From BD2-11 clade cluster bacterium bin43 (GTDB lineage Bacteria > Gemmatimonadota > Gemmatimonadetes > Longimicrobiales > Gaopeijiaceae), in the NCBI GenBank assembly GCA_002238605.1, contig MPMR01000003.1, positions 124,001 to 188,000 of the forward strand: a DNA stretch of 64,000 nt, given 5' to 3'. The position numbers and the translations under genes are program-made. Under the pieces are notes generated by a model. That model did not search any database and had not been told where the DNA came from. It saw only the letters and a list, made by a program, of their open reading frames with translations. Below are positions 1 to 64,000 of the stretch, one piece after another (positions within the stretch are counted from its first letter, which is position 1; each line of letters opens with the position of its first letter).

Positions 1-1
1 G

Positions 2-1078
2 GTCGCGTCGGCCTCCTATGAGGCCCGCGAGCACGGGGTCCGTTCGGCGATGCCCACGGCGCAGGCGCTCCGCCTGTGTCCCGGAGCCGCGGTAGTTCCG
101 GTGCCGAGGGCCGCGTGCGTGCGGCGAAGCCGGGAAGTCCGTCGTGCGCTGGAGGCGCTGTCGCCCGTTGTGCGCCCCGCTTCGATCGACGAGTTCTACC
201 TGGATCTCTCGGGCACGGAGCGGATGCTGGCCGGCGAGTCCTTCGAGGACACCGCTCGGCGCATCCGCGATACGGTGCTGGCGGGCACCGGCATCTCTGT
301 TTCCGCGGGAGGCGGCACACGGCGCCTCATCGCCAAGCTTGCCACCGGGCTCGCCAAGCCGGCGGGCGTCTGCATCGTGCCCGCGGGACAGGAATCGGAG
401 TTCATGGGCCGCTTCGACCTCGAGCACATTCCGGGGATTGGCCCCGCGTTTCTCGCGGAACTCGAGCGCCGGTCGCTCCGGTCCGTCACCGACGTGCTGC
501 GGGTCCAGCCGGAGTGGCTCGAACGCTGGTTCGGGGCCCGGCGCGCCCGCTGGCTGCACGAACGGGTGCAGGGACTAGACGGCGAGGGGACGCTTCCGTT
601 GCGGAAGCGGAAGTCGGTAAGTGTGGAGCGCACGTTCGCCACCGATGTCTCGGACGACGATGAGCTGGACGGGGTGCTGTCGCGGCAGGTCAACTCCGTC
701 GCACGGCGCGTTCGCCGACTCGGTGGGGGGGCGCGCACGATCACCGTCAAGATCCGGGACCGCGACTTCGCGACCCGTCAGTGCAGCCGCACGCTGCCCC
801 GGCCCGTCGAATCGGATCAGGCCATCCTTCGTGTCGCGCGCGACCTCCTGGCCGAACTCCGATCCCGGCGCCGGACTCCCGCGCGCCTCCTGGGGGTTGG
901 CGCCAGCGGACTCTCAAGCGAAGCGCAAGGGGCGCAACTCGCCTTCTTTCCGGAAGCCGACGATCCGGATCCGGACCGCGCCCGACGCATCTCCCGGATA
1001 ATGGACCTCGCCCGGACCCGGTTCGGTGATGGCGCTCTGGGTCCGGGACGCAGCCTCAATCCCCGGAACACGCAGTAG
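2..1078 (+). CDS. dinB: DNA polymerase IV (Y-family), 5' end outside window
   Basis: Translesion DNA polymerase that extends past damaged template bases. The reading frame is open from base 2, so the gene starts before the window. Y-family landmarks are visible: the palm segment YEAREHGVRSAMP near the start, the catalytic SIDEFYLDL acidic motif near base 185, a helix-hairpin-helix thumb segment (IPGIGPAFL) near base 430, and a little-finger domain beginning around base 620. The stop is at 1076-1078. About 358 residues are present, so only a short N-terminal piece with the first catalytic Asp is missing. No beta-clamp motif could be assigned with certainty. Confidence 0.93.
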   Translation, partial: VASASYEAREHGVRSAMPTAQALRLCPGAAVVPVPRAACVRRSREVRRALEALSPVVRPASIDEFYLDLSGTERMLAGESFEDTARRIRDTVLAGTGISVSAGGGTRRLIAKLATGLAKPAGVCIVPAGQESEFMGRFDLEHIPGIGPAFLAELERRSLRSVTDVLRVQPEWLERWFGARRARWLHERVQGLDGEGTLPLRKRKSVSVERTFATDVSDDDELDGVLSRQVNSVARRVRRLGGGARTITVKIRDRDFATRQCSRTLPRPVESDQAILRVARDLLAELRSRRRTPARLLGVGASGLSSEAQGAQLAFFPEADDPDPDRARRISRIMDLARTRFGDGALGPGRSLNPRNTQ

Positions 1079-1124
1079 CCCGCCTCCGGGGAACTGGTCT
1101 CCTCTGCTCGTGCGAGGCTCCCGA

Positions 1125-2822
1125 CTAACGCTCGTACGGCTTGCGCGCGAAGTAGCTGTTGGCCTCTGCGGCCACCTTGGGGGCAAGCATGATGAGCGCG
1201 ATCAGGTTGGGAACGATGACGATCGCCAGAAAGATGTCGCCCAGGTTCCAGATCACCGTCAGCGGCAGCACCGCGCCGATGAAGTGCATGATGACGAAGG
1301 CGAGCTTGTACGGCAGCACCGCGTTCGCCCCCAGCAGATAGTGCGCACAGCGGTCGCCATAGTAGCTCCAGGAGATGGCCGTGGATATCGCGAACAGGAG
1401 CACCGAGAAGACGACGATCATGTGCCCCCAGTCACCCAGGCCTGCCAGTCCTCGGCGAAAGCCCTCCATGGTGAGCGGCGCACCGCTCTCGAAAGCTCCG
1501 CCGTAGAGGGAGGCATGAGTCTGGCCGTCGTCTCCCCTGGCGACGCCCTCGGCCGGGACAACGGTGCCGGTGAACGGCGTCGTTTGCGCCTCGTCCACGT
1601 ACAGCATGTCGACAAAGGCGTCGTGCCAGGCGACGTGCACCCCGCCCGGGTCCTCGGGGGCTCCGTCTTCGAAACGGATTTCGGCCGGGGCGGCCGCGGC
1701 CTGGTTGTTGCCCGTGGCATCCACGGTCACATAGCCGAGGTCGCCGCCTCCCAGGGTGATCTCCGTCGGGATGCGCGCGTTCCAGACTCCTGTCGTGATG
1801 ATCACCAGTCCGGTCATCGAGCAGATCACGATCGTGTCGATGAAGGGCTCGAGCAGAGCAACTACGCCCTCCGACACCGGCTCGTCGGTCTTGGCCGCCG
1901 CGTGCGCGATGGGCGCGGAGCCCTGTCCGGCCTCGTTCGAGAAGAGGCCGCGGCGGACGCCCCACATGAGGGTCACGAGGAAGGCGCCCACGCCGGTCCC
2001 GGCCACGCCGGCCGTCGGGTTGAAGGCCTCGCGGAAGATGAGACCGAGCGCGGGCATGATGTCGCCCGCGTTGAACAGCAGGATGACCATCGCCCCGAGG
2101 CAGTAGACGGCGGCCATCACCGGCGCGAGGATGCCGGTCACCCGTCCGATCCGGGTGATCCCGCCGAGGATGACGAGGGCGACGACGCCGGCGGTGACCA
2201 GACCGCTCACCGTCGTCGGGATGCCGAAGATGGTGCGCATCGAATCGGAGACCGTGTTGGCCTGAATCGCGTTTCCGGTGAGAAAGGCGGTCAGCCCGAG
2301 CATGATGGCGAAGAAGACGGCCATCCACTTCCAGCGCGCGCCCAGCCCGCGCTCTATGTAGTACATGGGGCCGCCGCTCACCGTCCCTTCCCACTTGTGG
2401 GCATCGTGATCGGGCGCTTCCACCTCCCGGTATTTCTGGGCGAGCGTCACCTCGGTGAACTTGGTGGCCATGCCGAGCGCGGCGGTGACCCACATCCAGA
2501 AGAGCGCGCCCGGACCTCCCCAGTGGATGGCGATCGCCACGCCGGCGATGTTGCCGATGCCGACCGTCGCGGACAGCGCCGTGGTCAGCGCCTGGAAGTG
2601 CGTTACGTCGCCCGGCTCGTCGGGGTCGTCGTACTTGCCGGACGTGACTGCGAATCCGTGACCCAGCCTGCGCACCTGCACGAATCCGAGCCGCAGGGTG
2701 AGGAAAACGCCCGCGCCCAGAAGCAGGATCACCATGAAGGGGACCGTCTCGTCGCCGACCGAGATGCCGAGCTCCACGATATAGCGGTTCCCCAGGTCGG
2801 ACAGTGTCTGAAAGAGTTCCAC
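1125..2822 (-). CDS. Sodium:alanine/glycine symporter (AGCS family)
   Basis: Inner-membrane transporter importing alanine, glycine or a similar amino acid with sodium. The family signature lies at residues 78-111 (ALTTALSATVGIGNIAGVA followed by a WGGPGALFWMW stretch), and about ten hydrophobic segments are visible. At 565 residues it is longer than the usual 450-490: a polar segment of about 110 residues (about 347-457, rich in Asp, Glu, Gly and Thr) sits between two late membrane helices and probably forms an extracytoplasmic domain. The gene faces the end of dinB and stands apart from psd. Exact substrate is unknown. Confidence 0.93.
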   Translation of the reverse strand: MELFQTLSDLGNRYIVELGISVGDETVPFMVILLLGAGVFLTLRLGFVQVRRLGHGFAVTSGKYDDPDEPGDVTHFQALTTALSATVGIGNIAGVAIAIHWGGPGALFWMWVTAALGMATKFTEVTLAQKYREVEAPDHDAHKWEGTVSGGPMYYIERGLGARWKWMAVFFAIMLGLTAFLTGNAIQANTVSDSMRTIFGIPTTVSGLVTAGVVALVILGGITRIGRVTGILAPVMAAVYCLGAMVILLFNAGDIMPALGLIFREAFNPTAGVAGTGVGAFLVTLMWGVRRGLFSNEAGQGSAPIAHAAAKTDEPVSEGVVALLEPFIDTIVICSMTGLVIITTGVWNARIPTEITLGGGDLGYVTVDATGNNQAAAAPAEIRFEDGAPEDPGGVHVAWHDAFVDMLYVDEAQTTPFTGTVVPAEGVARGDDGQTHASLYGGAFESGAPLTMEGFRRGLAGLGDWGHMIVVFSVLLFAISTAISWSYYGDRCAHYLLGANAVLPYKLAFVIMHFIGAVLPLTVIWNLGDIFLAIVIVPNLIALIMLAPKVAAEANSYFARKPYER

Positions 2823-2998
2823 GGAGGCTCCTCGGCTGCGGGACGGATCGGGTGTCGGAATCGGGAAGGATGCCCCGCGAGCGGACCGTGGTCAACATTG
2901 GCCGGCCCGGCAGGGACGGAGAGCGGAGCGTCGAATCCTGCGAGATCGGCGCGCAGACACTGGTGGCAGCGGCTCGGCCGGTCCGGCAGGCGCTGCTT

Positions 2999-3910
2999 TC
3001 AGCGCGTCGGCCGCGCGAGCGCGTCCCCGAGGCGGATTTCCCTCCCCGCCGTCAGCCCGGGCACCCATTCGTGGCTTCCGCGCTCGAGGAGCACGACCAC
3101 GCATGACCCCAGGTGGAAGGCCATGACCTCCTCCCCGCGAGAGACCGCGAGCGGGGGCTGGTAAACGCGGCGGCGCTCGGACGGAGGACGGCGGTTGGTC
3201 ACCCAGCCCCCCTCCCCCCCTCCCCACTCCGGATCGAACGCGGTGGAGATGCGACCGACGTTGTACGCCCCGACCGCCACCAGCGCGACCTGCCCGGCGG
3301 CGCCCGCGAACGAGCAGACGACGCGTTCGTTGGTGGCGAGCAGGTCCGGTATCTCGGCGACGGCGGCGGCGTTCACCGGGAAGAGTCCCCCGGGGACATA
3401 CGACGCCGAGCGGAGCCGACCCGCCACCGGGGCGTGAATGCGGTGGTAGTGTCTCGGCGCCAGGTAGATGGTCGCGTAGAGCCCGCCGTGGAAGCAGTTC
3501 GCGGCCGCCTCGCCGGCCAGCAGGGCGGCCGCGGTGTAGCGCCATCCCTTCGCCTGCACCAGCCGACCGTCCTCCACCTTGCCGAACCGGGTGAGTACGC
3601 CGTCGACCGGCGAGGTCACCGCGCGAGCGTCCGACGGCCACTGCCGGGCGCCGGGCGCGAGCCGCCGCACGAAGAAGGCGTTCAGGCTGGCGTACTCGGC
3701 GGGCGGCTGCCCGGCTTCGTCCATCCGCGCACCCACCATGCGCGCGAAGCCTCCGACAAGAGGTGCCCGCAACCGGCGGGGAATCTCCGCGTCCGCGAGG
3801 CGCCCGAACGCGCGGCTGGCGACGGCGCGCGGGATCCGGGACAGAAGGGCGAGCAGGAGACGGCCGCCCAACGAGCCGCGCGATGGTCTTTCCTGTCTTG
3901 AGCTTTCCAC
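2999..3910 (-). CDS. psd: Phosphatidylserine decarboxylase proenzyme
   Basis: Converts phosphatidylserine to phosphatidylethanolamine at the inner membrane. The proenzyme cleaves itself to make a pyruvoyl cofactor. Family landmarks: SLNAFFVRRL (75-84), catalytic Asp103 in SPVDG, the His-rich RHYHRIHAP (153-161), and the self-cleavage site near the C-terminus. That site reads LGSC (267-270): the Gly-Ser bond is present but the usual following Thr is Cys. The start is a GTG 9 bases after the pilC stop, so it is probably the last gene of the sprA-like-pilT-pilC run. Confidence 0.93.
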   Translation of the reverse strand: MESSRQERPSRGSLGGRLLLALLSRIPRAVASRAFGRLADAEIPRRLRAPLVGGFARMVGARMDEAGQPPAEYASLNAFFVRRLAPGARQWPSDARAVTSPVDGVLTRFGKVEDGRLVQAKGWRYTAAALLAGEAAANCFHGGLYATIYLAPRHYHRIHAPVAGRLRSASYVPGGLFPVNAAAVAEIPDLLATNERVVCSFAGAAGQVALVAVGAYNVGRISTAFDPEWGGGEGGWVTNRRPPSERRRVYQPPLAVSRGEEVMAFHLGSCVVVLLERGSHEWVPGLTAGREIRLGDALARPTR

Positions 3911-3919
3911 TCGCCCCCG

Positions 3920-5023
3920 TCACCGTACGACGTTGATCATGTCGAAGATCGGAAGGTACATCGAGACGATCATTCCCCCCACCACGATGCCCAGAAGGGT
4001 AACCATCGCCGGCTCGAACGCCGCCAGCAGCGCCTCTGCCGCGCGGCCGACCTCGTCGTCGTAGAAGTCGGCGACCTTCGCCAGCATCCGGTCCAGACCG
4101 CCGGTCTGCTCGCCGACGTGGATCATCTGCAGAACCATGGGCGGGAAGACCCCGGATGCCCGGAGGGGCTCGGCGATGGTGTTCCCCCCCGCGATCGATC
4201 TCCGGGCGTTCATGACGGCGTCGTGCACCACCCGGTTCCCCGAGCCTGCGGCGGTGATCTCCAGCGCCTCCAGAATCGCCACGCCGGAGGCCGCCAGAGT
4301 GCCCAGCGTCCGGGTGAAGCGGGCCATCTCCATCTTCAGACACAGCCGACCGACGACCGGAAAAGCCAGGAGCAGGCGGTCCAGCGCCAGGCGGCCGCGC
4401 GGGGTGGCGCGGACGCGCACCAGTCCGATCCACGCACCGCCGGCGAAGAGGGGTGGAAGCCACCAGTATGCCCGCAGGCTCTCGGAGAGACCGATCACCA
4501 GCCGGGTGGGCAGCGGCAAGGGAAGCTCCGACGCGGCGAACATCTCCTGAAAGGTCGGGATCACGAACTCGAGGAGGACCAGCAGGGAGCACGCGGCCAC
4601 CGCCACCACCACCGCCGGGTAGATCAGGGCGCCGCGCATCTTGCGCGAGAGGCGGTCGGTCCTTTCGAGCGCGTCCGCGAGGCGCGCCAGCACCGTATCC
4701 AGCACGCCCCCCGCCTCCCCGGCGGCTACCATGCTGACGAACAGGTGATTGAACACTGCGGGATGCTCACCCAGCGCGCCGGCCAGCGTTCGGCCTGCCT
4801 CCAGATCGCTGCGCACGTCACCCACCACTGCCGCCAGCCTCCGGTTGCCGGCCTGTTCCGCGAGCACGCCAAGACTCGGCGCCAGGGGCAGGCCGGACTG
4901 GATCATGGTGGCGAACTGGCGCGCGAACACCGCGATGTCCCGCAGGGGCACCCGCTCCCTGAGCCGTGACGGGATCCGCCGCCACCCGGCCCGGGCGGCC
5001 CGGCGCCGGTGCGTTCGATACAC
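3920..5023 (-). CDS. pilC: Type IV pilus inner-membrane platform protein PilC (T2SS F family)
   Basis: Polytopic platform protein that couples the pilus motor ATPases to pilin movement. It contains two T2SSF domains: the first begins around residue 20 (FARQFATMIQSGLPL), the second around 220 (MARFTRTLGTLAASGVAILEALE), each followed by hydrophobic helices, with the end GGMIVSMYLPIFDMINVV. The chosen GTG start (367 residues) lies 8 bases after the pilT stop. A longer open frame reaches 5269, but that part overlaps pilT and encodes low-complexity sequence, so it was rejected. No PilB assembly ATPase gene is present in the window. Confidence 0.9.
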   Translation of the reverse strand: MYRTHRRRAARAGWRRIPSRLRERVPLRDIAVFARQFATMIQSGLPLAPSLGVLAEQAGNRRLAAVVGDVRSDLEAGRTLAGALGEHPAVFNHLFVSMVAAGEAGGVLDTVLARLADALERTDRLSRKMRGALIYPAVVVAVAACSLLVLLEFVIPTFQEMFAASELPLPLPTRLVIGLSESLRAYWWLPPLFAGGAWIGLVRVRATPRGRLALDRLLLAFPVVGRLCLKMEMARFTRTLGTLAASGVAILEALEITAAGSGNRVVHDAVMNARRSIAGGNTIAEPLRASGVFPPMVLQMIHVGEQTGGLDRMLAKVADFYDDEVGRAAEALLAAFEPAMVTLLGIVVGGMIVSMYLPIFDMINVVR

Positions 5024-5031
5024 CCGGCGAC

Positions 5032-6183
5032 CTAGGGCTGCCAGGGGGACCGCGAGTCGCCGAGCGACTGCAGCAGCTCCGCCGGGTCGGGGGAGCACCT
5101 GATCGCGGCATCCGTGGAGACCTCGCCGCGCATGCGCAACCGCCGCAGAGCGTCGTTCATGGTCTGCATTCCATGCTTTCTTCCCGCCTGCATCATCGAG
5201 GGAATCTGGTGGACCTTGCAGTCGCGGATGGCGGCGCGCACCGCCGGCGTGCAGATCAGGACCTCGCACGCCGCAACCCTCCCCCGCCCGCGCTCACGCG
5301 GCAGCAGGCTCTGGGTCATCACGCCTTCCAGCACCAGGGCCAGCTGGGCGCGAACCTGCGCCTGCCGGCCGGACGCAAAGACGTCGATGATGCGGTGGAC
5401 GGAGGCCGCAGCTGAATTGGTGTGGAGGGTGGCCAGCACCAGATGCCCGGTCTCCGCAATCGTCAGCGCCGCCGAGATGGTCTCGGGATCCCGCATCTCG
5501 CCGATGAGGATGACATCCGGGTCCTGCCGGGTCGCCGACCTGAGGGCGGCTGCGAAGCTCATCGTGTCCGAGCCCACCTCGCGCTGACTTACGACGCAGC
5601 CTCGGGACCGGTGAACGAACTCCACCGGGTCTTCGATGGTGATGATGTGGCCCTTTCGGGTCTCGTTGATCCGGTTGAGCATGGCGGCCAGCGTCGTCGA
5701 TTTCCCGGAACCTGTGGGCCCGGTAACCAGCACCAGGCCATGGGGCCGCTCCACCAGGCGCCTCACCACGCCCGGCAGGCGCAGGTCCTCGAGCCGGGGG
5801 ATCTCGTGGGGAATTCTGCGCAGCGCCATGGCGGGCCGCCCGCGCCGTCGATAGCAGCTGCAGCGAAAGCGCGCGAGGTCTCCCAGATCGAATGCAAAAT
5901 CTACCTCGCGCCCCGACGCAAGCCGCTCCCTGCGGGCCTGCGTAAGCATCGAGTCAACCAGTTCCGCCGCCTCACGCGGAGCAAGCGCACTGCCGTGGCG
6001 TGCGTCGGCGAGCGCGCCGTCGATGCGAAGCCTGGGGGGCATCCCGGCCGCGACGTGCAGGTCGGACGCGTCCCTCTCCACCATCTCCTCCAGCAGCGCG
6101 CGCAGCGTTGATGGAGGGAATCCGGGCCCGCCGGCGATCGGATCCGATGCGCGTTCCGGAAACGCCGCAGCCGTGTCGGTCAC
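5032..6183 (-). CDS. pilT: Type IV pilus retraction ATPase PilT
   Basis: Hexameric cytoplasmic ATPase that depolymerises the pilus and powers retraction, twitching and DNA uptake. Visible elements: N-terminal RDASDLHVAAG (37-47), Walker A GPTGSGKS (155-162), Asp box TIEDPVEF (182-189), Walker B DVILIGEMRD (223-232) and His box ATLHTN (251-256). At 383 residues it has the normal length. The start codon is GTG and overlaps the TGA of the helix-hairpin-helix gene (GTGA), which indicates translational coupling. The PilT and PilU paralogues cannot be separated by eye. Confidence 0.95.
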   Translation of the reverse strand: MTDTAAAFPERASDPIAGGPGFPPSTLRALLEEMVERDASDLHVAAGMPPRLRIDGALADARHGSALAPREAAELVDSMLTQARRERLASGREVDFAFDLGDLARFRCSCYRRRGRPAMALRRIPHEIPRLEDLRLPGVVRRLVERPHGLVLVTGPTGSGKSTTLAAMLNRINETRKGHIITIEDPVEFVHRSRGCVVSQREVGSDTMSFAAALRSATRQDPDVILIGEMRDPETISAALTIAETGHLVLATLHTNSAAASVHRIIDVFASGRQAQVRAQLALVLEGVMTQSLLPRERGRGRVAACEVLICTPAVRAAIRDCKVHQIPSMMQAGRKHGMQTMNDALRRLRMRGEVSTDAAIRCSPDPAELLQSLGDSRSPWQP

Positions 6184-6857
6184 TGTCGCACGAAGAAGCG
6201 GCCGCGCATGGACTCGAGCGTGGCCGGCCCGATCCCGCGCACCTCGATCAGGTCTTCGACCCGCGCAAAGCCACCCACTTCGTCACGGCGCGCGATGATC
6301 CGGGCCGCGAGCGCAGGACCGATGCCACGTACCTGCTCGAGCTCGCCGGCGGTGGCTCCGTTGAGGTCGATGGGACCCGCCGCCCGCTGGTTCGCGGATG
6401 AAGCGGCGCCGGCCGTCCGAGGTGTCGTGGCGGCTGCGCGCCGGGCCCGGCCTCCTCCGCCACCGCGCTCGAGCGTCAGAAGCGGCGCGAGCCTCTCCAC
6501 CGTCGCCGGCCCGATCCCGCGCACCCGAGTGAGCGCCCCGACATCCGCGAAAGGACCGTCCGCGCTCCGTGACTCGACGATCGCCCGGGCCGCCGCCGGC
6601 CCGATGCCGGGCAGCCGGTCGAGCTCCTCCTCGCTCGCAACGTTCGGGTCCAGGCGCTCACCCGGGGCCAGCGGGGCCGACCGCCGCTCCTCCTCTTCGA
6701 CCATCTCCTGCGAATCGGCCGCCAGCTCCTGCGCCGAGACGGTGTCGGCCTCGAGGGCGAGCGGAGGCCGGGCGGCTTCCAGCCCCGCCCGCGCGGCCCC
6801 CGCCAGAAAGAGGACGGCGGCTGTGATCGCCAGGGTGCGTGACTCGTCGCGTGTCAT
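6180..6857 (-). CDS. Membrane-anchored double helix-hairpin-helix protein, ComEA-like
   Basis: A 225-residue protein with an N-terminal hydrophobic segment (8-26), an acidic linker, then two ComEA-type helix-hairpin-helix modules (about 69-126 and 162-220). Each module contains two GIGPA-type hairpins that bind the DNA backbone without sequence specificity; they are joined by an Arg/Ala-rich linker. ComEA normally carries one module (two hairpins) and acts as the periplasmic DNA receptor in transformation. The direct overlap with pilT supports a role in pilus-driven DNA uptake. The start ATG was chosen because the longer open frame upstream overlaps the sprA-like gene. Confidence 0.85.
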   Translation of the reverse strand: MTRDESRTLAITAAVLFLAGAARAGLEAARPPLALEADTVSAQELAADSQEMVEEEERRSAPLAPGERLDPNVASEEELDRLPGIGPAAARAIVESRSADGPFADVGALTRVRGIGPATVERLAPLLTLERGGGGGRARRAAATTPRTAGAASSANQRAAGPIDLNGATAGELEQVRGIGPALAARIIARRDEVGGFARVEDLIEVRGIGPATLESMRGRFFVRQ

Positions 6858-6985
6858 GCATGGACGATCATCCGAGAGCCGGGGCGAAGGAATGGCAGTT
6901 CGGGACGTCCGGCCGTGGACCCCCGCGTCACGCGTTGCGGGGTCGAGCCATGGAGGCGCCCCGGCCCGCGCCGGTCCGGCCATCC

Positions 6986-9900
6986 TCAGGGAAGTCCGGC
7001 AAAGCCTCCCGCGTTGTAGACGAACTGGCCCCAGAAGCCGATCTGAAACTGGGTCGAGCCCAGCCGCTGGCCGATGTTCGACTGACGGTTGGTGTAGCTG
7101 GCCTGAAAGCCGATCTGAAGCTCGGAGACGACGGTGTCCAGCGTGAGGTTGAAGGTTGCGTTGCTCTGGTCCACGAAGGGCACGCACTCGTCGTTGCCGG
7201 AGGTGATGCGACAGTCGCTCTGCCCCGCCTGATTGTACCGCAGCGACGCCTGGATCGGGCGTTCCAGGCGTGCCCCCAACTCGCCCGGAGGCGTGAAGCT
7301 GCCGCTCATGGTGAAGACGTGGGTGTTGCGGCGTCGGCGCGTGTCGCCGGTGGGATCGGTGCCCTCGCCCCGGGTCATGGTGGTGCGGTAGCTGGACGAA
7401 AAGCCGCCTCCCCAGCGAACCGACACGTCGAGCGGGATGGTCGCGTCCTCCTGCAGCCGCTGCTGCTGAGCACCGGTTCCGAACGAGAGCCGGCGGGTGT
7501 CGACGCGGTATCCCGAGTTCACGGTGAGGCGCTCGACCACCGGTTGCACGAAGGGCGGCAAGGGGATCGACGACGCCCTCAGGACCAGGTTGGGCCAGCT
7601 GCGGGTATTCGACGCGCGGTCGCTGCGCGTGTCGAACGTTGCGATGTCGGTGACCGAGTAGTCCACGTTCGCGGTGATCCCGGGAAGGAGCGTGAGCCCC
7701 GAACCCATGGCCCAGCCGTTCCGGTCGACGAGGGTGGCCGCGGTGGTCCCGTCGACCACCCGGAACCCCTCCAGGTCGTTCAGCCCGAACTGATAGCGGA
7801 CGTCCGGGTCCAGCACCTCGCGGTTGAAGCGCGAGGTGATGCCGTCCTGCCAGTTGACCGTAAAGGGCGAGAACGCACCGGCGATCCGGCGCATCGTCCC
7901 CTGGGGGGGAGCGTCGGTCGCGCCCGGTCTCGCGGGCCCGCCCCGGGCGAGCGTCCCCGGGTCGAAGATGACGGAAGCGCTTGCGCTCCGCTGGCCGCCC
8001 ACGTTGCGCTGCAGGTCCCGCAGGGTGTCGGCCTCCACTATCTGGCGCCGCACCAGGGTGGCGTTGCGGTCGGAGTTGTAGGTGGTCGTCCAGGTGAGCG
8101 TCCACTGCAGCCAGTCGGCGGGCCGGGGGCCCCAGCGCATGTTGGTGCGCAGCCGCCGATTCGTTTCCCAGCCCAGATCGACGCCTCCCGGTGACCACCG
8201 CTCCCGCGCCAGCAGCGGCCGCACCGCCGGATCCCTGACCGCGAGGTCCGGAGCCAGCAGGTCGCGGGTGGAAGTGAAATCGGTGGTGGCGGTCACGGAC
8301 TCGAAGGGACGGAAGATGACGCGCGCATCGGTGTCCAGGCCTCGCCGGGGAGAGCGCGTGCGGGTCGCGCTCGAATCGGCGGGCAGGCGCAGAATCTGCT
8401 CGTAGCGCAGGGTCTGGTTGCGCTGGTTGGCGTAGGAGGCCCCGAACCCGATGCGCTCCGGGCTCCAGCGCAGCCGGCTCGCCAGCACCCGCTCCTCCAG
8501 CGATTCCGGAAGCAGAGCGCGCACCACATCCCCGAGGAAACCCGGAACGACCGGCAGCGTGCGCGGCTCCAGCGCCCGGTCGTAGCCTACCCGCGCATCC
8601 ACCACGCGCGAGTCCGACTCCGAGGTCGCCGTCGCCGACTGCGACGACGAGTACCCGGCGCGCGCGCTCAGGCCGTCCAGGAAGATCGCGGCCCACGGGT
8701 TGGCGGAGGGCGTCCGCTTGCGGAACGACACGCCCACGCGGGTCCGGTCGAAGGCGACCTTGCGGAGCCCTTCGAGCCGGTCCGCGCGGATATCGCTCCT
8801 CAGCAGGAAGGTGGGATCCTGCCCGGAACTGGTATGCGACACGTTCAGCGGCAGCTCGATTCCCCAGGAGGCGGGGGTGAAGCGGCTCAGCTGCAGCGTC
8901 GAGTTCGCCGTCCACTGCTGGTCGCGCTGGTAGCTGGGATCGCCCTCGAGCTGGCGGAAGAGGGCGCCCCGGTCGGAAACCGAAACGCGCGTGGTCATGA
9001 AGTCGGACGCGTTCAGGTCCAGGTTCAGGTGGCTGGCGAGTCCGCGGTCGGTCACGGCGTTGGAAAGACGGAAATCGTTGACCCACACCTCGCCGTCGTC
9101 GGGGAAATGGCCCTCGTTCCATACCCCCAGCGAGAGCTCGCGGACCTGCGAAAGGTTGGGGGCGCGCGCCCGGTCCTGAAGCACCACTGCATAGGTCGAG
9201 TCGGCGCTCCATACCACCAGCGCCGGCGCGCCCGCGGGCGGGGGGTCCTCGATCAGCCGCCGCTCGGCCTCGCTGCGCAGCTCAAGCCAGCGATTGAAGT
9301 CCACCAGAATCTCCGGGAGCCAGTCCTCACCCCGAATGCCGTCGGGATCCACCGCCGGCTCCAGCCGCGTCCGGTACAGATAGAAGTTGTCCTCGTCGCT
9401 CCCCACCTTCAGGAAGAAAAACGTGGGACGGTCCATCCCCCAGTCGCCGCTGCGCGCCAGCGCCCAGATGCGCGCCTGCCTGTAGGTGAGGAAGTTCCTG
9501 GGGCGCTGCGGAAAGCGGTGATACACCTCCGTCCTCTCCCCGGGGGGAAGCCCCCTGTAGGTGAGGCCAAGCGCCTTCTCGCTGAACTCCACGCCCTGTG
9601 CACCCAGAGCGATCGTGGGATCGTCGAGCTGTTCCACCACGCCGGGAGGCGGGTGGTAGGCGGCGCCCACCTCGACCGCGCCCACCGGGCTCACCTCGAT
9701 GGTGCCGCCGGTCCCCGGATCGTCTCCCGCCATGCCCGTGAGCACCCCCTCGCCCGCACGCTTCACCCAGCGCGAGCCCACCAGGCGCATGCGCGCCAGC
9801 ACCGCCGCGCCTTCGGCGTTCCCGGTGACCGTGAGGCGCAGGTGCTTGACGGCGCGGAAATCCCCGTCGTTGAACATCCCTCCCGGATTGATCGCCCGTG

Positions 9901-12900
9901 GCCCGCGCAGGGGAATCCGGTAGAGACGGAAGAGGGTTCCGGTGCCGGTGGTGTCGCGCACCAGGTAGGGGGAGGATCCGTCGAGTTCCACCAGGTAGCG
10001 CATGTAGCGCTCGTCGATGTCCAGATTGCCGTCCCCGTCCAGGTCTTCCGAGTCCGGACGTCCGTTGCCGCGGGTGCAGTTTACCCGGGGGTCGCCGATG
10101 CGGTAGACCACCGCCCGGGTCGCCAGGCACGCCTCGTCCCACAGCCCGCGCTGGTCGAGCTCGTCGCTCCAGATCTCGCCCCTGCGGGGGTCGGCTTCCT
10201 GGTCCAGGGCGCCCAGCCCCCACGCGTCCCCGCCCTCGCGGGTGCCGCCGGTAAGCCCGTTCCCGTCCACGAACAGCGCGTCCTCGCTCACCGTCCCCAG
10301 ATCGAAGACGAGGGTGAGCGCCTCGCCCCCCGCGATGTAGAGGTCGAGAAACTCGGTGCGCGTCAGGTCGAGGCCGGTGCTCGCGAGATTGGCAGTGATC
10401 GAGCGCCAGCGCCTGCGGTCGAAGTTGCCCCCGGCGGCGCCGTCGCCGACCCCGAACGTGAGCAGCAGCCCCGGCTCGCGGAACTCGTTGCCGGCGACGT
10501 TGATCTGCCGGTCGATGTCGTTGCGGGGGAGAAAGCCTTCGAAGACGCCCGTGCTGTCCCCGCTCTCCCCCTCCGTGATCCAGGTGTGCTGCCACTGAAG
10601 GGAGGCGATGTCGCCCGGCCCGAGCTCCGGCGGAAGCGCCTCGAGCGCCCCGTCCCGGAACAGCGGAGCGCTACCCAGGCGCCAGCCCGTGCTCAGGTTG
10701 GAGAGCGGCAGGTCGCTCGTGGAATCGAAGTCGTGCAGGTAGACGTCTCCCTCGATGTTCGGGCTGGGGAGGGAGAGGGCCATCTCGCCGTTCAGGCGCA
10801 GCCGCGATATGCCCGAGTGCGTCAGCCCCGGGATCCGGTCCAGCGCCCGGTCCAGCGCCGGCAGTTCCATGTCCATGCGCCCGTTCAGGCCGCCCAGGAG
10901 GATCGAAGCCGGCTCGACGCCGAGCTGAGGCCGCCGCAGGAGCCCCTTCTCGCGCTGGTACAGCCCCAGGAAGTTGAGTTCACCGACTTCCCCGAGCGCG
11001 TAGCCGGCGTTCATTCCGAAGACCGAGGTCGGGGCGATCTGAAAAAGCGCCTGCTGCTCCCAGGTGGCCCGCAGGTCTCCCTGCGGGTCGGTGGCGAAGA
11101 GGGTCTCCGCGTCGAGCAGCTGCACCTGTCCCATGTCGTAGTCGATGACGTAGTCGGTGCGCGCTTCGAGCGCGCGATCGCCGAAGAAGAGGCGCTCGCT
11201 GCCGTCACGGATGCCGAGCGCGCCCAGCGAGAAGGAGGAGATGAGCCCTTCGCTGCGCACGCGGAAGGGAATGGTGAGCCAGTAGAGCCCGGCGTTCTCA
11301 CGCTCGTAGGGATCGACCGCGTCGTAGATCTCGGGGTTGGCGTCCCCCGCCAGGATCTCGGAGGTCTCTTCGGCCGAAAGCCCCAGGGAATACACCGGGG
11401 GAGGCTCGGCGAAGGGCCGGAGGGTCGGGAAGACGATGAAGGTGCCCGAGACCGCGGGCTGCTCCTCGAAGTCGTCGGCGGCGGGCTTGTAGACGTAGGC
11501 GCGGTCGACGACGTCCACGGGGGACTCCTCGTCCAGCCCCAGGAGCTTCAGATAGGTGATGTCCTCCCCGCCGAGGCCCCGGGTGAAGGTCCTTCCCGCG
11601 CTCAGCTCGCCGACGGAGATGTCGAGCGAGACCGACGGGATCTCGACGTCGTTGGAGCCCGACACCCGGTAGACCTGGTGCATCTCCAGGTCCCAGGTGG
11701 GCCGGCCCGGCTGGTGGTTGGGTTCAGAGGCGCGCAGCAGCGAAAGACGGGGACGCCCTCCCTCGTTGTGAATGCGCTCCGGGTTGTAGTCGCCGATGGT
11801 GTCGCCGGCCGCGGTGACGTAGGTCACCGCCAGCATCTCGTCGCGGCGCAGCGGGCTCCGCAGTGCGATCCACAGGCCGCTCGGGTGGACGAAGTAGTCG
11901 ACGCCCGCCTGCAGGTAACGGAACCAACCGGACTCCGTCACCGTGTCCTCTCCGAGCGTGGCCGAGGCATCGGCCTGGATGTAGCCCTCCACCTGCTGGC
12001 GGGTGACGGGGTCGTTCTCGAAGCGGTAGAGCTGGATCGGTTCCGCCCCGGGGATCGCGGAGGAGGGCACCGTGCCGGGATCCGCCCCAAGGACGTCGAT
12101 GTGCGGGTAGTCGAAGAGGTTGCGCGGGTCGGCGAGGAAGAAGAACTGGCCACGCACGTAGTCGGCGTTATCGACCACGATGGTGTCCTCCTGGACGAAG
12201 GCGCGGTCGGTGCCCGCGCCCGCCAGGCGGAATTCCCGCGAGGACAGGTCGCCCCGCTGTTGCGCGAACACGGTCTCGAAGTCCAGCGGGCCCAGCTGGC
12301 CGGTGGCCCGCAGCCCGAAGTTGCCGGCCGGAATGCCCTCCGTCAGGAAGCGCGACTCCGGCAGCCCGAAGGTCACGTCCCCGACCTCGACGCCCTGGAG
12401 AATCTCGTCCTCCACTCCCTGATAGAAGACGTTGATGTTGTTGGTGGCGGAGAACTCGCGGGTCTGGTCGTAGTCGACGTTCACCACGATCCGTTCCGAG
12501 ATCGTGCCGCCCATCTGGACGCCGAACTGGAGTTCGGGCACGAGGCGGGGCAGGAGCCCCGGCTGGCACCCCAGCTGGATGCCGGCGTCACAGGGACGAA
12601 AGCGGGTCCAGTCGCCCCCGAACTCACCCCTGCCCCGGATGCGCACGTCCAGGTCCTGGAGCTCGATCGGCCCGGCCCCGGGGATGACGGCCGCCTCCGG
12701 CTCGGGAGGGAGTTCGGGGAGGAAGCCCACCGGCCCGGCGTCCGGCTCGTCCTCTTCCCGGGAAGGACGCGTGATTCTTCCCGCCAGGGACGCGCCCGGC
12801 CGAAGGAGCGACGCGGCGCCGGGGCCCGGCGGCCCGAGCACTGCGGGCCGCAACCACGGCGAGTCGGCGCCCGGCACGGGCTCGAACGCGACCGGGAAGA

Positions 12901-13147
12901 GGAGGGAGACGCGCGCCAGCCCGAGGGGGACCAGCACGGGCGGGGGGAGGGGCGCGGAGGCCAGCGGGCGCGGAGGCGGGAAAAGCCCCCGCCATTCCAC
13001 CGCGTCCGGCCCCGCAGCCTGGGCGGCGGCCGCCGCCGGCGTGAGCAGCCCGCACGCCAGCAGCGCCGCGGCAGCCCGCCGCGTCAGCCGGCCGGGACCA
13101 CGGGCCCGCGGCCGGTGTACGGTGCGAGTTGAGGGAGGCTCGCTCAA
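6986..13147 (-). CDS. sprA: SprA/Sov-like giant outer-membrane protein (type 9 secretion translocon family)
   Basis: A 2053-residue protein with an N-terminal signal-like segment (about 22-43) and a long beta-rich body ending in an aromatic strand (QFQIGFWGQFVYNAGG). The segment near residues 205-290 (VNVDYDQTREF, NNINVFYQGVEDEILQGVEV, GDVTFGLPES, then LDFETVFAQQRG) follows the conserved N-terminal pattern of SprA, the barrel through which Bacteroidota export type 9 substrates. It is somewhat shorter than typical SprA (about 2400 residues). The start is taken as TTG, only 24 bases from the divergent lptF start, and is uncertain. No PorV, GldK-N or other type 9 parts occur in the window. Confidence 0.85.
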   Translation of the reverse strand: MSEPPSTRTVHRPRARGPGRLTRRAAAALLACGLLTPAAAAAQAAGPDAVEWRGLFPPPRPLASAPLPPPVLVPLGLARVSLLFPVAFEPVPGADSPWLRPAVLGPPGPGAASLLRPGASLAGRITRPSREEDEPDAGPVGFLPELPPEPEAAVIPGAGPIELQDLDVRIRGRGEFGGDWTRFRPCDAGIQLGCQPGLLPRLVPELQFGVQMGGTISERIVVNVDYDQTREFSATNNINVFYQGVEDEILQGVEVGDVTFGLPESRFLTEGIPAGNFGLRATGQLGPLDFETVFAQQRGDLSSREFRLAGAGTDRAFVQEDTIVVDNADYVRGQFFFLADPRNLFDYPHIDVLGADPGTVPSSAIPGAEPIQLYRFENDPVTRQQVEGYIQADASATLGEDTVTESGWFRYLQAGVDYFVHPSGLWIALRSPLRRDEMLAVTYVTAAGDTIGDYNPERIHNEGGRPRLSLLRASEPNHQPGRPTWDLEMHQVYRVSGSNDVEIPSVSLDISVGELSAGRTFTRGLGGEDITYLKLLGLDEESPVDVVDRAYVYKPAADDFEEQPAVSGTFIVFPTLRPFAEPPPVYSLGLSAEETSEILAGDANPEIYDAVDPYERENAGLYWLTIPFRVRSEGLISSFSLGALGIRDGSERLFFGDRALEARTDYVIDYDMGQVQLLDAETLFATDPQGDLRATWEQQALFQIAPTSVFGMNAGYALGEVGELNFLGLYQREKGLLRRPQLGVEPASILLGGLNGRMDMELPALDRALDRIPGLTHSGISRLRLNGEMALSLPSPNIEGDVYLHDFDSTSDLPLSNLSTGWRLGSAPLFRDGALEALPPELGPGDIASLQWQHTWITEGESGDSTGVFEGFLPRNDIDRQINVAGNEFREPGLLLTFGVGDGAAGGNFDRRRWRSITANLASTGLDLTRTEFLDLYIAGGEALTLVFDLGTVSEDALFVDGNGLTGGTREGGDAWGLGALDQEADPRRGEIWSDELDQRGLWDEACLATRAVVYRIGDPRVNCTRGNGRPDSEDLDGDGNLDIDERYMRYLVELDGSSPYLVRDTTGTGTLFRLYRIPLRGPRAINPGGMFNDGDFRAVKHLRLTVTGNAEGAAVLARMRLVGSRWVKRAGEGVLTGMAGDDPGTGGTIEVSPVGAVEVGAAYHPPPGVVEQLDDPTIALGAQGVEFSEKALGLTYRGLPPGERTEVYHRFPQRPRNFLTYRQARIWALARSGDWGMDRPTFFFLKVGSDEDNFYLYRTRLEPAVDPDGIRGEDWLPEILVDFNRWLELRSEAERRLIEDPPPAGAPALVVWSADSTYAVVLQDRARAPNLSQVRELSLGVWNEGHFPDDGEVWVNDFRLSNAVTDRGLASHLNLDLNASDFMTTRVSVSDRGALFRQLEGDPSYQRDQQWTANSTLQLSRFTPASWGIELPLNVSHTSSGQDPTFLLRSDIRADRLEGLRKVAFDRTRVGVSFRKRTPSANPWAAIFLDGLSARAGYSSSQSATATSESDSRVVDARVGYDRALEPRTLPVVPGFLGDVVRALLPESLEERVLASRLRWSPERIGFGASYANQRNQTLRYEQILRLPADSSATRTRSPRRGLDTDARVIFRPFESVTATTDFTSTRDLLAPDLAVRDPAVRPLLARERWSPGGVDLGWETNRRLRTNMRWGPRPADWLQWTLTWTTTYNSDRNATLVRRQIVEADTLRDLQRNVGGQRSASASVIFDPGTLARGGPARPGATDAPPQGTMRRIAGAFSPFTVNWQDGITSRFNREVLDPDVRYQFGLNDLEGFRVVDGTTAATLVDRNGWAMGSGLTLLPGITANVDYSVTDIATFDTRSDRASNTRSWPNLVLRASSIPLPPFVQPVVERLTVNSGYRVDTRRLSFGTGAQQQRLQEDATIPLDVSVRWGGGFSSSYRTTMTRGEGTDPTGDTRRRRNTHVFTMSGSFTPPGELGARLERPIQASLRYNQAGQSDCRITSGNDECVPFVDQSNATFNLTLDTVVSELQIGFQASYTNRQSNIGQRLGSTQFQIGFWGQFVYNAGGFAGLP

Positions 13148-13171
13148 CGCCCAACCCGCAACCGGCTACGG

Positions 13172-14596
13172 ATGAACATTCTCACGCGCTATCTGATCCG
13201 GGCGCACGTGGCGCCGTTCTTCTTCTCGCTCACTGTGCTCACCGGCCTCTTCTTCCTCAATCTGGTCGCCCTGCGGATGGGCGCGCTGATGGGCAAGGGA
13301 CTGCCGTGGCAGGTCTATGCGGAGTTCATGCTTCTCTCGCTCCCTCACACGCTCGCGCTCACCATTCCGATGTCGGTGCTCGTGGCCGTGCTCTACGCCT
13401 TCTCGGAACTCACGGAGGCCAACGAGATCACCGCGATGTCCGCCGGCGGCGTGCGCCCCGCGCGGATTCTGGTTCCCCTGCTCACCGCGGGCACAATCAC
13501 GGCCGCCCTGGTCTTCGTGCTGCACGACCGCGTGCTCCCCGAATCCAATCATCGCCTCAAGAACCTCATGGTCGACGTCCAGGGAAAGAGCCCCACGTTC
13601 CGCCTGCGCGAGCAGGTGATCAACGAGATCCAGGCCGTCAACGGCGCCACCCGCTACTTCCTGCAGGCACACAGCATCGATCCGCTGACCAATGAACTCG
13701 AGGATGTCACCATCTTCGACGTTAGCGAATACGACCAATATCGCACCATCTATGCCAACCGGGGCACGATGGCGTTCGACGAGAGCGGCACCGATCTCTT
13801 TCTGACGCTCTTCGACGGCCACGCCTACGAGGTGAGCGACATGCGGCCGTCCGGCTTCCGGCAGCTGGCCTTCGCCAGACAGATCATCCCCATGCGCGGA
13901 ATCGCGGACGTGCTGGAGCGCAGCGACAGCGAACAGCGCGGGGACCGGGAGATGTCCACGGCCATGCTCGCGGAGGAGGTGCGCAAGGCCCGCGAAGAGC
14001 TGGCTGAGGTGCGGAGCGCCAGCCTCGCGCGCTCACGGGGCGCGATGCGCGAAGCCCTGGGACTCGAGGCGGTCGAGGGAGCGGAGATCGACGATCTGCT
14101 GCCCCCCGGAGCGCTCGAAAGCCAGCGCCGCATCATCGGCGACCTGGGGCTGACCCCGCCGGACCAGCTTACGGAGGCGATCGCCGCCAACCTGCGCACC
14201 AACGCCGTGCGCGAGGAAGGGCTCCTGCTCGCCGAGAACCGGTATCGCGTGGAGTTCCACAAGAAGTGGGCGATCGCCACCGCGTGCTTCATCTTCGTGC
14301 TCGTGGGGGCCCCTCTGGCGATCCGCTTTCCCCGGGGCGGGCTCGGCACCGTGATCGTGCTCTCCGGCGGCATCTTCGCCATCTACTGGACGACGCTGAT
14401 CGGGGGCGAGTCGCTCGCCGACCGGGGCCATCTGGAGCCGAACGTAGCCATGTGGATCTCGAACGTCATCTTCCTGGTCGCCGGCATCCGGCTGGCCTCG
14501 CGCATGGGACGCGCCGTCTCCGCGCCTCGAGATTCGGGCCAGGGCGGCATCCGGCGACTGCTGGTCAACCGGTTCGGCGGGAGCGCGGACGCATGA
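13172..14596 (+). CDS. lptF: LPS export permease LptF
   Basis: One of the two inner-membrane permease subunits of the LptB2FG transporter, which extracts lipopolysaccharide and passes it to the periplasmic bridge. The N-terminus (MNILTRYLIRAHVAPFFFS) and the coupling-helix area near SELTEANEITAMSAGGV are characteristic. There are three N-terminal membrane helices, a large periplasmic beta-jellyroll region (about 110-350, with a charged insertion around 250-330) and three C-terminal helices. It overlaps lptG by four bases (ATGA), so the two are translated together. Transcription diverges from the sprA-like gene. Confidence 0.92.
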   Translation: MNILTRYLIRAHVAPFFFSLTVLTGLFFLNLVALRMGALMGKGLPWQVYAEFMLLSLPHTLALTIPMSVLVAVLYAFSELTEANEITAMSAGGVRPARILVPLLTAGTITAALVFVLHDRVLPESNHRLKNLMVDVQGKSPTFRLREQVINEIQAVNGATRYFLQAHSIDPLTNELEDVTIFDVSEYDQYRTIYANRGTMAFDESGTDLFLTLFDGHAYEVSDMRPSGFRQLAFARQIIPMRGIADVLERSDSEQRGDREMSTAMLAEEVRKAREELAEVRSASLARSRGAMREALGLEAVEGAEIDDLLPPGALESQRRIIGDLGLTPPDQLTEAIAANLRTNAVREEGLLLAENRYRVEFHKKWAIATACFIFVLVGAPLAIRFPRGGLGTVIVLSGGIFAIYWTTLIGGESLADRGHLEPNVAMWISNVIFLVAGIRLASRMGRAVSAPRDSGQGGIRRLLVNRFGGSADA

Positions 14597-15705
14597 GGCT
14601 CCTCGACCGCCTCGTCGCGACCAGTTTCCTCCGCATCTTCGTGGCCTTCGTGGCCGCCGTGCCCCTCCTGTTCGTGATCGGCGACCTCACCGAGAACATC
14701 GACGAGTACCTCGACCGAGGGCTCCCGATGGCGGAGGTCCTGCGGGCCTACGGATTCCAGATGCTCCAGTTCGTGTTCTGGTCCTTTCCGATGGCGACCC
14801 TGATCGGGGCCGTCTTCACCATTCACGCCATGACCGTGCACCGGGAGATCGTGGCCGCCAAGGCGGGCGGCATCTCCTTCCATCGGCTGGCGGTGCCGGT
14901 GCTGGCCCTGGGCGTCGCGCTCGCCGGGGTGTCGTTCTACATCAGCGACATCGTGCCCCGCGCCAATCGCGCCGCCTTCGACATCCTCGAGGAACGCAAC
15001 TTCAGCCGGGACTGGCGCATCAACTTCGTGTACCAGACCGAGGAGGGGCACAGCCTTTCCGTGCGGCGCCTGACCGTGATGGCCGGCGAGCTGCAGGAAG
15101 TGGTGCTGGAGCACCGCCCGGTTACCGCGGAGCCCGGCTCGGGACCCTCCCTGCACGCGGTCGCGGACCGTGCCTATTTCAATGACGAGTCGGGCTGGAC
15201 CTTCAGCGACGGCTACGTGCGACGCCTGCTCCCGGATGCCCGCGAACAGACCTATCGGTTCGGCAGCATGAAGACGCGCGGGTTCTCGGAACGTCCGGAC
15301 GAGCTGCTCGAGGCATCCCGCTCCGGCAACCGCATGTCCGACGCCCAGAACGACCGCCTGGCCCAGATGACGCGCGCGGACATCGACCGGCAGGTGGGGA
15401 TCATCGAGCGCAGCGGGGGAAGCGCCTCCGAGTACCTCGTCGAGCGCGAACAGCGCAGCGCGCTCGCCCTCGCCACGTTCGTCATGGTCCTCTTCGGCCT
15501 GCCCCTCGGGACCTCCTCCCAGCGCGGGAGCGCGGCCTACGGCGCCGGCGTGTCGATCGCCTCCATCACCCTGTACCTGATCCTCTTCCGGGTTCTGGGG
15601 GCGGCGGCGGGCGCAGGGGTCTTCTCACCCACCCTCGCGGCGTGGACCCCCAACGCCGTGTTCCTGGCGATGGGCGCGTTTCTGATGTTTCGCGTGCGAA
15701 CGTAG
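14593..15705 (+). CDS. lptG: LPS export permease LptG
   Basis: Partner permease of LptF in the lipopolysaccharide exporter. The 370-residue product starts MRLLDRLVATSFLRIF and has three N-terminal membrane helices, a coupling motif near TVHREIVAAKAGGISF, a periplasmic beta domain and three C-terminal helices. The ATG overlaps the lptF stop, which fixes the start; a longer open frame upstream lies wholly inside lptF. The last codons overlap a short tandem repeat and a terminator-like hairpin follows. Confidence 0.92.
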   Translation: MRLLDRLVATSFLRIFVAFVAAVPLLFVIGDLTENIDEYLDRGLPMAEVLRAYGFQMLQFVFWSFPMATLIGAVFTIHAMTVHREIVAAKAGGISFHRLAVPVLALGVALAGVSFYISDIVPRANRAAFDILEERNFSRDWRINFVYQTEEGHSLSVRRLTVMAGELQEVVLEHRPVTAEPGSGPSLHAVADRAYFNDESGWTFSDGYVRRLLPDAREQTYRFGSMKTRGFSERPDELLEASRSGNRMSDAQNDRLAQMTRADIDRQVGIIERSGGSASEYLVEREQRSALALATFVMVLFGLPLGTSSQRGSAAYGAGVSIASITLYLILFRVLGAAAGAGVFSPTLAAWTPNAVFLAMGAFLMFRVRT

Positions 15706-15752
15706 CAACGCGCGTGCGAACGGCAGGAACGCGCGTGCGAATGCAGGAGCGG
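15692..15752. repeat. Three tandem ~20-bp repeats across the lptG stop codon
   Basis: Three imperfect copies of a 20-21 bp unit, each starting GCGTGCGAA, begin at 15692, 15712 and 15733. The first copy encodes the last residues and the stop of lptG; the other two are non-coding. The array probably arose by slippage duplication of the gene end. No function can be assigned. Confidence 0.7.
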
Positions 15753-15776
15753 GTTCGCATATGCACCTGGGAAAAC

Positions 15777-15808
15777 AGCCCCGGAAGGGGTTCGTCCCTC
15801 CCGGGGCT
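15777..15808. terminator. Hairpin between converging genes
   Basis: Inverted repeat with an 8-bp perfect GC-rich stem (AGCCCCGG / CCGGGGCT) extended by imperfect pairing around a short loop. It sits in the 141-bp gap between the convergent ends of lptG and the LVIVD-repeat gene. It has no clear T-run, so it is a plausible but not canonical intrinsic terminator. Confidence 0.5.
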
Positions 15809-15846
15809 GGCCGATGTGGCTTCGGGCCGCAGGGACCCGGGCCGAT

Positions 15847-17904
15847 TCAGCTGACCGGGCGATCCTTCGGCAGGATCTTGACCGACCACAGCCCCGAGTT
15901 GATGTCCGCGAAGAAGACGTTGCCCTTCCACGGCATCACGCCCCATGCGGCCGGAGCGTTGGGGATGTACCCGAGCGGATCGTGCGCCTTGAAGACCGAG
16001 ATCTCGCGTCCCTGGGTATACAGGTTCCCCATCAGGTCGCCGGAGATGTCCACCATCCGGAGGCCCCCCTCGTAGTAGGCCTCGTAGAGGATGTCGTCCT
16101 CGACCCACATGTTGTGGGTGCCGTACTCGGACACCTCGTAGCGCGCCACCATCTCGGGCGACTCGGGATCGGTGAAGTCCACGATCTGGATGTAGCCCGA
16201 GGTCGCCCGCGGATACCCGCCCCTGCCCGTCTCCGGGTCGTACTGGATCCTGTGGTCCGGACCGGTGCCCTCCCAGGCGAGCCCCTCGCGGCTGACGATC
16301 TCGTCGCCGGCGATGAGGTAGAACTTGCCGGTGGACTCCTGCAGGTAGGGGAACACGGCGTGCGTCTGGCCGGAGGGAAGCGGGATGTTGGTCACGAAGA
16401 CCGGGTTCTCGGGTGAGCCGCCCCAGCGGCCGTTGCCCACGTCGACGACGACGATGCCGTTCTCCCACTCCGCCGAGTAGGCGATGCCGTCGTGCACCCA
16501 GACGTCGTGCACGCGGCTGTCCGGATGGTCGTACTCGCCCGCGTAACGCGGGTTGTAGATGTCGGCCATGTCCAGGATGACGTACTTGTCGCCCGCGGAC
16601 AGGACGAAGAGGTGCTCGTTGGTGGCGAACATGTTGTGCACGCCGCCGGTCACGCCCTCGTCCCAGGTGGAGGCGATGGTGGGATGCGCCGGATTGGCCA
16701 GGTCGAGGATCACCACCCCGTTGCGGCGGTTGGAGGCGCCCTCGCGCGAGATGACGCCGTAGCGGCCGTCGGGAGACGCCTTGACGTCGTTGGTGGTGCG
16801 CGCGTCGACCATGATGGAGTCGGTCTTGACGATGTTGGCGGGGTCGGTGATGTCCCACACGAAGGTCACCCCGTTGCCCATCTTGGAGCCCGTGAGCGCG
16901 TAGTCGCGCCCGTCGACCCCTTCCCAGATCCACAGGTCGGTGGTGAAGACGCGCGATTCGCGTCCCTGCCCCACGATCTCGAGCTCCTGCACCGCGCCCC
17001 GGCGGCTGACCCGCACCGACTCGCGCGCCGACAGGTGGCCGGCGGTCGCGACCACCGTGTAGAGGCCCGGCCAGTCGGCCACGAAGCGGCCGTCGTCGAC
17101 CTGCCCCGGGCCGGCGGGCGCCACGATGCTGTCATCGGGCATGTAGGCGAGCGACCAGGTGACCGGCGCGCGCGGGACCTCGTTGCCGGCGTCGTCCAGT
17201 ACGTTGGCGGCAAACTCCACCACGTCGCCGGTGAGGAGGTCGGCGCCACCGCCGGTAAGCTGGAGGGAGGTGGCCGGGAAGGCCTCGATGGTGGGCTCCA
17301 CCTCCCCCCTCGTCCCCTCCACCGTGGCCGTCACGGTGACCGGGCCCGGGCGGTGGGCGGTTACGTTGCCGAACGCGTCGACCGAGGCCACCTCGGTGTC
17401 GGAGACCGACCAGGCCACCTCGGCGGTCGGGCGCGCCGACCCGTCCGCGTGCAGGGCGGTCGCCGTATAACGGACCGTCGTGCCGGCGTACAGCATGTGG
17501 TCGCCCGCATCCACCTCGACGGTCGCCACCTCCGGCCAGTCCACCACCACCGGAATGGTGAGCTGGGCCACCGGCGCGCCGCTGGCGGGCATCACCACCA
17601 TGGCGCGCACGTCGTACTGGCCGGCCTCGAAGGCCTCGATGTTGCCGTCGCGGATGCGCAGGGCCCTTCGCGGCGCGCTCACCCGGATGGGAATGTCCAC
17701 CGCCGCGCCCGCGGCGTCATAGGCGGTCACCCGGAGGGGCACGACATCCCCCACCCGCAGAGACAGTTCAGCGGGCTCGGCCTCCAGCCGGGTGACGACG
17801 GTGGGGTCGGGTTCGGGGGTCTGGGCGGCCAACTTCGCCGCCGAGGTGAGCGCGGGCGCCGTCAGGACGACGGCTACCGGGAGAATGAGCCGGAATAAAC
17901 GCAT
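15847..17904 (-). CDS. Secreted LVIVD-repeat protein with Ig-like domains
   Basis: A 685-residue exported protein with a signal peptide (about 1-28). The first half holds bacterial Ig-like (Big_2-type) modules, for example around residues 40-130 and 140-220 (TEVASVDAFGNVTAHRPG is typical). The second half has LVIVD beta-propeller repeats (GVVILDLANPAHP, YVILDMADIYNP, YIQIVDFTDPESP, GLRMVDISGD). Such proteins are cell-surface and usually of unknown ligand. The start ATG has a strong GGAGG ribosome site; the longer open frame upstream was rejected for that reason. It overlaps the upstream small lipoprotein gene by 31 bases. Confidence 0.85.
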   Translation of the reverse strand: MRLFRLILPVAVVLTAPALTSAAKLAAQTPEPDPTVVTRLEAEPAELSLRVGDVVPLRVTAYDAAGAAVDIPIRVSAPRRALRIRDGNIEAFEAGQYDVRAMVVMPASGAPVAQLTIPVVVDWPEVATVEVDAGDHMLYAGTTVRYTATALHADGSARPTAEVAWSVSDTEVASVDAFGNVTAHRPGPVTVTATVEGTRGEVEPTIEAFPATSLQLTGGGADLLTGDVVEFAANVLDDAGNEVPRAPVTWSLAYMPDDSIVAPAGPGQVDDGRFVADWPGLYTVVATAGHLSARESVRVSRRGAVQELEIVGQGRESRVFTTDLWIWEGVDGRDYALTGSKMGNGVTFVWDITDPANIVKTDSIMVDARTTNDVKASPDGRYGVISREGASNRRNGVVILDLANPAHPTIASTWDEGVTGGVHNMFATNEHLFVLSAGDKYVILDMADIYNPRYAGEYDHPDSRVHDVWVHDGIAYSAEWENGIVVVDVGNGRWGGSPENPVFVTNIPLPSGQTHAVFPYLQESTGKFYLIAGDEIVSREGLAWEGTGPDHRIQYDPETGRGGYPRATSGYIQIVDFTDPESPEMVARYEVSEYGTHNMWVEDDILYEAYYEGGLRMVDISGDLMGNLYTQGREISVFKAHDPLGYIPNAPAAWGVMPWKGNVFFADINSGLWSVKILPKDRPVS

Positions 17905-18311
17905 GGGACCTCCTTGCAGCGGGCACGACCAAGCTCGGCTTCCAGAATAGCGCGCGGGGGCCGGTCGTCGAAAGAAGCGATGGCCGATTTCGCGTTGCCC
18001 TCCGCCGCCGCGCCCGGCGCCATCGACAGAACAACGGGCATGTACCGGATGACGCCCTGATCGTTGATCGTCGCCAGGAGCTTGCCGTCGTGCCAGAACT
18101 CGACGGTATCGGTATCGGTGACGAAGGCATGGTAGCGCATGAACGCGCCGGCATATGTGGTGCGCCCCCGGATCGCCGCCGCCTCGCCGGGCGTGACCTC
18201 GACGCGATGCGCCGCCGCGACCGGGACGATGCGCCCCGGCCCTTCGCCGCGAGGCGTCGTTGACGGCGCGCAGCCGGCCAGCACCAGCATCAGGCACAAG
18301 CACCTGGTCAT
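17874..18311 (-). CDS. Small putative lipoprotein of unknown function
   Basis: A 145-residue protein with a lipoprotein signal (MTRCLCLMLVLAGC; lipobox Cys at 14). The start is supported by a GGAGG about 5 bases upstream. The body has no family I recognise; it includes a short beta-rich stretch (TDTVEFWHDGKLLATINDQG). Its 3' end overlaps the start of the LVIVD-repeat gene by 31 bases, so the two are probably co-translated and may act together at the cell surface. Confidence 0.6.
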   Translation of the reverse strand: MTRCLCLMLVLAGCAPSTTPRGEGPGRIVPVAAAHRVEVTPGEAAAIRGRTTYAGAFMRYHAFVTDTDTVEFWHDGKLLATINDQGVIRYMPVVLSMAPGAAAEGNAKSAIASFDDRPPRAILEAELGRARCKEVPCVYSGSFSR

Positions 18312-18631
18312 TCCGTACCTCCGGCAGCGCGCCGTCCGCGTCCCTGGCTCCGGGCAACCCGCCGCGGACTCCCCCAGCGCGGCCGACGTACCCCCTCTCC
18401 GCGCAACCCTACGCACGCCTGGCCGCTTCCGCCAGCGTTCACAGGTGGGCAGCGCCGGCCATGCCGCAGCCGGCTGGAGGACGCGGTCCTGGCCGCAATG
18501 CCACGCTCACGCGACGATCAGACGCCTTGCGACCAACGACTGGACACCGGATAGAATGATTGGACGCCAACGTCGTGTCGGGGAATGTCTGCCTCACATC
18601 CTGATCCTTTCGATCTCCGGACCGGAACCCC
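18312..18631. other. Divergent intergenic region
   Basis: A 320-bp gap between the leftward lipoprotein gene and the rightward M20 peptidase gene. It must hold both promoters, but no confident -35/-10 pair, operator or RNA structure could be picked out. Short open frames here lack ribosome sites. Confidence 0.5.
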
Positions 18632-19951
18632 ATGACCCCACCCACCCACGACCTCACCTCCACCGAAGCCCGCGTGCTCGCCGCCATAGACGTCGACGGC
18701 CTGCTCGACACCATCTCGCGGCTGGTGGCGATCCCCACCGACCGGGGCCGGGAGACTCCCGCCCAGGAGCAGATGGCGGAGTGGATGGCCCGCGCAGGCA
18801 TGAACGTTGACGTCTGGGAGATCGACTTCGAAGAGCTGGCCGCCCACCCCCGCTTCAGCATCGAGATCGAGCGCGGACGATCGCTGGGGGTGGTCGGCTC
18901 GCTCGGGCGCGCAGACGGCTCGCTCGGCGGCACCGGCCCGCGGGGCGGCCGAAGCCCCGGCCGCTCCCTCATCCTCAACGGGCACATCGACGTCGTTCCC
19001 GCGGGCGACGTGTCCAGGTGGACGGTCCCTCCCTGGCAGGGCACCATCCGCGACGGCAACCTGGTGGGCCGTGGCGCGCTCGACATGAAGGGGGCGCTCT
19101 GCTGCGGGCTGTACGCGGTCCGCGCGATCGTGGATGCCGGGGTGGAACTGGACGGACAGCTTCTGCTCCAGAGCGTGATCGCCGAGGAAGACGGAGGCGC
19201 GGGCACCCTGGCCGCCATCCAGCGTGGCTACGCCGCCGACGGCGCGGTGGTCATCGAACCCACCTGCCTGTCCCTCGCGCCCGCGCATGCAGGCGCCCTG
19301 AACTTCCGCATCCACGTGAGGGGACGCTCCGCCCACGGCGCCCTCCGCACCGAGGGCGTCAGCGCCATCGACGGCTTCATCCCCATCTACCGGGCGCTGC
19401 AGGCGCTCGAGGCGCGGCGCAACTCCGGCGTCCGGGACCCGCTCTTCGCGCACTACGACGTGCCCTTCCCCCTGAGCGTCGGCACCGTGCGCGCGGGGGA
19501 GTGGGCCTCGAACGTGCCGGAGAGCCTCTGCTTCGAGGGGCGTTACGGCGTGGCCGTGGGAGAGGAACCCGCCGAGGCGCAGGCGATGTTCGAGCAGGCC
19601 GTGGCCGAAGCGGCTCGCTCGGACCCCTGGCTGGAGCGCTACCCGCCGAAAGTGGAGTGGTGGGGCGGACAGTTCCATCCGGCGGCCACGGATCCGTCGG
19701 ACCCCATCGTGCGCACGGTCGCGGGTGCCTTCCGGGACATCGAGGGGCGCGAGCCGCGCATCGAGGGGATGCCCTACGGGGCGGACATGCAACTGCTGGT
19801 GAACGTAGGAGGCACCCCCACGGTGATGTTCGGCCCCGGAGACGTGCGCAACGCCCATCGTCCCGACGAATGGGTGCCGATCGCTGAACTGGAGACGGTG
19901 ACGCGGACCCTCGCGCTGACGGCGCTCCGCTTCTGCGGACACGGGGGCTGA
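18632..19951 (+). CDS. M20-family metallopeptidase / deacylase (ArgE/DapE-like)
   Basis: Cytoplasmic two-zinc amidohydrolase of the ArgE/DapE/CPG2 family, removing an acyl or amino-acid group from a peptide-like substrate. Metal site: His118 and Asp120 in NGHIDVVPAGD, bridging Asp151 in GALDMKG, and the Glu185-Glu186 pair in AEEDGG. A dimerisation domain follows (about 215-335, starting near RIHVRGRSAHGA). The sequence does not fix the substrate; the neighbouring proline-racemase and symporter genes suggest amino-acid salvage. Confidence 0.88.
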   Translation: MTPPTHDLTSTEARVLAAIDVDGLLDTISRLVAIPTDRGRETPAQEQMAEWMARAGMNVDVWEIDFEELAAHPRFSIEIERGRSLGVVGSLGRADGSLGGTGPRGGRSPGRSLILNGHIDVVPAGDVSRWTVPPWQGTIRDGNLVGRGALDMKGALCCGLYAVRAIVDAGVELDGQLLLQSVIAEEDGGAGTLAAIQRGYAADGAVVIEPTCLSLAPAHAGALNFRIHVRGRSAHGALRTEGVSAIDGFIPIYRALQALEARRNSGVRDPLFAHYDVPFPLSVGTVRAGEWASNVPESLCFEGRYGVAVGEEPAEAQAMFEQAVAEAARSDPWLERYPPKVEWWGGQFHPAATDPSDPIVRTVAGAFRDIEGREPRIEGMPYGADMQLLVNVGGTPTVMFGPGDVRNAHRPDEWVPIAELETVTRTLALTALRFCGHGG

Positions 19952-20088
19952 CAGCTCGGGAGCCGGCTCAGGCTTCACGGGCCGGCAGCGGCTGGTTCGA
20001 TGCTGGTCTTTGTCAACGACACGCGCCCGGATCCCCCCTTGACCGGACGTAGTGGACCGGCTGCCGAGGCATCAGGATTCGAAGTCGC

Positions 20089-20661
20089 TCAGCTCTTATC
20101 CCGGTCCATCGCTGCCCCGAGCGCCCTCGTGTACCATTCGAGGGTCTCGATGAAACGCGCGAACGCCTTCTCGTACCTCTCCTCCCGCGGCTCCCCGTCG
20201 TCGTCGAAGCTTCGGCCCACGGTCGTGACGGCCATGTGCGCCACCGGGAGGGCCTTGAGGCGGAGGAAGAGAAGCTGCAGGTGGTTGTGGACCTGGACAC
20301 CGCCGAAGGCGCCGGCCGAAAGCGTGACGACCCCCACCGGCTTCCGCTCCCACTCGCCATAGATGTAGTCGAGCGCGTTCTTGAGAACGCCGGGCATCGA
20401 GCCATTGTACTCGGGACTGACGATCACCACGGCGTCGGACTCGCGAATCGCTTCCGAGAACCGGACCAGTCGGGGCGGTGGATCGTCTCGACGGTAGAGC
20501 CGCTCCTCCATGATCGGGAAGTCGAAGTCGGCAAGGTCGAGAAGCGGGGCCTCGGCGCCGGCGCGCCGCAGCCGGTCGCTGGCGAATCGGGCCACCTTGA
20601 TCGATTGGCGGCCCCTGCGCACGGAGCCGACGAGTACGGGGATTCGCAGCGGGTCGTTCAT
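20089..20661 (-). CDS. NADPH-dependent FMN reductase family flavoprotein
   Basis: A 190-residue flavodoxin-fold protein. The phosphate-binding loop GSVRRGRQSIKVA lies at the N-terminus, and the family motif SPEYNGSMPGVLKNALDYI follows around residue 80. Members reduce FMN, quinones or chromate with NADPH. A GGAGG ribosome site precedes the ATG. It is 40 bases downstream of the proline-racemase-family gene on the same strand and may be co-transcribed with it. Confidence 0.9.
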   Translation of the reverse strand: MNDPLRIPVLVGSVRRGRQSIKVARFASDRLRRAGAEAPLLDLADFDFPIMEERLYRRDDPPPRLVRFSEAIRESDAVVIVSPEYNGSMPGVLKNALDYIYGEWERKPVGVVTLSAGAFGGVQVHNHLQLLFLRLKALPVAHMAVTTVGRSFDDDGEPREERYEKAFARFIETLEWYTRALGAAMDRDKS

Positions 20662-20701
20662 GAAGTATCCTCCGGCCGGATCAGGGATACTGGGGGGGGG
20701 G

Positions 20702-21757
20702 TCATTCCGCCCAGATGTCTCCCACCGTGAATCCCTCCGGGAAGGGATCCGTGTCGTCGACCACGTATTGGGCGATGCCGGTGATCCAGGCGGCGCCGCT
20801 CAGCGTGGGCACCACCGCGGCAATGCCGCCAACTTCGGTTTCCTCGACGAGCTCGCCCGTCCACACGGTGCCGATGATGCTCTCGTGGCGGAACTCCTCG
20901 CCCAGGTCCAGTTCTCCCCTGGCGTGCAGCACGGCCATCTTCGCGCAGGTGCCGGTGCCGCACGGGGAGCGGTCCAGGCAGCCCTTCCAGCTCTCGGGCC
21001 GGTCCCAGCTCGGCCTGCCTGTGGAGACCGTGACCGCGTTGCGCCGGTGTGCATCGCCCAGAGGCGGCCCTGAGAGCTGTGAAATCGATACGCCTCCGAT
21101 TTCCGGAGTCAGGGGATGCGCGACAGAGAGCTGCTCGGCGGCGGCCACGCGCAACATCTCGCCCACCCGCGTGATCTGCCCTCCGTTCTCGGGCAGGAGC
21201 TCGATGCCGAACTGCTCTGCATCAGCGATGACGTAGAACATCCCCCCGAACCCCACGTCCACCGTCACTTCGCCGAGCCCGGGCACGTCCACCACCGCGT
21301 CCAGATGAAGCGCGAATGCGGGCACGTTGCGGAAGGTGACCCTGGTGACCTTGCCGCCGCTGACCTCGGCGCGGACCCGGATGAGCCCTGCGGGAGCCTC
21401 CAGCAGCAGCTCCGTCACCGGTTCCCGGGAGGGTACCATCCCGGTCTCGATCAGGACCGTGGCCACGCAGATGGTGTTGCTCCCGGACATGGGCGGGTAC
21501 TCGGTGTGCTCCATGATGACGAAGCCGGCGTCCGCCTCCGGATGCGTCGGAGGCAGGATCACATTGCAGCAGAGCGCCGGATAGCCGCGGGGCTCGCGCA
21601 GCATGCGCCGCCGCAGACCGTCGCCGTGACGGGCCAGCCACTTCGCCTTCTCGAACATCGACGTGCCGGGGACATCCATCACGCCGCCGACGATGACCCG
21701 TCCGGGCTCACCGCCGGCGTGGGCGTCGACCGCCGTGACCATCTTCGATACGCGCAT
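20702..21757 (-). CDS. Proline racemase family enzyme (hydroxyproline epimerase / trans-3-hydroxyproline dehydratase type)
   Basis: A 351-residue enzyme acting on proline or hydroxyproline. The first acid/base site reads MSGSNTI with Ser91 where proline racemase has Cys; the second is DRSPCGTGT with Cys266. In this superfamily Ser/Cys pairs are associated with 4-hydroxyproline epimerase and/or trans-3-hydroxy-L-proline dehydratase activity rather than proline racemization. The exact reaction cannot be read from the sequence. The gene lies between an FMN reductase and a sodium/solute symporter, which fits hydroxyproline catabolism. Confidence 0.88.
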   Translation of the reverse strand: MRVSKMVTAVDAHAGGEPGRVIVGGVMDVPGTSMFEKAKWLARHGDGLRRRMLREPRGYPALCCNVILPPTHPEADAGFVIMEHTEYPPMSGSNTICVATVLIETGMVPSREPVTELLLEAPAGLIRVRAEVSGGKVTRVTFRNVPAFALHLDAVVDVPGLGEVTVDVGFGGMFYVIADAEQFGIELLPENGGQITRVGEMLRVAAAEQLSVAHPLTPEIGGVSISQLSGPPLGDAHRRNAVTVSTGRPSWDRPESWKGCLDRSPCGTGTCAKMAVLHARGELDLGEEFRHESIIGTVWTGELVEETEVGGIAAVVPTLSGAAWITGIAQYVVDDTDPFPEGFTVGDIWAE

Positions 21758-21885
21758 GTTCTATTCCGTGAATGGGGGTTGGAAGATCGGGGATTCGCGG
21801 GGCGATGGCGTGCGCGGCGCCCTGCAGGCTCCCATCCCAGGCCCCTCTGCCGGCTGTTGCTGAGGCGTAGATTCCTGGAACGTGG

Positions 21886-23400
21886 TTAGGGCTTCTCGGG
21901 CGAAGACATGTAAGGTTGGGTCGCGCTTTCCGGAGGGGGAGGCGTGAGCAGGCTCACCACCACCATCAGGAACGCCGAGACGAGGAAGCCCGGCAGCACC
22001 GGGTCGATCGCGTCGGCCGGCCCCCACCCCTCCCAGGCGAGCGCGGTGGTCACCCCCCCGACCATGGCGGCGGGCGCCCCCTCCCCGGGCGCCCGCCGCC
22101 CCGCGAACCCCCCCCCCCAGGCGAGCGGGTTGCCCCCCCCCCCGACCAGGGCGGCGGCCGCCCCTTCCCGGGTCGCCCGCCGCCAGTAAACCCCGACCAC
22201 GACCGGAATGAAGAAGCTCGACGCCATGAGGGCGGTGAAGAGCAGCACGATGAACTGGACCAGCTCGCCCTCCCCCACCCCGCTGAGGAGCAGCACCACC
22301 GGAATGGTCCCCACCACCAGAATGCCCGCCCGGTCGACCCACAGCCGCCGACCCGGCGGGGCGTCCGGACGGAACAACTGGTAAATATCCACCGACAGCG
22401 CGGACCCCGCGACCAGCAGGAGCGAGTCCACGGTGGACATCATGGCCGCCGTGATCGCCGCCAGCAGGATCGCCCCCAGCGTTGCCGGGAGCACGGCGGT
22501 GGCGAGCATCGGCATGGCCAGGTCGCCGGTCGGCAGGTTGGGGAAGAGCACCACCGCCGCCAGCGAGAGCACGAACACCAGCAGGTTCAGGGTGGTCACC
22601 GCGATGATGGTGAGCAGAATGCCGCGGCGGATCGTGCGCATGTCGCGCATGGCGTAGAGCCGGATAAGCTTCTCGGGGGTCGCCACCCCGCCCAGCAGGA
22701 ACGAGAGCCCCATGGTGAAGAGCAGCAGGGCGGGCATCGCCTCCCAGCTGAAGGTCAGCGGGTTGACCGCCTCGACATAGGTGAACAGCGGCTCGACCCC
22801 GCCCACCTGGCGGATTGCCAGCGGCACCGCGCAGATCGCGCCCAGCACCATGATGATCAGCTGCAGCAGGTCCGTGTACACCACCGCGATCATGCCGCCG
22901 ATCACCGTGTAGGCCAGCAGGATCGCGGTGAAGCCCACCATCCCCCAGCTCACCGGCACGCCGAAGACGATGTTGGCGATCAGTCCGCCCGCCACGATCT
23001 GGGCCTGGACGTACACCACCGTCGCGATGAGGATGATGACCGCCGCGAGCGCGCGCACCCCCTTCGAGTAATAGCGCGTCTCGATGAATGCGGGCAGGGT
23101 GAGCTGCTTTACGCGCGTGAAGCGCGGCGCGAGCACCGCCGCCATGAACCAGTAGGCCAGCGGCAGGGCCAGGACGAGCCATCCGAACGACCACCCCGCC
23201 ACGTACATCACCCCGATGGTGCCCACGAAGGTGCCGGCGCTGGTGTGTGTCGCGGCCATGGTCGCCCCGCCCACCAGCCAGCCCAGCTTCCCTCCCGCGA
23301 TCCAGTAGTCGGCTTCGCTCTTCGTCGCCCGCAGCGCGTACCACCCGATCGCGAACACCGCCACGAAGTAGAGCAGGAAGGTGGAGAGCTGGACGTTCAC
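21886..23400 (-). CDS. Sodium:solute symporter (SSS family)
   Basis: LeuT-fold transporter with about 13 membrane helices, importing a solute with sodium. Typical features are an N-terminal helix, KSEADYWIAGGKLGW, the TSAGTFVG segment and the AAIMST-like AITAAMMSTVDSLLL sodium-site helix. The GTG start is preceded by GGGAGG and follows the microprotein gene; a start 39 bases upstream is possible. Near the C-terminus an 84-bp tandem duplication with two 11-nucleotide G tracts inserts 28 residues. Substrate is unknown; the neighbouring genes suggest an amino or imino acid. Confidence 0.88.
   Translation of the reverse strand: MNVQLSTFLLYFVAVFAIGWYALRATKSEADYWIAGGKLGWLVGGATMAATHTSAGTFVGTIGVMYVAGWSFGWLVLALPLAYWFMAAVLAPRFTRVKQLTLPAFIETRYYSKGVRALAAVIILIATVVYVQAQIVAGGLIANIVFGVPVSWGMVGFTAILLAYTVIGGMIAVVYTDLLQLIIMVLGAICAVPLAIRQVGGVEPLFTYVEAVNPLTFSWEAMPALLLFTMGLSFLLGGVATPEKLIRLYAMRDMRTIRRGILLTIIAVTTLNLLVFVLSLAAVVLFPNLPTGDLAMPMLATAVLPATLGAILLAAITAAMMSTVDSLLLVAGSALSVDIYQLFRPDAPPGRRLWVDRAGILVVGTIPVVLLLSGVGEGELVQFIVLLFTALMASSFFIPVVVGVYWRRATREGAAAALVGGGGNPLAWGGGFAGRRAPGEGAPAAMVGGVTTALAWEGWGPADAIDPVLPGFLVSAFLMVVVSLLTPPPPESATQPYMSSPEKP
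22015..22182 (-). repeat. 84-bp imperfect tandem duplication inside the symporter gene
   Basis: The protein segments beginning RRATREGAAAALVGG and RRAPGEGAPAAMVGG are adjacent 28-residue copies, encoded by about 84 bp each. The first copy contains two runs of 11 G on the coding strand (11 C on the plus strand, near 22108-22118 and 22133-22143). Small insertions and deletions between the copies compensate to keep the frame open. Confidence 0.75.
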
Positions 23401-23470
23401 CGGTCGTCCTCCCTGCTCGGGCGGAGGGCCCTCGGACACGCGAGGTCGCGGAAGGTGGCGTGCAGCACGT

Positions 23471-23590
23471 TCACCCGTCGTCCTCCCGCCGATCCTCGCG
23501 ATACATCCAAACCAGGTACGCCACCACGATCAGCGCGGAGACCAGGAAGAGCCCCCAGAAGACGAAGCCCGCGTCCAGCGCCGCGCTCAC
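23471..23590 (-). CDS. Single-helix membrane microprotein next to the symporter
   Basis: A 39-residue open frame starting at GTG. It encodes one hydrophobic helix (about residues 8-28, GFVFWGLFLVSALIVVAYL) followed by a highly charged tail (YREDRREDDG). The GTG overlaps the TGA of the upstream gene (GTGA), and the symporter start lies 71 bases further on. Small single-helix proteins encoded next to SSS symporters are known as accessory subunits, so that role is inferred here. It is too short for standard gene finding. Confidence 0.65.
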   Translation of the reverse strand: MSAALDAGFVFWGLFLVSALIVVAYLVWMYREDRREDDG

Positions 23591-24345
23591 CCGGCTCTCC
23601 TCACCAGGCGCAGCCCGGCCATCCCGCAGGCGATCACGGCGATCAGCACCAACAGCTCGAGCACCCCCGGCAGCGACAGCCCGAGGTTCCCCTCAGGCCG
23701 CGCGCGCACCTGCACCACCGCCGGGAGCACCTGGAGGCTCGCCCGCGCCATCCCGGGGGTCGCGCCCCCGGACACCGTCACCGGGAAAATCTCGCGCGCC
23801 TCCATCCCCTCGGGGAGGGTCACCTCCGCCTGGAACATCCCCGGGCGCGCCTCCGCCGGCGCCCAGTCGACCGCGAGCATGGGAAGCACGATCCGTACGC
23901 CCCCGCCATCCTCGCGCACGGCGCCTTCCACCCGGTAGCCCACATCCAGCGAGAGCTGCCCCGACGCCGCGAGCGCGGTCGGCAGCTCGATCCCGCCTTC
24001 CAGCCGGGGCCCGCCGGCGCCCGGCATGCGCACCGCGAGCGCTTCGCCGCCCACCTGCGCGGAAACCTCCGCCACGCTCGCGGGCGCGAACAGCAGCAGC
24101 GTGAACGGCACGACGCGCATCCCCGGCTCCACCTCCAGCCGGTAGCTCATCGAGACGTCAGCTGCTCCGGTCTCACGCGCATCCGCCGACACCGCCACCC
24201 GGACCACCTGCCCGCCCGCGGCGTCCCCTCCAGCCTCCTGGACGCCCCCGCGGCCGTCCCATCCGGCCATCGGACCGCCCCGGCCGAGCAGGGTCCCCGG
24301 ACCCGGGACGCTGCCCGCCACGGCCAGCGCCGCTACAACCGCCAC
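23587..24345 (-). CDS. Exported membrane-anchored protein of unknown function
   Basis: A 252-residue protein with an N-terminal signal-like segment (about 1-20), a beta-rich extracytoplasmic body, and a C-terminal membrane helix followed by Arg (about 225-250, LLVLIAVIACGMAGLRLVRR). I recognise no family. The GTG start lies 8 bases after the stop of the broken dipeptidase gene with GAGGG upstream; longer frames run antiparallel-like through the dipeptidase region and were rejected. It is translationally coupled to the microprotein and symporter genes. Confidence 0.65.
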   Translation of the reverse strand: MAVVAALAVAGSVPGPGTLLGRGGPMAGWDGRGGVQEAGGDAAGGQVVRVAVSADARETGAADVSMSYRLEVEPGMRVVPFTLLLFAPASVAEVSAQVGGEALAVRMPGAGGPRLEGGIELPTALAASGQLSLDVGYRVEGAVREDGGGVRIVLPMLAVDWAPAEARPGMFQAEVTLPEGMEAREIFPVTVSGGATPGMARASLQVLPAVVQVRARPEGNLGLSLPGVLELLVLIAVIACGMAGLRLVRRAG

Positions 24346-24353
24346 ATGCGCCC

Positions 24354-25048
24354 TCAGGGCCACACCTCCCTCAGCACCCGCAGCGTATTCCCCCCCATCA
24401 CCTTGCCGATGTCCTCGTCCGAGTATCCCTCCCGCACCAGCCAGCGCAGGATGTTGTGCGACGCCTCCGTGGGGTTCTCCACCCCCTTCACGTACTCGAC
24501 CTCGTCGAACGGCGGATTCGCTTTGGGGCCCTCCTCGGCCGCCGCCGACCGCGACTCCTTGATCGACAGGTTGGCCGCGTACGTGTGGTGCAGCCCCACG
24601 TGGTCCCCGTAGACGGAATCGGGGCCGAAACTCACATGGTCGATGCCCACCAGCGCCTTCACGTACTCGAAGTGCTCCATGAAGGCCTCGATCCCGTGCA
24701 CCGTATTGTTGCGGGTCAGGGTCGTGTGGGGGGCCGCTTCGATCCCGATCACGCCTCCCTTCGCGGCGCACGCCTCGAGCACGTCGTCGGGCGCCAGCCG
24801 GTTCGACTCCCAGAGGGCGCGCGCGCCGATGTGCGAGAGCACGATGGGATGTTCGCTCCACTCGATGGTGTCCAGGGTCGTCCGGTCGCCGCAGTGCGAG
24901 CAGTCGATCAGCATGCCCAGCTTGTTCATGCGCCCGACCGCGCGCCGCCCGAACATGGTCAGCCCGCCGTCCCCCGGCTCCCGTAGTCGAGGCCCGGCTC
25001 GAGGTAGGAGAAGGACTCGTATCCGTCGTGGATCTTGTTGGCGCCCAT
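24354..25048 (-). pseudogene. Membrane dipeptidase (peptidase M19), internally deleted and frameshifted
   Basis: The C-terminal two thirds of an M19 dipeptidase is intact in one frame: GLTMFGRRAV, MNKLGMLIDCSHCGD, HPIVLSHIGARALW, a GIDHVSFGPD metal/substrate region, and a C-terminal GGNTLRVLREVW. The N-terminal metal-binding part is missing. In another frame an ATG with a GGAG site at 25048 starts a short N-terminus (MGANKIHDGYESFSYLEPGL) that runs out of frame into the body at about 24965-24985. This looks like an internal deletion plus frameshift. An assembly error would give the same picture. Confidence 0.65.
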
Positions 25049-25308
25049 AAGCGCTCCGGGGAGTTGGCGTTGGATGAATGGGGCCGGCGCGACCAGGGCA
25101 GAAGGCCGTCTCTCGCGTGCGGAACCAGAGTCCGCCAGGTGCGCCGGAATCGTGGCCCGCGGAAGCCGGATCAGCACGCCCACAACATGGAGCCACGCGC
25201 CACGAGGGGCCAGCTATTGCCAACGGCGCGCCCGGAAGCGTATTTGAAGCGCGGCAGACCCGCGCGCGCCCGCCTCCACACCCCCCGGCTTCTGGAAACC
25301 CCTCCGGC

Positions 25309-25898
25309 ATGATCCGCTGGCTAAGACTCTCCCGGGCGATCGACCGGGTCACCAACCGAATCGGACGTTGGACCTCCTGGCTCTGTCTGCTGATGGTGCT
25401 CGTGACGGCCTACAACACCGCCGTCCGCTACCTCGGCGGTTACTTCGGCTTCAGGCTGAGCTCCAACCTCTATCTGGAACTCCAGTGGTACCTGTTCAGC
25501 CTCCTCTTCCTGCTCGCCGCCGCCTCGGCGCTCTGCAAGGGCGAGCACGTGCGCGTCGACATCCTCTACAGCCGACTGTCGGCGAAGGCCCGCGCCTGGA
25601 TCGATCTCCTCGGCACCATCCTGCTGATGCTGCCCTTCTCCGCGGTGACGCTGTGGCTCTCCTGGCCCTCCGTCCGCAACTCCTGGGCGGTGCGGGAGAT
25701 CTCCTCCGATCCCGGGGGCCTGCCCCGCTATCCGCTGAGAACCTTCATCCTCATCTGCTTCCTGCTCCTCATCGCCCAGGGCATCTCGGAAATCATCAAG
25801 AAGACCCGGGTGCTGCGCGGTCTGAAGATGGCGGGCGACGGGTCGCCTGAGAAGGACGAAGACGACCCCGGCAGCCGGATGCCCGGAGGCATCGCGTA

Positions 25899-25899
<1 letters not shown>
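25309..25899 (+). CDS. dctQ: TRAP transporter small permease DctQ
   Basis: Four-helix inner-membrane subunit of a tripartite (TRAP) sodium-driven uptake system for organic acids. It has 196 residues, with helices near 22-42, 60-80, 105-125 and 150-170. The motif LYLELQWYLFSLLFLLAAA followed by GEHVRVDI is characteristic of DctQ. The ATG was chosen over a longer open frame that begins in low-complexity sequence. Its TAA overlaps the dctM ATG by one base. Confidence 0.9.
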
Positions 25900-27221
<1,322 letters not shown>

Positions 27222-27251
27222 TTACTGGCGTCTACTGGTAAATACTGGTAA
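27222..27251. repeat. Three 10-bp repeats after dctM
   Basis: Three consecutive 10-bp units with core TACTGG (ATTACTGGCG, TCTACTGGTA, AATACTGGTA) follow the dctM stop directly. This is the first AT-richer DNA after the GC-rich core and marks the approach to the accessory island. Function unknown. Confidence 0.5.
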
Positions 27252-27425
27252 TATAGACGACGGTTTGGACATCGTGCGCGCGAGTGGCGGGACCGACCCC
27301 GTAGTATCATTCCGGAGCAGCCGGTAGTATCACCCCGGGCTCAGGAAGGCCCTCGAAAACCACCGTAAGGTCATTTCTGAGATCCATTTAGCGGGAATCG
27401 CACCGCCAACATCCCGTAAGTTCAA

Positions 27426-27467
27426 TGGGCACTGACGGATTCGAACCGCCGACCTCCTGCTTGTAAG
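27426..27467 (-). pseudogene. 3' fragment of a tRNA-Val(UAC) gene (probable attachment-site remnant)
   Basis: Read on the minus strand, this is the 3' part of a tRNA: the anticodon loop CTTACAA (anticodon TAC, Val), 3' anticodon stem GCAGG, variable loop AGGTC, a complete T-arm (GGCGG-TTCGAAT-CCGTC) and the acceptor strand AGTGCCC plus discriminator A. No 5' half follows on the upstream side; the match stops inside the anticodon loop. Elements that integrate into tRNA genes leave exactly such a 3' duplicate, so this probably marks one end of the accessory island. Confidence 0.7.
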
Positions 27468-27491
27468 AATCACGGAAGGACCGACTTTCAC

Positions 27492-27543
27492 GGCGAGAAC
27501 TCGACCAAGTTCAACTTGGACTGCACGATCTGCCGTTCTCGCC
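27492..27543. repeat. Nested inverted repeat beside the tRNA fragment
   Basis: An outer perfect 9-bp inverted repeat (GGCGAGAAC at 27492-27500, GTTCTCGCC at 27535-27543) encloses a 15-bp palindrome CCAAGTTCAACTTGG (27505-27519). The rest of 27222-27850 holds no convincing gene: short open frames there lack ribosome sites and known motifs. Confidence 0.6.
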
Positions 27544-27850
27544 TCGTGACGCCATCTGGTTCCACGGTATGGGAATAGCCGGAAAGCGGCAACAAATGGC
27601 GGGCATCCGGGCCGTATCAGGTTTCGGATCAGAGCGATCTGATCAAGAGGTGGCCGACCGACCAGCTCGTTCAGGTGTCCTTCTCCATTGCGGCAATCGT
27701 AGGAAGGTTTCTGGCGCCACCGAGGTCAGCGGGTTTGCCTGGCTGCGGACCTACCTAGAAGTCGTTCCGACTACTGGATGACTCCTCAGCCGACACGTCT
27801 ACGTGACCGATTCGTGCGGCGACGCGGGACCCAATGTCGATACCGCCGAG

Positions 27851-30800
27851 CTATCGAAAAATCTCTCCCAACCCATAGCTCAGCCTCCGTGCGCTCTCGC
27901 TCCCCGCACGCACAAACGCGTCGAGAATACCAATCAGGTGTCGCCGAGCCGTCTCGTCGCGCCTGAAGAGATCACGGTGGTCGGCCAGGTACCGATCAAC
28001 GATTCGAACGATCACTTTCTCCGCCAGCGTGTCGTACTCATAGCCTCCTTTCCGTCCCCCCCGGATAACACGTGCGATTCGAAAAAACACCCCACGTGGA
28101 TTCACCGGGACAAGAACCTCGAGCGCTTCCAGCAGGTGGTGGCTTAACTGCGGGAGACCCACGTCGGCCAACTCGTCGACAACCTCACCCGATTCGCAGT
28201 AGAAGCGTCGGAGCACCGTCTCGTTGGGAGGCTCATCGCCTCCCTTAGCGCCCGAGGCGAAGTAGATGTTCCAGCCAACCGAGTCGAGCAGGTGCGCAAG
28301 GCTCTTCATCTGTTCTTCGGTGGGCGGTTCTTGTGTGACGTCAACAGTATTTCCTTCAGGGATCACCCCACGGCGGAATTCTGCAGCCGCTCCCTTCGTG
28401 ACCCGGAGGAGGAAGCTCCAACTCCGTCGTCGGGCCGCATCTGAATCGGGATCTGGAGGATCAACCGCGCCAGTCACGAGGATCCCGCGGAATTCGGAAA
28501 CCAATTGGCTCACCTCGTCCAAGTGAGCGACAGGATCAGCAGCAATCCCGTCGATAACGGCAGACGCGGCAGCATCCCTGCCCCAGACGAAAAGGCCTGC
28601 GAGGACCTGCACACATGAATTGCTCAGCTCCTTTCGGTTGGGTGCATCCGCCACAGCCTGCATTATGCCGATCGTAATGCTGCCGACCCGCTCCGGCTCT
28701 CTGAACCTCAGAAAGCTGAGCGGATCGACCAACCCTCGCATGACCCCGATACTGCGGTCGCGGGCCATCTGCTCAATCATCCTCCACATCCACTCCGGGT
28801 CACGGGCATACCGAAACATCAACCGGCAGGCGATCTGGTATCGAACGCACGGCGCGGGATCGGCAATCAATCGCTCCACGGCGGCAAGAATATCCGAATC
28901 GTCGCAGGAAGAATGCCGGAGGATTGTCATCAGACCCGCAGCCGCTTCGACACGGGCAGCCGGGCTACCCCACATGGGATCTACGAAGCGCTCGTCCGCG
29001 TCACTCTCGACGGTCGGGACCCGGTTCTCGCTTGCCTCCAGTAGCACGGCCCGCACGAGTGCGCCCACCCCTTCGTCGCAACGAAGGCCCTCCATCTTCG
29101 CAATGGCACCGCACGCCCCCGCCAGTTCCCCCCAAGCGTAGTCTGACTGCTTCTCGTGAACACCGTCCGCATCAGACGATTGAAGAGCCGCGTACAGCCG
29201 TCGTAGGTGTGGGAGCGCGTTCGCCGCTTCCTGGGGTTCAGGAGCCGTGTTGGCGTGAGCTTGCGCAAACTCATTTATCGGCCCCTCCAGCTCCCGAAGA
29301 CGCCTGTTCGCTTCCTCCTCTACCGGCACTCCCGCTTCGGCCAGGTACTCCACCTCCCCGAAAACACGGCTGCCGAATTGGAACTTGATGCCGTCTTCGT
29401 TTTCTGGCACCGCGTCCGCAGCACGCAACACAGATAGACGCGTCCGGGCTTCCTCGGTCGCGACTCCGCCCTCTGGTAGACAACCAAGCAAGCGATCGCG
29501 TGCGTGCTCGGCCGAACGGCGCCGATCAGGCGTCGCTACTTCTGGAATGGAAAGAATGGCGCGTTCGATCCGCTCCCGGTCAGCTTCGCACAGATCGAGA
29601 AAGAGGGCGGCGATCATCCCTCCGACCTTCCCGGTCGTATCTGGACACCTGAGTACGGGGAGTGACCACGCGGCGGCACGGAGCTTCAACCCAATCTGGT
29701 CTGGATAGCGAGCTCCCAATCCGAGAAGCCGCCGCCACACGACCGCCAGCCGGCATGTCTGAACAAGAGTGTCCAGCAGGTGATGTAGCTTCGCTGCGCC
29801 CCCCCGCTGGTCGGCGACCTCCTCCAACCGCTGCTGCACGCAACCCAACAACTGGATTGCATCCTGGTCGGGGTATCCTTGTCCCCGGTCCCAAACATGA
29901 CTGAAATCGAGCAATAGACGAGCGCGTTTCCCATCAAGATCGAATTCGGCAGCATCCTCTTCGGGAAGCGAGCGTTCGCGGGTGACGTAGAACTCCATGG
30001 CGACATTCATCGCCTCCACGGCTTCCGCTGGCGCCGCACGCAGGAACGCCGGGAATGATTGGACCAGTTGGTAGAGCGCACTCTGGTAGTCCTGGCGGCG
30101 ATTTGACGTCAACGACAGGACTCCGCGTCGCATGGCCGTCGGCGACTCGGACGTTTCGCTGTATCCGAAAGCGGCTCGATAGGTATCCCTGACCAAGCCT
30201 GGATCGTGGGCCGTTAGCGAGGTTACCGCGTCGGCGAGCACGCTCAACTCCTCGCTACCGTGCTGCGCAAGGTGGTCGGGTTGGATGGCTCGCCGCACGA
30301 GTTCGGCAGATGCTCTTACGTCGGTCCCAAAGGTTCGGCAAACGACTCGTATGGCCTGCGCTACAAGCCGGGGATCCCTCTGCTCTTGAGTCCACGCAAA
30401 TGCAAGCAGCCGTCGACTAGCCGTACCCAACTGGTCAGCCTGCTTGCCAGAGAGTTGATCGAGTCGCGGTACTAGATCCCACAAGATCCAAGACGCTGGG
30501 TATGCGGTCCCGGTAGTGAATCTGTCGCTGAGTCGCTGCGCTAGATCACAACACAAGTCGGCGACCTCAGCCGGAGAACCACGGTCCGCGAGAAGCGCGT
30601 GAACGACGTGCACCAGCGCATTCTCAGCTGACGCTCGAACCGCGTCATCGATCTCCTCAAGAGCCTTCAGGAGGGGCACGAAGTCCTGAATCGTCACCCC
30701 AGTCTCAGCGGCCACGGCGGGTCCGATCAGCTTTCCGATCTCCGGAATCCTGGCGGAACGGCAAACGGCCAAAGTGGACTCCCAGAAGTCCTCACGTGCC

Positions 30801-32785
30801 TGCCCACCTGAGTCGCGGCCCCAGAGATGATGGAAGTGCATTACCACACTTGGCCTCCCGAGCAAGACGAACGCGCGGTCCGATGCGAGAACGCCGGCCA
30901 TGTGGCTGGCACTACGCCGAAGCATCAGCCGCGCAACGGCGTAGTCAAAGAGGACATGGTGCGCGAACGCCAGCGTAGACCACTGCGGAGCGTCAACGAT
31001 CACTTGCGCTGAGAGGAGGTCGCGGATCGCTGGAGCTGCCGCGGCCTCGGTCACGACCAGGTCCTGGTCCACATGCAGAACTCGCTCCTGGACCATTGCC
31101 TTCACTGCCCTACGCAGAACAACCTCCCGCGATAAAGCCTCATGCTCGCCGCCATCCCGCACCACACGTTCCCGCCAATAGAGGTCGAGCAGGTCCAGTT
31201 GGCTCCCCACATCCCGAATCGCCTGCGGATCCGTTCCACCATCCAACAACTCGGCTGCAAGCCGAAGATTGAATGGGTTGCGAAGGAGTTCGGCGATCGC
31301 TCCTGAAGCCGATTTGAGAAGACGTGCGAGCTCCGGAGCGCCACGTTCGCCAATCTGTTGCAGTTCTTCGTCACTCAGCTGTCCGACCACGACATGGCGC
31401 ACTTCGGCGAGTGATTCGCCACCCAGCGCAGGCACAGGACCATCGGGCGGCGTGCCCTTGAAGATTTCAGCCAGAGCCGGGCTGTAACGGGCATCGTACT
31501 CACGCATCGACGCGAGGACGTTCCAATGATTCGCGCGTTCACCCACTTCTCGGATCAAAGTCCTGAGAGCCGCAGCAGATCTGTCCCCCCGGGCTGCGTC
31601 CAATGCGTCGACAAGCAGGAATGCGGGTCGCGCTCCTGGCCAGTTTCTGAGAACATCCACTACATCGTGGCTGAGTCGTAGCTCGTCTCGCAGGCCTCCT
31701 GGGCTCGAGAACGGCGGCTGTTCCGCCGCCAGCAAGACTACCTCACGGTTCTCCTTGCGCAGCGTCTCCGCCAAGGAGTACAGCACACCCGATTTCCCCG
31801 CCCCGGGCTCGCCGACCACAAGAAGGGGACCAGTTTCGGCAGCCTCTTTCAGGTAAGGGAGATAGGGACGCTGGATCCGCAAAACGGTCCGCCCCAATCT
31901 AATGGACGCGTGTCTCGCCAAACGACTAACGACCCGCGAACTGTGATCCTTCAGTCGCTGGATGTCTCTCCGATAACTTCTTGGGGCGCGCACACTTACT
32001 TCGGCCGAGTGTAACAGTCCAAGCAGAGTGGTCCGATCGGCGTGACCCCGCGCTGCGATAAGCCGCAAGCTCTCGGTGACCAACACTGACCATGCGACCG
32101 CAGCTTGGTCGGGAGTGTCGAGTACGCTCGCCCGCAGTATGCCCTTTGCCGCTAGCTCGTCCTTCTCTCCCGCGCCTACCTCGATCGTCTCGACGTGAAG
32201 ACGGCTAAGGAGCTTGCGGATGTCGTCATCGCAAGGCTTCGATCCAGTTACCGTTTCCCAGGATGCCCGAGCGTGCTGGACGACAACCTCCAACGCCTCC
32301 CTGCGGTTCTTGTCGAGCCCCTCGCTGGGCATCTCGGTACCCGGATGGCTCCGTACGCGCTCGATTGCCGCGCGGAGATGAACTCGGATTGTTGCGGGAG
32401 CGGCGGCACCCACCGCCAGCACGAAGCGGTCATGTGCGGCGCTTGAAGGGTCCTCGCGGTCTCCCGCTGTGGTACTACCCTCCAGCAACTGTCGAACGAA
32501 CTGGTCCAACGCCGAAGCAAGTGCGCTGCTACGACCGTGCGTTAGGGAAACGGTCGTTTTCACTTGCACGAACGCCTTGCACCCGGCGTCCGTTACAAGG
32601 ATTAGATCATCGACGGGCGCGGAGGTCTCACAGGCGATTCCAGCCACAGACCCCCGCAGCCCGAATGGCGCTTCTGCGTCTTGTTCGGCAAGCACGTGAA
32701 CGGCGGCCCAAGCACTTACTCGCGCCTGGTATTCGACGCCGCCTCCCGCCGCCGCACCCCCCGCGCTTGGGCGCCTAGCGACCAT
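27851..32785 (-). CDS. Predicted Cap4-like nuclease fused to a STAND NTPase (Avs-like defence protein)
   Basis: A 1644-residue cytoplasmic protein. Residues about 16-105 look like a DUF4297/Cap4-type PD-(D/E)xK nuclease: YQ at 19-20, Glu53, Asp59/60 in PVDDLILVTD, and QVK at 74-76. A P-loop follows: Walker A GEPGAGKS (325-332) and Walker B FLLVDALD (389-396), the STAND type of signalling NTPase. The remaining ~1000 residues are Leu- and Ala-rich and look like helical repeats, as in the sensor part of Avs proteins. Less GC-rich than flanking genes. It lies 102 bases downstream of the GIY-YIG gene on the same strand. The nuclease call is by motif and moderately sure; the NTPase is firm. Confidence 0.8.
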   Translation of the reverse strand: MVARRPSAGGAAAGGGVEYQARVSAWAAVHVLAEQDAEAPFGLRGSVAGIACETSAPVDDLILVTDAGCKAFVQVKTTVSLTHGRSSALASALDQFVRQLLEGSTTAGDREDPSSAAHDRFVLAVGAAAPATIRVHLRAAIERVRSHPGTEMPSEGLDKNRREALEVVVQHARASWETVTGSKPCDDDIRKLLSRLHVETIEVGAGEKDELAAKGILRASVLDTPDQAAVAWSVLVTESLRLIAARGHADRTTLLGLLHSAEVSVRAPRSYRRDIQRLKDHSSRVVSRLARHASIRLGRTVLRIQRPYLPYLKEAAETGPLLVVGEPGAGKSGVLYSLAETLRKENREVVLLAAEQPPFSSPGGLRDELRLSHDVVDVLRNWPGARPAFLLVDALDAARGDRSAAALRTLIREVGERANHWNVLASMREYDARYSPALAEIFKGTPPDGPVPALGGESLAEVRHVVVGQLSDEELQQIGERGAPELARLLKSASGAIAELLRNPFNLRLAAELLDGGTDPQAIRDVGSQLDLLDLYWRERVVRDGGEHEALSREVVLRRAVKAMVQERVLHVDQDLVVTEAAAAPAIRDLLSAQVIVDAPQWSTLAFAHHVLFDYAVARLMLRRSASHMAGVLASDRAFVLLGRPSVVMHFHHLWGRDSGGQAREDFWESTLAVCRSARIPEIGKLIGPAVAAETGVTIQDFVPLLKALEEIDDAVRASAENALVHVVHALLADRGSPAEVADLCCDLAQRLSDRFTTGTAYPASWILWDLVPRLDQLSGKQADQLGTASRRLLAFAWTQEQRDPRLVAQAIRVVCRTFGTDVRASAELVRRAIQPDHLAQHGSEELSVLADAVTSLTAHDPGLVRDTYRAAFGYSETSESPTAMRRGVLSLTSNRRQDYQSALYQLVQSFPAFLRAAPAEAVEAMNVAMEFYVTRERSLPEEDAAEFDLDGKRARLLLDFSHVWDRGQGYPDQDAIQLLGCVQQRLEEVADQRGGAAKLHHLLDTLVQTCRLAVVWRRLLGLGARYPDQIGLKLRAAAWSLPVLRCPDTTGKVGGMIAALFLDLCEADRERIERAILSIPEVATPDRRRSAEHARDRLLGCLPEGGVATEEARTRLSVLRAADAVPENEDGIKFQFGSRVFGEVEYLAEAGVPVEEEANRRLRELEGPINEFAQAHANTAPEPQEAANALPHLRRLYAALQSSDADGVHEKQSDYAWGELAGACGAIAKMEGLRCDEGVGALVRAVLLEASENRVPTVESDADERFVDPMWGSPAARVEAAAGLMTILRHSSCDDSDILAAVERLIADPAPCVRYQIACRLMFRYARDPEWMWRMIEQMARDRSIGVMRGLVDPLSFLRFREPERVGSITIGIMQAVADAPNRKELSNSCVQVLAGLFVWGRDAAASAVIDGIAADPVAHLDEVSQLVSEFRGILVTGAVDPPDPDSDAARRRSWSFLLRVTKGAAAEFRRGVIPEGNTVDVTQEPPTEEQMKSLAHLLDSVGWNIYFASGAKGGDEPPNETVLRRFYCESGEVVDELADVGLPQLSHHLLEALEVLVPVNPRGVFFRIARVIRGGRKGGYEYDTLAEKVIVRIVDRYLADHRDLFRRDETARRHLIGILDAFVRAGSESARRLSYGLGEIFR

Positions 32786-32887
32786 CGCTTCGAGTGCGCA
32801 CCAGGGTTCGCTCCGGTTTCACCACCCGCCCTCCCCGTATCCGCTCCGGCAACGCTCCGCCCGTGTCCCGGCAGGTACATGCCCCCG

Positions 32888-33613
32888 TCATCGCCGCCTA
32901 TCGTATTTCGGGTCGTCCGCTTGGAGGTACTCGTCGCCCATCCCCTGCCCAGCCTGCCGGTTCTGGCGAGGCTCGATGGTTTCGATCAGCAGAGCTTCCA
33001 TCAGGTCGATGAGTTGCGCTGTGGTCGTCGTCGCTGCTGGATCGCCGAGGTTCCCTCGGTTGTCAACCGGCCGGAGTCCAAACCACGAGAACCACTTCCA
33101 TCTGCTTGCTAGTCTGCCGAAGTGGTGCCGCGCGATTCGGCGACCCAGACCTAGGCTTGCCGTCTGGCCGACGTAGATTGTTCCCCGCGCGTCGTGGAGC
33201 AAGTAGACACCCTGCTGATCGGCGAGATCGACTCGATTGGCACGCGGATCTTGGCGGCCGTAGAGCCTGGGACTTGTCTGCCAGCGTACCCAGTCGCGGC
33301 CCCAATAGTATCCGAACGCTTCTATGGGGTTGGTTCCGTCGTCCGAAACCTCATCCGTTCCAGATGCAGGAGCTCCAACTTCCACCTCTCGCAACGCGTA
33401 CATCCCACGGGCGGTTCGTTTGAATGGCGATTCCGAGCCCTCGTTGGCGATGGAACTTGTGATGGTCTGGTTCACCGTCGCCTTGGGCGTGGCACCAGAC
33501 GTGCTCTTGAGACCTTGTTGGAAGATCCGCGTGGTGATCTCTCCGTAGTGCAGAGGTTCACCGGCTTCCGCCAACACTCGCAAGATCGCCACCTTCCAAG
33601 AAAGATTCGCCAC
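32888..33613 (-). CDS. HARE-HTH and GIY-YIG nuclease domain protein
   Basis: A 241-residue protein. Residues 5-76 form a HARE-HTH (HB1/ASXL-type winged helix) domain: SWKVAILRVLAEAG, HYGEIT, then GMYALRE. Residues about 133-220 form a GIY-YIG nuclease: GVYLL (135-139), IYVGQT (146-151), Arg158/159, His163/164, Glu206 or Glu211, and Asn218. HARE-HTH domains are often found with restriction and other defence enzymes. It is the first gene of a likely two-gene unit with the nuclease-STAND protein and could be its second effector or a DNA-modification sensor. Confidence 0.8.
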   Translation of the reverse strand: MANLSWKVAILRVLAEAGEPLHYGEITTRIFQQGLKSTSGATPKATVNQTITSSIANEGSESPFKRTARGMYALREVEVGAPASGTDEVSDDGTNPIEAFGYYWGRDWVRWQTSPRLYGRQDPRANRVDLADQQGVYLLHDARGTIYVGQTASLGLGRRIARHHFGRLASRWKWFSWFGLRPVDNRGNLGDPAATTTTAQLIDLMEALLIETIEPRQNRQAGQGMGDEYLQADDPKYDRRR

Positions 33614-33847
33614 TTAGCATCCTCTGGATTCTCTGCGACACTGTCGGCTTCCCGAGACGGATCGGGCCGTCACGACCACCAAGCCGCCAAGCGCGAAGCC
33701 CAGTGTCAGTGGCCCGGCCGTTCGTACATGAGCCCTGTGGAAATCTAGCGGGGAAACACCGTGCGGTCAGCGTGGATCCCGCGCAACGCCAAGCGCAGTT
33801 TCGCCTGTACCGGTCCGGGTTTTCTGGACAAGTGGACGGCTTAAACA

Positions 33848-34738
33848 TCAGGCGGCCTTTCGGCTGAGCTTTTCGCGAGCGCGGGCCGGGGTCATGTACC
33901 CGTGCCGCTGGAGGAGCCAGCCGTTGTTGTAACGCTCGACGAAGGCCCCGATCACCGCTCTGGCCTCCTCGAGGGTTTCGAAGTGGTGCAGATAGATGCA
34001 CTCCTCCTTGGGCGTGCGGATGAAGCGCTCCGCGACGCCGTTGCACTCCGGCTCGCCCACATAGGCGGGCGTGGAGCGGATGCCGAGCCACTTGATCTCG
34101 GCCTGGAACTGCCTGGCCCGGTACTGCGAGCGCCAGTCGTGCCGCAGACCGAGGCCCAGGGCGATGGCCTTGGCGAAGCCACCCATGTGGGCCCTCACCC
34201 CCTGGCGGACCGGTTCCAGCGCCGCCCAGCGGTCGCCCTTCTTGGCGACGTGCCAGCCGACGACCTCCGAGGCCCAGTGGTCGACGGCCGCGAAGAACCA
34301 GCACCAGCCTTCCGCCTTCGTCCAGAACCGCGCCGCGTCCGTGCCCCAGAGTTCGTCCGGCCGCTCCGTCCGGATCCGGCCGCTGTGGCTCCGGTCTCCG
34401 CGGGGACGCCCCCGCCGCACCGGCGCCAGCAACCCGTGCTCCCGCATCAGCCTCAGCACCCGGTTCTTGCCGGCCCGGATCCCCCGGGCCGCAAGCCGCG
34501 CCTTCACCTTCCGGTGGCCCTCGCCGAGGAACGGACTCGTCTTCAGCACCGCCCGGATCTCCTGCACGAGTTCCTCGTCGCTCAGTGCCGTCTTCGGGCC
34601 CCGCTTCCCAGGCTGTCGGCGATCGGACTCCGGATGGTCTCCCCGTCGGGCCCGTAGCGCATACACGCTCGATCGTGCCACACGCCACGTCTCGCATACC
34701 ATCGTCAGCGGGTACGGCCGGTTCGTCGCCGGACTCAC
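33848..34738 (-). CDS. IS3-family transposase OrfB (DDE integrase core)
   Basis: Catalytic part of the transposase. An HTH-like region (about 1-120, with SPFLGEGHRKVKARL) precedes an rve-type DDE core: first Asp in ELWGTDAARFW, second Asp in LRHDWRSQY, and the Glu in GVAERFIRTPKEE. The likely start is a GTG overlapping the orfA stop (GTGA). IS3 elements usually make OrfAB by -1 frameshifting; no A6G-type slippery site was seen at the overlap. Family elements end with the YNNGWLLQ-type segment seen here. It appears intact. Confidence 0.88.
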   Translation of the reverse strand: MSPATNRPYPLTMVCETWRVARSSVYALRARRGDHPESDRRQPGKRGPKTALSDEELVQEIRAVLKTSPFLGEGHRKVKARLAARGIRAGKNRVLRLMREHGLLAPVRRGRPRGDRSHSGRIRTERPDELWGTDAARFWTKAEGWCWFFAAVDHWASEVVGWHVAKKGDRWAALEPVRQGVRAHMGGFAKAIALGLGLRHDWRSQYRARQFQAEIKWLGIRSTPAYVGEPECNGVAERFIRTPKEECIYLHHFETLEEARAVIGAFVERYNNGWLLQRHGYMTPARAREKLSRKAA

Positions 34739-35097
34739 CCGTCCAAGCGCCTCAAGAGCTTCCTCAGCTCGTCCCCGTACCCCCTCTTTTCGAGAAGCTC
34801 CGCCTGCAATTCGACCCGCATCGTCAGCTCCCCCAGCTTCGCCCGGGTCCGCATCAGCTCGCCTCCCGGCCGGTTCTTCTTCTTGAGACCCTGCTGGCCG
34901 CCCTCCAGGAACTCCCGCCGCCACCGCTCCAGCTCCGGCGGCGCAACCCGAATCTCCCGGCTCACCTCGCCGACGTCCTCCCCGCGCAGCAGCCGCAACA
35001 CCACCTCGGCCTTCCGCCGCGCGCTCCACCGCTTGGGGAGGCCGGCCGGCCTCCCCAAGCGGCCCGCGTCGTCCTGCCCGTCCGTACTCCGAGACAT
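34735..35097 (-). CDS. IS3-family transposase OrfA (helix-turn-helix)
   Basis: A 120-residue DNA-binding protein. The N-terminal HTH (KRWSARRKAEVVLRLLRGED, then VSREIRVAPPELERWRREFL) recognises the element ends, followed by a leucine-rich coiled coil (RTRAKLGELTMRVELQAELLEKR) for oligomerisation. It overlaps orfB by four bases. Confidence 0.88.
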   Translation of the reverse strand: MSRSTDGQDDAGRLGRPAGLPKRWSARRKAEVVLRLLRGEDVGEVSREIRVAPPELERWRREFLEGGQQGLKKKNRPGGELMRTRAKLGELTMRVELQAELLEKRGYGDELRKLLRRLDG

Positions 35098-35163
35098 CCC
35101 TGCCTCCTTCTCTCTTGGACCCCGGATGGATGGCTAAACTACTGTCCAGAGAAATCGGGGGCA

Positions 35164-35420
35164 CTATAAGCGGCTCCTCAAGGAGATCGCACAGCAGGGC
35201 GAGGGCGCGGGTGCCGCCGTGCGACAGCAGCACGGGCAACCCACCGTCGCACGAACTCCTCGTACTCGGTTTCGTCGACGCGGGGACGGAGGCGGCTGAA
35301 CATGCTGAAGGCCATCATCTCGGCTGTGAGTCCAGCGATCTCGGTATCCTCCCCGCACCCAAGGCTGTCGCGGCACGTGGCTACGGCATGTGGCGCTCGT
35401 TCGAGGAGGAGTGAGTGAGT
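35164..35420 (-). pseudogene. Possible gene remnant beside the IS element
   Basis: On the minus strand a frame of about 80 codons without a start reads through this stretch, including AGLTAEMMAFSMFSRLRPR and EYEEFVRRWVARAA, and stops close to the IS end. It may be the remains of a gene broken by the insertion. I recognise no family and coding is not proven. Confidence 0.25.
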
Positions 35421-35544
35421 CTGGCCACTCTGCCTCGCCGACCGTGAATTGCCGGTCGGACACCGGAAGTGTACCTTCGCTCACCCACGCACGGCCCGTC
35501 CCGCCCCGAAGAACACTCGCACTCTAATCGCGCCGAATGGCTCT

Positions 35545-37476
35545 ATGGAAACCCAGATCACCAACGTCATCCAAGCCTTTCAGAACTCGAAGCAGTACGT
35601 CGTTCCGAGCTACCAGCGGAACTACGTCTGGACGCGGGAAGGCCAGTGGGAGCCGCTATGGGAGGACGTAAGAGCGCTAGCGACCCGGCACATTAAGGAT
35701 GGCATGGAGGTTGAGCCGCACTTCCTCGGCACCATCATCACCAAGGTGATCGACATGGACGACGGCCACGTCAGCCGCTCATGGGTTGTTGACGGCCAGC
35801 AGCGCCTGACCACCCTTCAGGTCCTGCTCGCTGCGGCACGCGCGGCATTCATCGAGCGAGGTCTGGACCAACTCGCCGGAGTGCTTTCGGGATGCCTCGT
35901 CAACGATCAGAACCTGGTCGTTCGTGCCAAGGACAGGTACAAGATCGACCACAAGGGAGGGGATGACGAGGAGCCACACGGTGACCAACAGAGCGACTAC
36001 CGCAGGTTCACCTCCATCGTCGACGCGGCGCTGTCCTCGACCGAACCACCGGCGGACGTTTCGCCGATGAGCGCGTGCTACTCTTACTACAGCCATGCCG
36101 TAGACAGCTGGCTGCCTTCGGGCGCCGGGAGCGATGTCGTTTCCCACGCCGACGCCCTCACCAAGGTCGTGCGCCAAAAGCTCCGCGTGGTCGACATCCG
36201 CCTCGGCGGGAGCGAGAACCCGCATGCGATATTCGAGGCGCTGAACGCCCGTGGCGAGCCCCTGACCGAATGGGAGAAGACGAAGAACTACATCCTGTCC
36301 ATTGCGGCCGGTAGTCCGGGAGATCCGGACGGCGATATCACCTACCGTAGGTATCTCCGGCGCTACGATATCGACGCATACTGGAGTGAGAACGTCCACG
36401 TCCCGCGATTCACCGGCAAGCGCATCGACCTCTTTCTCTTCTACTTCTCCCAGATCGAGCTCCCGTCGCGCCGTCGCAAGATTACCGGCGAAACGACGTT
36501 CCGCCTATTGCGCCGAGACAGCTTGTACAGGGACTTCCGGTACGTTGGCGAGCACTACTATCGTCACGGCGACAGGCTGAACGCGATGCTGGGCCGCCTC
36601 GGCAAATACGCCGACATCTACAAGAGCATCGACCGGCAGGAAGGATACCGCCCCGACTCCCTTTCGGTAATGCGCCGCAGACACCTGCTCAATCTCAGTT
36701 CGCTCGTCCCCGTCTTCATGGAGCTGGTGGCGAAGCTCGGGCGTCGGGATAAACTGGACCGCGTTCTCCGGATCGTCGACAGCTATCTGATGAGGCGCTT
36801 GGCCCTCAAGGCCAAGTATTCGGGATTCGACGACATTGCGTTCGGCCATGTGCAAGCAATTCGGGACGCGGACCCTGACGAGATTCCCCACGTTCTCCTC
36901 GGTCGATTCCTGAAATCGCGGTGGCCGGACCGCTGGCCCAACGACGAAGAGATTCTCCGTCACTTCGTCAACGGCAACATGTACGATGGGATTTCGAAGG
37001 CACGCCTGAAGCTCCTGCTCCGCAGGATTGCCAAGGAAATGCACGATGAGAAGCGTCCCAAGCTGGCAAATCCGTTCGGCCTGGACGCCTCCGTCAACAT
37101 CGAGCATGTGGCCCCGCAGAATTGGGAACGGCACTGGCAGGTCGACCTGGGCGCGGGCAACAGCGAAGAGGACCGCTGGCGGCTGCGGCAGATCGTTCAC
37201 CGGATCGGCAACCTGACGTTGGTGACGCAACCAATGAACAACTTGCTGGGGGATAACCCTTGGTCGTTCAAGGCCGATCTGCTCGAAAACGACGACAACC
37301 TGGAGATGAACCGTCGGCTCTGCCGCGACATGCAAGCGGAGGTGTGGAACGAGGCTGAAATCGAGCGGCGGGGGAGACAGCTGGCAGAGTACGTGGTCCG
37401 AATCTGGCCGCATGCCGAGCTGCTCGCCAAAGAGCTAGGGATTGAGTTACCGAACGTTGGCACCGTGTCCGAATAG
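35545..37476 (+). CDS. Single-chain GmrSD-type protein (DUF262-DUF1524)
   Basis: A 643-residue protein of the family of type IV restriction enzymes that cleave modified phage DNA. The N-terminal DUF262 (GmrS, ParB-like NTPase) begins with PSYQRNYVW (21-29) and has DGQQRLTT (83-90). The C-terminal DUF1524 (GmrD, HNH nuclease) has the His-containing NIEHVAPQNW at 518-527 and the conserved HRIGNLTLV around 553. In between lies a helical region. The ATG at 35545 matches the usual N-terminus; a longer upstream frame is low-complexity. It is on the plus strand, opposite the neighbouring island genes. Confidence 0.9.
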   Translation: METQITNVIQAFQNSKQYVVPSYQRNYVWTREGQWEPLWEDVRALATRHIKDGMEVEPHFLGTIITKVIDMDDGHVSRSWVVDGQQRLTTLQVLLAAARAAFIERGLDQLAGVLSGCLVNDQNLVVRAKDRYKIDHKGGDDEEPHGDQQSDYRRFTSIVDAALSSTEPPADVSPMSACYSYYSHAVDSWLPSGAGSDVVSHADALTKVVRQKLRVVDIRLGGSENPHAIFEALNARGEPLTEWEKTKNYILSIAAGSPGDPDGDITYRRYLRRYDIDAYWSENVHVPRFTGKRIDLFLFYFSQIELPSRRRKITGETTFRLLRRDSLYRDFRYVGEHYYRHGDRLNAMLGRLGKYADIYKSIDRQEGYRPDSLSVMRRRHLLNLSSLVPVFMELVAKLGRRDKLDRVLRIVDSYLMRRLALKAKYSGFDDIAFGHVQAIRDADPDEIPHVLLGRFLKSRWPDRWPNDEEILRHFVNGNMYDGISKARLKLLLRRIAKEMHDEKRPKLANPFGLDASVNIEHVAPQNWERHWQVDLGAGNSEEDRWRLRQIVHRIGNLTLVTQPMNNLLGDNPWSFKADLLENDDNLEMNRRLCRDMQAEVWNEAEIERRGRQLAEYVVRIWPHAELLAKELGIELPNVGTVSE

Positions 37477-37685
37477 AAACTGAAGCCGCCGAGTCTCAGG
37501 CCCGGCCACCTGGCTGGCCATCCCGCGCACATGATCGGCGTCGACGGCGAAGCTATCGAATGGCTCGGGGAAGTTGAGCAGTTTATCGCGTGGGCTTTCC
37601 TCGAAAACCTCCAGCCGATCACGAGCGCATGAAAGCGTCGACCCGAAGGCCGTGTGTTCCCCACAAGAGTCGCCGCGCGTGCGTT

Positions 37686-38810
37686 TCAACTCGCAGCAGC
37701 CGACACGAATCGCCCTGACTGGCCCGTTAGCACACGGTCATTACCGAAAGCTCCATTCACCTTGCCGAGGAATGCCTCGAATCCTACGCTCACGGTGTGA
37801 TCCTTCAGATTTTCCCTGCCGAGTTCTTGGTCCTGTACGCCTATTGCGCATCGGACGCGAATCTCGAATGCCCTACTGTTGAGGTTGGGAGCGATCCCGA
37901 TGCTTGGGGACTCGAAGATAACTTGCTGAGTCTCAACGGTCCTACCCGGCGCCGTCCGCACGGAACCCACTCTTTCCACTGACCCGGCCAAGTCATCGAA
38001 CATGAGGCTCATCATGAACTGATACCCCTTCGCTTGAACCTTCGCTTTGAGGAGTTCCGAAAACGCATGGACGTTTTGAATCAACCAGATAACGTCCTGG
38101 GGTTTCGAATCAGCAGTGAATTGCTTGAACTTCCACCTCAGAAGCTGTGCAAGGTCCCTTACGGTCACCTCATCGATCAATTCGGAGATGCCTTTGACAA
38201 AGTCAACGATGTCGAACCCATAGCCCATGAAGCGCCCTGCGAGGGCCGAGCTTTTCTTCTTGAAGTGATCGGAGAACAGGTCCCTGACGCAGCCGCCATC
38301 GAAGTAGTAGTACCTGTTGTGGATCAGCGTGTCGAAAAGTTCGCGCAATGTCACGGCGCCGTCCGGCACGCCTTCGTAGTTTAGTCTTGGGATCGACCTG
38401 TCATTGAAGCGCGCTATCAGATCGCAGAGATTCCTTGCATGGGTGGCGATGAGTATCACGAAATCCCTTGTCTTCTGATCGTACTCCAAGTCGACTCCCG
38501 CGATATCGGCCTCGCCCTTCAATCGGCTACGGTTGTCGTTCCAAGCGTTGTTATCGTCAACGAACCCCTTGATAGAGCGACGAATCTCCTTCAGCAGGAA
38601 GACGACGCTTCCAAATACTTCTAATCGGTCATCGCCGTTCACTGAGTACCGACCGATGACGAAAGGACTGCTTGCTCGATATGGCTTACTCTCGTACTCT
38701 TGGTCGAGTTGTCCCCGTTTATAGAATGCAACATGCCCGTATAGCCTCCGGTCAACCTTCTTGTAGAGGAGCAGCATACGGTCTTCGGGCGTTAGCGATT
38801 GCTTGTTCAT
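37686..38810 (-). CDS. Unknown island protein, coupled to methyltransferase remnant
   Basis: A 374-residue protein of no family I recognise. It is mostly alpha-helical, with charged N-terminal and aromatic-rich central parts (HNRYYYFDGG, KKKSSALAGRFMGYGF). No signal peptide or membrane helix is seen. Its ATG overlaps the stop of the upstream methyltransferase fragment (ATGA), so the two were co-translated. In restriction-type loci the gene after a large methyltransferase often encodes a partner nuclease or inhibitor; nothing in this sequence shows which. Confidence 0.7.
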   Translation of the reverse strand: MNKQSLTPEDRMLLLYKKVDRRLYGHVAFYKRGQLDQEYESKPYRASSPFVIGRYSVNGDDRLEVFGSVVFLLKEIRRSIKGFVDDNNAWNDNRSRLKGEADIAGVDLEYDQKTRDFVILIATHARNLCDLIARFNDRSIPRLNYEGVPDGAVTLRELFDTLIHNRYYYFDGGCVRDLFSDHFKKKSSALAGRFMGYGFDIVDFVKGISELIDEVTVRDLAQLLRWKFKQFTADSKPQDVIWLIQNVHAFSELLKAKVQAKGYQFMMSLMFDDLAGSVERVGSVRTAPGRTVETQQVIFESPSIGIAPNLNSRAFEIRVRCAIGVQDQELGRENLKDHTVSVGFEAFLGKVNGAFGNDRVLTGQSGRFVSAAAS

Positions 38811-39583
38811 TTGAGCTCCAAGGACATGGTTGACGGGTCTCTTCCCTTCGACAACTGATCGAACGCTTCCAATACGTACCGCTGAGTCCGGTATTCGTCG
38901 AACTCCTTAATCTCATGTTGCTTGAGTGACGGAAACGAGGAACTCGGAGTTGGGGCGTCCAGGATCCACTCGACATCGGTCCGATCCAGCTGATACAAGT
39001 GCGAGAAGATGGCGTCCAATTCACTCTGGAGCCGGTGCCGCCGCGAATCGTTCCAACGGAACGGTCGGTCCTCTGGATAGCCGAGATCTGAGGCAAAACC
39101 TCCAAGCTCGTGGCCCGTGTACGCCAGTTCCAGCACTCGCGGAATCACGAGTTCCACCCAGCTACCGCCGCATCGCGCTTCTTCCAAGTACGCTTCCGGC
39201 AGCAAGACCGGAAGCTGCTTGACTATGAAGAAGTTCATGTTGACGCCTCCCACCGAGAACCGCGCGGCCCAGTCGAGGGGGATGGCGTTCATGTTGGCGA
39301 CCACGAGGGCGGCGGCGACCGCTGGCACTGTGTCGTAATCGACGACGGGCGCGCTTTTCCCCACGCCACCAGATGAAAGCCCTGTCGTAATCAAAGTGCG
39401 CTCGTTAGTCGCCGTGGTGATTCCTCGGAGGACCTGTAGCCAGGCACCGTGATCGACGCTTGCGACCGGAGCAGCGTTGCTCATGGCTGTCCCTCGGGTG
39501 GCGGCGGCGCCTGCCTGCCTTACAAGTAGTATTGCCTTCTCGAATCGAAGTGCTGCGGCAGCACAAACCGAGCGATCCGGCAA
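38807..39583 (-). pseudogene. C-terminal fragment of a large N6-adenine DNA methyltransferase (type IIG/Eco57I-like)
   Basis: The frame (258 codons) matches only the C-terminal recognition part of large methyltransferases: a TATNERT segment, then VANMNAIPLDWAARFSVGG, NMNFFIVKQLPVL, PRVLELAYTGHELGGFA, a RRHRLQSELDAIFSHLYQL stretch and the final EYRTQRYVLEAFDQL. The SAM-binding and NPPY catalytic parts, which should come before, are absent. The fragment begins near 39484-39583, at the border with the GC-rich core. It is either a remnant cut by the island's right boundary or a stand-alone derivative. Confidence 0.75.
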
Positions 39584-39680
39584 GATGCGCCCGATTCGGC
39601 ACCGTTACCGCGAAGCTCTGCGCAACCGAGAGGGCCGCCAGGGATGCCGAGCGGTGACCGACGCGCGGCCCCCCCCAGGG

Positions 39681-40913
39681 TCAGGCGTTCTGCCCGAAGG
39701 CCGCGTTCGCGTAGGCCCACTCCGCGCGGCTGAACCAGTCGAACACCTCCGTCCGGAACGCCAGCCAGTGGTCGTACACGCGCCGGTAGGTGGCGTCCGC
39801 GGCTGCGCGCTCCTCCAGGATCTCCTGCGAAGCCACGCGCGACACTTCCATGATCTCCGGCGAGAAGGCGCGCAACTGAACTCCGCCCTCGACGAGGCGC
39901 CTGAGGGCGGCCGGATTCCTCGCGTCGTAGGTGGTCTCGACGCCGTGCGCGGCTGAGCGCACCGCCACGCGGAAGGCCTCCTGATAGGTGGAGGGCAGTT
40001 CGTCCCACGCGTCGCGGTTGACCTGGAAGGTGGTCGAGGGTCCCGGCTCCCACCAGCCCGGGTAGTAGTAGAAGCGGGCGGCGTTCTGGAAGCCCAGCTT
40101 CTCGTCGTCGTACGGGCCCACCCACTCGACGGCGTCGATCGCGCCCCGCTCGAGGGCCGGGTAGATTTCCTGCGCGGCGAGGTTCTGGACGGTCACGCCC
40201 AAGCGGTCCATCACCTCCGCGCCGAGCCCGGGGATGCGCATCTTGAGCCCGTTCAGATCCTCCGGGGTCTGGATCTCGCGGCGGAACCACCCGCCCATCT
40301 GGGCGCCGGTGTTGCCCGCCGGGAAGGGCAGGATGTTGAAGTCCGAGAAGATCTCGCGGATCAGCTCGAGCCCGCCGGCATCGTACAGCCACGCGTGCTG
40401 CTGGCGCGCGTTGAGCCCGAACGGAACGCAGGTGTCGAAGGCGAGCACCGCCGCCTTGCCCGTGTAGTAGTAGCTCGGGCTGTGGCCCACCTGAACCGTG
40501 CCCTGCTGCACCGCGTCCATCACTTCGAACGCCGGCACCAGCTCGTTCGCCTCGTAGGCGCGAAGTTGGAAGCGCCCGTCGGTCATCGCGGCGAGCGACT
40601 CGGCGGCGCGGGTGGAGGTGTCGAAGATGGCGTCGACGGTGCGCGGATAGCTGGACGCCAGGCGCCAGCGCACGTTCGGGTTGGTGATCACCGCGGGAGC
40701 GCCACCTGCCCCGGCTCCCGCCTGCTCGTCGCCGCCGCACGACGCGGCCAGCACCCCGGCCGCCGCGGCTCCGACCGCCGCCTTGCCGAGGAACGCCCTT
40801 CTCTCCAGGGTCGGCGCCGCTTCCGTCAGGTTGCCGCCCTCGTGATCCGCCGCCGCGACCTCTGTGCCCGGCCGGCCGCCCTCGACCGTCCCGCTCCGGG
40901 AGTCGTTGTCCAT
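39681..40913 (-). CDS. dctP: TRAP transporter solute-binding protein DctP (TakP-like)
   Basis: Periplasmic binding protein for an organic acid, delivering it to a DctQM permease. It carries a Tat-type twin-arginine signal (LERRAFLGKA, 37-46) ending in a lipobox (LAAS-Cys59), so it is probably a lipoprotein. The body has the DctP fold, with GHSPSYYYTGK, a PFGLNARQQHAW segment and an EWVGPYDDEKLGF ligand region, like TakP-type keto-acid binders. The ATG at 40913 was chosen; an upstream frame is Arg-rich. The matching permeases are probably dctQM at 25.3 kb, now about 12 kb away. Confidence 0.9.
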   Translation of the reverse strand: MDNDSRSGTVEGGRPGTEVAAADHEGGNLTEAAPTLERRAFLGKAAVGAAAAGVLAASCGGDEQAGAGAGGAPAVITNPNVRWRLASSYPRTVDAIFDTSTRAAESLAAMTDGRFQLRAYEANELVPAFEVMDAVQQGTVQVGHSPSYYYTGKAAVLAFDTCVPFGLNARQQHAWLYDAGGLELIREIFSDFNILPFPAGNTGAQMGGWFRREIQTPEDLNGLKMRIPGLGAEVMDRLGVTVQNLAAQEIYPALERGAIDAVEWVGPYDDEKLGFQNAARFYYYPGWWEPGPSTTFQVNRDAWDELPSTYQEAFRVAVRSAAHGVETTYDARNPAALRRLVEGGVQLRAFSPEIMEVSRVASQEILEERAAADATYRRVYDHWLAFRTEVFDWFSRAEWAYANAAFGQNA

Positions 40914-41101
40914 GGGTACCCGATCCTTTGTGGGTTCTGCGTGTTTCCGTTGTGCGCTTCGGGCGGTCTCTCGCCGCCGTGGCACGCGCAAGTTAGCCAG
41001 AAGTCAGCCGGGGCGCACTTGTCCCCGGGGCAGGACACCGCTCCCGGATCGCCGCCCGCTCCGCGGGTCAGCGCCGTCCCCTTCCGTCGCAGGCACTCTT
41101 C

Positions 41102-42370
41102 TCAGCGACGCTCCTCTGCGACGACCGACGACGCGATCACCATCCCCAGGAACTCGTCGATGGCGCCTCCCTGGATCCAGCGCGCCACCACCACCAGGTC
41201 GTTCTCGCGATCGACGTAGACCAGGTTTGTACCCGCCCCACGGTGGCTGAACGACGACTCCGGCGTGCTCGCGTACGAGCGCTGGCCGGTGTTCAGGAAG
41301 AAGTTCATGAAGCCGTACATCTCGTTGACCGTGCCGGGCGTCTCGGCCATGTCCAGCCATTCCTCGGACAAGAGCTGCTCGCCGTCCCAGTTGCCCTTGT
41401 GCAGCGTGAAGTAGCCGAACCGGGCCTGATCCTCGGCGCTCAGGTTCATCCCACCGCCCCAGTGGGTCCCGCCGCTCACAGACTGCATCATCTCGCCGTC
41501 GACGTTCACCCACGAGTTCTCGTAGCCGTACCAGCGCCAGGTGTTGGATGCGCCGATGGGGTCCATGATGTGCTCGCGCAGCACCTGCGGCAGGGGCCGG
41601 CGCCAGACCTGGAGCGCCGCCAGGGCGAGCAGGTTCACGCGCACGTCGTTGTACTTGTAGGCCGTGCCGGGCTCGTTGCGCGGGCGGTTGCGGTTGGCCG
41701 CGACATCGCGCCCCGGCCGGTCGCCCCAGTCGGGCTTGCCCCAAAGGGTGCCTTCCCAGTCGCTGGTCTGCCTCAGCAGATGATCCCACGTGATCCTCTG
41801 GTTGTGTTCGGAGTCGAAAAGCGACACCGGGGTCGCCACGCCGCGCCCGTCGGCCTCCTTGCCGGGCTCGCCGTCGCCCACCGGCAGAATCAGCGGGGGC
41901 ATGTACTCGTGCACAGGATCGTGGACGTCGCGGATGAGGCGGCGGTCCCACGCCAGCCCCACCGTGGAGGAAAGGAAGCTCTTGGCCACGCTGAAGGTCG
42001 GATCGACGCGCTTCGTCTCACCCCACTCGGCGACGATGTAGCCATCCTTCACGATGATGCCGCTCTGCGGGCCCCGCACCTTGAGCGGGCCGATGGCCTC
42101 GTCGAAGGGCTCGGTGTTCCAGCTGAGCGCATGCGCCACCTCCAGGTCGCGCGGCGCCGTGCTCTCGCTTGCGACGGCGAAGTCGACCGCCTGCTGCAGG
42201 AGCTCGGGGTTCATCCCCATCGACTCCGGAGTCCTGCGCTCCCAGTCACCCGCCGGAGGGAAGTAGGCGTCCTGCGCCTGCAGGCCCGCTGCCCAGGGGA
42301 GGAAAGCGGCGAACAGCAAGGCGGAGAGGAGGATCGAGGTGGCCGGACGGGGCCGCTGTGCTGACTTCAT
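41102..42370 (-). CDS. Secreted serine hydrolase (beta-lactamase / esterase class C fold)
   Basis: A 422-residue exported hydrolase with a signal peptide (about 1-34). Penicillin-binding-fold triad: SVAK (Ser127-Lys130), a Tyr-x-Asn-type YKYND near 237, and a HRGAG in place of the KTG motif near 386. Such proteins are more often esterases or D-peptidases than true beta-lactamases. The ATG is preceded by GAGGTG; an upstream in-frame GTG is possible. Confidence 0.85.
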   Translation of the reverse strand: MKSAQRPRPATSILLSALLFAAFLPWAAGLQAQDAYFPPAGDWERRTPESMGMNPELLQQAVDFAVASESTAPRDLEVAHALSWNTEPFDEAIGPLKVRGPQSGIIVKDGYIVAEWGETKRVDPTFSVAKSFLSSTVGLAWDRRLIRDVHDPVHEYMPPLILPVGDGEPGKEADGRGVATPVSLFDSEHNQRITWDHLLRQTSDWEGTLWGKPDWGDRPGRDVAANRNRPRNEPGTAYKYNDVRVNLLALAALQVWRRPLPQVLREHIMDPIGASNTWRWYGYENSWVNVDGEMMQSVSGGTHWGGGMNLSAEDQARFGYFTLHKGNWDGEQLLSEEWLDMAETPGTVNEMYGFMNFFLNTGQRSYASTPESSFSHRGAGTNLVYVDRENDLVVVARWIQGGAIDEFLGMVIASSVVAEERR

Positions 42371-42466
42371 GGGAATCACCTCGTTGAGGGGCGAGAGATC
42401 GGTGACCGGTCGATGGGATATGATACGTCTCGGCGCGCGAGACGCGACAGGTGGCAGGCAAGCGGG

Positions 42467-43663
42467 TCACGCCACCTCGCCCACCTGGTGTCCCAGCTCT
42501 CTCAGTTCCGCGACGATCTCCGCGACGTGCCCGCGGCCGCGGGTCTCGATCTCCATCTCGATGCTGACGTGGCCCACGGAGATGTCCCCGAAAGCCCTCG
42601 TGTGTTCGATGTGAAGCACGTTGGCCCCGGCGATGGCGACCACGGCCGTGACCTCGTTCAGGTAGCCCGGCCGGTCGCGCACCACCACCCAGCGGCCCGC
42701 CCCCCGCCCGCGGTCGATGATCTTCGAGGCCACGTTCATGTCGATGTTGCCCCCGGAGAGGATGCACACGGTGACGTCGGCGGAGCCCGGACGGATCCTG
42801 TCGCCCAGAATCGCCGCCACCCCCACCGCCCCGCCGCCCTCGACGACCACCTTCTCCGACTCCATGAGAAAGAAGATCGCGCGCACGATCTCCTCCTCGT
42901 CGACCACGACCACGTCGTCCACGAGGGCCTGGATGTGCGGGAAGGTGCGGTCGCCGATGCGTTTCACCGCGATCCCGTCGGCAAGGGTGTCCGAGCGCTC
43001 CAGGTGGACCGGCCGCCCCGCCTCCAGCGATGCGACCGCGCCCGGCGAGGCCGACGCCTCCACGCCGATCACGCGGGCGCCCGGGCGGCGCGCCTTCACC
43101 ACGGTGGCGACCCCCGCGATCATCCCGCCGCCCCCGATGGGCACCACCAGCGTGGTGACGTCGGGCACCTGCTCCAGGATCTCCAGCGCCATGGTCCCCT
43201 GCCCCGCCATCACCGCGGGGTCGTCGAAGGCGTGGACCACGGTGAGCCCCTCCTCCTCGACCAGCCTGTCGACGCGCGCCATCCCGTCGGTGATGGTCGC
43301 GCCGGTCTGGATGACGCGGGCCCCGTAGCCGCGCGTCTTCGTCACCTTGATCAGCGGCGCCGCGTCGGGCATCACGATGGTGCACGGAATCCCCAGCCGC
43401 GCCGAATGGTACGCGAGCGCCTGGGCGTGGTTGCCCGCGCTGGCCGCGACCACCCCGGCCTCCCGCTGCGCCGGCTCCAGCAGGAGCAGGCGGTTCAGCG
43501 AGCCGCGGTCCTTGAACGAACCCGTCTTCTGCCGGAACTCGGTCTTGAAATGGACGCGCGCGAACCCGGACCGGTCGAGCCCCAGGGAGCGCGGGCAACC
43601 GGTCTCCACGATTCCGCCCCGGATGCGCCCGCGGGCCGCGATGATGTCGTTGCAGGAGAGCAT
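42467..43663 (-). CDS. ilvA: Threonine ammonia-lyase with C-terminal ACT domain
   Basis: PLP enzyme deaminating threonine (and serine) to 2-oxobutyrate and ammonia. The PLP Lys is Lys51 in GSFKDRG; SAGNHAQA is the substrate loop; GGGGMIAG near 178-185 holds the phosphate; an SGGN motif lies near 305. The ACT domain occupies about 322-398 and suggests amino-acid feedback. The 398-residue length matches the single-ACT form. The start is the ATG of MLSCNDI; a start further upstream is unlikely. Confidence 0.92.
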   Translation of the reverse strand: MLSCNDIIAARGRIRGGIVETGCPRSLGLDRSGFARVHFKTEFRQKTGSFKDRGSLNRLLLLEPAQREAGVVAASAGNHAQALAYHSARLGIPCTIVMPDAAPLIKVTKTRGYGARVIQTGATITDGMARVDRLVEEEGLTVVHAFDDPAVMAGQGTMALEILEQVPDVTTLVVPIGGGGMIAGVATVVKARRPGARVIGVEASASPGAVASLEAGRPVHLERSDTLADGIAVKRIGDRTFPHIQALVDDVVVVDEEEIVRAIFFLMESEKVVVEGGGAVGVAAILGDRIRPGSADVTVCILSGGNIDMNVASKIIDRGRGAGRWVVVRDRPGYLNEVTAVVAIAGANVLHIEHTRAFGDISVGHVSIEMEIETRGRGHVAEIVAELRELGHQVGEVA

Positions 43664-43799
43664 GTTCACTAACCTGCGCCGTGCTGGCGGCAACTCAAGG
43701 CCCACGCCCTCTTCGGCCTTGTCCCGTCCGCTCCGCTTTGGCTAGCTTTGGGCCGACGTCAGAACCCCCTCGGGTCTTCATCCAGCCGGAGATTCCTCC

Positions 43800-44090
43800 A
43801 TGATCGAATGGATCATTCCGTTCGCTCTCTATCCCAGCCTGGCCGCCCTCTACTACGGCGGCGCCCCCATCCGCTTCGAAGGCCCCGACAACGCGCGCCA
43901 GCTTCTGGGCGTATTTCTCGGGCTGGTCCTGTTCGTGGCCGTGTGGGGCGTGCTCAAGACGGTCATCCAGCCGATGACCGGGCCCATGATCGGCCTCGCG
44001 GTCGCGTCCCTGCTCGCGTCATTCGCGCTGCGCCCGGGTTGCAGGCTGGGATGCCGGCTGGTGGGCGTTCGGGTCGTCGACGACCAGTAG
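43800..44090 (+). CDS. Small membrane protein of unknown function
   Basis: A 96-residue protein with an N-terminal hydrophobic stretch, a central helix (LLGVFLGLVLFVAVWGVL) and a third (MIGLAVASLLASFAL), so two or three membrane passes. I recognise no family. It diverges from the threonine ammonia-lyase gene, and the shared gap of about 130 bases probably holds both promoters. Confidence 0.65.
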   Translation: MIEWIIPFALYPSLAALYYGGAPIRFEGPDNARQLLGVFLGLVLFVAVWGVLKTVIQPMTGPMIGLAVASLLASFALRPGCRLGCRLVGVRVVDDQ

Positions 44091-44189
44091 TCTTCCGACG
44101 CGCGTCTCGCGCGCACCGGCCCGGCCGCGTTTCCGGTTCGGGGCATCTCGCACCAGGCCATTTCGCCGGACGGCGGGCGGCCGCCCCCG

Positions 44190-44981
44190 TCAGTCCATCT
44201 GCCAGACGACAAGCAGCTGCAGAACGCTCTCGTCGCGGGTCGTTCCCAGCTTGTTGGTCCAGAGCTGGTACTCCACGCCCACGTGGAGGACGTTGGACGC
44301 CCCGGTCAAGGCCTGCCCCACGTCCCATCTGAGCTGGGGCTGGGCGAGCACGCTGCCCGGGTAATCGTTGCCCTCCTCATCCGTGATCGCCCCCATGTAT
44401 TCCGCGTGCCCGGTGAACGAGAACGACTGAGTGCCCAGCTGGAAGACGGAGAGCCAGCTTACGTCGAAGTTGAAGCTGTCGCCGGTGCTCGGCGCGCCGC
44501 CCGCGGCCAGACCGCTGCTGGCGTCGATGAAGGCCCCGAGAATCGTGTTCACGAAGATGAATCCGGGGACGTTCCAGCCGAGTTCCACGCCCGGCACGTA
44601 CTTCACGACCTTCGACTGGATGCCCAGGTTTACGCCAGCGACCAGGCGCACATCGTTCACAGGCCCGAAGCCGACGCCTCCTCCCGCCAGTGAACCCAGG
44701 CTCAGCGTCGGGTACCACTCCCCGTAGAGCTCCCGGTCGTTGAAGCCGTCCTCCACCCCGTCGCTCAGGTAGTCGAGGAAGAAGAAGGAGCCTCCCGCGC
44801 GCCATCCTCCGGCGTGTTGCAGCGTGAAGATGTGGGTCGGCTCGCTGGCGGCGGAGAACGGGTTCAGGATGCTGCCATACTGGTAGTTGAGCTCCAACTG
44901 GGCCGATGAGGGCGCGGGCGCAAGGAAGAACGCGGCAGCCGCGACGGCCGCGGGCAGGACGGTTGAGGATCGACGACACAT
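44190..44981 (-). CDS. Outer-membrane beta-barrel protein (Tsx/DUF5020-like)
   Basis: A 263-residue exported protein with a signal peptide (about 1-27, ending SSAQ). The mature part is a run of amphipathic beta strands ending in an aromatic-containing strand (LQLLVVWQMD), as in small outer-membrane channels. The spacing of aromatic and Gly residues (GSFFFLDYLSDGV, ELYGEWYPTLSL) resembles nucleoside-channel (Tsx) and DUF5020 proteins. Substrate is unknown. Confidence 0.7.
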   Translation of the reverse strand: MCRRSSTVLPAAVAAAAFFLAPAPSSAQLELNYQYGSILNPFSAASEPTHIFTLQHAGGWRAGGSFFFLDYLSDGVEDGFNDRELYGEWYPTLSLGSLAGGGVGFGPVNDVRLVAGVNLGIQSKVVKYVPGVELGWNVPGFIFVNTILGAFIDASSGLAAGGAPSTGDSFNFDVSWLSVFQLGTQSFSFTGHAEYMGAITDEEGNDYPGSVLAQPQLRWDVGQALTGASNVLHVGVEYQLWTNKLGTTRDESVLQLLVVWQMD

Positions 44982-45265
44982 GGTGAACCTGCCCTCCCCG
45001 GGATTCGCTCGCGGGCCTGAGTTCCCTTACCTCCGCGGCGCATTCTACGGGGCGGTGGAGCGTGCGGCCAGCGACCACGTGAGGGGAGCGGACCGGCGGA
45101 CGACGCCGTGCCGGCGGATGGAACACGCTCGACGGACGGGCGGACGAGCCCCGGCAAGCGAGCCCGGCGGAAACGTGGTATCCTGATGCGATACACCCGG
45201 CCGGGCGCGCCAGCCCGCTTCGCCGGACGCTCACGGCGTTCAGGGACTTTCGACACAGACACGTC
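44982..45265. other. Divergent intergenic region
   Basis: A 284-bp gap between the leftward barrel gene and the rightward endonuclease/phosphatase-family gene. No gene, clear promoter or RNA structure was identified. Confidence 0.4.
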
Positions 45266-46309
45266 ATGTTCTTCCCAGACAGCAGCCTGGTCTCTGCGCC
45301 GCGCCGGTACGCCGCCGCTTTCGCCGCTCCCGGATTCTTCTTCCTGCCCGCGCTGATCCCGGTCCTGATCGCCTGCGGCGCCGACGCGGTCGAACCACCT
45401 CCGCCGCCGGTCGAGCCCGATCCCGTCGCGCCGCAGCCCGTGCCGGAGCCGGCGGCGATCCAGATTCCCGCCCTGGGCACATCCGCGACGCTCGACGTCG
45501 CCACCTGGAACCTCCTCTACTTCGGGGCCGCGAACCAGGGGCCCGCGGACGAGCCCCTGCAGATGGCGCGCGTGCGGGATGTCATTCTGGGAACCGACTT
45601 CGACGTCTGGGGCGTGCAGGAGGTGACCGACGCGGACGCCTTCGGGACGCTGCTGGATCGTCTGCCGGGATACCAGGGGTTCCTTGCCAGCGATGGCTCC
45701 GTCGCCGGGGGCTCCGCCAGCTACGGCCGCGGAGAGCTGAAGGTCGGGCTCATCTACAAGACGGCGCTCGCGCAGGTGACGGGGGCGCGCATCATCCTGA
45801 GCGAACTGGACTACGAGTTCGCGGGCCGGCCGCCGCTGGAGGTGCAGCTGCGCGTGACGCTGGGTGGCGCGAGCCGCGATGTCGTCATGATCGTCCTGCA
45901 CGCCAAGGCCATCGCCGACGAGACGTCATGGGAGCGGCGCTTGGCGGCGGGCGAAGGCCTGCGGGAGTATCTCGACGCCACCTGGCCGGACCGTGCCGTG
46001 CTGGTACCCGGGGACTGGAACGACGACGTGGACGAGTCGATCACGCCGGGGCGGGACACGCCCTATCGTGTCTTCGTGGATGCTGCCCCGGAGTGGGTGT
46101 TTCCCACCGCCAGCCTGAGCGCCGCGCGAGAGCGGTCGATGCCGCGCTACACCGAGGTGATCGACCACATCCTCGCGTCGGACGAAGCGATGGCGTGGTA
46201 TGAGGAGGGATCGGCGATGGTGTACGAGGTGGACGACATCATCCCCGACTATCTGGACACCACCAGCGACCATCTTCCGGTGATGGCGCGATTCGCGCCG
46301 GGGGAGTGA
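45266..46309 (+). CDS. Secreted endonuclease/exonuclease/phosphatase family protein
   Basis: A 347-residue exported protein with a hydrophobic leader followed by a Cys (LIPVLIAC, about 31-38), so it is possibly a lipoprotein, then a Pro-rich linker. The EEP-fold metal-dependent hydrolase follows: TWNLLYF (about 80), the metal Glu in GVQEVTD (about 118), GDWNDDVD (about 248) and the catalytic SDHLPV near the C-terminus. The target could be DNA, RNA or a phosphoester. Confidence 0.88.
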   Translation: MFFPDSSLVSAPRRYAAAFAAPGFFFLPALIPVLIACGADAVEPPPPPVEPDPVAPQPVPEPAAIQIPALGTSATLDVATWNLLYFGAANQGPADEPLQMARVRDVILGTDFDVWGVQEVTDADAFGTLLDRLPGYQGFLASDGSVAGGSASYGRGELKVGLIYKTALAQVTGARIILSELDYEFAGRPPLEVQLRVTLGGASRDVVMIVLHAKAIADETSWERRLAAGEGLREYLDATWPDRAVLVPGDWNDDVDESITPGRDTPYRVFVDAAPEWVFPTASLSAARERSMPRYTEVIDHILASDEAMAWYEEGSAMVYEVDDIIPDYLDTTSDHLPVMARFAPGE

Positions 46310-46395
46310 GCGGAAGCCGGGCCTCCGGATGCGGCCTCGGGTTCTTCCGCGCGCGCGGAATCCGGGAGCAACCCGGGGGAGAAGCGCCTGGGGGC

Positions 46396-46668
46396 CTACT
46401 CGTCGAGCAGGCGGCGGTTGCGGACATCGCTGGCGCCCATCGAGATCCCGGAGCCGACTCCGGCTCCCACAAGCAGTCCGGCTCCGAGGCCCACCACGGG
46501 CAGCCAGGACAGGACGATGGCCGTCACCGCGCCTGCGACGATGCCCAGTCCGCGTTTCTCGACCCACGAGGTGTAGCGCAGGCGGCGCCGGACGAAACTC
46601 CTCGACTTCATGTGTGCGTAGATTCCGACCGCAGCCGCGATCCCCAATCCGATCAGCTCAAACATCAT
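46396..46668 (-). CDS. Small glycine-rich membrane protein
   Basis: A 90-residue protein with an N-terminal hydrophobic stretch (about 1-17), a basic loop (KSRSFVRRRLRYTSWVEKRG) and a Gly/Val-rich hydrophobic hairpin (about 40-75). It resembles small Gly-zipper membrane proteins. No function is known and its reality is moderately sure. Confidence 0.5.
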   Translation of the reverse strand: MMFELIGLGIAAAVGIYAHMKSRSFVRRRLRYTSWVEKRGLGIVAGAVTAIVLSWLPVVGLGAGLLVGAGVGSGISMGASDVRNRRLLDE

Positions 46669-46700
46669 GACACTCCTGTGACAGGCATCCCGGCCCCCTC

Positions 46701-47876
46701 ATGGCTCTGCGCCTTACGCGCGAGCGAGGGATCCGTTTCGCGCCGGGACGGGTTCGAATAAGTATGGTACAGGTTCCGGCAAGTACAGGGTTCGGCGCGC
46801 GGGGAACGCGGCCACGAGCAAAGCTCCTCCCGTCGCTGGGGCGGCTGCTGCTCCTGCTGGTGGTGGAGGCGGTGTGGCTCACGCCCGCGGGCGGTCCGCG
46901 CCTCCCCTTCCCCGGCTTCGGAGGGGACGCGTTGTCGCAGGAGGCGCTGGCGGCGGCCTTCGCGGCGCAGGAGGAGATCAGCCCGGACCTGCTGGCCATT
47001 CCGGGCGTGGTGGGGACTGCCGTCGGGCTGGGCGCCGGCGACCGGCCGGTGGTGATGGTCTACCTGGAATACGCCGCCGTGGACGGACTACCCGCCAGCT
47101 TCGCGGGCCACCCATTGGTGCGCGAGGTGACCGGGCGCATCACCGCGCTCGGCGATCTGCCCCTCCCGGCCGCGGCCGACGGCCCCATCGATCCCAGGGG
47201 CCCGTTCCCGCGCCCGGTGCCGATCGGTGTGTCCACGGGGCGGACGGGGGTCACCGCGGGCACCATCGGGGCGCGCGTCACGGACGGGCGCCGGACGTAC
47301 GCCCTGTCCAACAACCACGTCTTCGCCAACCGCAACCAGGCCAACCTGGGCGACAACGTGATCCAGCCGGGCGTGGCCGACGGCGGCAGCGACCCGGAGC
47401 ACGCCTTCGGCACGCTGGCCGACTTTCAGGAGATCGGCTTCTGCCGGGCCCTGGCCTGCCCGGAGAACGAGGTCGACGGCGCCATCGCCGAGACGTCGCC
47501 CGACCAGCTGGCGGCGGCCACCCCCTCCAACGGCTACGGCGCGCCCCGAAGCGGGATCGTGGAAGCGTCGCTCATGCTCGCGGTGCAGAAGTACGGCCGC
47601 ACCACCGGGCTCACCCGCGGCAAGGTGACCGGCATCAACGCCATCCTCGACGTCAACTACCGCACCGGCAGGGCTCGCTTCGTCGACCAGATCGTGATTA
47701 CCGGCCAGGGATTCAGCGCCGGTGGCGACTCGGGCTCCCTGATCGTGACCGACGGGCGGGGGCGCAAGGACCGGCGGCCCGTCGCGCTGCTCTTCGCAGG
47801 CAGCCCGAACACCACCATCGCCAACCCCATCGACCTCGTTCTCGACCGCTTCGGCGTAACCGTCGACGCAGGGTAG
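46701..47876 (+). CDS. Exported chymotrypsin-like serine protease
   Basis: Up to 391 residues. A hydrophobic segment (about 46-62) probably serves for export; an inner start at 46764 is equally likely. A small domain around 99-155 contains IPGVVGTAVGLGAGDRPVV. The protease domain has His206 in SNNHVFA, Asp259 in EVDGAI and Ser344 in AGGDSGS, the classical triad order. The same small domain is encoded alone by the next gene, which suggests it folds independently and acts as an inhibitor, chaperone or adaptor. Confidence 0.8.
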   Translation: MALRLTRERGIRFAPGRVRISMVQVPASTGFGARGTRPRAKLLPSLGRLLLLLVVEAVWLTPAGGPRLPFPGFGGDALSQEALAAAFAAQEEISPDLLAIPGVVGTAVGLGAGDRPVVMVYLEYAAVDGLPASFAGHPLVREVTGRITALGDLPLPAAADGPIDPRGPFPRPVPIGVSTGRTGVTAGTIGARVTDGRRTYALSNNHVFANRNQANLGDNVIQPGVADGGSDPEHAFGTLADFQEIGFCRALACPENEVDGAIAETSPDQLAAATPSNGYGAPRSGIVEASLMLAVQKYGRTTGLTRGKVTGINAILDVNYRTGRARFVDQIVITGQGFSAGGDSGSLIVTDGRGRKDRRPVALLFAGSPNTTIANPIDLVLDRFGVTVDAG

Positions 47877-47882
47877 GACGAC

Positions 47883-48104
47883 ATGGCGGCGAGCATAGAG
47901 GACGCGCACCGGCACCTCTCGAGAAAGGTCATGGGACAACCCGGCGTGGTGGGTACCGCGATCGGGGTGGTCGCCGGGAAGCCCTGCCTCAAGGTGTATC
48001 TCGCAGGCGGCGGGGGCAGGGAAAGAACCCGTATCCCCGGCAGCTGCGAGGGTTACCGGGTGGTGGTCGAGAAGACCGGCACCATTCGCCGTCTGTCTTC
48101 GTGA
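47883..48104 (+). CDS. Small stand-alone copy of the protease N-terminal domain
   Basis: A 73-residue protein starting 7 bases after the protease gene and in the same operon. Its segment PGVVGTAIGVVAGKPCLKVYL parallels PGVVGTAVGLGAGDRPVVMVYL in the protease, so the two are paralogous. The rest is basic and ends in a short beta-rich tail (YRVVVEKTGTIRRL). It probably binds or regulates the protease, or is a prodomain encoded separately. Confidence 0.65.
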   Translation: MAASIEDAHRHLSRKVMGQPGVVGTAIGVVAGKPCLKVYLAGGGGRERTRIPGSCEGYRVVVEKTGTIRRLSS

Positions 48105-48282
48105 CGGGGCAACCCTGACGCAGGGTCGTTCGGTCAAAGGGCCGCGTGCCGCTCCGGTATCGTCCCACCCGCCAGCAGATCGTTTGACACCAGCGCGAAT
48201 CACTACTACTCGTAAGCTACGACATCTTTCGTGGCACGATGACCAGCCCGAGCCCCGTCTCCAACGAAGAACGGAACGCGCG

Positions 48283-49533
48283 ATGAGAAACCGAACCGCC
48301 CGCAGTCACCGCTTCACGCCCTTCGCCTTCATCATGACCCTCGGGTTGTCCGGGTGCGCGCAGGATGACACCGCGGCTCCCGCCGGCGCCGTCCCCAGGC
48401 ACCAACTCGGCGAGCCCGAGGCGGTTTCCGGGGACTTCGCGTCCGTGAACGGTATCCGCGTACGCCCCGACGGCAGTCTGCTGGTGGCCGACGGGACGGG
48501 CAGGGAGCTGGTGCTCCTGGACCTGGACCTGGGAACACGTACCGTGGTGGGAGGCCGGGGCGAGGGTCCGGGCGAGTATCAGGCGCCGAGCCGTGTCTGG
48601 CCTCTTCCCGGCGATTCGACGCTGCTGCTGGACGTGAGCAACAATCGCCTCACCGTGCTGGCGCCCGATCTCTCCTTCGGCGCGACCCGGCCGATGTTCG
48701 AGATGGACCCCGAAGGCGGCATCCTGCTGCTGAACCCCCAGGTGATCGATGGCTCCGGGCGCATGTACAGCACAAACGGGTTCTCGATGAACCTCGCGGG
48801 TGCGGGTTCGCGGGATGGATCAGGTTCCGATTCCGTCCCTGTCGTGCGGGCTACGCTCGATGACCTTGCCGCCGACACCGTGGCAAGACTCGCGTCCAGA
48901 TCCACCTCGCGGGTCGAGATGAGAAGCAACCAGGGCGACCGGATGGTCACGATGCAGCGAACTCCCTATTCGGCCTCCGACAGCTGGGGCGTCGCGCCGG
49001 GCGGAAGCGTGGCCGTCGCGCGGGCGGCGGACTATCACCTGGAATGGATCTCCTCCGACGGATCCGTTCGCAGCGGAGCGCCCGTCGCATGGGACGCGGT
49101 CCCGGTGGGCCAGGCGGAAAAGGAAGCCTGGGTCCGGGAGCAAAGTAGCCGGTCCGTCCAGACGGCGACCTTCATGACGGGCGGCGGGGGCGGAGCCTCT
49201 CCGGGTTCCGGGATCGGAGGCGCCGCTGCCCGCAGCATGTCCTTCGGGGGCGGGAGCGACGACGTGGACGACTACGAATGGCCCGAGACGCTGCCCCCCT
49301 TCACGGGCAGCATTCTCATCGACCCGGAGGGCCGCGCCTGGCTGCGTCGCCACCAGCCCGTCGGCGCGCCGTTCCTGTACGACATCTTCACGCCCGACGC
49401 CGAGCACGCCGCCATGGTGGAGATCGCCGAAGGGCATACCGTCATGGGGTTCGGCGACGGTGTCGTCTACGCGACCTTCAGGGACGAAGTCGACCTGGTA
49501 TACATCGAGCGGTACCGCCTCCCGGAGATGTAG
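48283..49533 (+). CDS. Lipoprotein with predicted beta-propeller fold
   Basis: A 416-residue lipoprotein (lipobox LSGC, Cys about 23). The mature part is built of repeated short beta stretches (VNGIRVRPDGSLLVADG, GRGEGPGEYQAPSRVWPLPG, GSILIDPEGRAWLRR) with the GxGPGEF-like signature of 6-bladed propeller proteins. A Gly/Ser-rich loop of about 40 residues lies near 305-345. No substrate is known. The upstream in-frame extension was rejected because it lacks a signal. Confidence 0.75.
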   Translation: MRNRTARSHRFTPFAFIMTLGLSGCAQDDTAAPAGAVPRHQLGEPEAVSGDFASVNGIRVRPDGSLLVADGTGRELVLLDLDLGTRTVVGGRGEGPGEYQAPSRVWPLPGDSTLLLDVSNNRLTVLAPDLSFGATRPMFEMDPEGGILLLNPQVIDGSGRMYSTNGFSMNLAGAGSRDGSGSDSVPVVRATLDDLAADTVARLASRSTSRVEMRSNQGDRMVTMQRTPYSASDSWGVAPGGSVAVARAADYHLEWISSDGSVRSGAPVAWDAVPVGQAEKEAWVREQSSRSVQTATFMTGGGGGASPGSGIGGAAARSMSFGGGSDDVDDYEWPETLPPFTGSILIDPEGRAWLRRHQPVGAPFLYDIFTPDAEHAAMVEIAEGHTVMGFGDGVVYATFRDEVDLVYIERYRLPEM

Positions 49534-49536
49534 CGC

Positions 49537-50109
49537 ATGCCCGACCCGACCTCCCTTGCGGAGCTGATTGCCCGGCGCCGCTCCATAAAGCAGTTCACCG
49601 TCCGCGAACCCACCCGCGGGGAAATCGAACGACTCCTCGGGCTGGTCGCGCAGGCGCCCAACCATCGCATGACCCAGCCGTGGCGCTTCTACGTGCTGGG
49701 CCCGGCCGCCCGGCGCGGCTACGGGGCGGCGCTGGGGGCGCGCAAAGCGAAGCGGGTTTCCGACCCGGACGCGGCCCGGGAAGTCGTCGAAAGCGTGGCC
49801 GCCCGCCACGAGGCGCTTCCCGCGATGATCGCGGTGGCGGTGGTGGTGCACGAGAACCCGGAGATTCGGGAAGAAGATTACGCCGCGACCTGGATGGGCA
49901 TCCAGAACCTGGCGCTGGCCGCCGAAGCGGCCGGGCTGGGCACGCACATCAAGACCGGCGCGGTCATGGACGACCCCCGCTCCCGGGCGGCGGTCGGCGT
50001 CCCCGACGGGGAGCGGATCGTGGCCATCGTCAACCTGGGCGAGCCCGCGGCCGTGCCGGACCCCAAGTCCCGCATCCCCGCCCGCGACCTGACCACCTGG
50101 GTGGACTGA
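49537..50109 (+). CDS. Nitroreductase family flavoprotein
   Basis: A 190-residue FMN enzyme of the NfsA/YdjA group. The N-terminal RRSIKQF (about 14-20) is the usual FMN-phosphate loop, with APNHRMTQPWRF (about 39-50) and a GIQNLALAAEAAGLGTHIKTG segment (about 121-141). It starts 3 bases after the propeller gene and is probably co-transcribed. Its physiological substrate is unknown. Confidence 0.9.
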   Translation: MPDPTSLAELIARRRSIKQFTVREPTRGEIERLLGLVAQAPNHRMTQPWRFYVLGPAARRGYGAALGARKAKRVSDPDAAREVVESVAARHEALPAMIAVAVVVHENPEIREEDYAATWMGIQNLALAAEAAGLGTHIKTGAVMDDPRSRAAVGVPDGERIVAIVNLGEPAAVPDPKSRIPARDLTTWVD

Positions 50110-50205
50110 GCGGGCCACAGAGGACCGCGCGGGCAACGACGATCCTGACAATTCCCTTGCACCCGGATCGTTGAGCCGGGCCGACCGGCCGATACCTTCA
50201 ATGGT

Positions 50206-51843
50206 ATGGCAAGAAATCGCACGACAACCCGCCCCCGCCGGCTGGTCACGCTCGCGCTTCTCGGTCTCACGGGGGTCCTCACCGCCGTTCTCGGCTACGA
50301 AGCCTGGGACGGCAGCCGCTCGAGCGTGCAACTGGCCGAAGAGATCGTTCGCGATCAAGCCCTGTATGCCGCCTCCAACTTCGCCGCCGAGGCCCGCGGC
50401 GAGGTCGCGTTCGATCTGTTGGAGGAAGGTATGGAGGTGATCGACAGAAGCGTGGGGCGCCGAGGCGATCGTCCGCTCACTCCGGGTGGCCTGCGCGAAG
50501 CGGCGCGAGCGGAGGGATGGGACGGGATGGATCAGGCGTCGCTGTTCTTCAGGCTGGCCCCCGGCGAAGGCGAAGTCTCGGTTGCGGGAGAGGCGGATTC
50601 CGCGCAGGCGGGGTGGGCGGTGCGAGAGGCGCGGGAATACAGCCGCCGCAACCCGGATGATGACGACCTGCGCACGCTCTTCGCTCCGGGAGGAAGCAGC
50701 GTGCTCGTGCACCAGCTCTCGTACGAAGGTCGGGGGGACTACGCGCTCCTGGGAATGATCCTGTCGCCCAAGGCGTTCGGTCCCGCGTTCGAACGCGCGT
50801 TTCTCGACGAGCCCCTCCTGCCGGAGGCCTTCTCCGGAGGGCGTCCCAACGGGGACATCTTCGTGGCGCGGGTCCGGGATCCCTACGGAAACGTCGTCTA
50901 CGAATCGTCCGCCGAACCGTACTCGGGAACCCCGGTACAGCACGAGCTGGACGAGAGGCTCGGCGGAATGGTGCTGGAACTCGGGGTGCGCGAGGAGGCG
51001 GTCGATCAGCTGGTGAGCGGCGGGGTTCCGCAGTCGCGCATGCCTTACATCGTCGCGCTCTTCCTCCTGACGGCCGGCCTGTTGATGACGGCGGTGTGGC
51101 AACTGCGAAGGGAGGCGGAACTGGCCGATCTGCGGGAAGACTTCGTGTCCAGCGTATCCCATCAGCTGCGCACGCCGCTGACCCAGATCAGGATGTTCGG
51201 GGAGACGCTGATGCTGGGCCGCGTCCGCAACGAGGCGGAGCGGGAACGGGCGACGGAAATCATCGTTGACGAAGCGAACCGGCTGACGCATCAGGTCGAG
51301 AACGTGCTCCTCTTCTCCCGCGGCGAGCGCGACGCGCTGAACCTGAACCTCGTCGAGGCGGACCTGGGCGCGGTCGTGGAGAGTGTGACCGAGAGCTTCG
51401 AGCCGCTGGCGCGGGCTGCGCAGGCTGCCCTCGAGCGACGCATCGAGACCGGCATCGAGTGCACGATGGACGTCGAAGCGACACGCCAGGCGGTGCTCAA
51501 CCTGCTCGACAACGCCGTCAAATACGGGCCGGCCGGACAAGTGATCGAGATCGGCGTGCGGGGTACGCCCGGCGAGCCGAAGGGCTTCGCGACGATGTGG
51601 GTGGAAGACGAGGGACCGGGCGTGCCCCCGGGTCAGCAGGATCGGGTCTGGGACGCCTATGTTCGGCTCGACCGTGACCGCGCGTCCGCGACCGCCGGCT
51701 CGGGAATCGGCCTTGCCGTGGTGCGCAGGGTGATCGAGGCCCAGGGTGGAAGGGTGCGCGTCGAGGCGGGCGACAGAGGCCCCGGTCCCGGCGCCCGGTT
51801 CATCATCGAGTTGCCGCTGGCGCGCGCGCTCCGGGAGGCGTGA
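50206..51843 (+). CDS. Sensor histidine kinase
   Basis: A 545-residue membrane kinase. An N-terminal helix (about 12-28) and a second (about 280-300) bracket an extracytoplasmic sensor region of about 250 residues. The HisKA box SSVSHQLRTPL puts the phospho-acceptor at His319. The HATPase_c domain shows NLLDNAVKYG, a DEGPGVPP loop and GSGIGLAVV. It is coupled to the response regulator that starts one base after its stop. Confidence 0.93.
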   Translation: MARNRTTTRPRRLVTLALLGLTGVLTAVLGYEAWDGSRSSVQLAEEIVRDQALYAASNFAAEARGEVAFDLLEEGMEVIDRSVGRRGDRPLTPGGLREAARAEGWDGMDQASLFFRLAPGEGEVSVAGEADSAQAGWAVREAREYSRRNPDDDDLRTLFAPGGSSVLVHQLSYEGRGDYALLGMILSPKAFGPAFERAFLDEPLLPEAFSGGRPNGDIFVARVRDPYGNVVYESSAEPYSGTPVQHELDERLGGMVLELGVREEAVDQLVSGGVPQSRMPYIVALFLLTAGLLMTAVWQLRREAELADLREDFVSSVSHQLRTPLTQIRMFGETLMLGRVRNEAERERATEIIVDEANRLTHQVENVLLFSRGERDALNLNLVEADLGAVVESVTESFEPLARAAQAALERRIETGIECTMDVEATRQAVLNLLDNAVKYGPAGQVIEIGVRGTPGEPKGFATMWVEDEGPGVPPGQQDRVWDAYVRLDRDRASATAGSGIGLAVVRRVIEAQGGRVRVEAGDRGPGPGARFIIELPLARALREA

Positions 51844-51844
51844 A

Positions 51845-52561
51845 ATGGCCCGGATCCTGATCGTGGAGGACAACGCCCGGCTGGCCTACGGTCTTCGCAA
51901 CAACCTCGAGATCGACGGTCACGTGGTCGATGTGGCGGAGGACGGCGCGCAGGGCCTGGAGGCCGTGGTTTCAGGGGAGCCCGACCTCGTCATCCTGGAC
52001 CTCATGCTGCCCGGAATGAACGGCTACCAGGTGCTCCGGTCCCTCCGCGACAAGGGCATCGGAGTCCCCGTGCTGATCCTGACCGCCAGGGGCGAAGAGG
52101 CGGACAAGGTGATGGGGTTTCGCCTGGGAGCGGACGACTACGTCACCAAGCCCTTCGGGGTGCTGGAGCTCCTTGCCCGCGTATCCGCGATCCTGCGAAG
52201 AGCGGGACAGGACGGGCAGCCGAAGGCGGTGGAGACCTTCGGCAACGTCGAGATTCGCCTCGAGCACCGTTCGGTCCTGCGTGACGGCCGGGAGGTGCGG
52301 CTCACACCCAAGGAATTCGATCTCCTGGTTGCGCTCGTGCGGCGGCGCGGCGCGGTGGCGACCCGGGTTGCGCTCATGAAGGAGGTCTGGGGGCATCGGG
52401 CCGCCATCCTCAGCCGGACCGTCGACACGCACGTCGCGGAGCTTCGCCGCAAGCTCGAGGAAGATCCGGGCGCGCCCCGTCATATCCTGACCGTCCATCG
52501 ATCCGGATACAGGCTGAGTCGTCCAGCCGTTCGCAGCCATCATCAAGACGATCCTCATTGA
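51845..52561 (+). CDS. OmpR-family response regulator
   Basis: A 238-residue regulator. The receiver domain has the acidic Glu8-Asp9 pair, phospho-acceptor Asp52 in LVILDLMLPG and the Lys of YVTKPFG near 102. The C-terminal winged helix (about 130-228) shows LTPKEFDLLVAL, TRVALMKEVWGH, VDTHVAELRRKL and the HRSGYRL wing. It is paired with the kinase upstream; targets may include the adjacent dioxygenase gene, which is inference. Confidence 0.95.
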   Translation: MARILIVEDNARLAYGLRNNLEIDGHVVDVAEDGAQGLEAVVSGEPDLVILDLMLPGMNGYQVLRSLRDKGIGVPVLILTARGEEADKVMGFRLGADDYVTKPFGVLELLARVSAILRRAGQDGQPKAVETFGNVEIRLEHRSVLRDGREVRLTPKEFDLLVALVRRRGAVATRVALMKEVWGHRAAILSRTVDTHVAELRRKLEEDPGAPRHILTVHRSGYRLSRPAVRSHHQDDPH

Positions 52562-52644
52562 CGGGAGCGGCCCGGTAGTTGACCGACCTGAACTGACGTC
52601 GGGCCGGCCCCTGGCACCGGGACCCCAACATCTGGAGGTACAGC

Positions 52645-53460
52645 ATGAAGCACGACGACGCTGGAAAAGGACGGGTACTGACGCGGCGCGAGGCCCTCGC
52701 CGCCCTTGGTGTGGGCGGTGGAGCGCTGGCCACCGGCCGGTGGGCCTTCGGGATGGGGTCGGGGGTGGCGCCGGGCGGCGAATTCGCTCGAACGCTGCCG
52801 GCGTGTGTGGTGCGGCCCGAGCAAACCGAAGGACCCTTCTTCGTCGACGCACAACTGGAACGCTCCGACATCCGGTCCGATCCGGAGACCGGGGCGGTAA
52901 GCGAGGGCGCGCCGCTGACGCTCAGGTTCAACGTGTCGCAGATCTCCGGCGGGGCCTGCACGGTACTGGCCGGCGCGCTGGTCGACGTGTGGCAGTGCGA
53001 CGCCGCGGGCGTGTACTGGGGCGTCGACGACGACGGAGCCCCCGCCGGAGCGAGGGACCGGAAGTTCCTTCGGGGTTGTCAGCGCACGGACGAGCACGGC
53101 GTGGCCCGCTTCACCACGATCTTCCCGGGCTGGTACCGCGGCCGGGCGGTTCATGTGCACTTCAAGGTGCGCACCGACGTGGCCGCGCAGCCCTACGAGT
53201 TCACCTCGCAGCTCTACTTCGACGAAGCCCTCATCGATCAGGTGCACGGTCAGGCACCCTACGCGGCGCGGGGACGGCGCCAAACGACCAACGCCGCCGA
53301 CCGCACCTTCCGCAGGGGTGGCGAAAGCCTGATGGCCCGGGTGAGCGAGACCGGTGCCGGATACGCGGCGACCTTCGACCTGGGCCTCGATCTCACCGAT
53401 GCGGAGGCCGGGCGGCCCGACGGCGGCACGGACGGTCGCCGGGGAGCCAGGCGAGTCTGA
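52645..53460 (+). CDS. Tat-exported intradiol ring-cleavage dioxygenase
   Basis: A 271-residue Fe(III) dioxygenase related to protocatechuate 3,4-dioxygenase. A twin-arginine signal (LTRREALAALG, 12-22) precedes the body. The family entry motif TEGPFFVD lies at 61-68. Fe ligands are Tyr124 (GVYWG), Tyr164 (GWYRG), His170 and His172 (RAVHVHFKV). Exported members act on unknown aromatics; the usual cytosolic subunit partner is absent here. Confidence 0.85.
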   Translation: MKHDDAGKGRVLTRREALAALGVGGGALATGRWAFGMGSGVAPGGEFARTLPACVVRPEQTEGPFFVDAQLERSDIRSDPETGAVSEGAPLTLRFNVSQISGGACTVLAGALVDVWQCDAAGVYWGVDDDGAPAGARDRKFLRGCQRTDEHGVARFTTIFPGWYRGRAVHVHFKVRTDVAAQPYEFTSQLYFDEALIDQVHGQAPYAARGRRQTTNAADRTFRRGGESLMARVSETGAGYAATFDLGLDLTDAEAGRPDGGTDGRRGARRV

Positions 53461-53461
53461 G

Positions 53462-54817
53462 ATGATGCAATCAGGGCTCGGCACGAGGCGAGCCGGCATG
53501 GGGCGAACCGGCACGGCAGGGCTCCATGTGGCGGGGCTGTTGCTGGCCGTAATGGCGTCCCTGGTCTCCTCACCGGGGAGCGCACAGGAGGAGATGCTCG
53601 ACGCGGGTCCGGGGGATCCTCTCCTGCGCGTCTTCCTGGACTGCGATCGCCGGACGTGCGACTTCGATCACTTTCGCCGGGAGGTCTCGTTCGTGAACTA
53701 CGTCCGGGACCGGACGGACGCGGAACTCCACGTGCTGGTGACGTCGCAGGAGACCGCGGCCGGGGGTGAAGCGTACGAGATGTTCTTCATGGGGCTCGAG
53801 GAACGGGCCGCGCAGCAGGACACGCTCCGCTTCGTCTCGCAGGAGAGTGATTCGGACGAGGAGGAGCGGGCGGGTCTGACCCAGATCTTCAAGCTGGGGC
53901 TCGTCCGGTACGCGGCGCCCACCTCCGCCGGTCCCCTGCTCGACATCCGCTATTCCGCGCCCACTCAGGCGCAGCAGCAGGCCAGCACCGAGACCGATCC
54001 ATGGAACCTGTGGGTGTTCAGCGTTCGAGCCGGCGCCGAACTCGACGGAGAGAGCCGCCAGAGTTCACAGGCTTTCGACGGGTCGTTCTCGGCGAGCCGC
54101 ACGACCGAAGACCTGAAGATCGACATCAGCTCGTTCGGCCAGTTCGAGGAGGAGGAGTTCGAGCTGAGCGACGGCGAGGTGCTGGTGAGCACGTCGCGCA
54201 ACATCAACCACGAGGGGCTCATCGTGTGGAGCCTCGGGCCGCACTGGTCCGCCGGCGTGCGCGCCTCCGCCCTCACGTCTACGAGGGTCAACCAGGACCT
54301 GACCATCCGGGCGGCCCCGGCGCTGCAGTACAGCGTTTTCCCCTACGCGGAGTCGACGAGAAGACAGATCACGTTCCTGTACTCGCTCGGGCTCGCGTCC
54401 TTCGACTACGAGGAGGTGACGCTCTTCGACAAGTTGGAGGAGACCCACGCGGAGCAGCGCATGGAGGTTGCGGCCGAGTTTCAGCAGCCGTGGGGAGAGA
54501 TCAACAGCGGGCTCGAGGCCTCCATGTTCGTGCGGGACCCGTCCCTCCACCGGATCGACCTGTCCGCGCGGGTGGAGTATCGGATCATTAGAGGTCTGAA
54601 CCTCGACCTGGAGGGGAGCGTGGCCCGGGTCAAGGACCAGATCTACGTGAGCCGCGAGGACACTCCCGATGAGGAAATCCTGCTTGAGCGCCGCCAGCTG
54701 GGAACCAGTTTCGAGTACGAGCTGGAACTTGGGTTCAGCTTCACGTTCGGTTCGGTCTTCAACAACGTGGTCAACCCGCGGATGGGATCGAACCGGGGAC
54801 GCAGATTCTTCAACTAG
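53462..54817 (+). CDS. Outer-membrane beta-barrel protein of unknown function
   Basis: A 451-residue exported protein with a signal peptide (about 16-41). The mature N-terminus has Cys residues in FLDCDRRTCDFDHF, then a beta-rich barrel-like body with alternating hydrophobic residues ending NNVVNPRMG. I recognise no specific family. It starts one base after the dioxygenase stop and is probably in its operon; a second ATG three bases in is equally possible as the start. Confidence 0.75.
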   Translation: MMQSGLGTRRAGMGRTGTAGLHVAGLLLAVMASLVSSPGSAQEEMLDAGPGDPLLRVFLDCDRRTCDFDHFRREVSFVNYVRDRTDAELHVLVTSQETAAGGEAYEMFFMGLEERAAQQDTLRFVSQESDSDEEERAGLTQIFKLGLVRYAAPTSAGPLLDIRYSAPTQAQQQASTETDPWNLWVFSVRAGAELDGESRQSSQAFDGSFSASRTTEDLKIDISSFGQFEEEEFELSDGEVLVSTSRNINHEGLIVWSLGPHWSAGVRASALTSTRVNQDLTIRAAPALQYSVFPYAESTRRQITFLYSLGLASFDYEEVTLFDKLEETHAEQRMEVAAEFQQPWGEINSGLEASMFVRDPSLHRIDLSARVEYRIIRGLNLDLEGSVARVKDQIYVSREDTPDEEILLERRQLGTSFEYELELGFSFTFGSVFNNVVNPRMGSNRGRRFFN

Positions 54818-54844
54818 GCGCGACCGCGCTACCGCAGCGCCCGG

Positions 54845-56260
54845 CTACCGCAGCACCGGCCTCCCCGCCCGCACTCCCAGGTACTCGCCGCCCTCGATGG
54901 TGAGCACGCCGTTGACGAACACGTACTCGATTCCGCCGGAGGGAACCGCCGCGTTGGTGTAGTCCCCGCGGTCGATGACCGTCCCGGGATCGAACACGGT
55001 GATGTCGGCGTCGGCTCCCACCCGGATGCGTCCCTTGTTCGCCATCATGGGCACGTAGCTCTCGAGGCGCCGCGCCGGCTCGATGGTCATCTTGCGGAGC
55101 GTCTCCATCAGGGTCAGGACGCCGTCCTCGCGCACGTACTTGCCGAGGACCTTCGAGAACGATCCGGTCGAGCGCGGATGGCTCACCTGCGCGCCGCCGT
55201 CGCTCGCCACCATGGTCAGCGGACTCGCCACCGCGGTGAGCGTCATCTCCTCCGTTCGCACGTGGCTGATCACGCTGCCCCCCTGCTCCCGGTAGCGGCC
55301 GAAGCTCTCCCGCGTCAGCCGCTCGCCGGTGGCGCCCCACTGGAACACGCCGAAGCGCTCGTCCTCCCATTCCTCCCAGTCGTCGTAGAGCGCGGACTCG
55401 ATGCGGCTCTGGCTGGCGCCGTAGGGATAGGCCTCGGTGGTCACGTCCCGCCCGGCGTCGACGGCCTCCTGCACCACCGCGAGGAACTCGGCGGTGCGGG
55501 CGCCGCCGGTCGAGTTGGCGTGCACCAGGTGGAGCGGCGCGCTGGCCTGTGCCGCCAGGTCGATGGCGTAGTGGGCGCCGTCGGGGCCTCCGTGGGTGTG
55601 CACGTGCGCCGACGCGCCCGCCTCGCCCGCGACGGACATCGCGGCGAGGAGTTCCTCGTCGGTGGCGGCCGGCGTGTAGGGGAAGCCGAACCCCACCGCG
55701 GGCGCCCCCTGGTCCAGCCCCTCGCGGATGCGGCGCGCGATCTCCTCGACCTGCCCGGGCGTGGCCGGATCGTCCTTGCCGGCATCCGCGGGCAGGAAGT
55801 CGCCCGTGTCGCCCATCACGCGCATGCGCACGGGAATGTGGCCGATGCTCGCGCCGTAGTTGACGGGCTGGCCGCCCTCGCGTTCGGCGTAGAACGCCGC
55901 GACGTCCCCGGTGCCGACCTCCAGCTCCAGACCGGTGGTCACCCCGTCGTGGGCCATGAAGCGGTAGGTCTCGTCGGTCTGGCCGTGCTGGTGCAGGTCG
56001 ACGAAGCCGGGCGCGACCACCAGGCCCGAGGCGTCGATGACGCGGGTGCCGGTGAGCGGCTCCTCCGATATCGCCTCGATGCGGTCGCCCGTGATTCCCA
56101 CGTGGAGCGTCGCGTCGGTGCCCGATTCCGGATCCATGACCCGGCCGCCGGCGAGCACGACGTCGTAGGAGGGCGTGGCATCCGCGCATGCGCCCGCCCC
56201 CAGGGCCGCTGCGAGTGACACCGCCAGCATCTTCCCGAACCCTTCTCTCGTTGCGCGCAT
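54845..56260 (-). CDS. D-aminoacylase-type amidohydrolase (lipoprotein)
   Basis: A 471-residue metal-dependent amidohydrolase of the N-acyl-D-amino-acid deacylase group. The leader ends in a lipobox (GAGAC, Cys25). The zinc site His90/His92 lies in VDLHQHG; further features are HVHTHGGPDG (about 225) and HVRTEEM (about 325), with ASDGGA near 351. It would release D-amino acids from N-acyl derivatives or act on cyclic amides. The ATG has a GGAGGAG site. Confidence 0.88.
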   Translation of the reverse strand: MRATREGFGKMLAVSLAAALGAGACADATPSYDVVLAGGRVMDPESGTDATLHVGITGDRIEAISEEPLTGTRVIDASGLVVAPGFVDLHQHGQTDETYRFMAHDGVTTGLELEVGTGDVAAFYAEREGGQPVNYGASIGHIPVRMRVMGDTGDFLPADAGKDDPATPGQVEEIARRIREGLDQGAPAVGFGFPYTPAATDEELLAAMSVAGEAGASAHVHTHGGPDGAHYAIDLAAQASAPLHLVHANSTGGARTAEFLAVVQEAVDAGRDVTTEAYPYGASQSRIESALYDDWEEWEDERFGVFQWGATGERLTRESFGRYREQGGSVISHVRTEEMTLTAVASPLTMVASDGGAQVSHPRSTGSFSKVLGKYVREDGVLTLMETLRKMTIEPARRLESYVPMMANKGRIRVGADADITVFDPGTVIDRGDYTNAAVPSGGIEYVFVNGVLTIEGGEYLGVRAGRPVLR

Positions 56261-56474
56261 CTCTGGTGCTCCTCCGCCGGTTTCGTCGACATAGGGGTGG
56301 ATTACACCCAACCGTTCCCTCGGAACATACGGAGAGTACCCGGCAGAGACAGGCTCGGCGGGCCGCAGGGCAGGGATTCGGCGTACCGGCCGCGAGCGAC
56401 GGACTTTGACGAAGCGGATGCGTCGGAAGCACTATTCCGGGTCCGATTGCGCGTCCAGCCGGAAGGAGTCCGTC

Positions 56475-58139
56475 ATGACAATCCAGTCTCCCCTTCCCTC
56501 CCTTGCATCGCTGCTGCTCCTCGTCGGCGTCGCGTGCGCATGTTCGCAGCCGCCTTCGGAAGCGGACGCGCGCGTGGACGAGATCTTCGCCCAGTGGGAC
56601 TCATCCGGGAGCCCGGGATGCGCCCTGTCCGTGTCCCGGGCGGGCAACCCACTGCTCTCGCGGGCATGGGGCATGGCGGACCTCGAGCACGGCATCCCCA
56701 ACACTCCGTCGACCATCTTCGAGGGGGGATCGCTGGCGAAGCAGTTCACCTCGGCGGCGGTGATCCTGCTGGCGCTCGACGGCAAGCTGTCCCTCGACGA
56801 CGACGTGCGCACGTACATCCCGGAGGTGCGCGACTACGGCAAACCGGTCACCCTGCGCCGCCTCATGACCCACACGAGCGGCATGCGCGACTGGGGCTCC
56901 GTCGCGTCGATCTCCGGCTGGGGACGCGGTGCACGCTCGCATCGGCACGCGCACGTGCTCGACATCGTGAGCCGCCAGAGCGCGCTCAACTTCGAGCCCG
57001 GCCATGAGTACTCGTACAGCAACACCGGCTACAACCTGCTCGCGGTGGTCGTGGACCGGGTGAGCGGGATGCCCTTCGCGCAGTTTTCCCGCGAGCGCAT
57101 CTTCGAGCCCCTGGGGATGAGCGATACGCAGTGGCGCGACGACTACAGGCGCCTGGTTCCGCGGCGCAGCACGGCCTACTCCGCGTCCGACGACGGCTTC
57201 CTCATCAACCGGCCCATCGAGTACGTGCATGGGAACGGGGGCATCCTGAGCACGGTGGGCGACCTGCAGATCTGGAACGCCGCGCTCACCGACGGTCGCC
57301 TGGGCGGCGGGGAGTTCGTGCGCATGATGCATGACCGGGCCACCCTCAACGACGGGCGTCGGATCTCGTACGCCGGCGGCCTCCAGCTGCGCGACTTCGC
57401 GGGCGTCCCCTCGATCACCCACACCGGATCGACCGCCGGCTACAGGGGCTTCATCGGCCGGTATCCCGACCAGCAGCTCTCGATCGCGATCTTGTGCAAC
57501 GTGGGCAATGCCAACCCCGGGGCGCTGGGCGGACAGGTGGCGCGCGTGTTCCTGGGTGATGCGGCCTCTCCCGACCCGGAACCGGGCGATGGGATGTCGC
57601 TTTCGGCCGCGGAGCTGGAGGCGAAGGCCGGGCTCTACCGCGAAGTGGACACCGGCGATCCGCTGCGCATTGCGCTGGAGGACGGCGCGCTGCGGGTCGG
57701 GAGCCAGCCGCTGGTCGCCCACTCGGCGAGCGAGTTCCAGGTGGGGGCGAGCGAGCGCCGTCTCGTCTTCGGTGCCGCAACGGACGGTGGGCGCCCGACC
57801 ATCGACGAGTACACCGGGGAGTACTACGACAACACCTACGAGCCGGTTGAGCAGTTCGCACCGGCCCCCGGGCAGCTCGATGCGTATACGGGTACATTCC
57901 ACAGCGACGATGCCGAGACCACCCTGGTGGTGGCGGTGGAGGAGGGTCGCCTGGTGGCGAAGCGGAGGCCCGACGCAGTCTTCGAACTGGAGCCCGTCTA
58001 CGAGCACGCCTTCAACGCGGGCGGCCTCGGGCGGCTCCGCTTCGATTTGGGCGCGGACGGACGCGCGACCGCGTTCGGAATGCGCCAGGGACGCGTCTAC
58101 GACATGCGATTCCAGCGAGTCGCCGACTCGGGAGGATAG
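56475..58139 (+). CDS. Serine hydrolase lipoprotein (beta-lactamase class C fold)
   Basis: A 554-residue exported hydrolase. The leader ends LVGVACAC, giving a lipobox Cys near 21-23. The penicillin-binding-fold nucleophile and Lys are in SLAK (Ser86-Lys89), with YSN near 180 (EYSYSNTGYN) and a HTGSTAG element near 317. The C-terminal 170 residues form a lipocalin-like domain, as in D-aminopeptidase DmpA-like or LACTB-type proteins. A GGAAGGAG site supports the ATG. Confidence 0.88.
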   Translation: MTIQSPLPSLASLLLLVGVACACSQPPSEADARVDEIFAQWDSSGSPGCALSVSRAGNPLLSRAWGMADLEHGIPNTPSTIFEGGSLAKQFTSAAVILLALDGKLSLDDDVRTYIPEVRDYGKPVTLRRLMTHTSGMRDWGSVASISGWGRGARSHRHAHVLDIVSRQSALNFEPGHEYSYSNTGYNLLAVVVDRVSGMPFAQFSRERIFEPLGMSDTQWRDDYRRLVPRRSTAYSASDDGFLINRPIEYVHGNGGILSTVGDLQIWNAALTDGRLGGGEFVRMMHDRATLNDGRRISYAGGLQLRDFAGVPSITHTGSTAGYRGFIGRYPDQQLSIAILCNVGNANPGALGGQVARVFLGDAASPDPEPGDGMSLSAAELEAKAGLYREVDTGDPLRIALEDGALRVGSQPLVAHSASEFQVGASERRLVFGAATDGGRPTIDEYTGEYYDNTYEPVEQFAPAPGQLDAYTGTFHSDDAETTLVVAVEEGRLVAKRRPDAVFELEPVYEHAFNAGGLGRLRFDLGADGRATAFGMRQGRVYDMRFQRVADSGG

Positions 58140-58142
58140 AAG

Positions 58143-58760
58143 ATGGACAGCAGCAAGACGACACTCGGGCGCCAGCCCGACGGAACGCGCATGCACTCGT
58201 CTTTGGGTGAGGCCGTGCATTCGCGCGGGGAGATGGCATCGCGCCTGTCAGTCATCGCCGGCCACCGCCAGGAACGGCGCCCCACCGTCACCCCACCCGC
58301 GGCGCGCGCGGGCGAGGAGGTAACGGTGTCGATGGACCGGCTTCCCTACGCCGCCGTCTACATCGGCTTCGGCGCGCTGGGCGGCAACCACCAGCTGCTT
58401 ACGCAGGCCGAGACGGACGCGGACGGAATGCTCTCGGCAACCGTGAGCCTGCCGGCGTGGGCCACCGCCGACCTGAAGCACTTCTTCTTCCTGGCCGGCT
58501 TCGACCAGCGGCCGTTCGTGACTTCTCACGAATTCCACGTCGCCGACGAGGAAGGGGTGTTCCGGGTCGAGGGCGAGATCACCGACGAGGGGCTGGCGTG
58601 CCTCACGCTGCGCAATAGCGACGATCGGCTCTACACGCTGGAAGGCGAAACCGTCGGGTTGGCTGCGGGCTCGCGCGTGGTGCTGCGCGCCACCCTCCCG
58701 GAGGATCCGCTGTGCGGCGAAGGCGTGGCCATCGAGGTGCTTGATGCGCGGGTTCGGTAG
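58143..58760 (+). CDS. Unknown protein coupled to the serine hydrolase
   Basis: A 205-residue protein starting 3 bases after the hydrolase. The N-terminal part is polar and possibly not translated (an inner start at Met31 is possible). The middle region is beta-rich, and the C-terminal 55 residues (CLTLRNSDDRLYTLEGETVGL, then CGEGVAIEVLDARV) form a small beta-barrel-like domain with two Cys, like OB-fold DUF5818 proteins. Function unknown. Confidence 0.55.
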   Translation: MDSSKTTLGRQPDGTRMHSSLGEAVHSRGEMASRLSVIAGHRQERRPTVTPPAARAGEEVTVSMDRLPYAAVYIGFGALGGNHQLLTQAETDADGMLSATVSLPAWATADLKHFFFLAGFDQRPFVTSHEFHVADEEGVFRVEGEITDEGLACLTLRNSDDRLYTLEGETVGLAAGSRVVLRATLPEDPLCGEGVAIEVLDARVR

Positions 58761-58890
58761 GGTGGTGGGGGCGGGGTTCGTGGCGCCCTGGACACGCGGG
58801 ACCGCGGGCGGAGGGATGCCCGGGGGTGCCGGGGACAGAGGGGGCGAAGCGTTCGTTGACTGCGTCGGGCGCGGGCGCCGGCATGTCACA

Positions 58891-60483
58891 ATGGCCATCC
58901 GACTGACGTGGATCGGGCTCATGATATTCTCCGCCGGCTGCGAGGCACCGGCGCCCGAGCCGATGCTGGAGGACGCCCCCGACATCGACGTCGTCGAGCT
59001 CACCGCCGCGCAGATCCGGGCCGACTACGCCGAGGGCCGCTACACCGCCGTCCAGCTGACGCAGGCCTTCCTCGCGCGAATCGAACGCTACGAGGACCTC
59101 TACAACGCGTTCATCTCCATGAACCCGGATGCCCTCGCCACCGCCGCCGACCTGGACCGCGAGTACGCCTCCACGGGTCCGCGCGGCCCACTGCACGGGG
59201 TGCCGGTGGTCATCAAGGACAACATCGACTACGGGGGCCAGGTCACCACCGCCGGCTACGACGGTTTCAGCGCGGCCGGCGGCGGCGTGGACATGATCCC
59301 CGACGACGACGCCGCAGTCGTGACCCGCCTGCGGGAGGCGGGCGCCATCATCCTGGGCAAGACCAACCTGCCCGACTTCGCGGGTCACGGCACCCGCACC
59401 GAGAGCTCGGTGGCGGGGGTCACCCTGAACCCTTACGACGTAACCCGCATTCCGGGGGGATCCAGCGGCGGCACCGCCACGGCGGTCAATGCGAGCTTCG
59501 CCGTGCTGGGGCTCGGCACCGAGACGGGTGGATCGATCCAGAACCCGGCGGCCGCGCAGGCGCTGGTGGGGGTGAAGCCCACCTACGGACTGGTGCCGCT
59601 GGAGGGGGTGGTGCCGCTGAACGGCAGCTACGCCGACGTGGTCGGGCCGATGGCGAAGACCGTGGTGGACGCGGCCGTCGCCCTGGACGCGCTCGCGGGG
59701 CCCACCCCGGAGGACCTGGCCACCTACGCTGCCGCGGACCACATGCCCGAAGACGGGTATGCGGGCGCGCTCGATCCGAACGCCCTGTCCGGCAAGCGCT
59801 TCGGGCTGGTGGGGGTCGGCTGGCGCGACACCTGGCTCCCGCTCGCCGAGGAAACCGAGGCGATCTACCGGGGGGCGATCGCGGCGCTACACGAGCGCGG
59901 GGCGGAGACGGTCGAGGACCCCTTCGCGGGCACCGGCTTCGTCGAGCTGTACGGTGAACGCCCGCGCGTCCCCTCGGCGGCCGCCTACGACATGCTCAAC
60001 TACTTCCTGGGGCTCGGTCCCGGGGCCGCCTTCCACAGCGTGGAGGAGTGGGAGGCCCTGTCCGGCAAGTCATTCCGCGACCGCGAGGACGACGAACGTC
60101 CCCCGCCGGCACGCCCCAGCGCCACCGAGGAGGGTGACGCCTTCCAGGGCTGGCGGGCGGACATCCGCGCCCTCTTCCGAGGCGTGCTGGAGGAGAATGA
60201 CCTCGACGGCCTGTTCTTCCCCCAGGCCGGCGCGCCCATCGGCGATCTCGTCGAAGACCCGGAGCGCCCCGACTTCAACCCCAACAATCATCCCGAACTT
60301 CCCAGCAATGTCATCAACGATATTGGACTTCCCGTCGTGACCGTGCCGTTCGGCTACTATCCCGACGGGACGCCCTTCGTGCTCGCCTTCATTGGAGATC
60401 TATGGACCGAGGCGGAGCTGCTGGCGTACGCGTACGATCTGGAGCAGGCCACGAAGGCGAGAACCCCACCCCAACTGAGGTAG
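58891..60483 (+). CDS. Amidase (AS family) lipoprotein
   Basis: A 530-residue amidase-signature hydrolase with a lipobox (FSAGC, Cys17), so it is anchored in an envelope membrane. The catalytic triad is Lys109 (VVIKDNI), cis-Ser191 (PGGSSGG) and nucleophile Ser215 (ETGGSIQNPA). It hydrolyses amides to acids and ammonia; substrate unknown. The upstream in-frame extension (150 bases) overlaps the previous gene and was rejected. Confidence 0.9.
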   Translation: MAIRLTWIGLMIFSAGCEAPAPEPMLEDAPDIDVVELTAAQIRADYAEGRYTAVQLTQAFLARIERYEDLYNAFISMNPDALATAADLDREYASTGPRGPLHGVPVVIKDNIDYGGQVTTAGYDGFSAAGGGVDMIPDDDAAVVTRLREAGAIILGKTNLPDFAGHGTRTESSVAGVTLNPYDVTRIPGGSSGGTATAVNASFAVLGLGTETGGSIQNPAAAQALVGVKPTYGLVPLEGVVPLNGSYADVVGPMAKTVVDAAVALDALAGPTPEDLATYAAADHMPEDGYAGALDPNALSGKRFGLVGVGWRDTWLPLAEETEAIYRGAIAALHERGAETVEDPFAGTGFVELYGERPRVPSAAAYDMLNYFLGLGPGAAFHSVEEWEALSGKSFRDREDDERPPPARPSATEEGDAFQGWRADIRALFRGVLEENDLDGLFFPQAGAPIGDLVEDPERPDFNPNNHPELPSNVINDIGLPVVTVPFGYYPDGTPFVLAFIGDLWTEAELLAYAYDLEQATKARTPPQLR

Positions 60484-60490
60484 ACGACAC

Positions 60491-60688
60491 ATGGCGGCGT
60501 ACACTTGCGAAGCATGCGGCATGAGCATCGGCACCATGACCTGCGGCCAGTGCGGCGAGGAGCTCGAGCACGGTGATATCACCCTCGACGACGGCCGTTC
60601 GGTGCACGTCTCCAGGTGTCCCGGCGGACACGGCAAGGTGAAGTCGCCGATGTGCTGCGGCCAGGACATGGCCTGCCAGACCGGCTGA
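60491..60688 (+). CDS. Small Cys-rich zinc-ribbon protein
   Basis: A 65-residue protein 7 bases after the amidase gene. Cys pairs are CEACG (6-10) and CGQCGEE (18-24), with further Cys residues in RCPGGHG, MCCGQ and ACQTG, which could form one or two zinc knuckles or bind another metal. There is no membrane or signal segment. Function unknown. Confidence 0.65.
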   Translation: MAAYTCEACGMSIGTMTCGQCGEELEHGDITLDDGRSVHVSRCPGGHGKVKSPMCCGQDMACQTG

Positions 60689-60706
60689 GCGCTTCCCGCA
60701 GGCCAA

Positions 60707-62500
60707 CTACCGTGGGCGAGGGAGCGGCTTGACCACGGGCAGCGGACCGGATGGTGTACCGCGAGCGGTGTCGGCAGGCGTCGTCGAATCGGCAGCCTTG
60801 ACGGCGGACCGGAAGGACGCCACGGCATCGTCGATACCATCGGCATCGAAGCGAAAGTCGGCTGGTATCGACCGATAGCGTGAGTCCACGCGGGCCATTA
60901 GCGCCTTCCCCCGGCGGTCGACGATGTCCTCATTCGCCCCCGGACGCGAAACGGCCTCGCGGAACGCCGTCAACTCGGCTTCCAGGGAGTCCTTGAATCC
61001 CTGGAGCACAGCCTGCTGACGGGTGAACTTCTCGAAGTGATGACCCAGCGCCGCCAGACGGATGGCCTCCGGCAGCATGGAAGGATGGTCCTTTGACACC
61101 TTCGCGATATACCTGCTGTAGGCCGGGATCTGGCTGGGGGAAAGGCGCCGGCGCACAGTCATCAGCCCCAGATAGAGCGCACTCCTGGTCACGGTCGGGA
61201 TCACGTGGGGCAACGGTTTCAGTTCCTTCAGCAACGTCAGGCAACGCTCGAAGTAGTTCTCCAGGGAGGGGTCGTAGATCGTGGAGATCACGCGCAGATA
61301 CCCCTCGAGCAGTATCCCGGGATCCATCTGCGGCACGAAGTTCAGGGCCGTCGCACTGGTACCGACGGGGATGTCCAGGAGGCGGTTCTCCGATTGCAGC
61401 CGAGTGTAGAGATCCGTTCCCTTCAGGGCGGTGAGCAACCCGACCAGCGCCATGGGAATGCCGGCGTCCTGAATGAACCGGATCTGGGCATCGAAGACCT
61501 GTTCGTCATCTCCGTCCAGCCCCAGGATGAACCCGCCCATCACCTGCATTCCCTTGCGCTGGATCTTTCGTATGGCGTTCAGCAGATAGTCCGGTTCACG
61601 CCTGCTGATGTTCTGTGGTTTCTTGGTGATGGCGAGCGCTTTCGGGTTTGGAGTCTCGATTCCCAGGAAGACGCCGTTGAAGCCGGCTTCGATCATTGCG
61701 TCCATCACCGAGTCCATTCGGGCCAGGTTAACGCTCGCCTCGGTGAACAGCTGAAAGGGATACCCGTGCGCCCGCTGCCACTCGGCGATTGCCGGCAGCA
61801 TATTCAGGGCGTCGCGCTTGTTGCCGATGAAGTTGTCGTCGACCAGGAACAGATAACCTCGCCAGCCCAGCCGATAGAGAGCTTCGAATTCCTCGACCAT
61901 CTGTTCGGGCGACTTGGTGCGGGGCACGCGGCCATAGAGCTTGGTTATGTCACAGAACTCACAGTCGAACGGGCAGCCGCGCGAAAACTGCACGCACATG
62001 GCGTGATAGTCCCGCAAGTCGATGAGGTCGAAACGCGGGACGGGCGTACGTGTGACATCGGGTTTCCGCGGCTCGCGATAGATGGTTCTGGCCCTGCCTT
62101 CTTCGAGATCCCGCAGGAACCGGGGGAAGGTGTCCTCCGCTTCGTCCAGAACGAAGTAGTCGACGCCCGCGATGTCCTGATGGAACGATGTCGGATAGGG
62201 CCCTCCCGCGACCACGGGAATGCCGGCGTGATTGCAACGCTCGATCACCTTCCGCAACGACTCCCTCTGCACGATCATGGTTGACGTAAACACCATGTCG
62301 GCCCAATCCAGATCGGAGTCATCCAGGCGCGAGACGTTCATGTCCACAACCCGAAGATCGTATTCCGGAGGGAACATCGACGCGACCGTGAGGAGCCCGA
62401 GCGGCGGAAAAGCCGCCTTCACGCCCAGCATCTCCAGAGCGTGGTTGATACCCCAGTAGGAGGGCGGATAGTCCGGGTAGACCAGCAGAGCATTACGCAT
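60707..62500 (-). CDS. B12-binding radical SAM protein (HpnP-like, DUF4070)
   Basis: A 597-residue radical SAM enzyme. The cobalamin-binding domain is N-terminal (about 1-150: PPLGLLTVASMFPP, VVDMNVSRL). The SAM/4Fe-4S motif is Cys176-x3-Cys180-x2-Cys183 in SRGCPFDCEFCD. The C-terminal DUF4070 is recognisable (GFILGLDGDDEQVF, IETPNPKALAITKK). The family includes the hopanoid C-2 methylase HpnP; the segments IQRKGMQVMGGF and LFLVDDNFIGNK fit. No hopanoid synthesis gene is near. It lies 2 bases downstream of the sulfotransferase gene and is probably co-transcribed. Confidence 0.85.
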   Translation of the reverse strand: MRNALLVYPDYPPSYWGINHALEMLGVKAAFPPLGLLTVASMFPPEYDLRVVDMNVSRLDDSDLDWADMVFTSTMIVQRESLRKVIERCNHAGIPVVAGGPYPTSFHQDIAGVDYFVLDEAEDTFPRFLRDLEEGRARTIYREPRKPDVTRTPVPRFDLIDLRDYHAMCVQFSRGCPFDCEFCDITKLYGRVPRTKSPEQMVEEFEALYRLGWRGYLFLVDDNFIGNKRDALNMLPAIAEWQRAHGYPFQLFTEASVNLARMDSVMDAMIEAGFNGVFLGIETPNPKALAITKKPQNISRREPDYLLNAIRKIQRKGMQVMGGFILGLDGDDEQVFDAQIRFIQDAGIPMALVGLLTALKGTDLYTRLQSENRLLDIPVGTSATALNFVPQMDPGILLEGYLRVISTIYDPSLENYFERCLTLLKELKPLPHVIPTVTRSALYLGLMTVRRRLSPSQIPAYSRYIAKVSKDHPSMLPEAIRLAALGHHFEKFTRQQAVLQGFKDSLEAELTAFREAVSRPGANEDIVDRRGKALMARVDSRYRSIPADFRFDADGIDDAVASFRSAVKAADSTTPADTARGTPSGPLPVVKPLPRPR

Positions 62501-62502
62501 GG

Positions 62503-64000
62503 CTAAAGCCCCGACTCCCGGAGCCCTCTCTCAGAGACGAACGCACGATACCGGGCGAATGCGGCGTCGACCATCTCGCGCGTCAAGCCATAGTCCGCGA
62601 TGTCGTACCGATGGCGCTTCTCGCTACGGCGCCGCTCCGCCTGCTCCGCCAGCCAGGCGTCCATCGCGGTGACGGCTGCGGACTCCAGAGACCAGCCGAA
62701 GTGGTCGTAGATGCGGCCCACGACCGCCAACGGGTCCTGGACCAGATCGTAGTAGCTGACGTCGATCCAGCGATGTTCCAGCTCGGGGTGTGCGTTCCGG
62801 AAGTCCACGGCCCGATGAAGAAGGCGGCTCATCCCCCGCAGTTGTTCGGCGCCCAGCACCTCCGATGGGCGGGGCTCGGCGATCTTCGCTCGGATCTGCT
62901 CGACCAGGCTGCACCATGACCCCATGAACTGAACGGGTTCGCGGTGCGTCTGGATGAAGAGCGCGTCGGGATACGTGTCGAACAGAGCTTCGAGTTCCCT
63001 GAGATGGGTCGGCATCTTGAAGAGCCACTGACCTTGCACGCCGGGATGACTTTGCGTCCGCTGGTAATTGTAGTGCTGCATGACACGGCGGTGGTGCCGG
63101 TAGGCCTCCCGCGAGCGGCTCTCCTCCAGCCAGCTTTCGTACTGCGGGATGTGATATCGGGCGCCGAACACCCCGGCCTTGAACGACAGCCGAAGGATCG
63201 GGATGTCCTCCTCCGGCTCGTCGATGTCGATCTGGTGGACTCCGGCGAAGGAGTCGATGATGCCCGAGGCCTCGAACACGTCGGCCGCCAACGGACGGCG
63301 CGGATCCGCCGGAGTGCCCGCTATGCCCGCGTAGTCGCCGCCCGGGATCACCGGTTCCACGTACTCAAACGCCCGTAGCACCCAGAACCGGCTGTCCCGG
63401 GTCATGAGGCGGTGGAGGTACGTTGTCCCGGTGCGGTTGATTCCCACAATGAAAACAGGTTGAGCGACTTTCTGTCGGTCGATCTCCGGGTATCGCCGGC
63501 GTTCGGCGGCCAGTTCGGCGTTGTTGCGCAGCATACGGCAGAAATCGAACGAGACGTGACCGATCCGGGTATCGAGCATCCCCGCTTCCGGCGACGTGAT
63601 CGCCTCGACCAGCCGCCGCAGTCCGTCGAGCATCCACTCCGGGTAGGTCGAATCGAAGCACAGGCCGTGATCGTCCGCGTAGCGCCTCGCCTGCCTGAGC
63701 AAGTGCTCGAGCTTCAGGCGCCGGCGGGGAACCGGGTGCGGCCATTCGTCTCGATGTTCCCGGATCCATCGGTTGTAACGCACGTACCTCGTAAGGGGAC
63801 CGGGCCACTCGATCTTGACCGGACAGTCCTCACGAATCGCGCGGTCGCTGACGGGGAGAGAGGTCGCCGAGTCGTTGCCCCGCAGCCAGTAGGGGGCGAC
63901 GTGATCCAGCAGCGCCCAGTACCGGGCGAGGGGCGAGGCGTCACCCCGGGCTTGGCAAGCCCGCTTGAAGGCCTGGTAGGAAACCTCCGGATAGTCCAGA
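62503..64000 (-). CDS. Sulfotransferase family protein, 5' end outside window
   Basis: PAPS-dependent sulfotransferase. The 5'-phosphosulfate loop is VGINRTGTTYLHRLM near base 63430; the 3'-phosphate site QTHREPVQFMGS is near 62940. The frame stays open to the window end with family-like sequence (LLDHVAPYWLRGN), so the true start is beyond 64000; the GTG at 63783 is only an internal candidate. It precedes the HpnP-like gene and probably works on a related lipid or small-molecule product. Confidence 0.85.
   Translation of the reverse strand, partial: LDYPEVSYQAFKRACQARGDASPLARYWALLDHVAPYWLRGNDSATSLPVSDRAIREDCPVKIEWPGPLTRYVRYNRWIREHRDEWPHPVPRRRLKLEHLLRQARRYADDHGLCFDSTYPEWMLDGLRRLVEAITSPEAGMLDTRIGHVSFDFCRMLRNNAELAAERRRYPEIDRQKVAQPVFIVGINRTGTTYLHRLMTRDSRFWVLRAFEYVEPVIPGGDYAGIAGTPADPRRPLAADVFEASGIIDSFAGVHQIDIDEPEEDIPILRLSFKAGVFGARYHIPQYESWLEESRSREAYRHHRRVMQHYNYQRTQSHPGVQGQWLFKMPTHLRELEALFDTYPDALFIQTHREPVQFMGSWCSLVEQIRAKIAEPRPSEVLGAEQLRGMSRLLHRAVDFRNAHPELEHRWIDVSYYDLVQDPLAVVGRIYDHFGWSLESAAVTAMDAWLAEQAERRRSEKRHRYDIADYGLTREMVDAAFARYRAFVSERGLRESGL

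What the first reader, a model, noticed from the sequence alone, without database searches (positions are those of the whole stretch)
6986..13147. SprA-like translocon outside a Bacteroidota-type gene set
The N-terminal signature matches SprA, yet the neighbours are pilus and lipopolysaccharide export genes and no other type 9 component is in view. It would be informative for the origin and spread of type 9 secretion, or mark a derived barrel with another job.
Basis: partly seen in the sequence, partly recalled or inferred. Interest (0 to 1): 0.6.

Follow-up and report, generated by a model that had tools for sequence, protein, structure and literature searches.

The report
Type 9 translocon SprA in Gemmatimonadota
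The gene is a true SprA, the outer-membrane gate of the type 9 protein secretion system, inherited vertically throughout the bacterial phylum Gemmatimonadota; its carrier and a tagged cargo protein lie elsewhere in the genome, but none of the Bacteroidota motor parts could be found.

Summary
The ORF at 6986-13147 (-) is a genuine SprA: 476.6 bits to TIGR04189, cut-off 200. The genome is Gemmatimonadota. SprA occurs in 144 of 200 sampled genomes of the phylum; its tree recovers every family as one group, so it looks ancestral, not imported. 'No other type 9 component' holds for the window, not the genome: about 65 kb away on the same contig a PorV-family barrel lies 33 bp behind a 1363-aa secreted protein. 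That protein's C-terminal domain has a predicted fold best matched by the sorting domains of PorZ and PorU; the PorV model best matches PorV solved with SprA. A second PorV over cut-off follows era. Strong PorV hits track SprA: 115/144 genomes with it, 0/56 without. PorU is absent from the window's genome by its model; GldK, GldL, GldM and GldN gave no match over cut-off, but no positive-control genome was available. Best reading: a reduced type 9 system in which a cargo is paired with its own PorV-type carrier. T9SS had already been suggested for this phylum; the pairing and the unseen motor are what is new, and unproven.

The parts
6986..13147 (-). sprA, T9SS outer-membrane translocon SprA/Sov, 2053 aa, with signal peptide (predicted cleavage AAA|Q)
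   Evidence: TIGR04189 476.6 bits vs 200; SprA_N 60.3 vs 27; 6h3i E 1.9e-31
13172..14596 (+). lptF, LPS export permease, divergent neighbour of sprA; conserved neighbour, not claimed as part of the secretion system
   Evidence: PF03739 263 bits; found beside sprA in 58 of 61 named loci
14602..15705 (+). lptG, LPS export permease; conserved neighbour
   Evidence: PF03739 203 bits; 58 of 61
6180..6857 (-). ComEA-like helix-hairpin-helix protein, 225 aa, directly 3' of sprA; conserved neighbour
   Evidence: HHH_3 135.6 bits; 27 of 35 loci
5032..6183 (-). pilT-type ATPase; conserved neighbour
   Evidence: T2SSE 166 bits; 25 of 35 loci
3920..5125 (-). pilC, pilus inner-membrane protein (ORF to 5269; coding start nearer 5125 is approximate); conserved neighbour
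   Evidence: T2SSF 200 bits; 26 of 35 loci

Best explanation
The gene encodes the SprA translocon of a reduced type 9 secretion system that looks ancestral to Gemmatimonadota. Inferred working: a Sec-exported cargo carrying a C-terminal immunoglobulin-like sorting domain enters the SprA pore from the periplasm; a PorV-family barrel docked at SprA's lateral opening binds that domain; the carrier-cargo pair leaves sideways and stays at the surface. In the window's genome one cargo has its own PorV encoded directly behind it, as Type B substrates are paired with SprF-like shuttles in Flavobacterium, although the domain resembles Type A domains. No sortase PorU is seen, so the cargo is probably not cleaved but held on its carrier. 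Shown here: identity of SprA, PorV family and CTD fold, linkage and co-occurrence. Inferred: transport, pairing, anchoring. Energy source unknown.
For: SprA far over cut-off. PorV family in the own genome: C37:61266-62270 110.9 bits and C3:32204-33022 100.7 bits, cut-off 90, plus C24 59 bits. PorV model: top PDB matches are PorV of the SprA complexes, 8gl6_F Z 33.6 and 6h3i_F Z 32.9, above FadL 30.9. Cargo: 1363-aa ORF 33 bp upstream of PorV; its last ~105 aa have homologues at the very C-terminus of the ORF upstream of PorV in 14 other loci and match the PorU C-terminus of the f10 genomes at E about 1e-17. CTD model (pLDDT 76): seven strands, top PDB matches PorZ CTD Z 9.8 and PorU CTD Z 9.6, then NucA, RemA, RemZ and RgpB CTDs among the rows. 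Near-C-terminal Lys/Arg (G-K/R-F/M) kept in all 15, as in Type A CTDs (PMC10994853). Co-occurrence: PorV E<1e-25 in 115/144 SprA+ and 0/56 SprA- genomes. SprA tree: all families single groups.
Against: TIGR04183 is not met by the cargo CTD (15.9 bits vs 23) and finds nothing in the genome. The PorV equivalog model NF033710 is not met (21 and 30 bits vs 250). Only two CTD hits in the genome, one a small protein also present in SprA- genomes. About half of the SprA+ genomes tested lack a strong CTD cargo, so their substrates are unidentified. No GldK/L/M/N found. The co-occurrence count does not correct for shared ancestry. FadL-type barrels score nearly as high as PorV.
Confidence: 0.75

Rival explanations
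1. A complete, ordinary type 9 system is present, and its motor and ring (GldK-N/PorK-N) are simply too diverged for the Bacteroidota models.
For: No positive-control genome could be searched with the GldM and GldN models; the tool says 'nothing rang anywhere'. SprA, PorV and CTD are all strongly diverged here. The motor is required in Flavobacterium (PMC10994853, PMC12635249). FGE-domain proteins similar to GldK exist.
Against: In the f10 genomes PorU scores 580-594 bits, well over its 420-bit cut-off, with 35-54 CTDs, yet GldL, GldM and GldN give no match there and GldK stays at 108 bits or less against 350.
Confidence: 0.45
2. SprA and PorV here are a derived pair with another job, for example lipid or pilus-related transport, as the pilus and LPS neighbours might suggest.
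For: Neighbourhood lptF-lptG / sprA / HHH-pilB-pilT-pilC is conserved across the class. PorV has the FadL fold.
Against: A CTD with the type 9 fold sits next to PorV in many SprA+ genomes; f10, whose sprA also keeps lptF/G and the HHH gene, has PorU and tens of CTDs. In the window genome pilB is not between the HHH gene and pilT.
Confidence: 0.1
3. Recent horizontal acquisition of sprA from Bacteroidota.
For: None beyond the phylum being outside Bacteroidota.
Against: Tree recovers all families as single groups, 7 changes for 8 groups, the minimum; conserved gene order; presence in 144/200 genomes.
Confidence: 0.03

Closest known systems
SprA (Flavobacterium johnsoniae) / Sov (Porphyromonas gingivalis), T9SS translocon, TIGR04189, PDB 6h3i/6h3j
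   Same: Full-length homology, over the equivalog cut-off, size about 2050 vs 2403 aa, PorV-family partner in the genome.
   Different: Other gene neighbours (LPS export and pilus genes); no detected PorU, GldK-N in the window's genome.
Type A CTD with PorV shuttle (TIGR04183; NucA, RemA, RemZ, RgpB, PorU, PorZ)
   Same: Extreme C-terminal seven-strand sandwich, Lys near the end, PorV-family carrier.
   Different: Below the TIGR04183 cut-off; each large cargo gene lies next to its own PorV rather than sharing one PorV.
Type B substrates with cognate PorP/SprF shuttles (PMC12618676)
   Same: Cargo gene directly followed by its shuttle gene.
   Different: Shuttle is PorV-family and the CTD fold is Type A-like.
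NCBIfam NF052325 'putative type IX sorting system protein PorV2'
   Same: Partial match, 57 bits over most of the protein.
   Different: Cut-off 325 not reached.

Membership tests
SprA/Sov translocon (TIGR04189) | Score over the equivalog cut-off of 200 bits | tested here: met
   476.6 bits
SprA/Sov translocon (TIGR04189) | 36-strand barrel with cap and lateral opening | not tested
   Protein exceeds the 1200-aa folding limit and both fold jobs went to the CTD and PorV; homology to 6h3i only
Type IX secretion system | PorV-family carrier in the genome | tested here: met
   NF033709 110.9 and 100.7 bits vs 90; fold best matches PorV, Z 33.6
Type IX secretion system | PorV equivalog NF033710 | tested here: not met
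   21.2 bits and 30 bits vs 250
Type IX secretion system | Cargo with Type A sorting domain by TIGR04183 | tested here: not met
   None at E<=0.01 in the genome; cargo CTD 15.9 bits vs 23
Type IX secretion system | C-terminal domain with the type 9 CTD fold | tested here: met
   PorZ CTD Z 9.8, PorU CTD Z 9.6; the fold is a common Ig-like one and model pLDDT is 76
Type IX secretion system | Sortase PorU (NF033707) | tested here: not met
   In the window's genome only a CTD-like 17-bit hit; cut-off 420 reached only in f10
Type IX secretion system | Motor and ring GldL, GldM, GldN, GldK | tested here: inconclusive
   No GldM, GldN match; GldL and GldK below cut-off everywhere; no positive-control genome available
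Type IX secretion system | SprE/PorW, SprT, SkpA, PPI, Plug | not tested
Type IX secretion system | SprA-dependent export of CTD proteins | not testable with these tools
   Needs an experiment

The most novel reading that the evidence does not exclude
Gemmatimonadota of the window's class run a type 9 translocon without the GldK-N/PorK-N motor and ring and without PorU, using PorV-type carriers each dedicated to one uncleaved surface cargo, with another energy source or none: a simpler, possibly older form of type 9 secretion.
Probability: 0.35. Interest if true: 0.8.

Novelty: new variant of a known kind. Interest (0 to 1): 0.5.

Why it matters
In Bacteroidota extraction of the carrier-cargo complex from SprA needs a rotary proton motor. 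A phylum where SprA, PorV and CTD cargo persist by descent but the motor is not seen would say that the translocon-carrier core came first and the motor was added, or that a different engine can drive it. It also gives a small, testable set (one SprA, one paired cargo, two or three PorVs) instead of dozens of substrates. If the motor is merely diverged, the finding is an ordinary but under-described branch of type 9 secretion.

Tried and rejected
Scan of genome contigs with a 22-row SprA alignment failed for lack of a conserved stretch; a 10-row alignment worked but returned only Gemmatimonadota-like records, so it says nothing about other phyla and gave no Bacteroidota control genome. The idea that the large ORF upstream of PorV is a diverged PorU was rejected: it matches PorU only over the C-terminal domain and has no C25 peptidase hit in Pfam. 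The small CTD-like protein at C46 was rejected as a specific marker, since SprA- genomes have it too. Pilus ATPases as the motor: only gene order supports it and pilB is missing from this operon in the window, so it is not proposed. Mantel correlation between CTD and PorV (r 0.93) was not used as proof of pairing, as shared ancestry gives the same. Horizontal transfer rejected. Papers with SprA and Gemmatimonad in the text gave no study of the system in this phylum.

Full report
What it is. The ORF at window 6986-13147 (-) encodes a 2053-aa protein that meets the NCBI equivalog model for the T9SS translocon SprA/Sov at 476.6 bits against a cut-off of 200, Pfam SprA_N, and finds the solved Flavobacterium SprA at E 1.9e-31.

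Whose genome. The window is G000:C37:124001-188000, a 4.47-Mb assembly, 97% complete. Records encoding a 93% identical SprA are sponge- or environment-type MAGs labelled Gemmatimonadetes (a few labelled Gammaproteobacteria, evidently misnamed), and the rest of the 80 best records are Gemmatimonadota. So the gene sits in Gemmatimonadota.

Distribution and history. In 200 genomes of the phylum TIGR04189 has a match in 144, over cut-off in 138. A tree of 22 SprAs groups every family represented by two or more rows as a single branch, with the class split from the deeper family f10. Together with gene order this indicates vertical descent from the phylum's ancestor, with repeated losses (for example in families f1, f3, f4, f5, f7).

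Neighbourhood. lptF and lptG lie head to head with sprA in 58 of 61 named loci with enough flank; the HHH gene, pilB, pilT and pilC follow it in 25 to 27 of 35 (also across families f1-f9, and lptF/G plus HHH in f10). The pilus and LPS-export genes are thus the normal setting in this phylum and need not mean a different function. In several families an M28 peptidase gene (PF04389), with motifs I read as glutaminyl-cyclase-like, lies between sprA and the HHH gene.

Other type 9 parts in the genome. PorV family model NF033709 finds C37:61266-62270 (110.9 bits), C3:32204-33022 (100.7) and C24:249433-249981 (59.3); cut-off 90. The C37 gene, about 68 kb from sprA, is preceded by a 1363-aa secreted protein (gap 33 bp) and that by a TonB-dependent receptor. 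The C3 gene follows era, and similar era-PorV order is seen in Gemmatimonas-type and other families.

The cargo domain. The last ~105 residues of the 1363-aa protein define a profile whose hits lie at the C-terminus of proteins encoded directly before PorV in many genomes and also match PorU C-termini in f10. TIGR04183 itself misses it (15.9 bits, cut-off 23), which is why a standard search finds no sorting domain. The predicted fold, pLDDT 76, has seven strands, and the best solved matches are the CTDs of PorZ and PorU, Z 9.8 and 9.6, with NucA, RemA, RemZ and RgpB CTDs further down. The Ig-like fold is common, so position, linkage and the PorU sequence match carry as much weight as Z. The PorV model, pLDDT 83, is closest to PorV of the SprA-substrate complexes, Z 33.6 and 32.9, slightly above FadL.

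Linkage of SprA and PorV. At E<1e-25, 115 of 144 SprA+ genomes and 0 of 56 SprA- genomes have PorV. The species are not independent, but SprA+ and SprA- genomes occur side by side in several families. In a 46-genome subset no SprA- genome has a CTD hit below 1e-25, whereas many SprA+ ones have. Half of the SprA+ genomes there lack a strong CTD hit; their cargo is unknown.

What is missing. PorU over cut-off occurs only in f10, where there are also 35-54 CTD hits per genome. GldM: 0 of 46. GldN: 0 of 20. GldL: none over cut-off, and the weak hits are no better than controls. GldK: only FGE-domain hits far below cut-off, as in Bacillus. I could not search a Bacteroidota genome as a positive control, so absence of the motor is not established.

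Mechanism. In Flavobacterium SprA passes the substrate to PorV at a lateral opening and a motor-driven energy chain pulls the pair off (PMC10994853, PMC12635249). Type A CTDs share one PorV; Type B substrates are followed by their own SprF-type shuttle (PMC12618676). The Gemmatimonadota arrangement combines a Type A-like domain with a dedicated PorV. With no PorU the simplest reading is that the cargo stays attached to its carrier at the surface. Transport, pairing and anchoring are inferred, not shown.

Known and new. A 2024 paper lists Gemmatimonadetes among phyla where T9SSs 'may also be present' (PMC11285876); a 2016 survey reported T9SS only in Bacteroidetes (PMC4793230). SprA here is thus a new member of a known family; the system is filed as a variant of type 9 secretion rather than a canonical one, because PorU and the standard PorV and CTD models were tested and not met.

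Noticed in passing
L059 6036-7004 (-), L055 11688-12584 (+), L052 12945-13868 (+): M28 peptidase-family lipoprotein, glutaminyl-cyclase-like by motif, directly 3' of sprA in several families; absent at that place in the window. Predicted secreted proteins of the window's genome often have Gln after the signal-peptidase site (SprA, PorV, cargo, an OMP), as in the Bacteroidota 'Q-rule'.
   Followed up: partly
L182 6989-9095: era followed by a PorV-family gene, an order also seen in other families of the phylum.
   Followed up: partly
L153 6958-7824 (-): Small secreted protein that is little more than a signal peptide and a CTD/FlgD-Ig-like domain, present with and without SprA across the phylum. 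Function unknown.
   Followed up: no
G001, G003, G007, G009 (family f10): Deep-branching Gemmatimonadota with PorU over cut-off, 35-54 CTDs and ten or more PorV genes, many next to a ~1100-aa CTD protein, but no GldL/M/N match.
   Followed up: partly
window 27851-32785 (-) and 35449-37476 (+): Likely defence island: full-length PDC-M54A (1510 bits, candidate defence protein) and a GmrSD type IV restriction enzyme, with lower GC3 than the rest of the window.
   Followed up: partly
L065, L068, L070, L131: Public MAGs labelled Gammaproteobacteria carry a 93-94% identical SprA and are evidently misnamed Gemmatimonadota.
   Followed up: no
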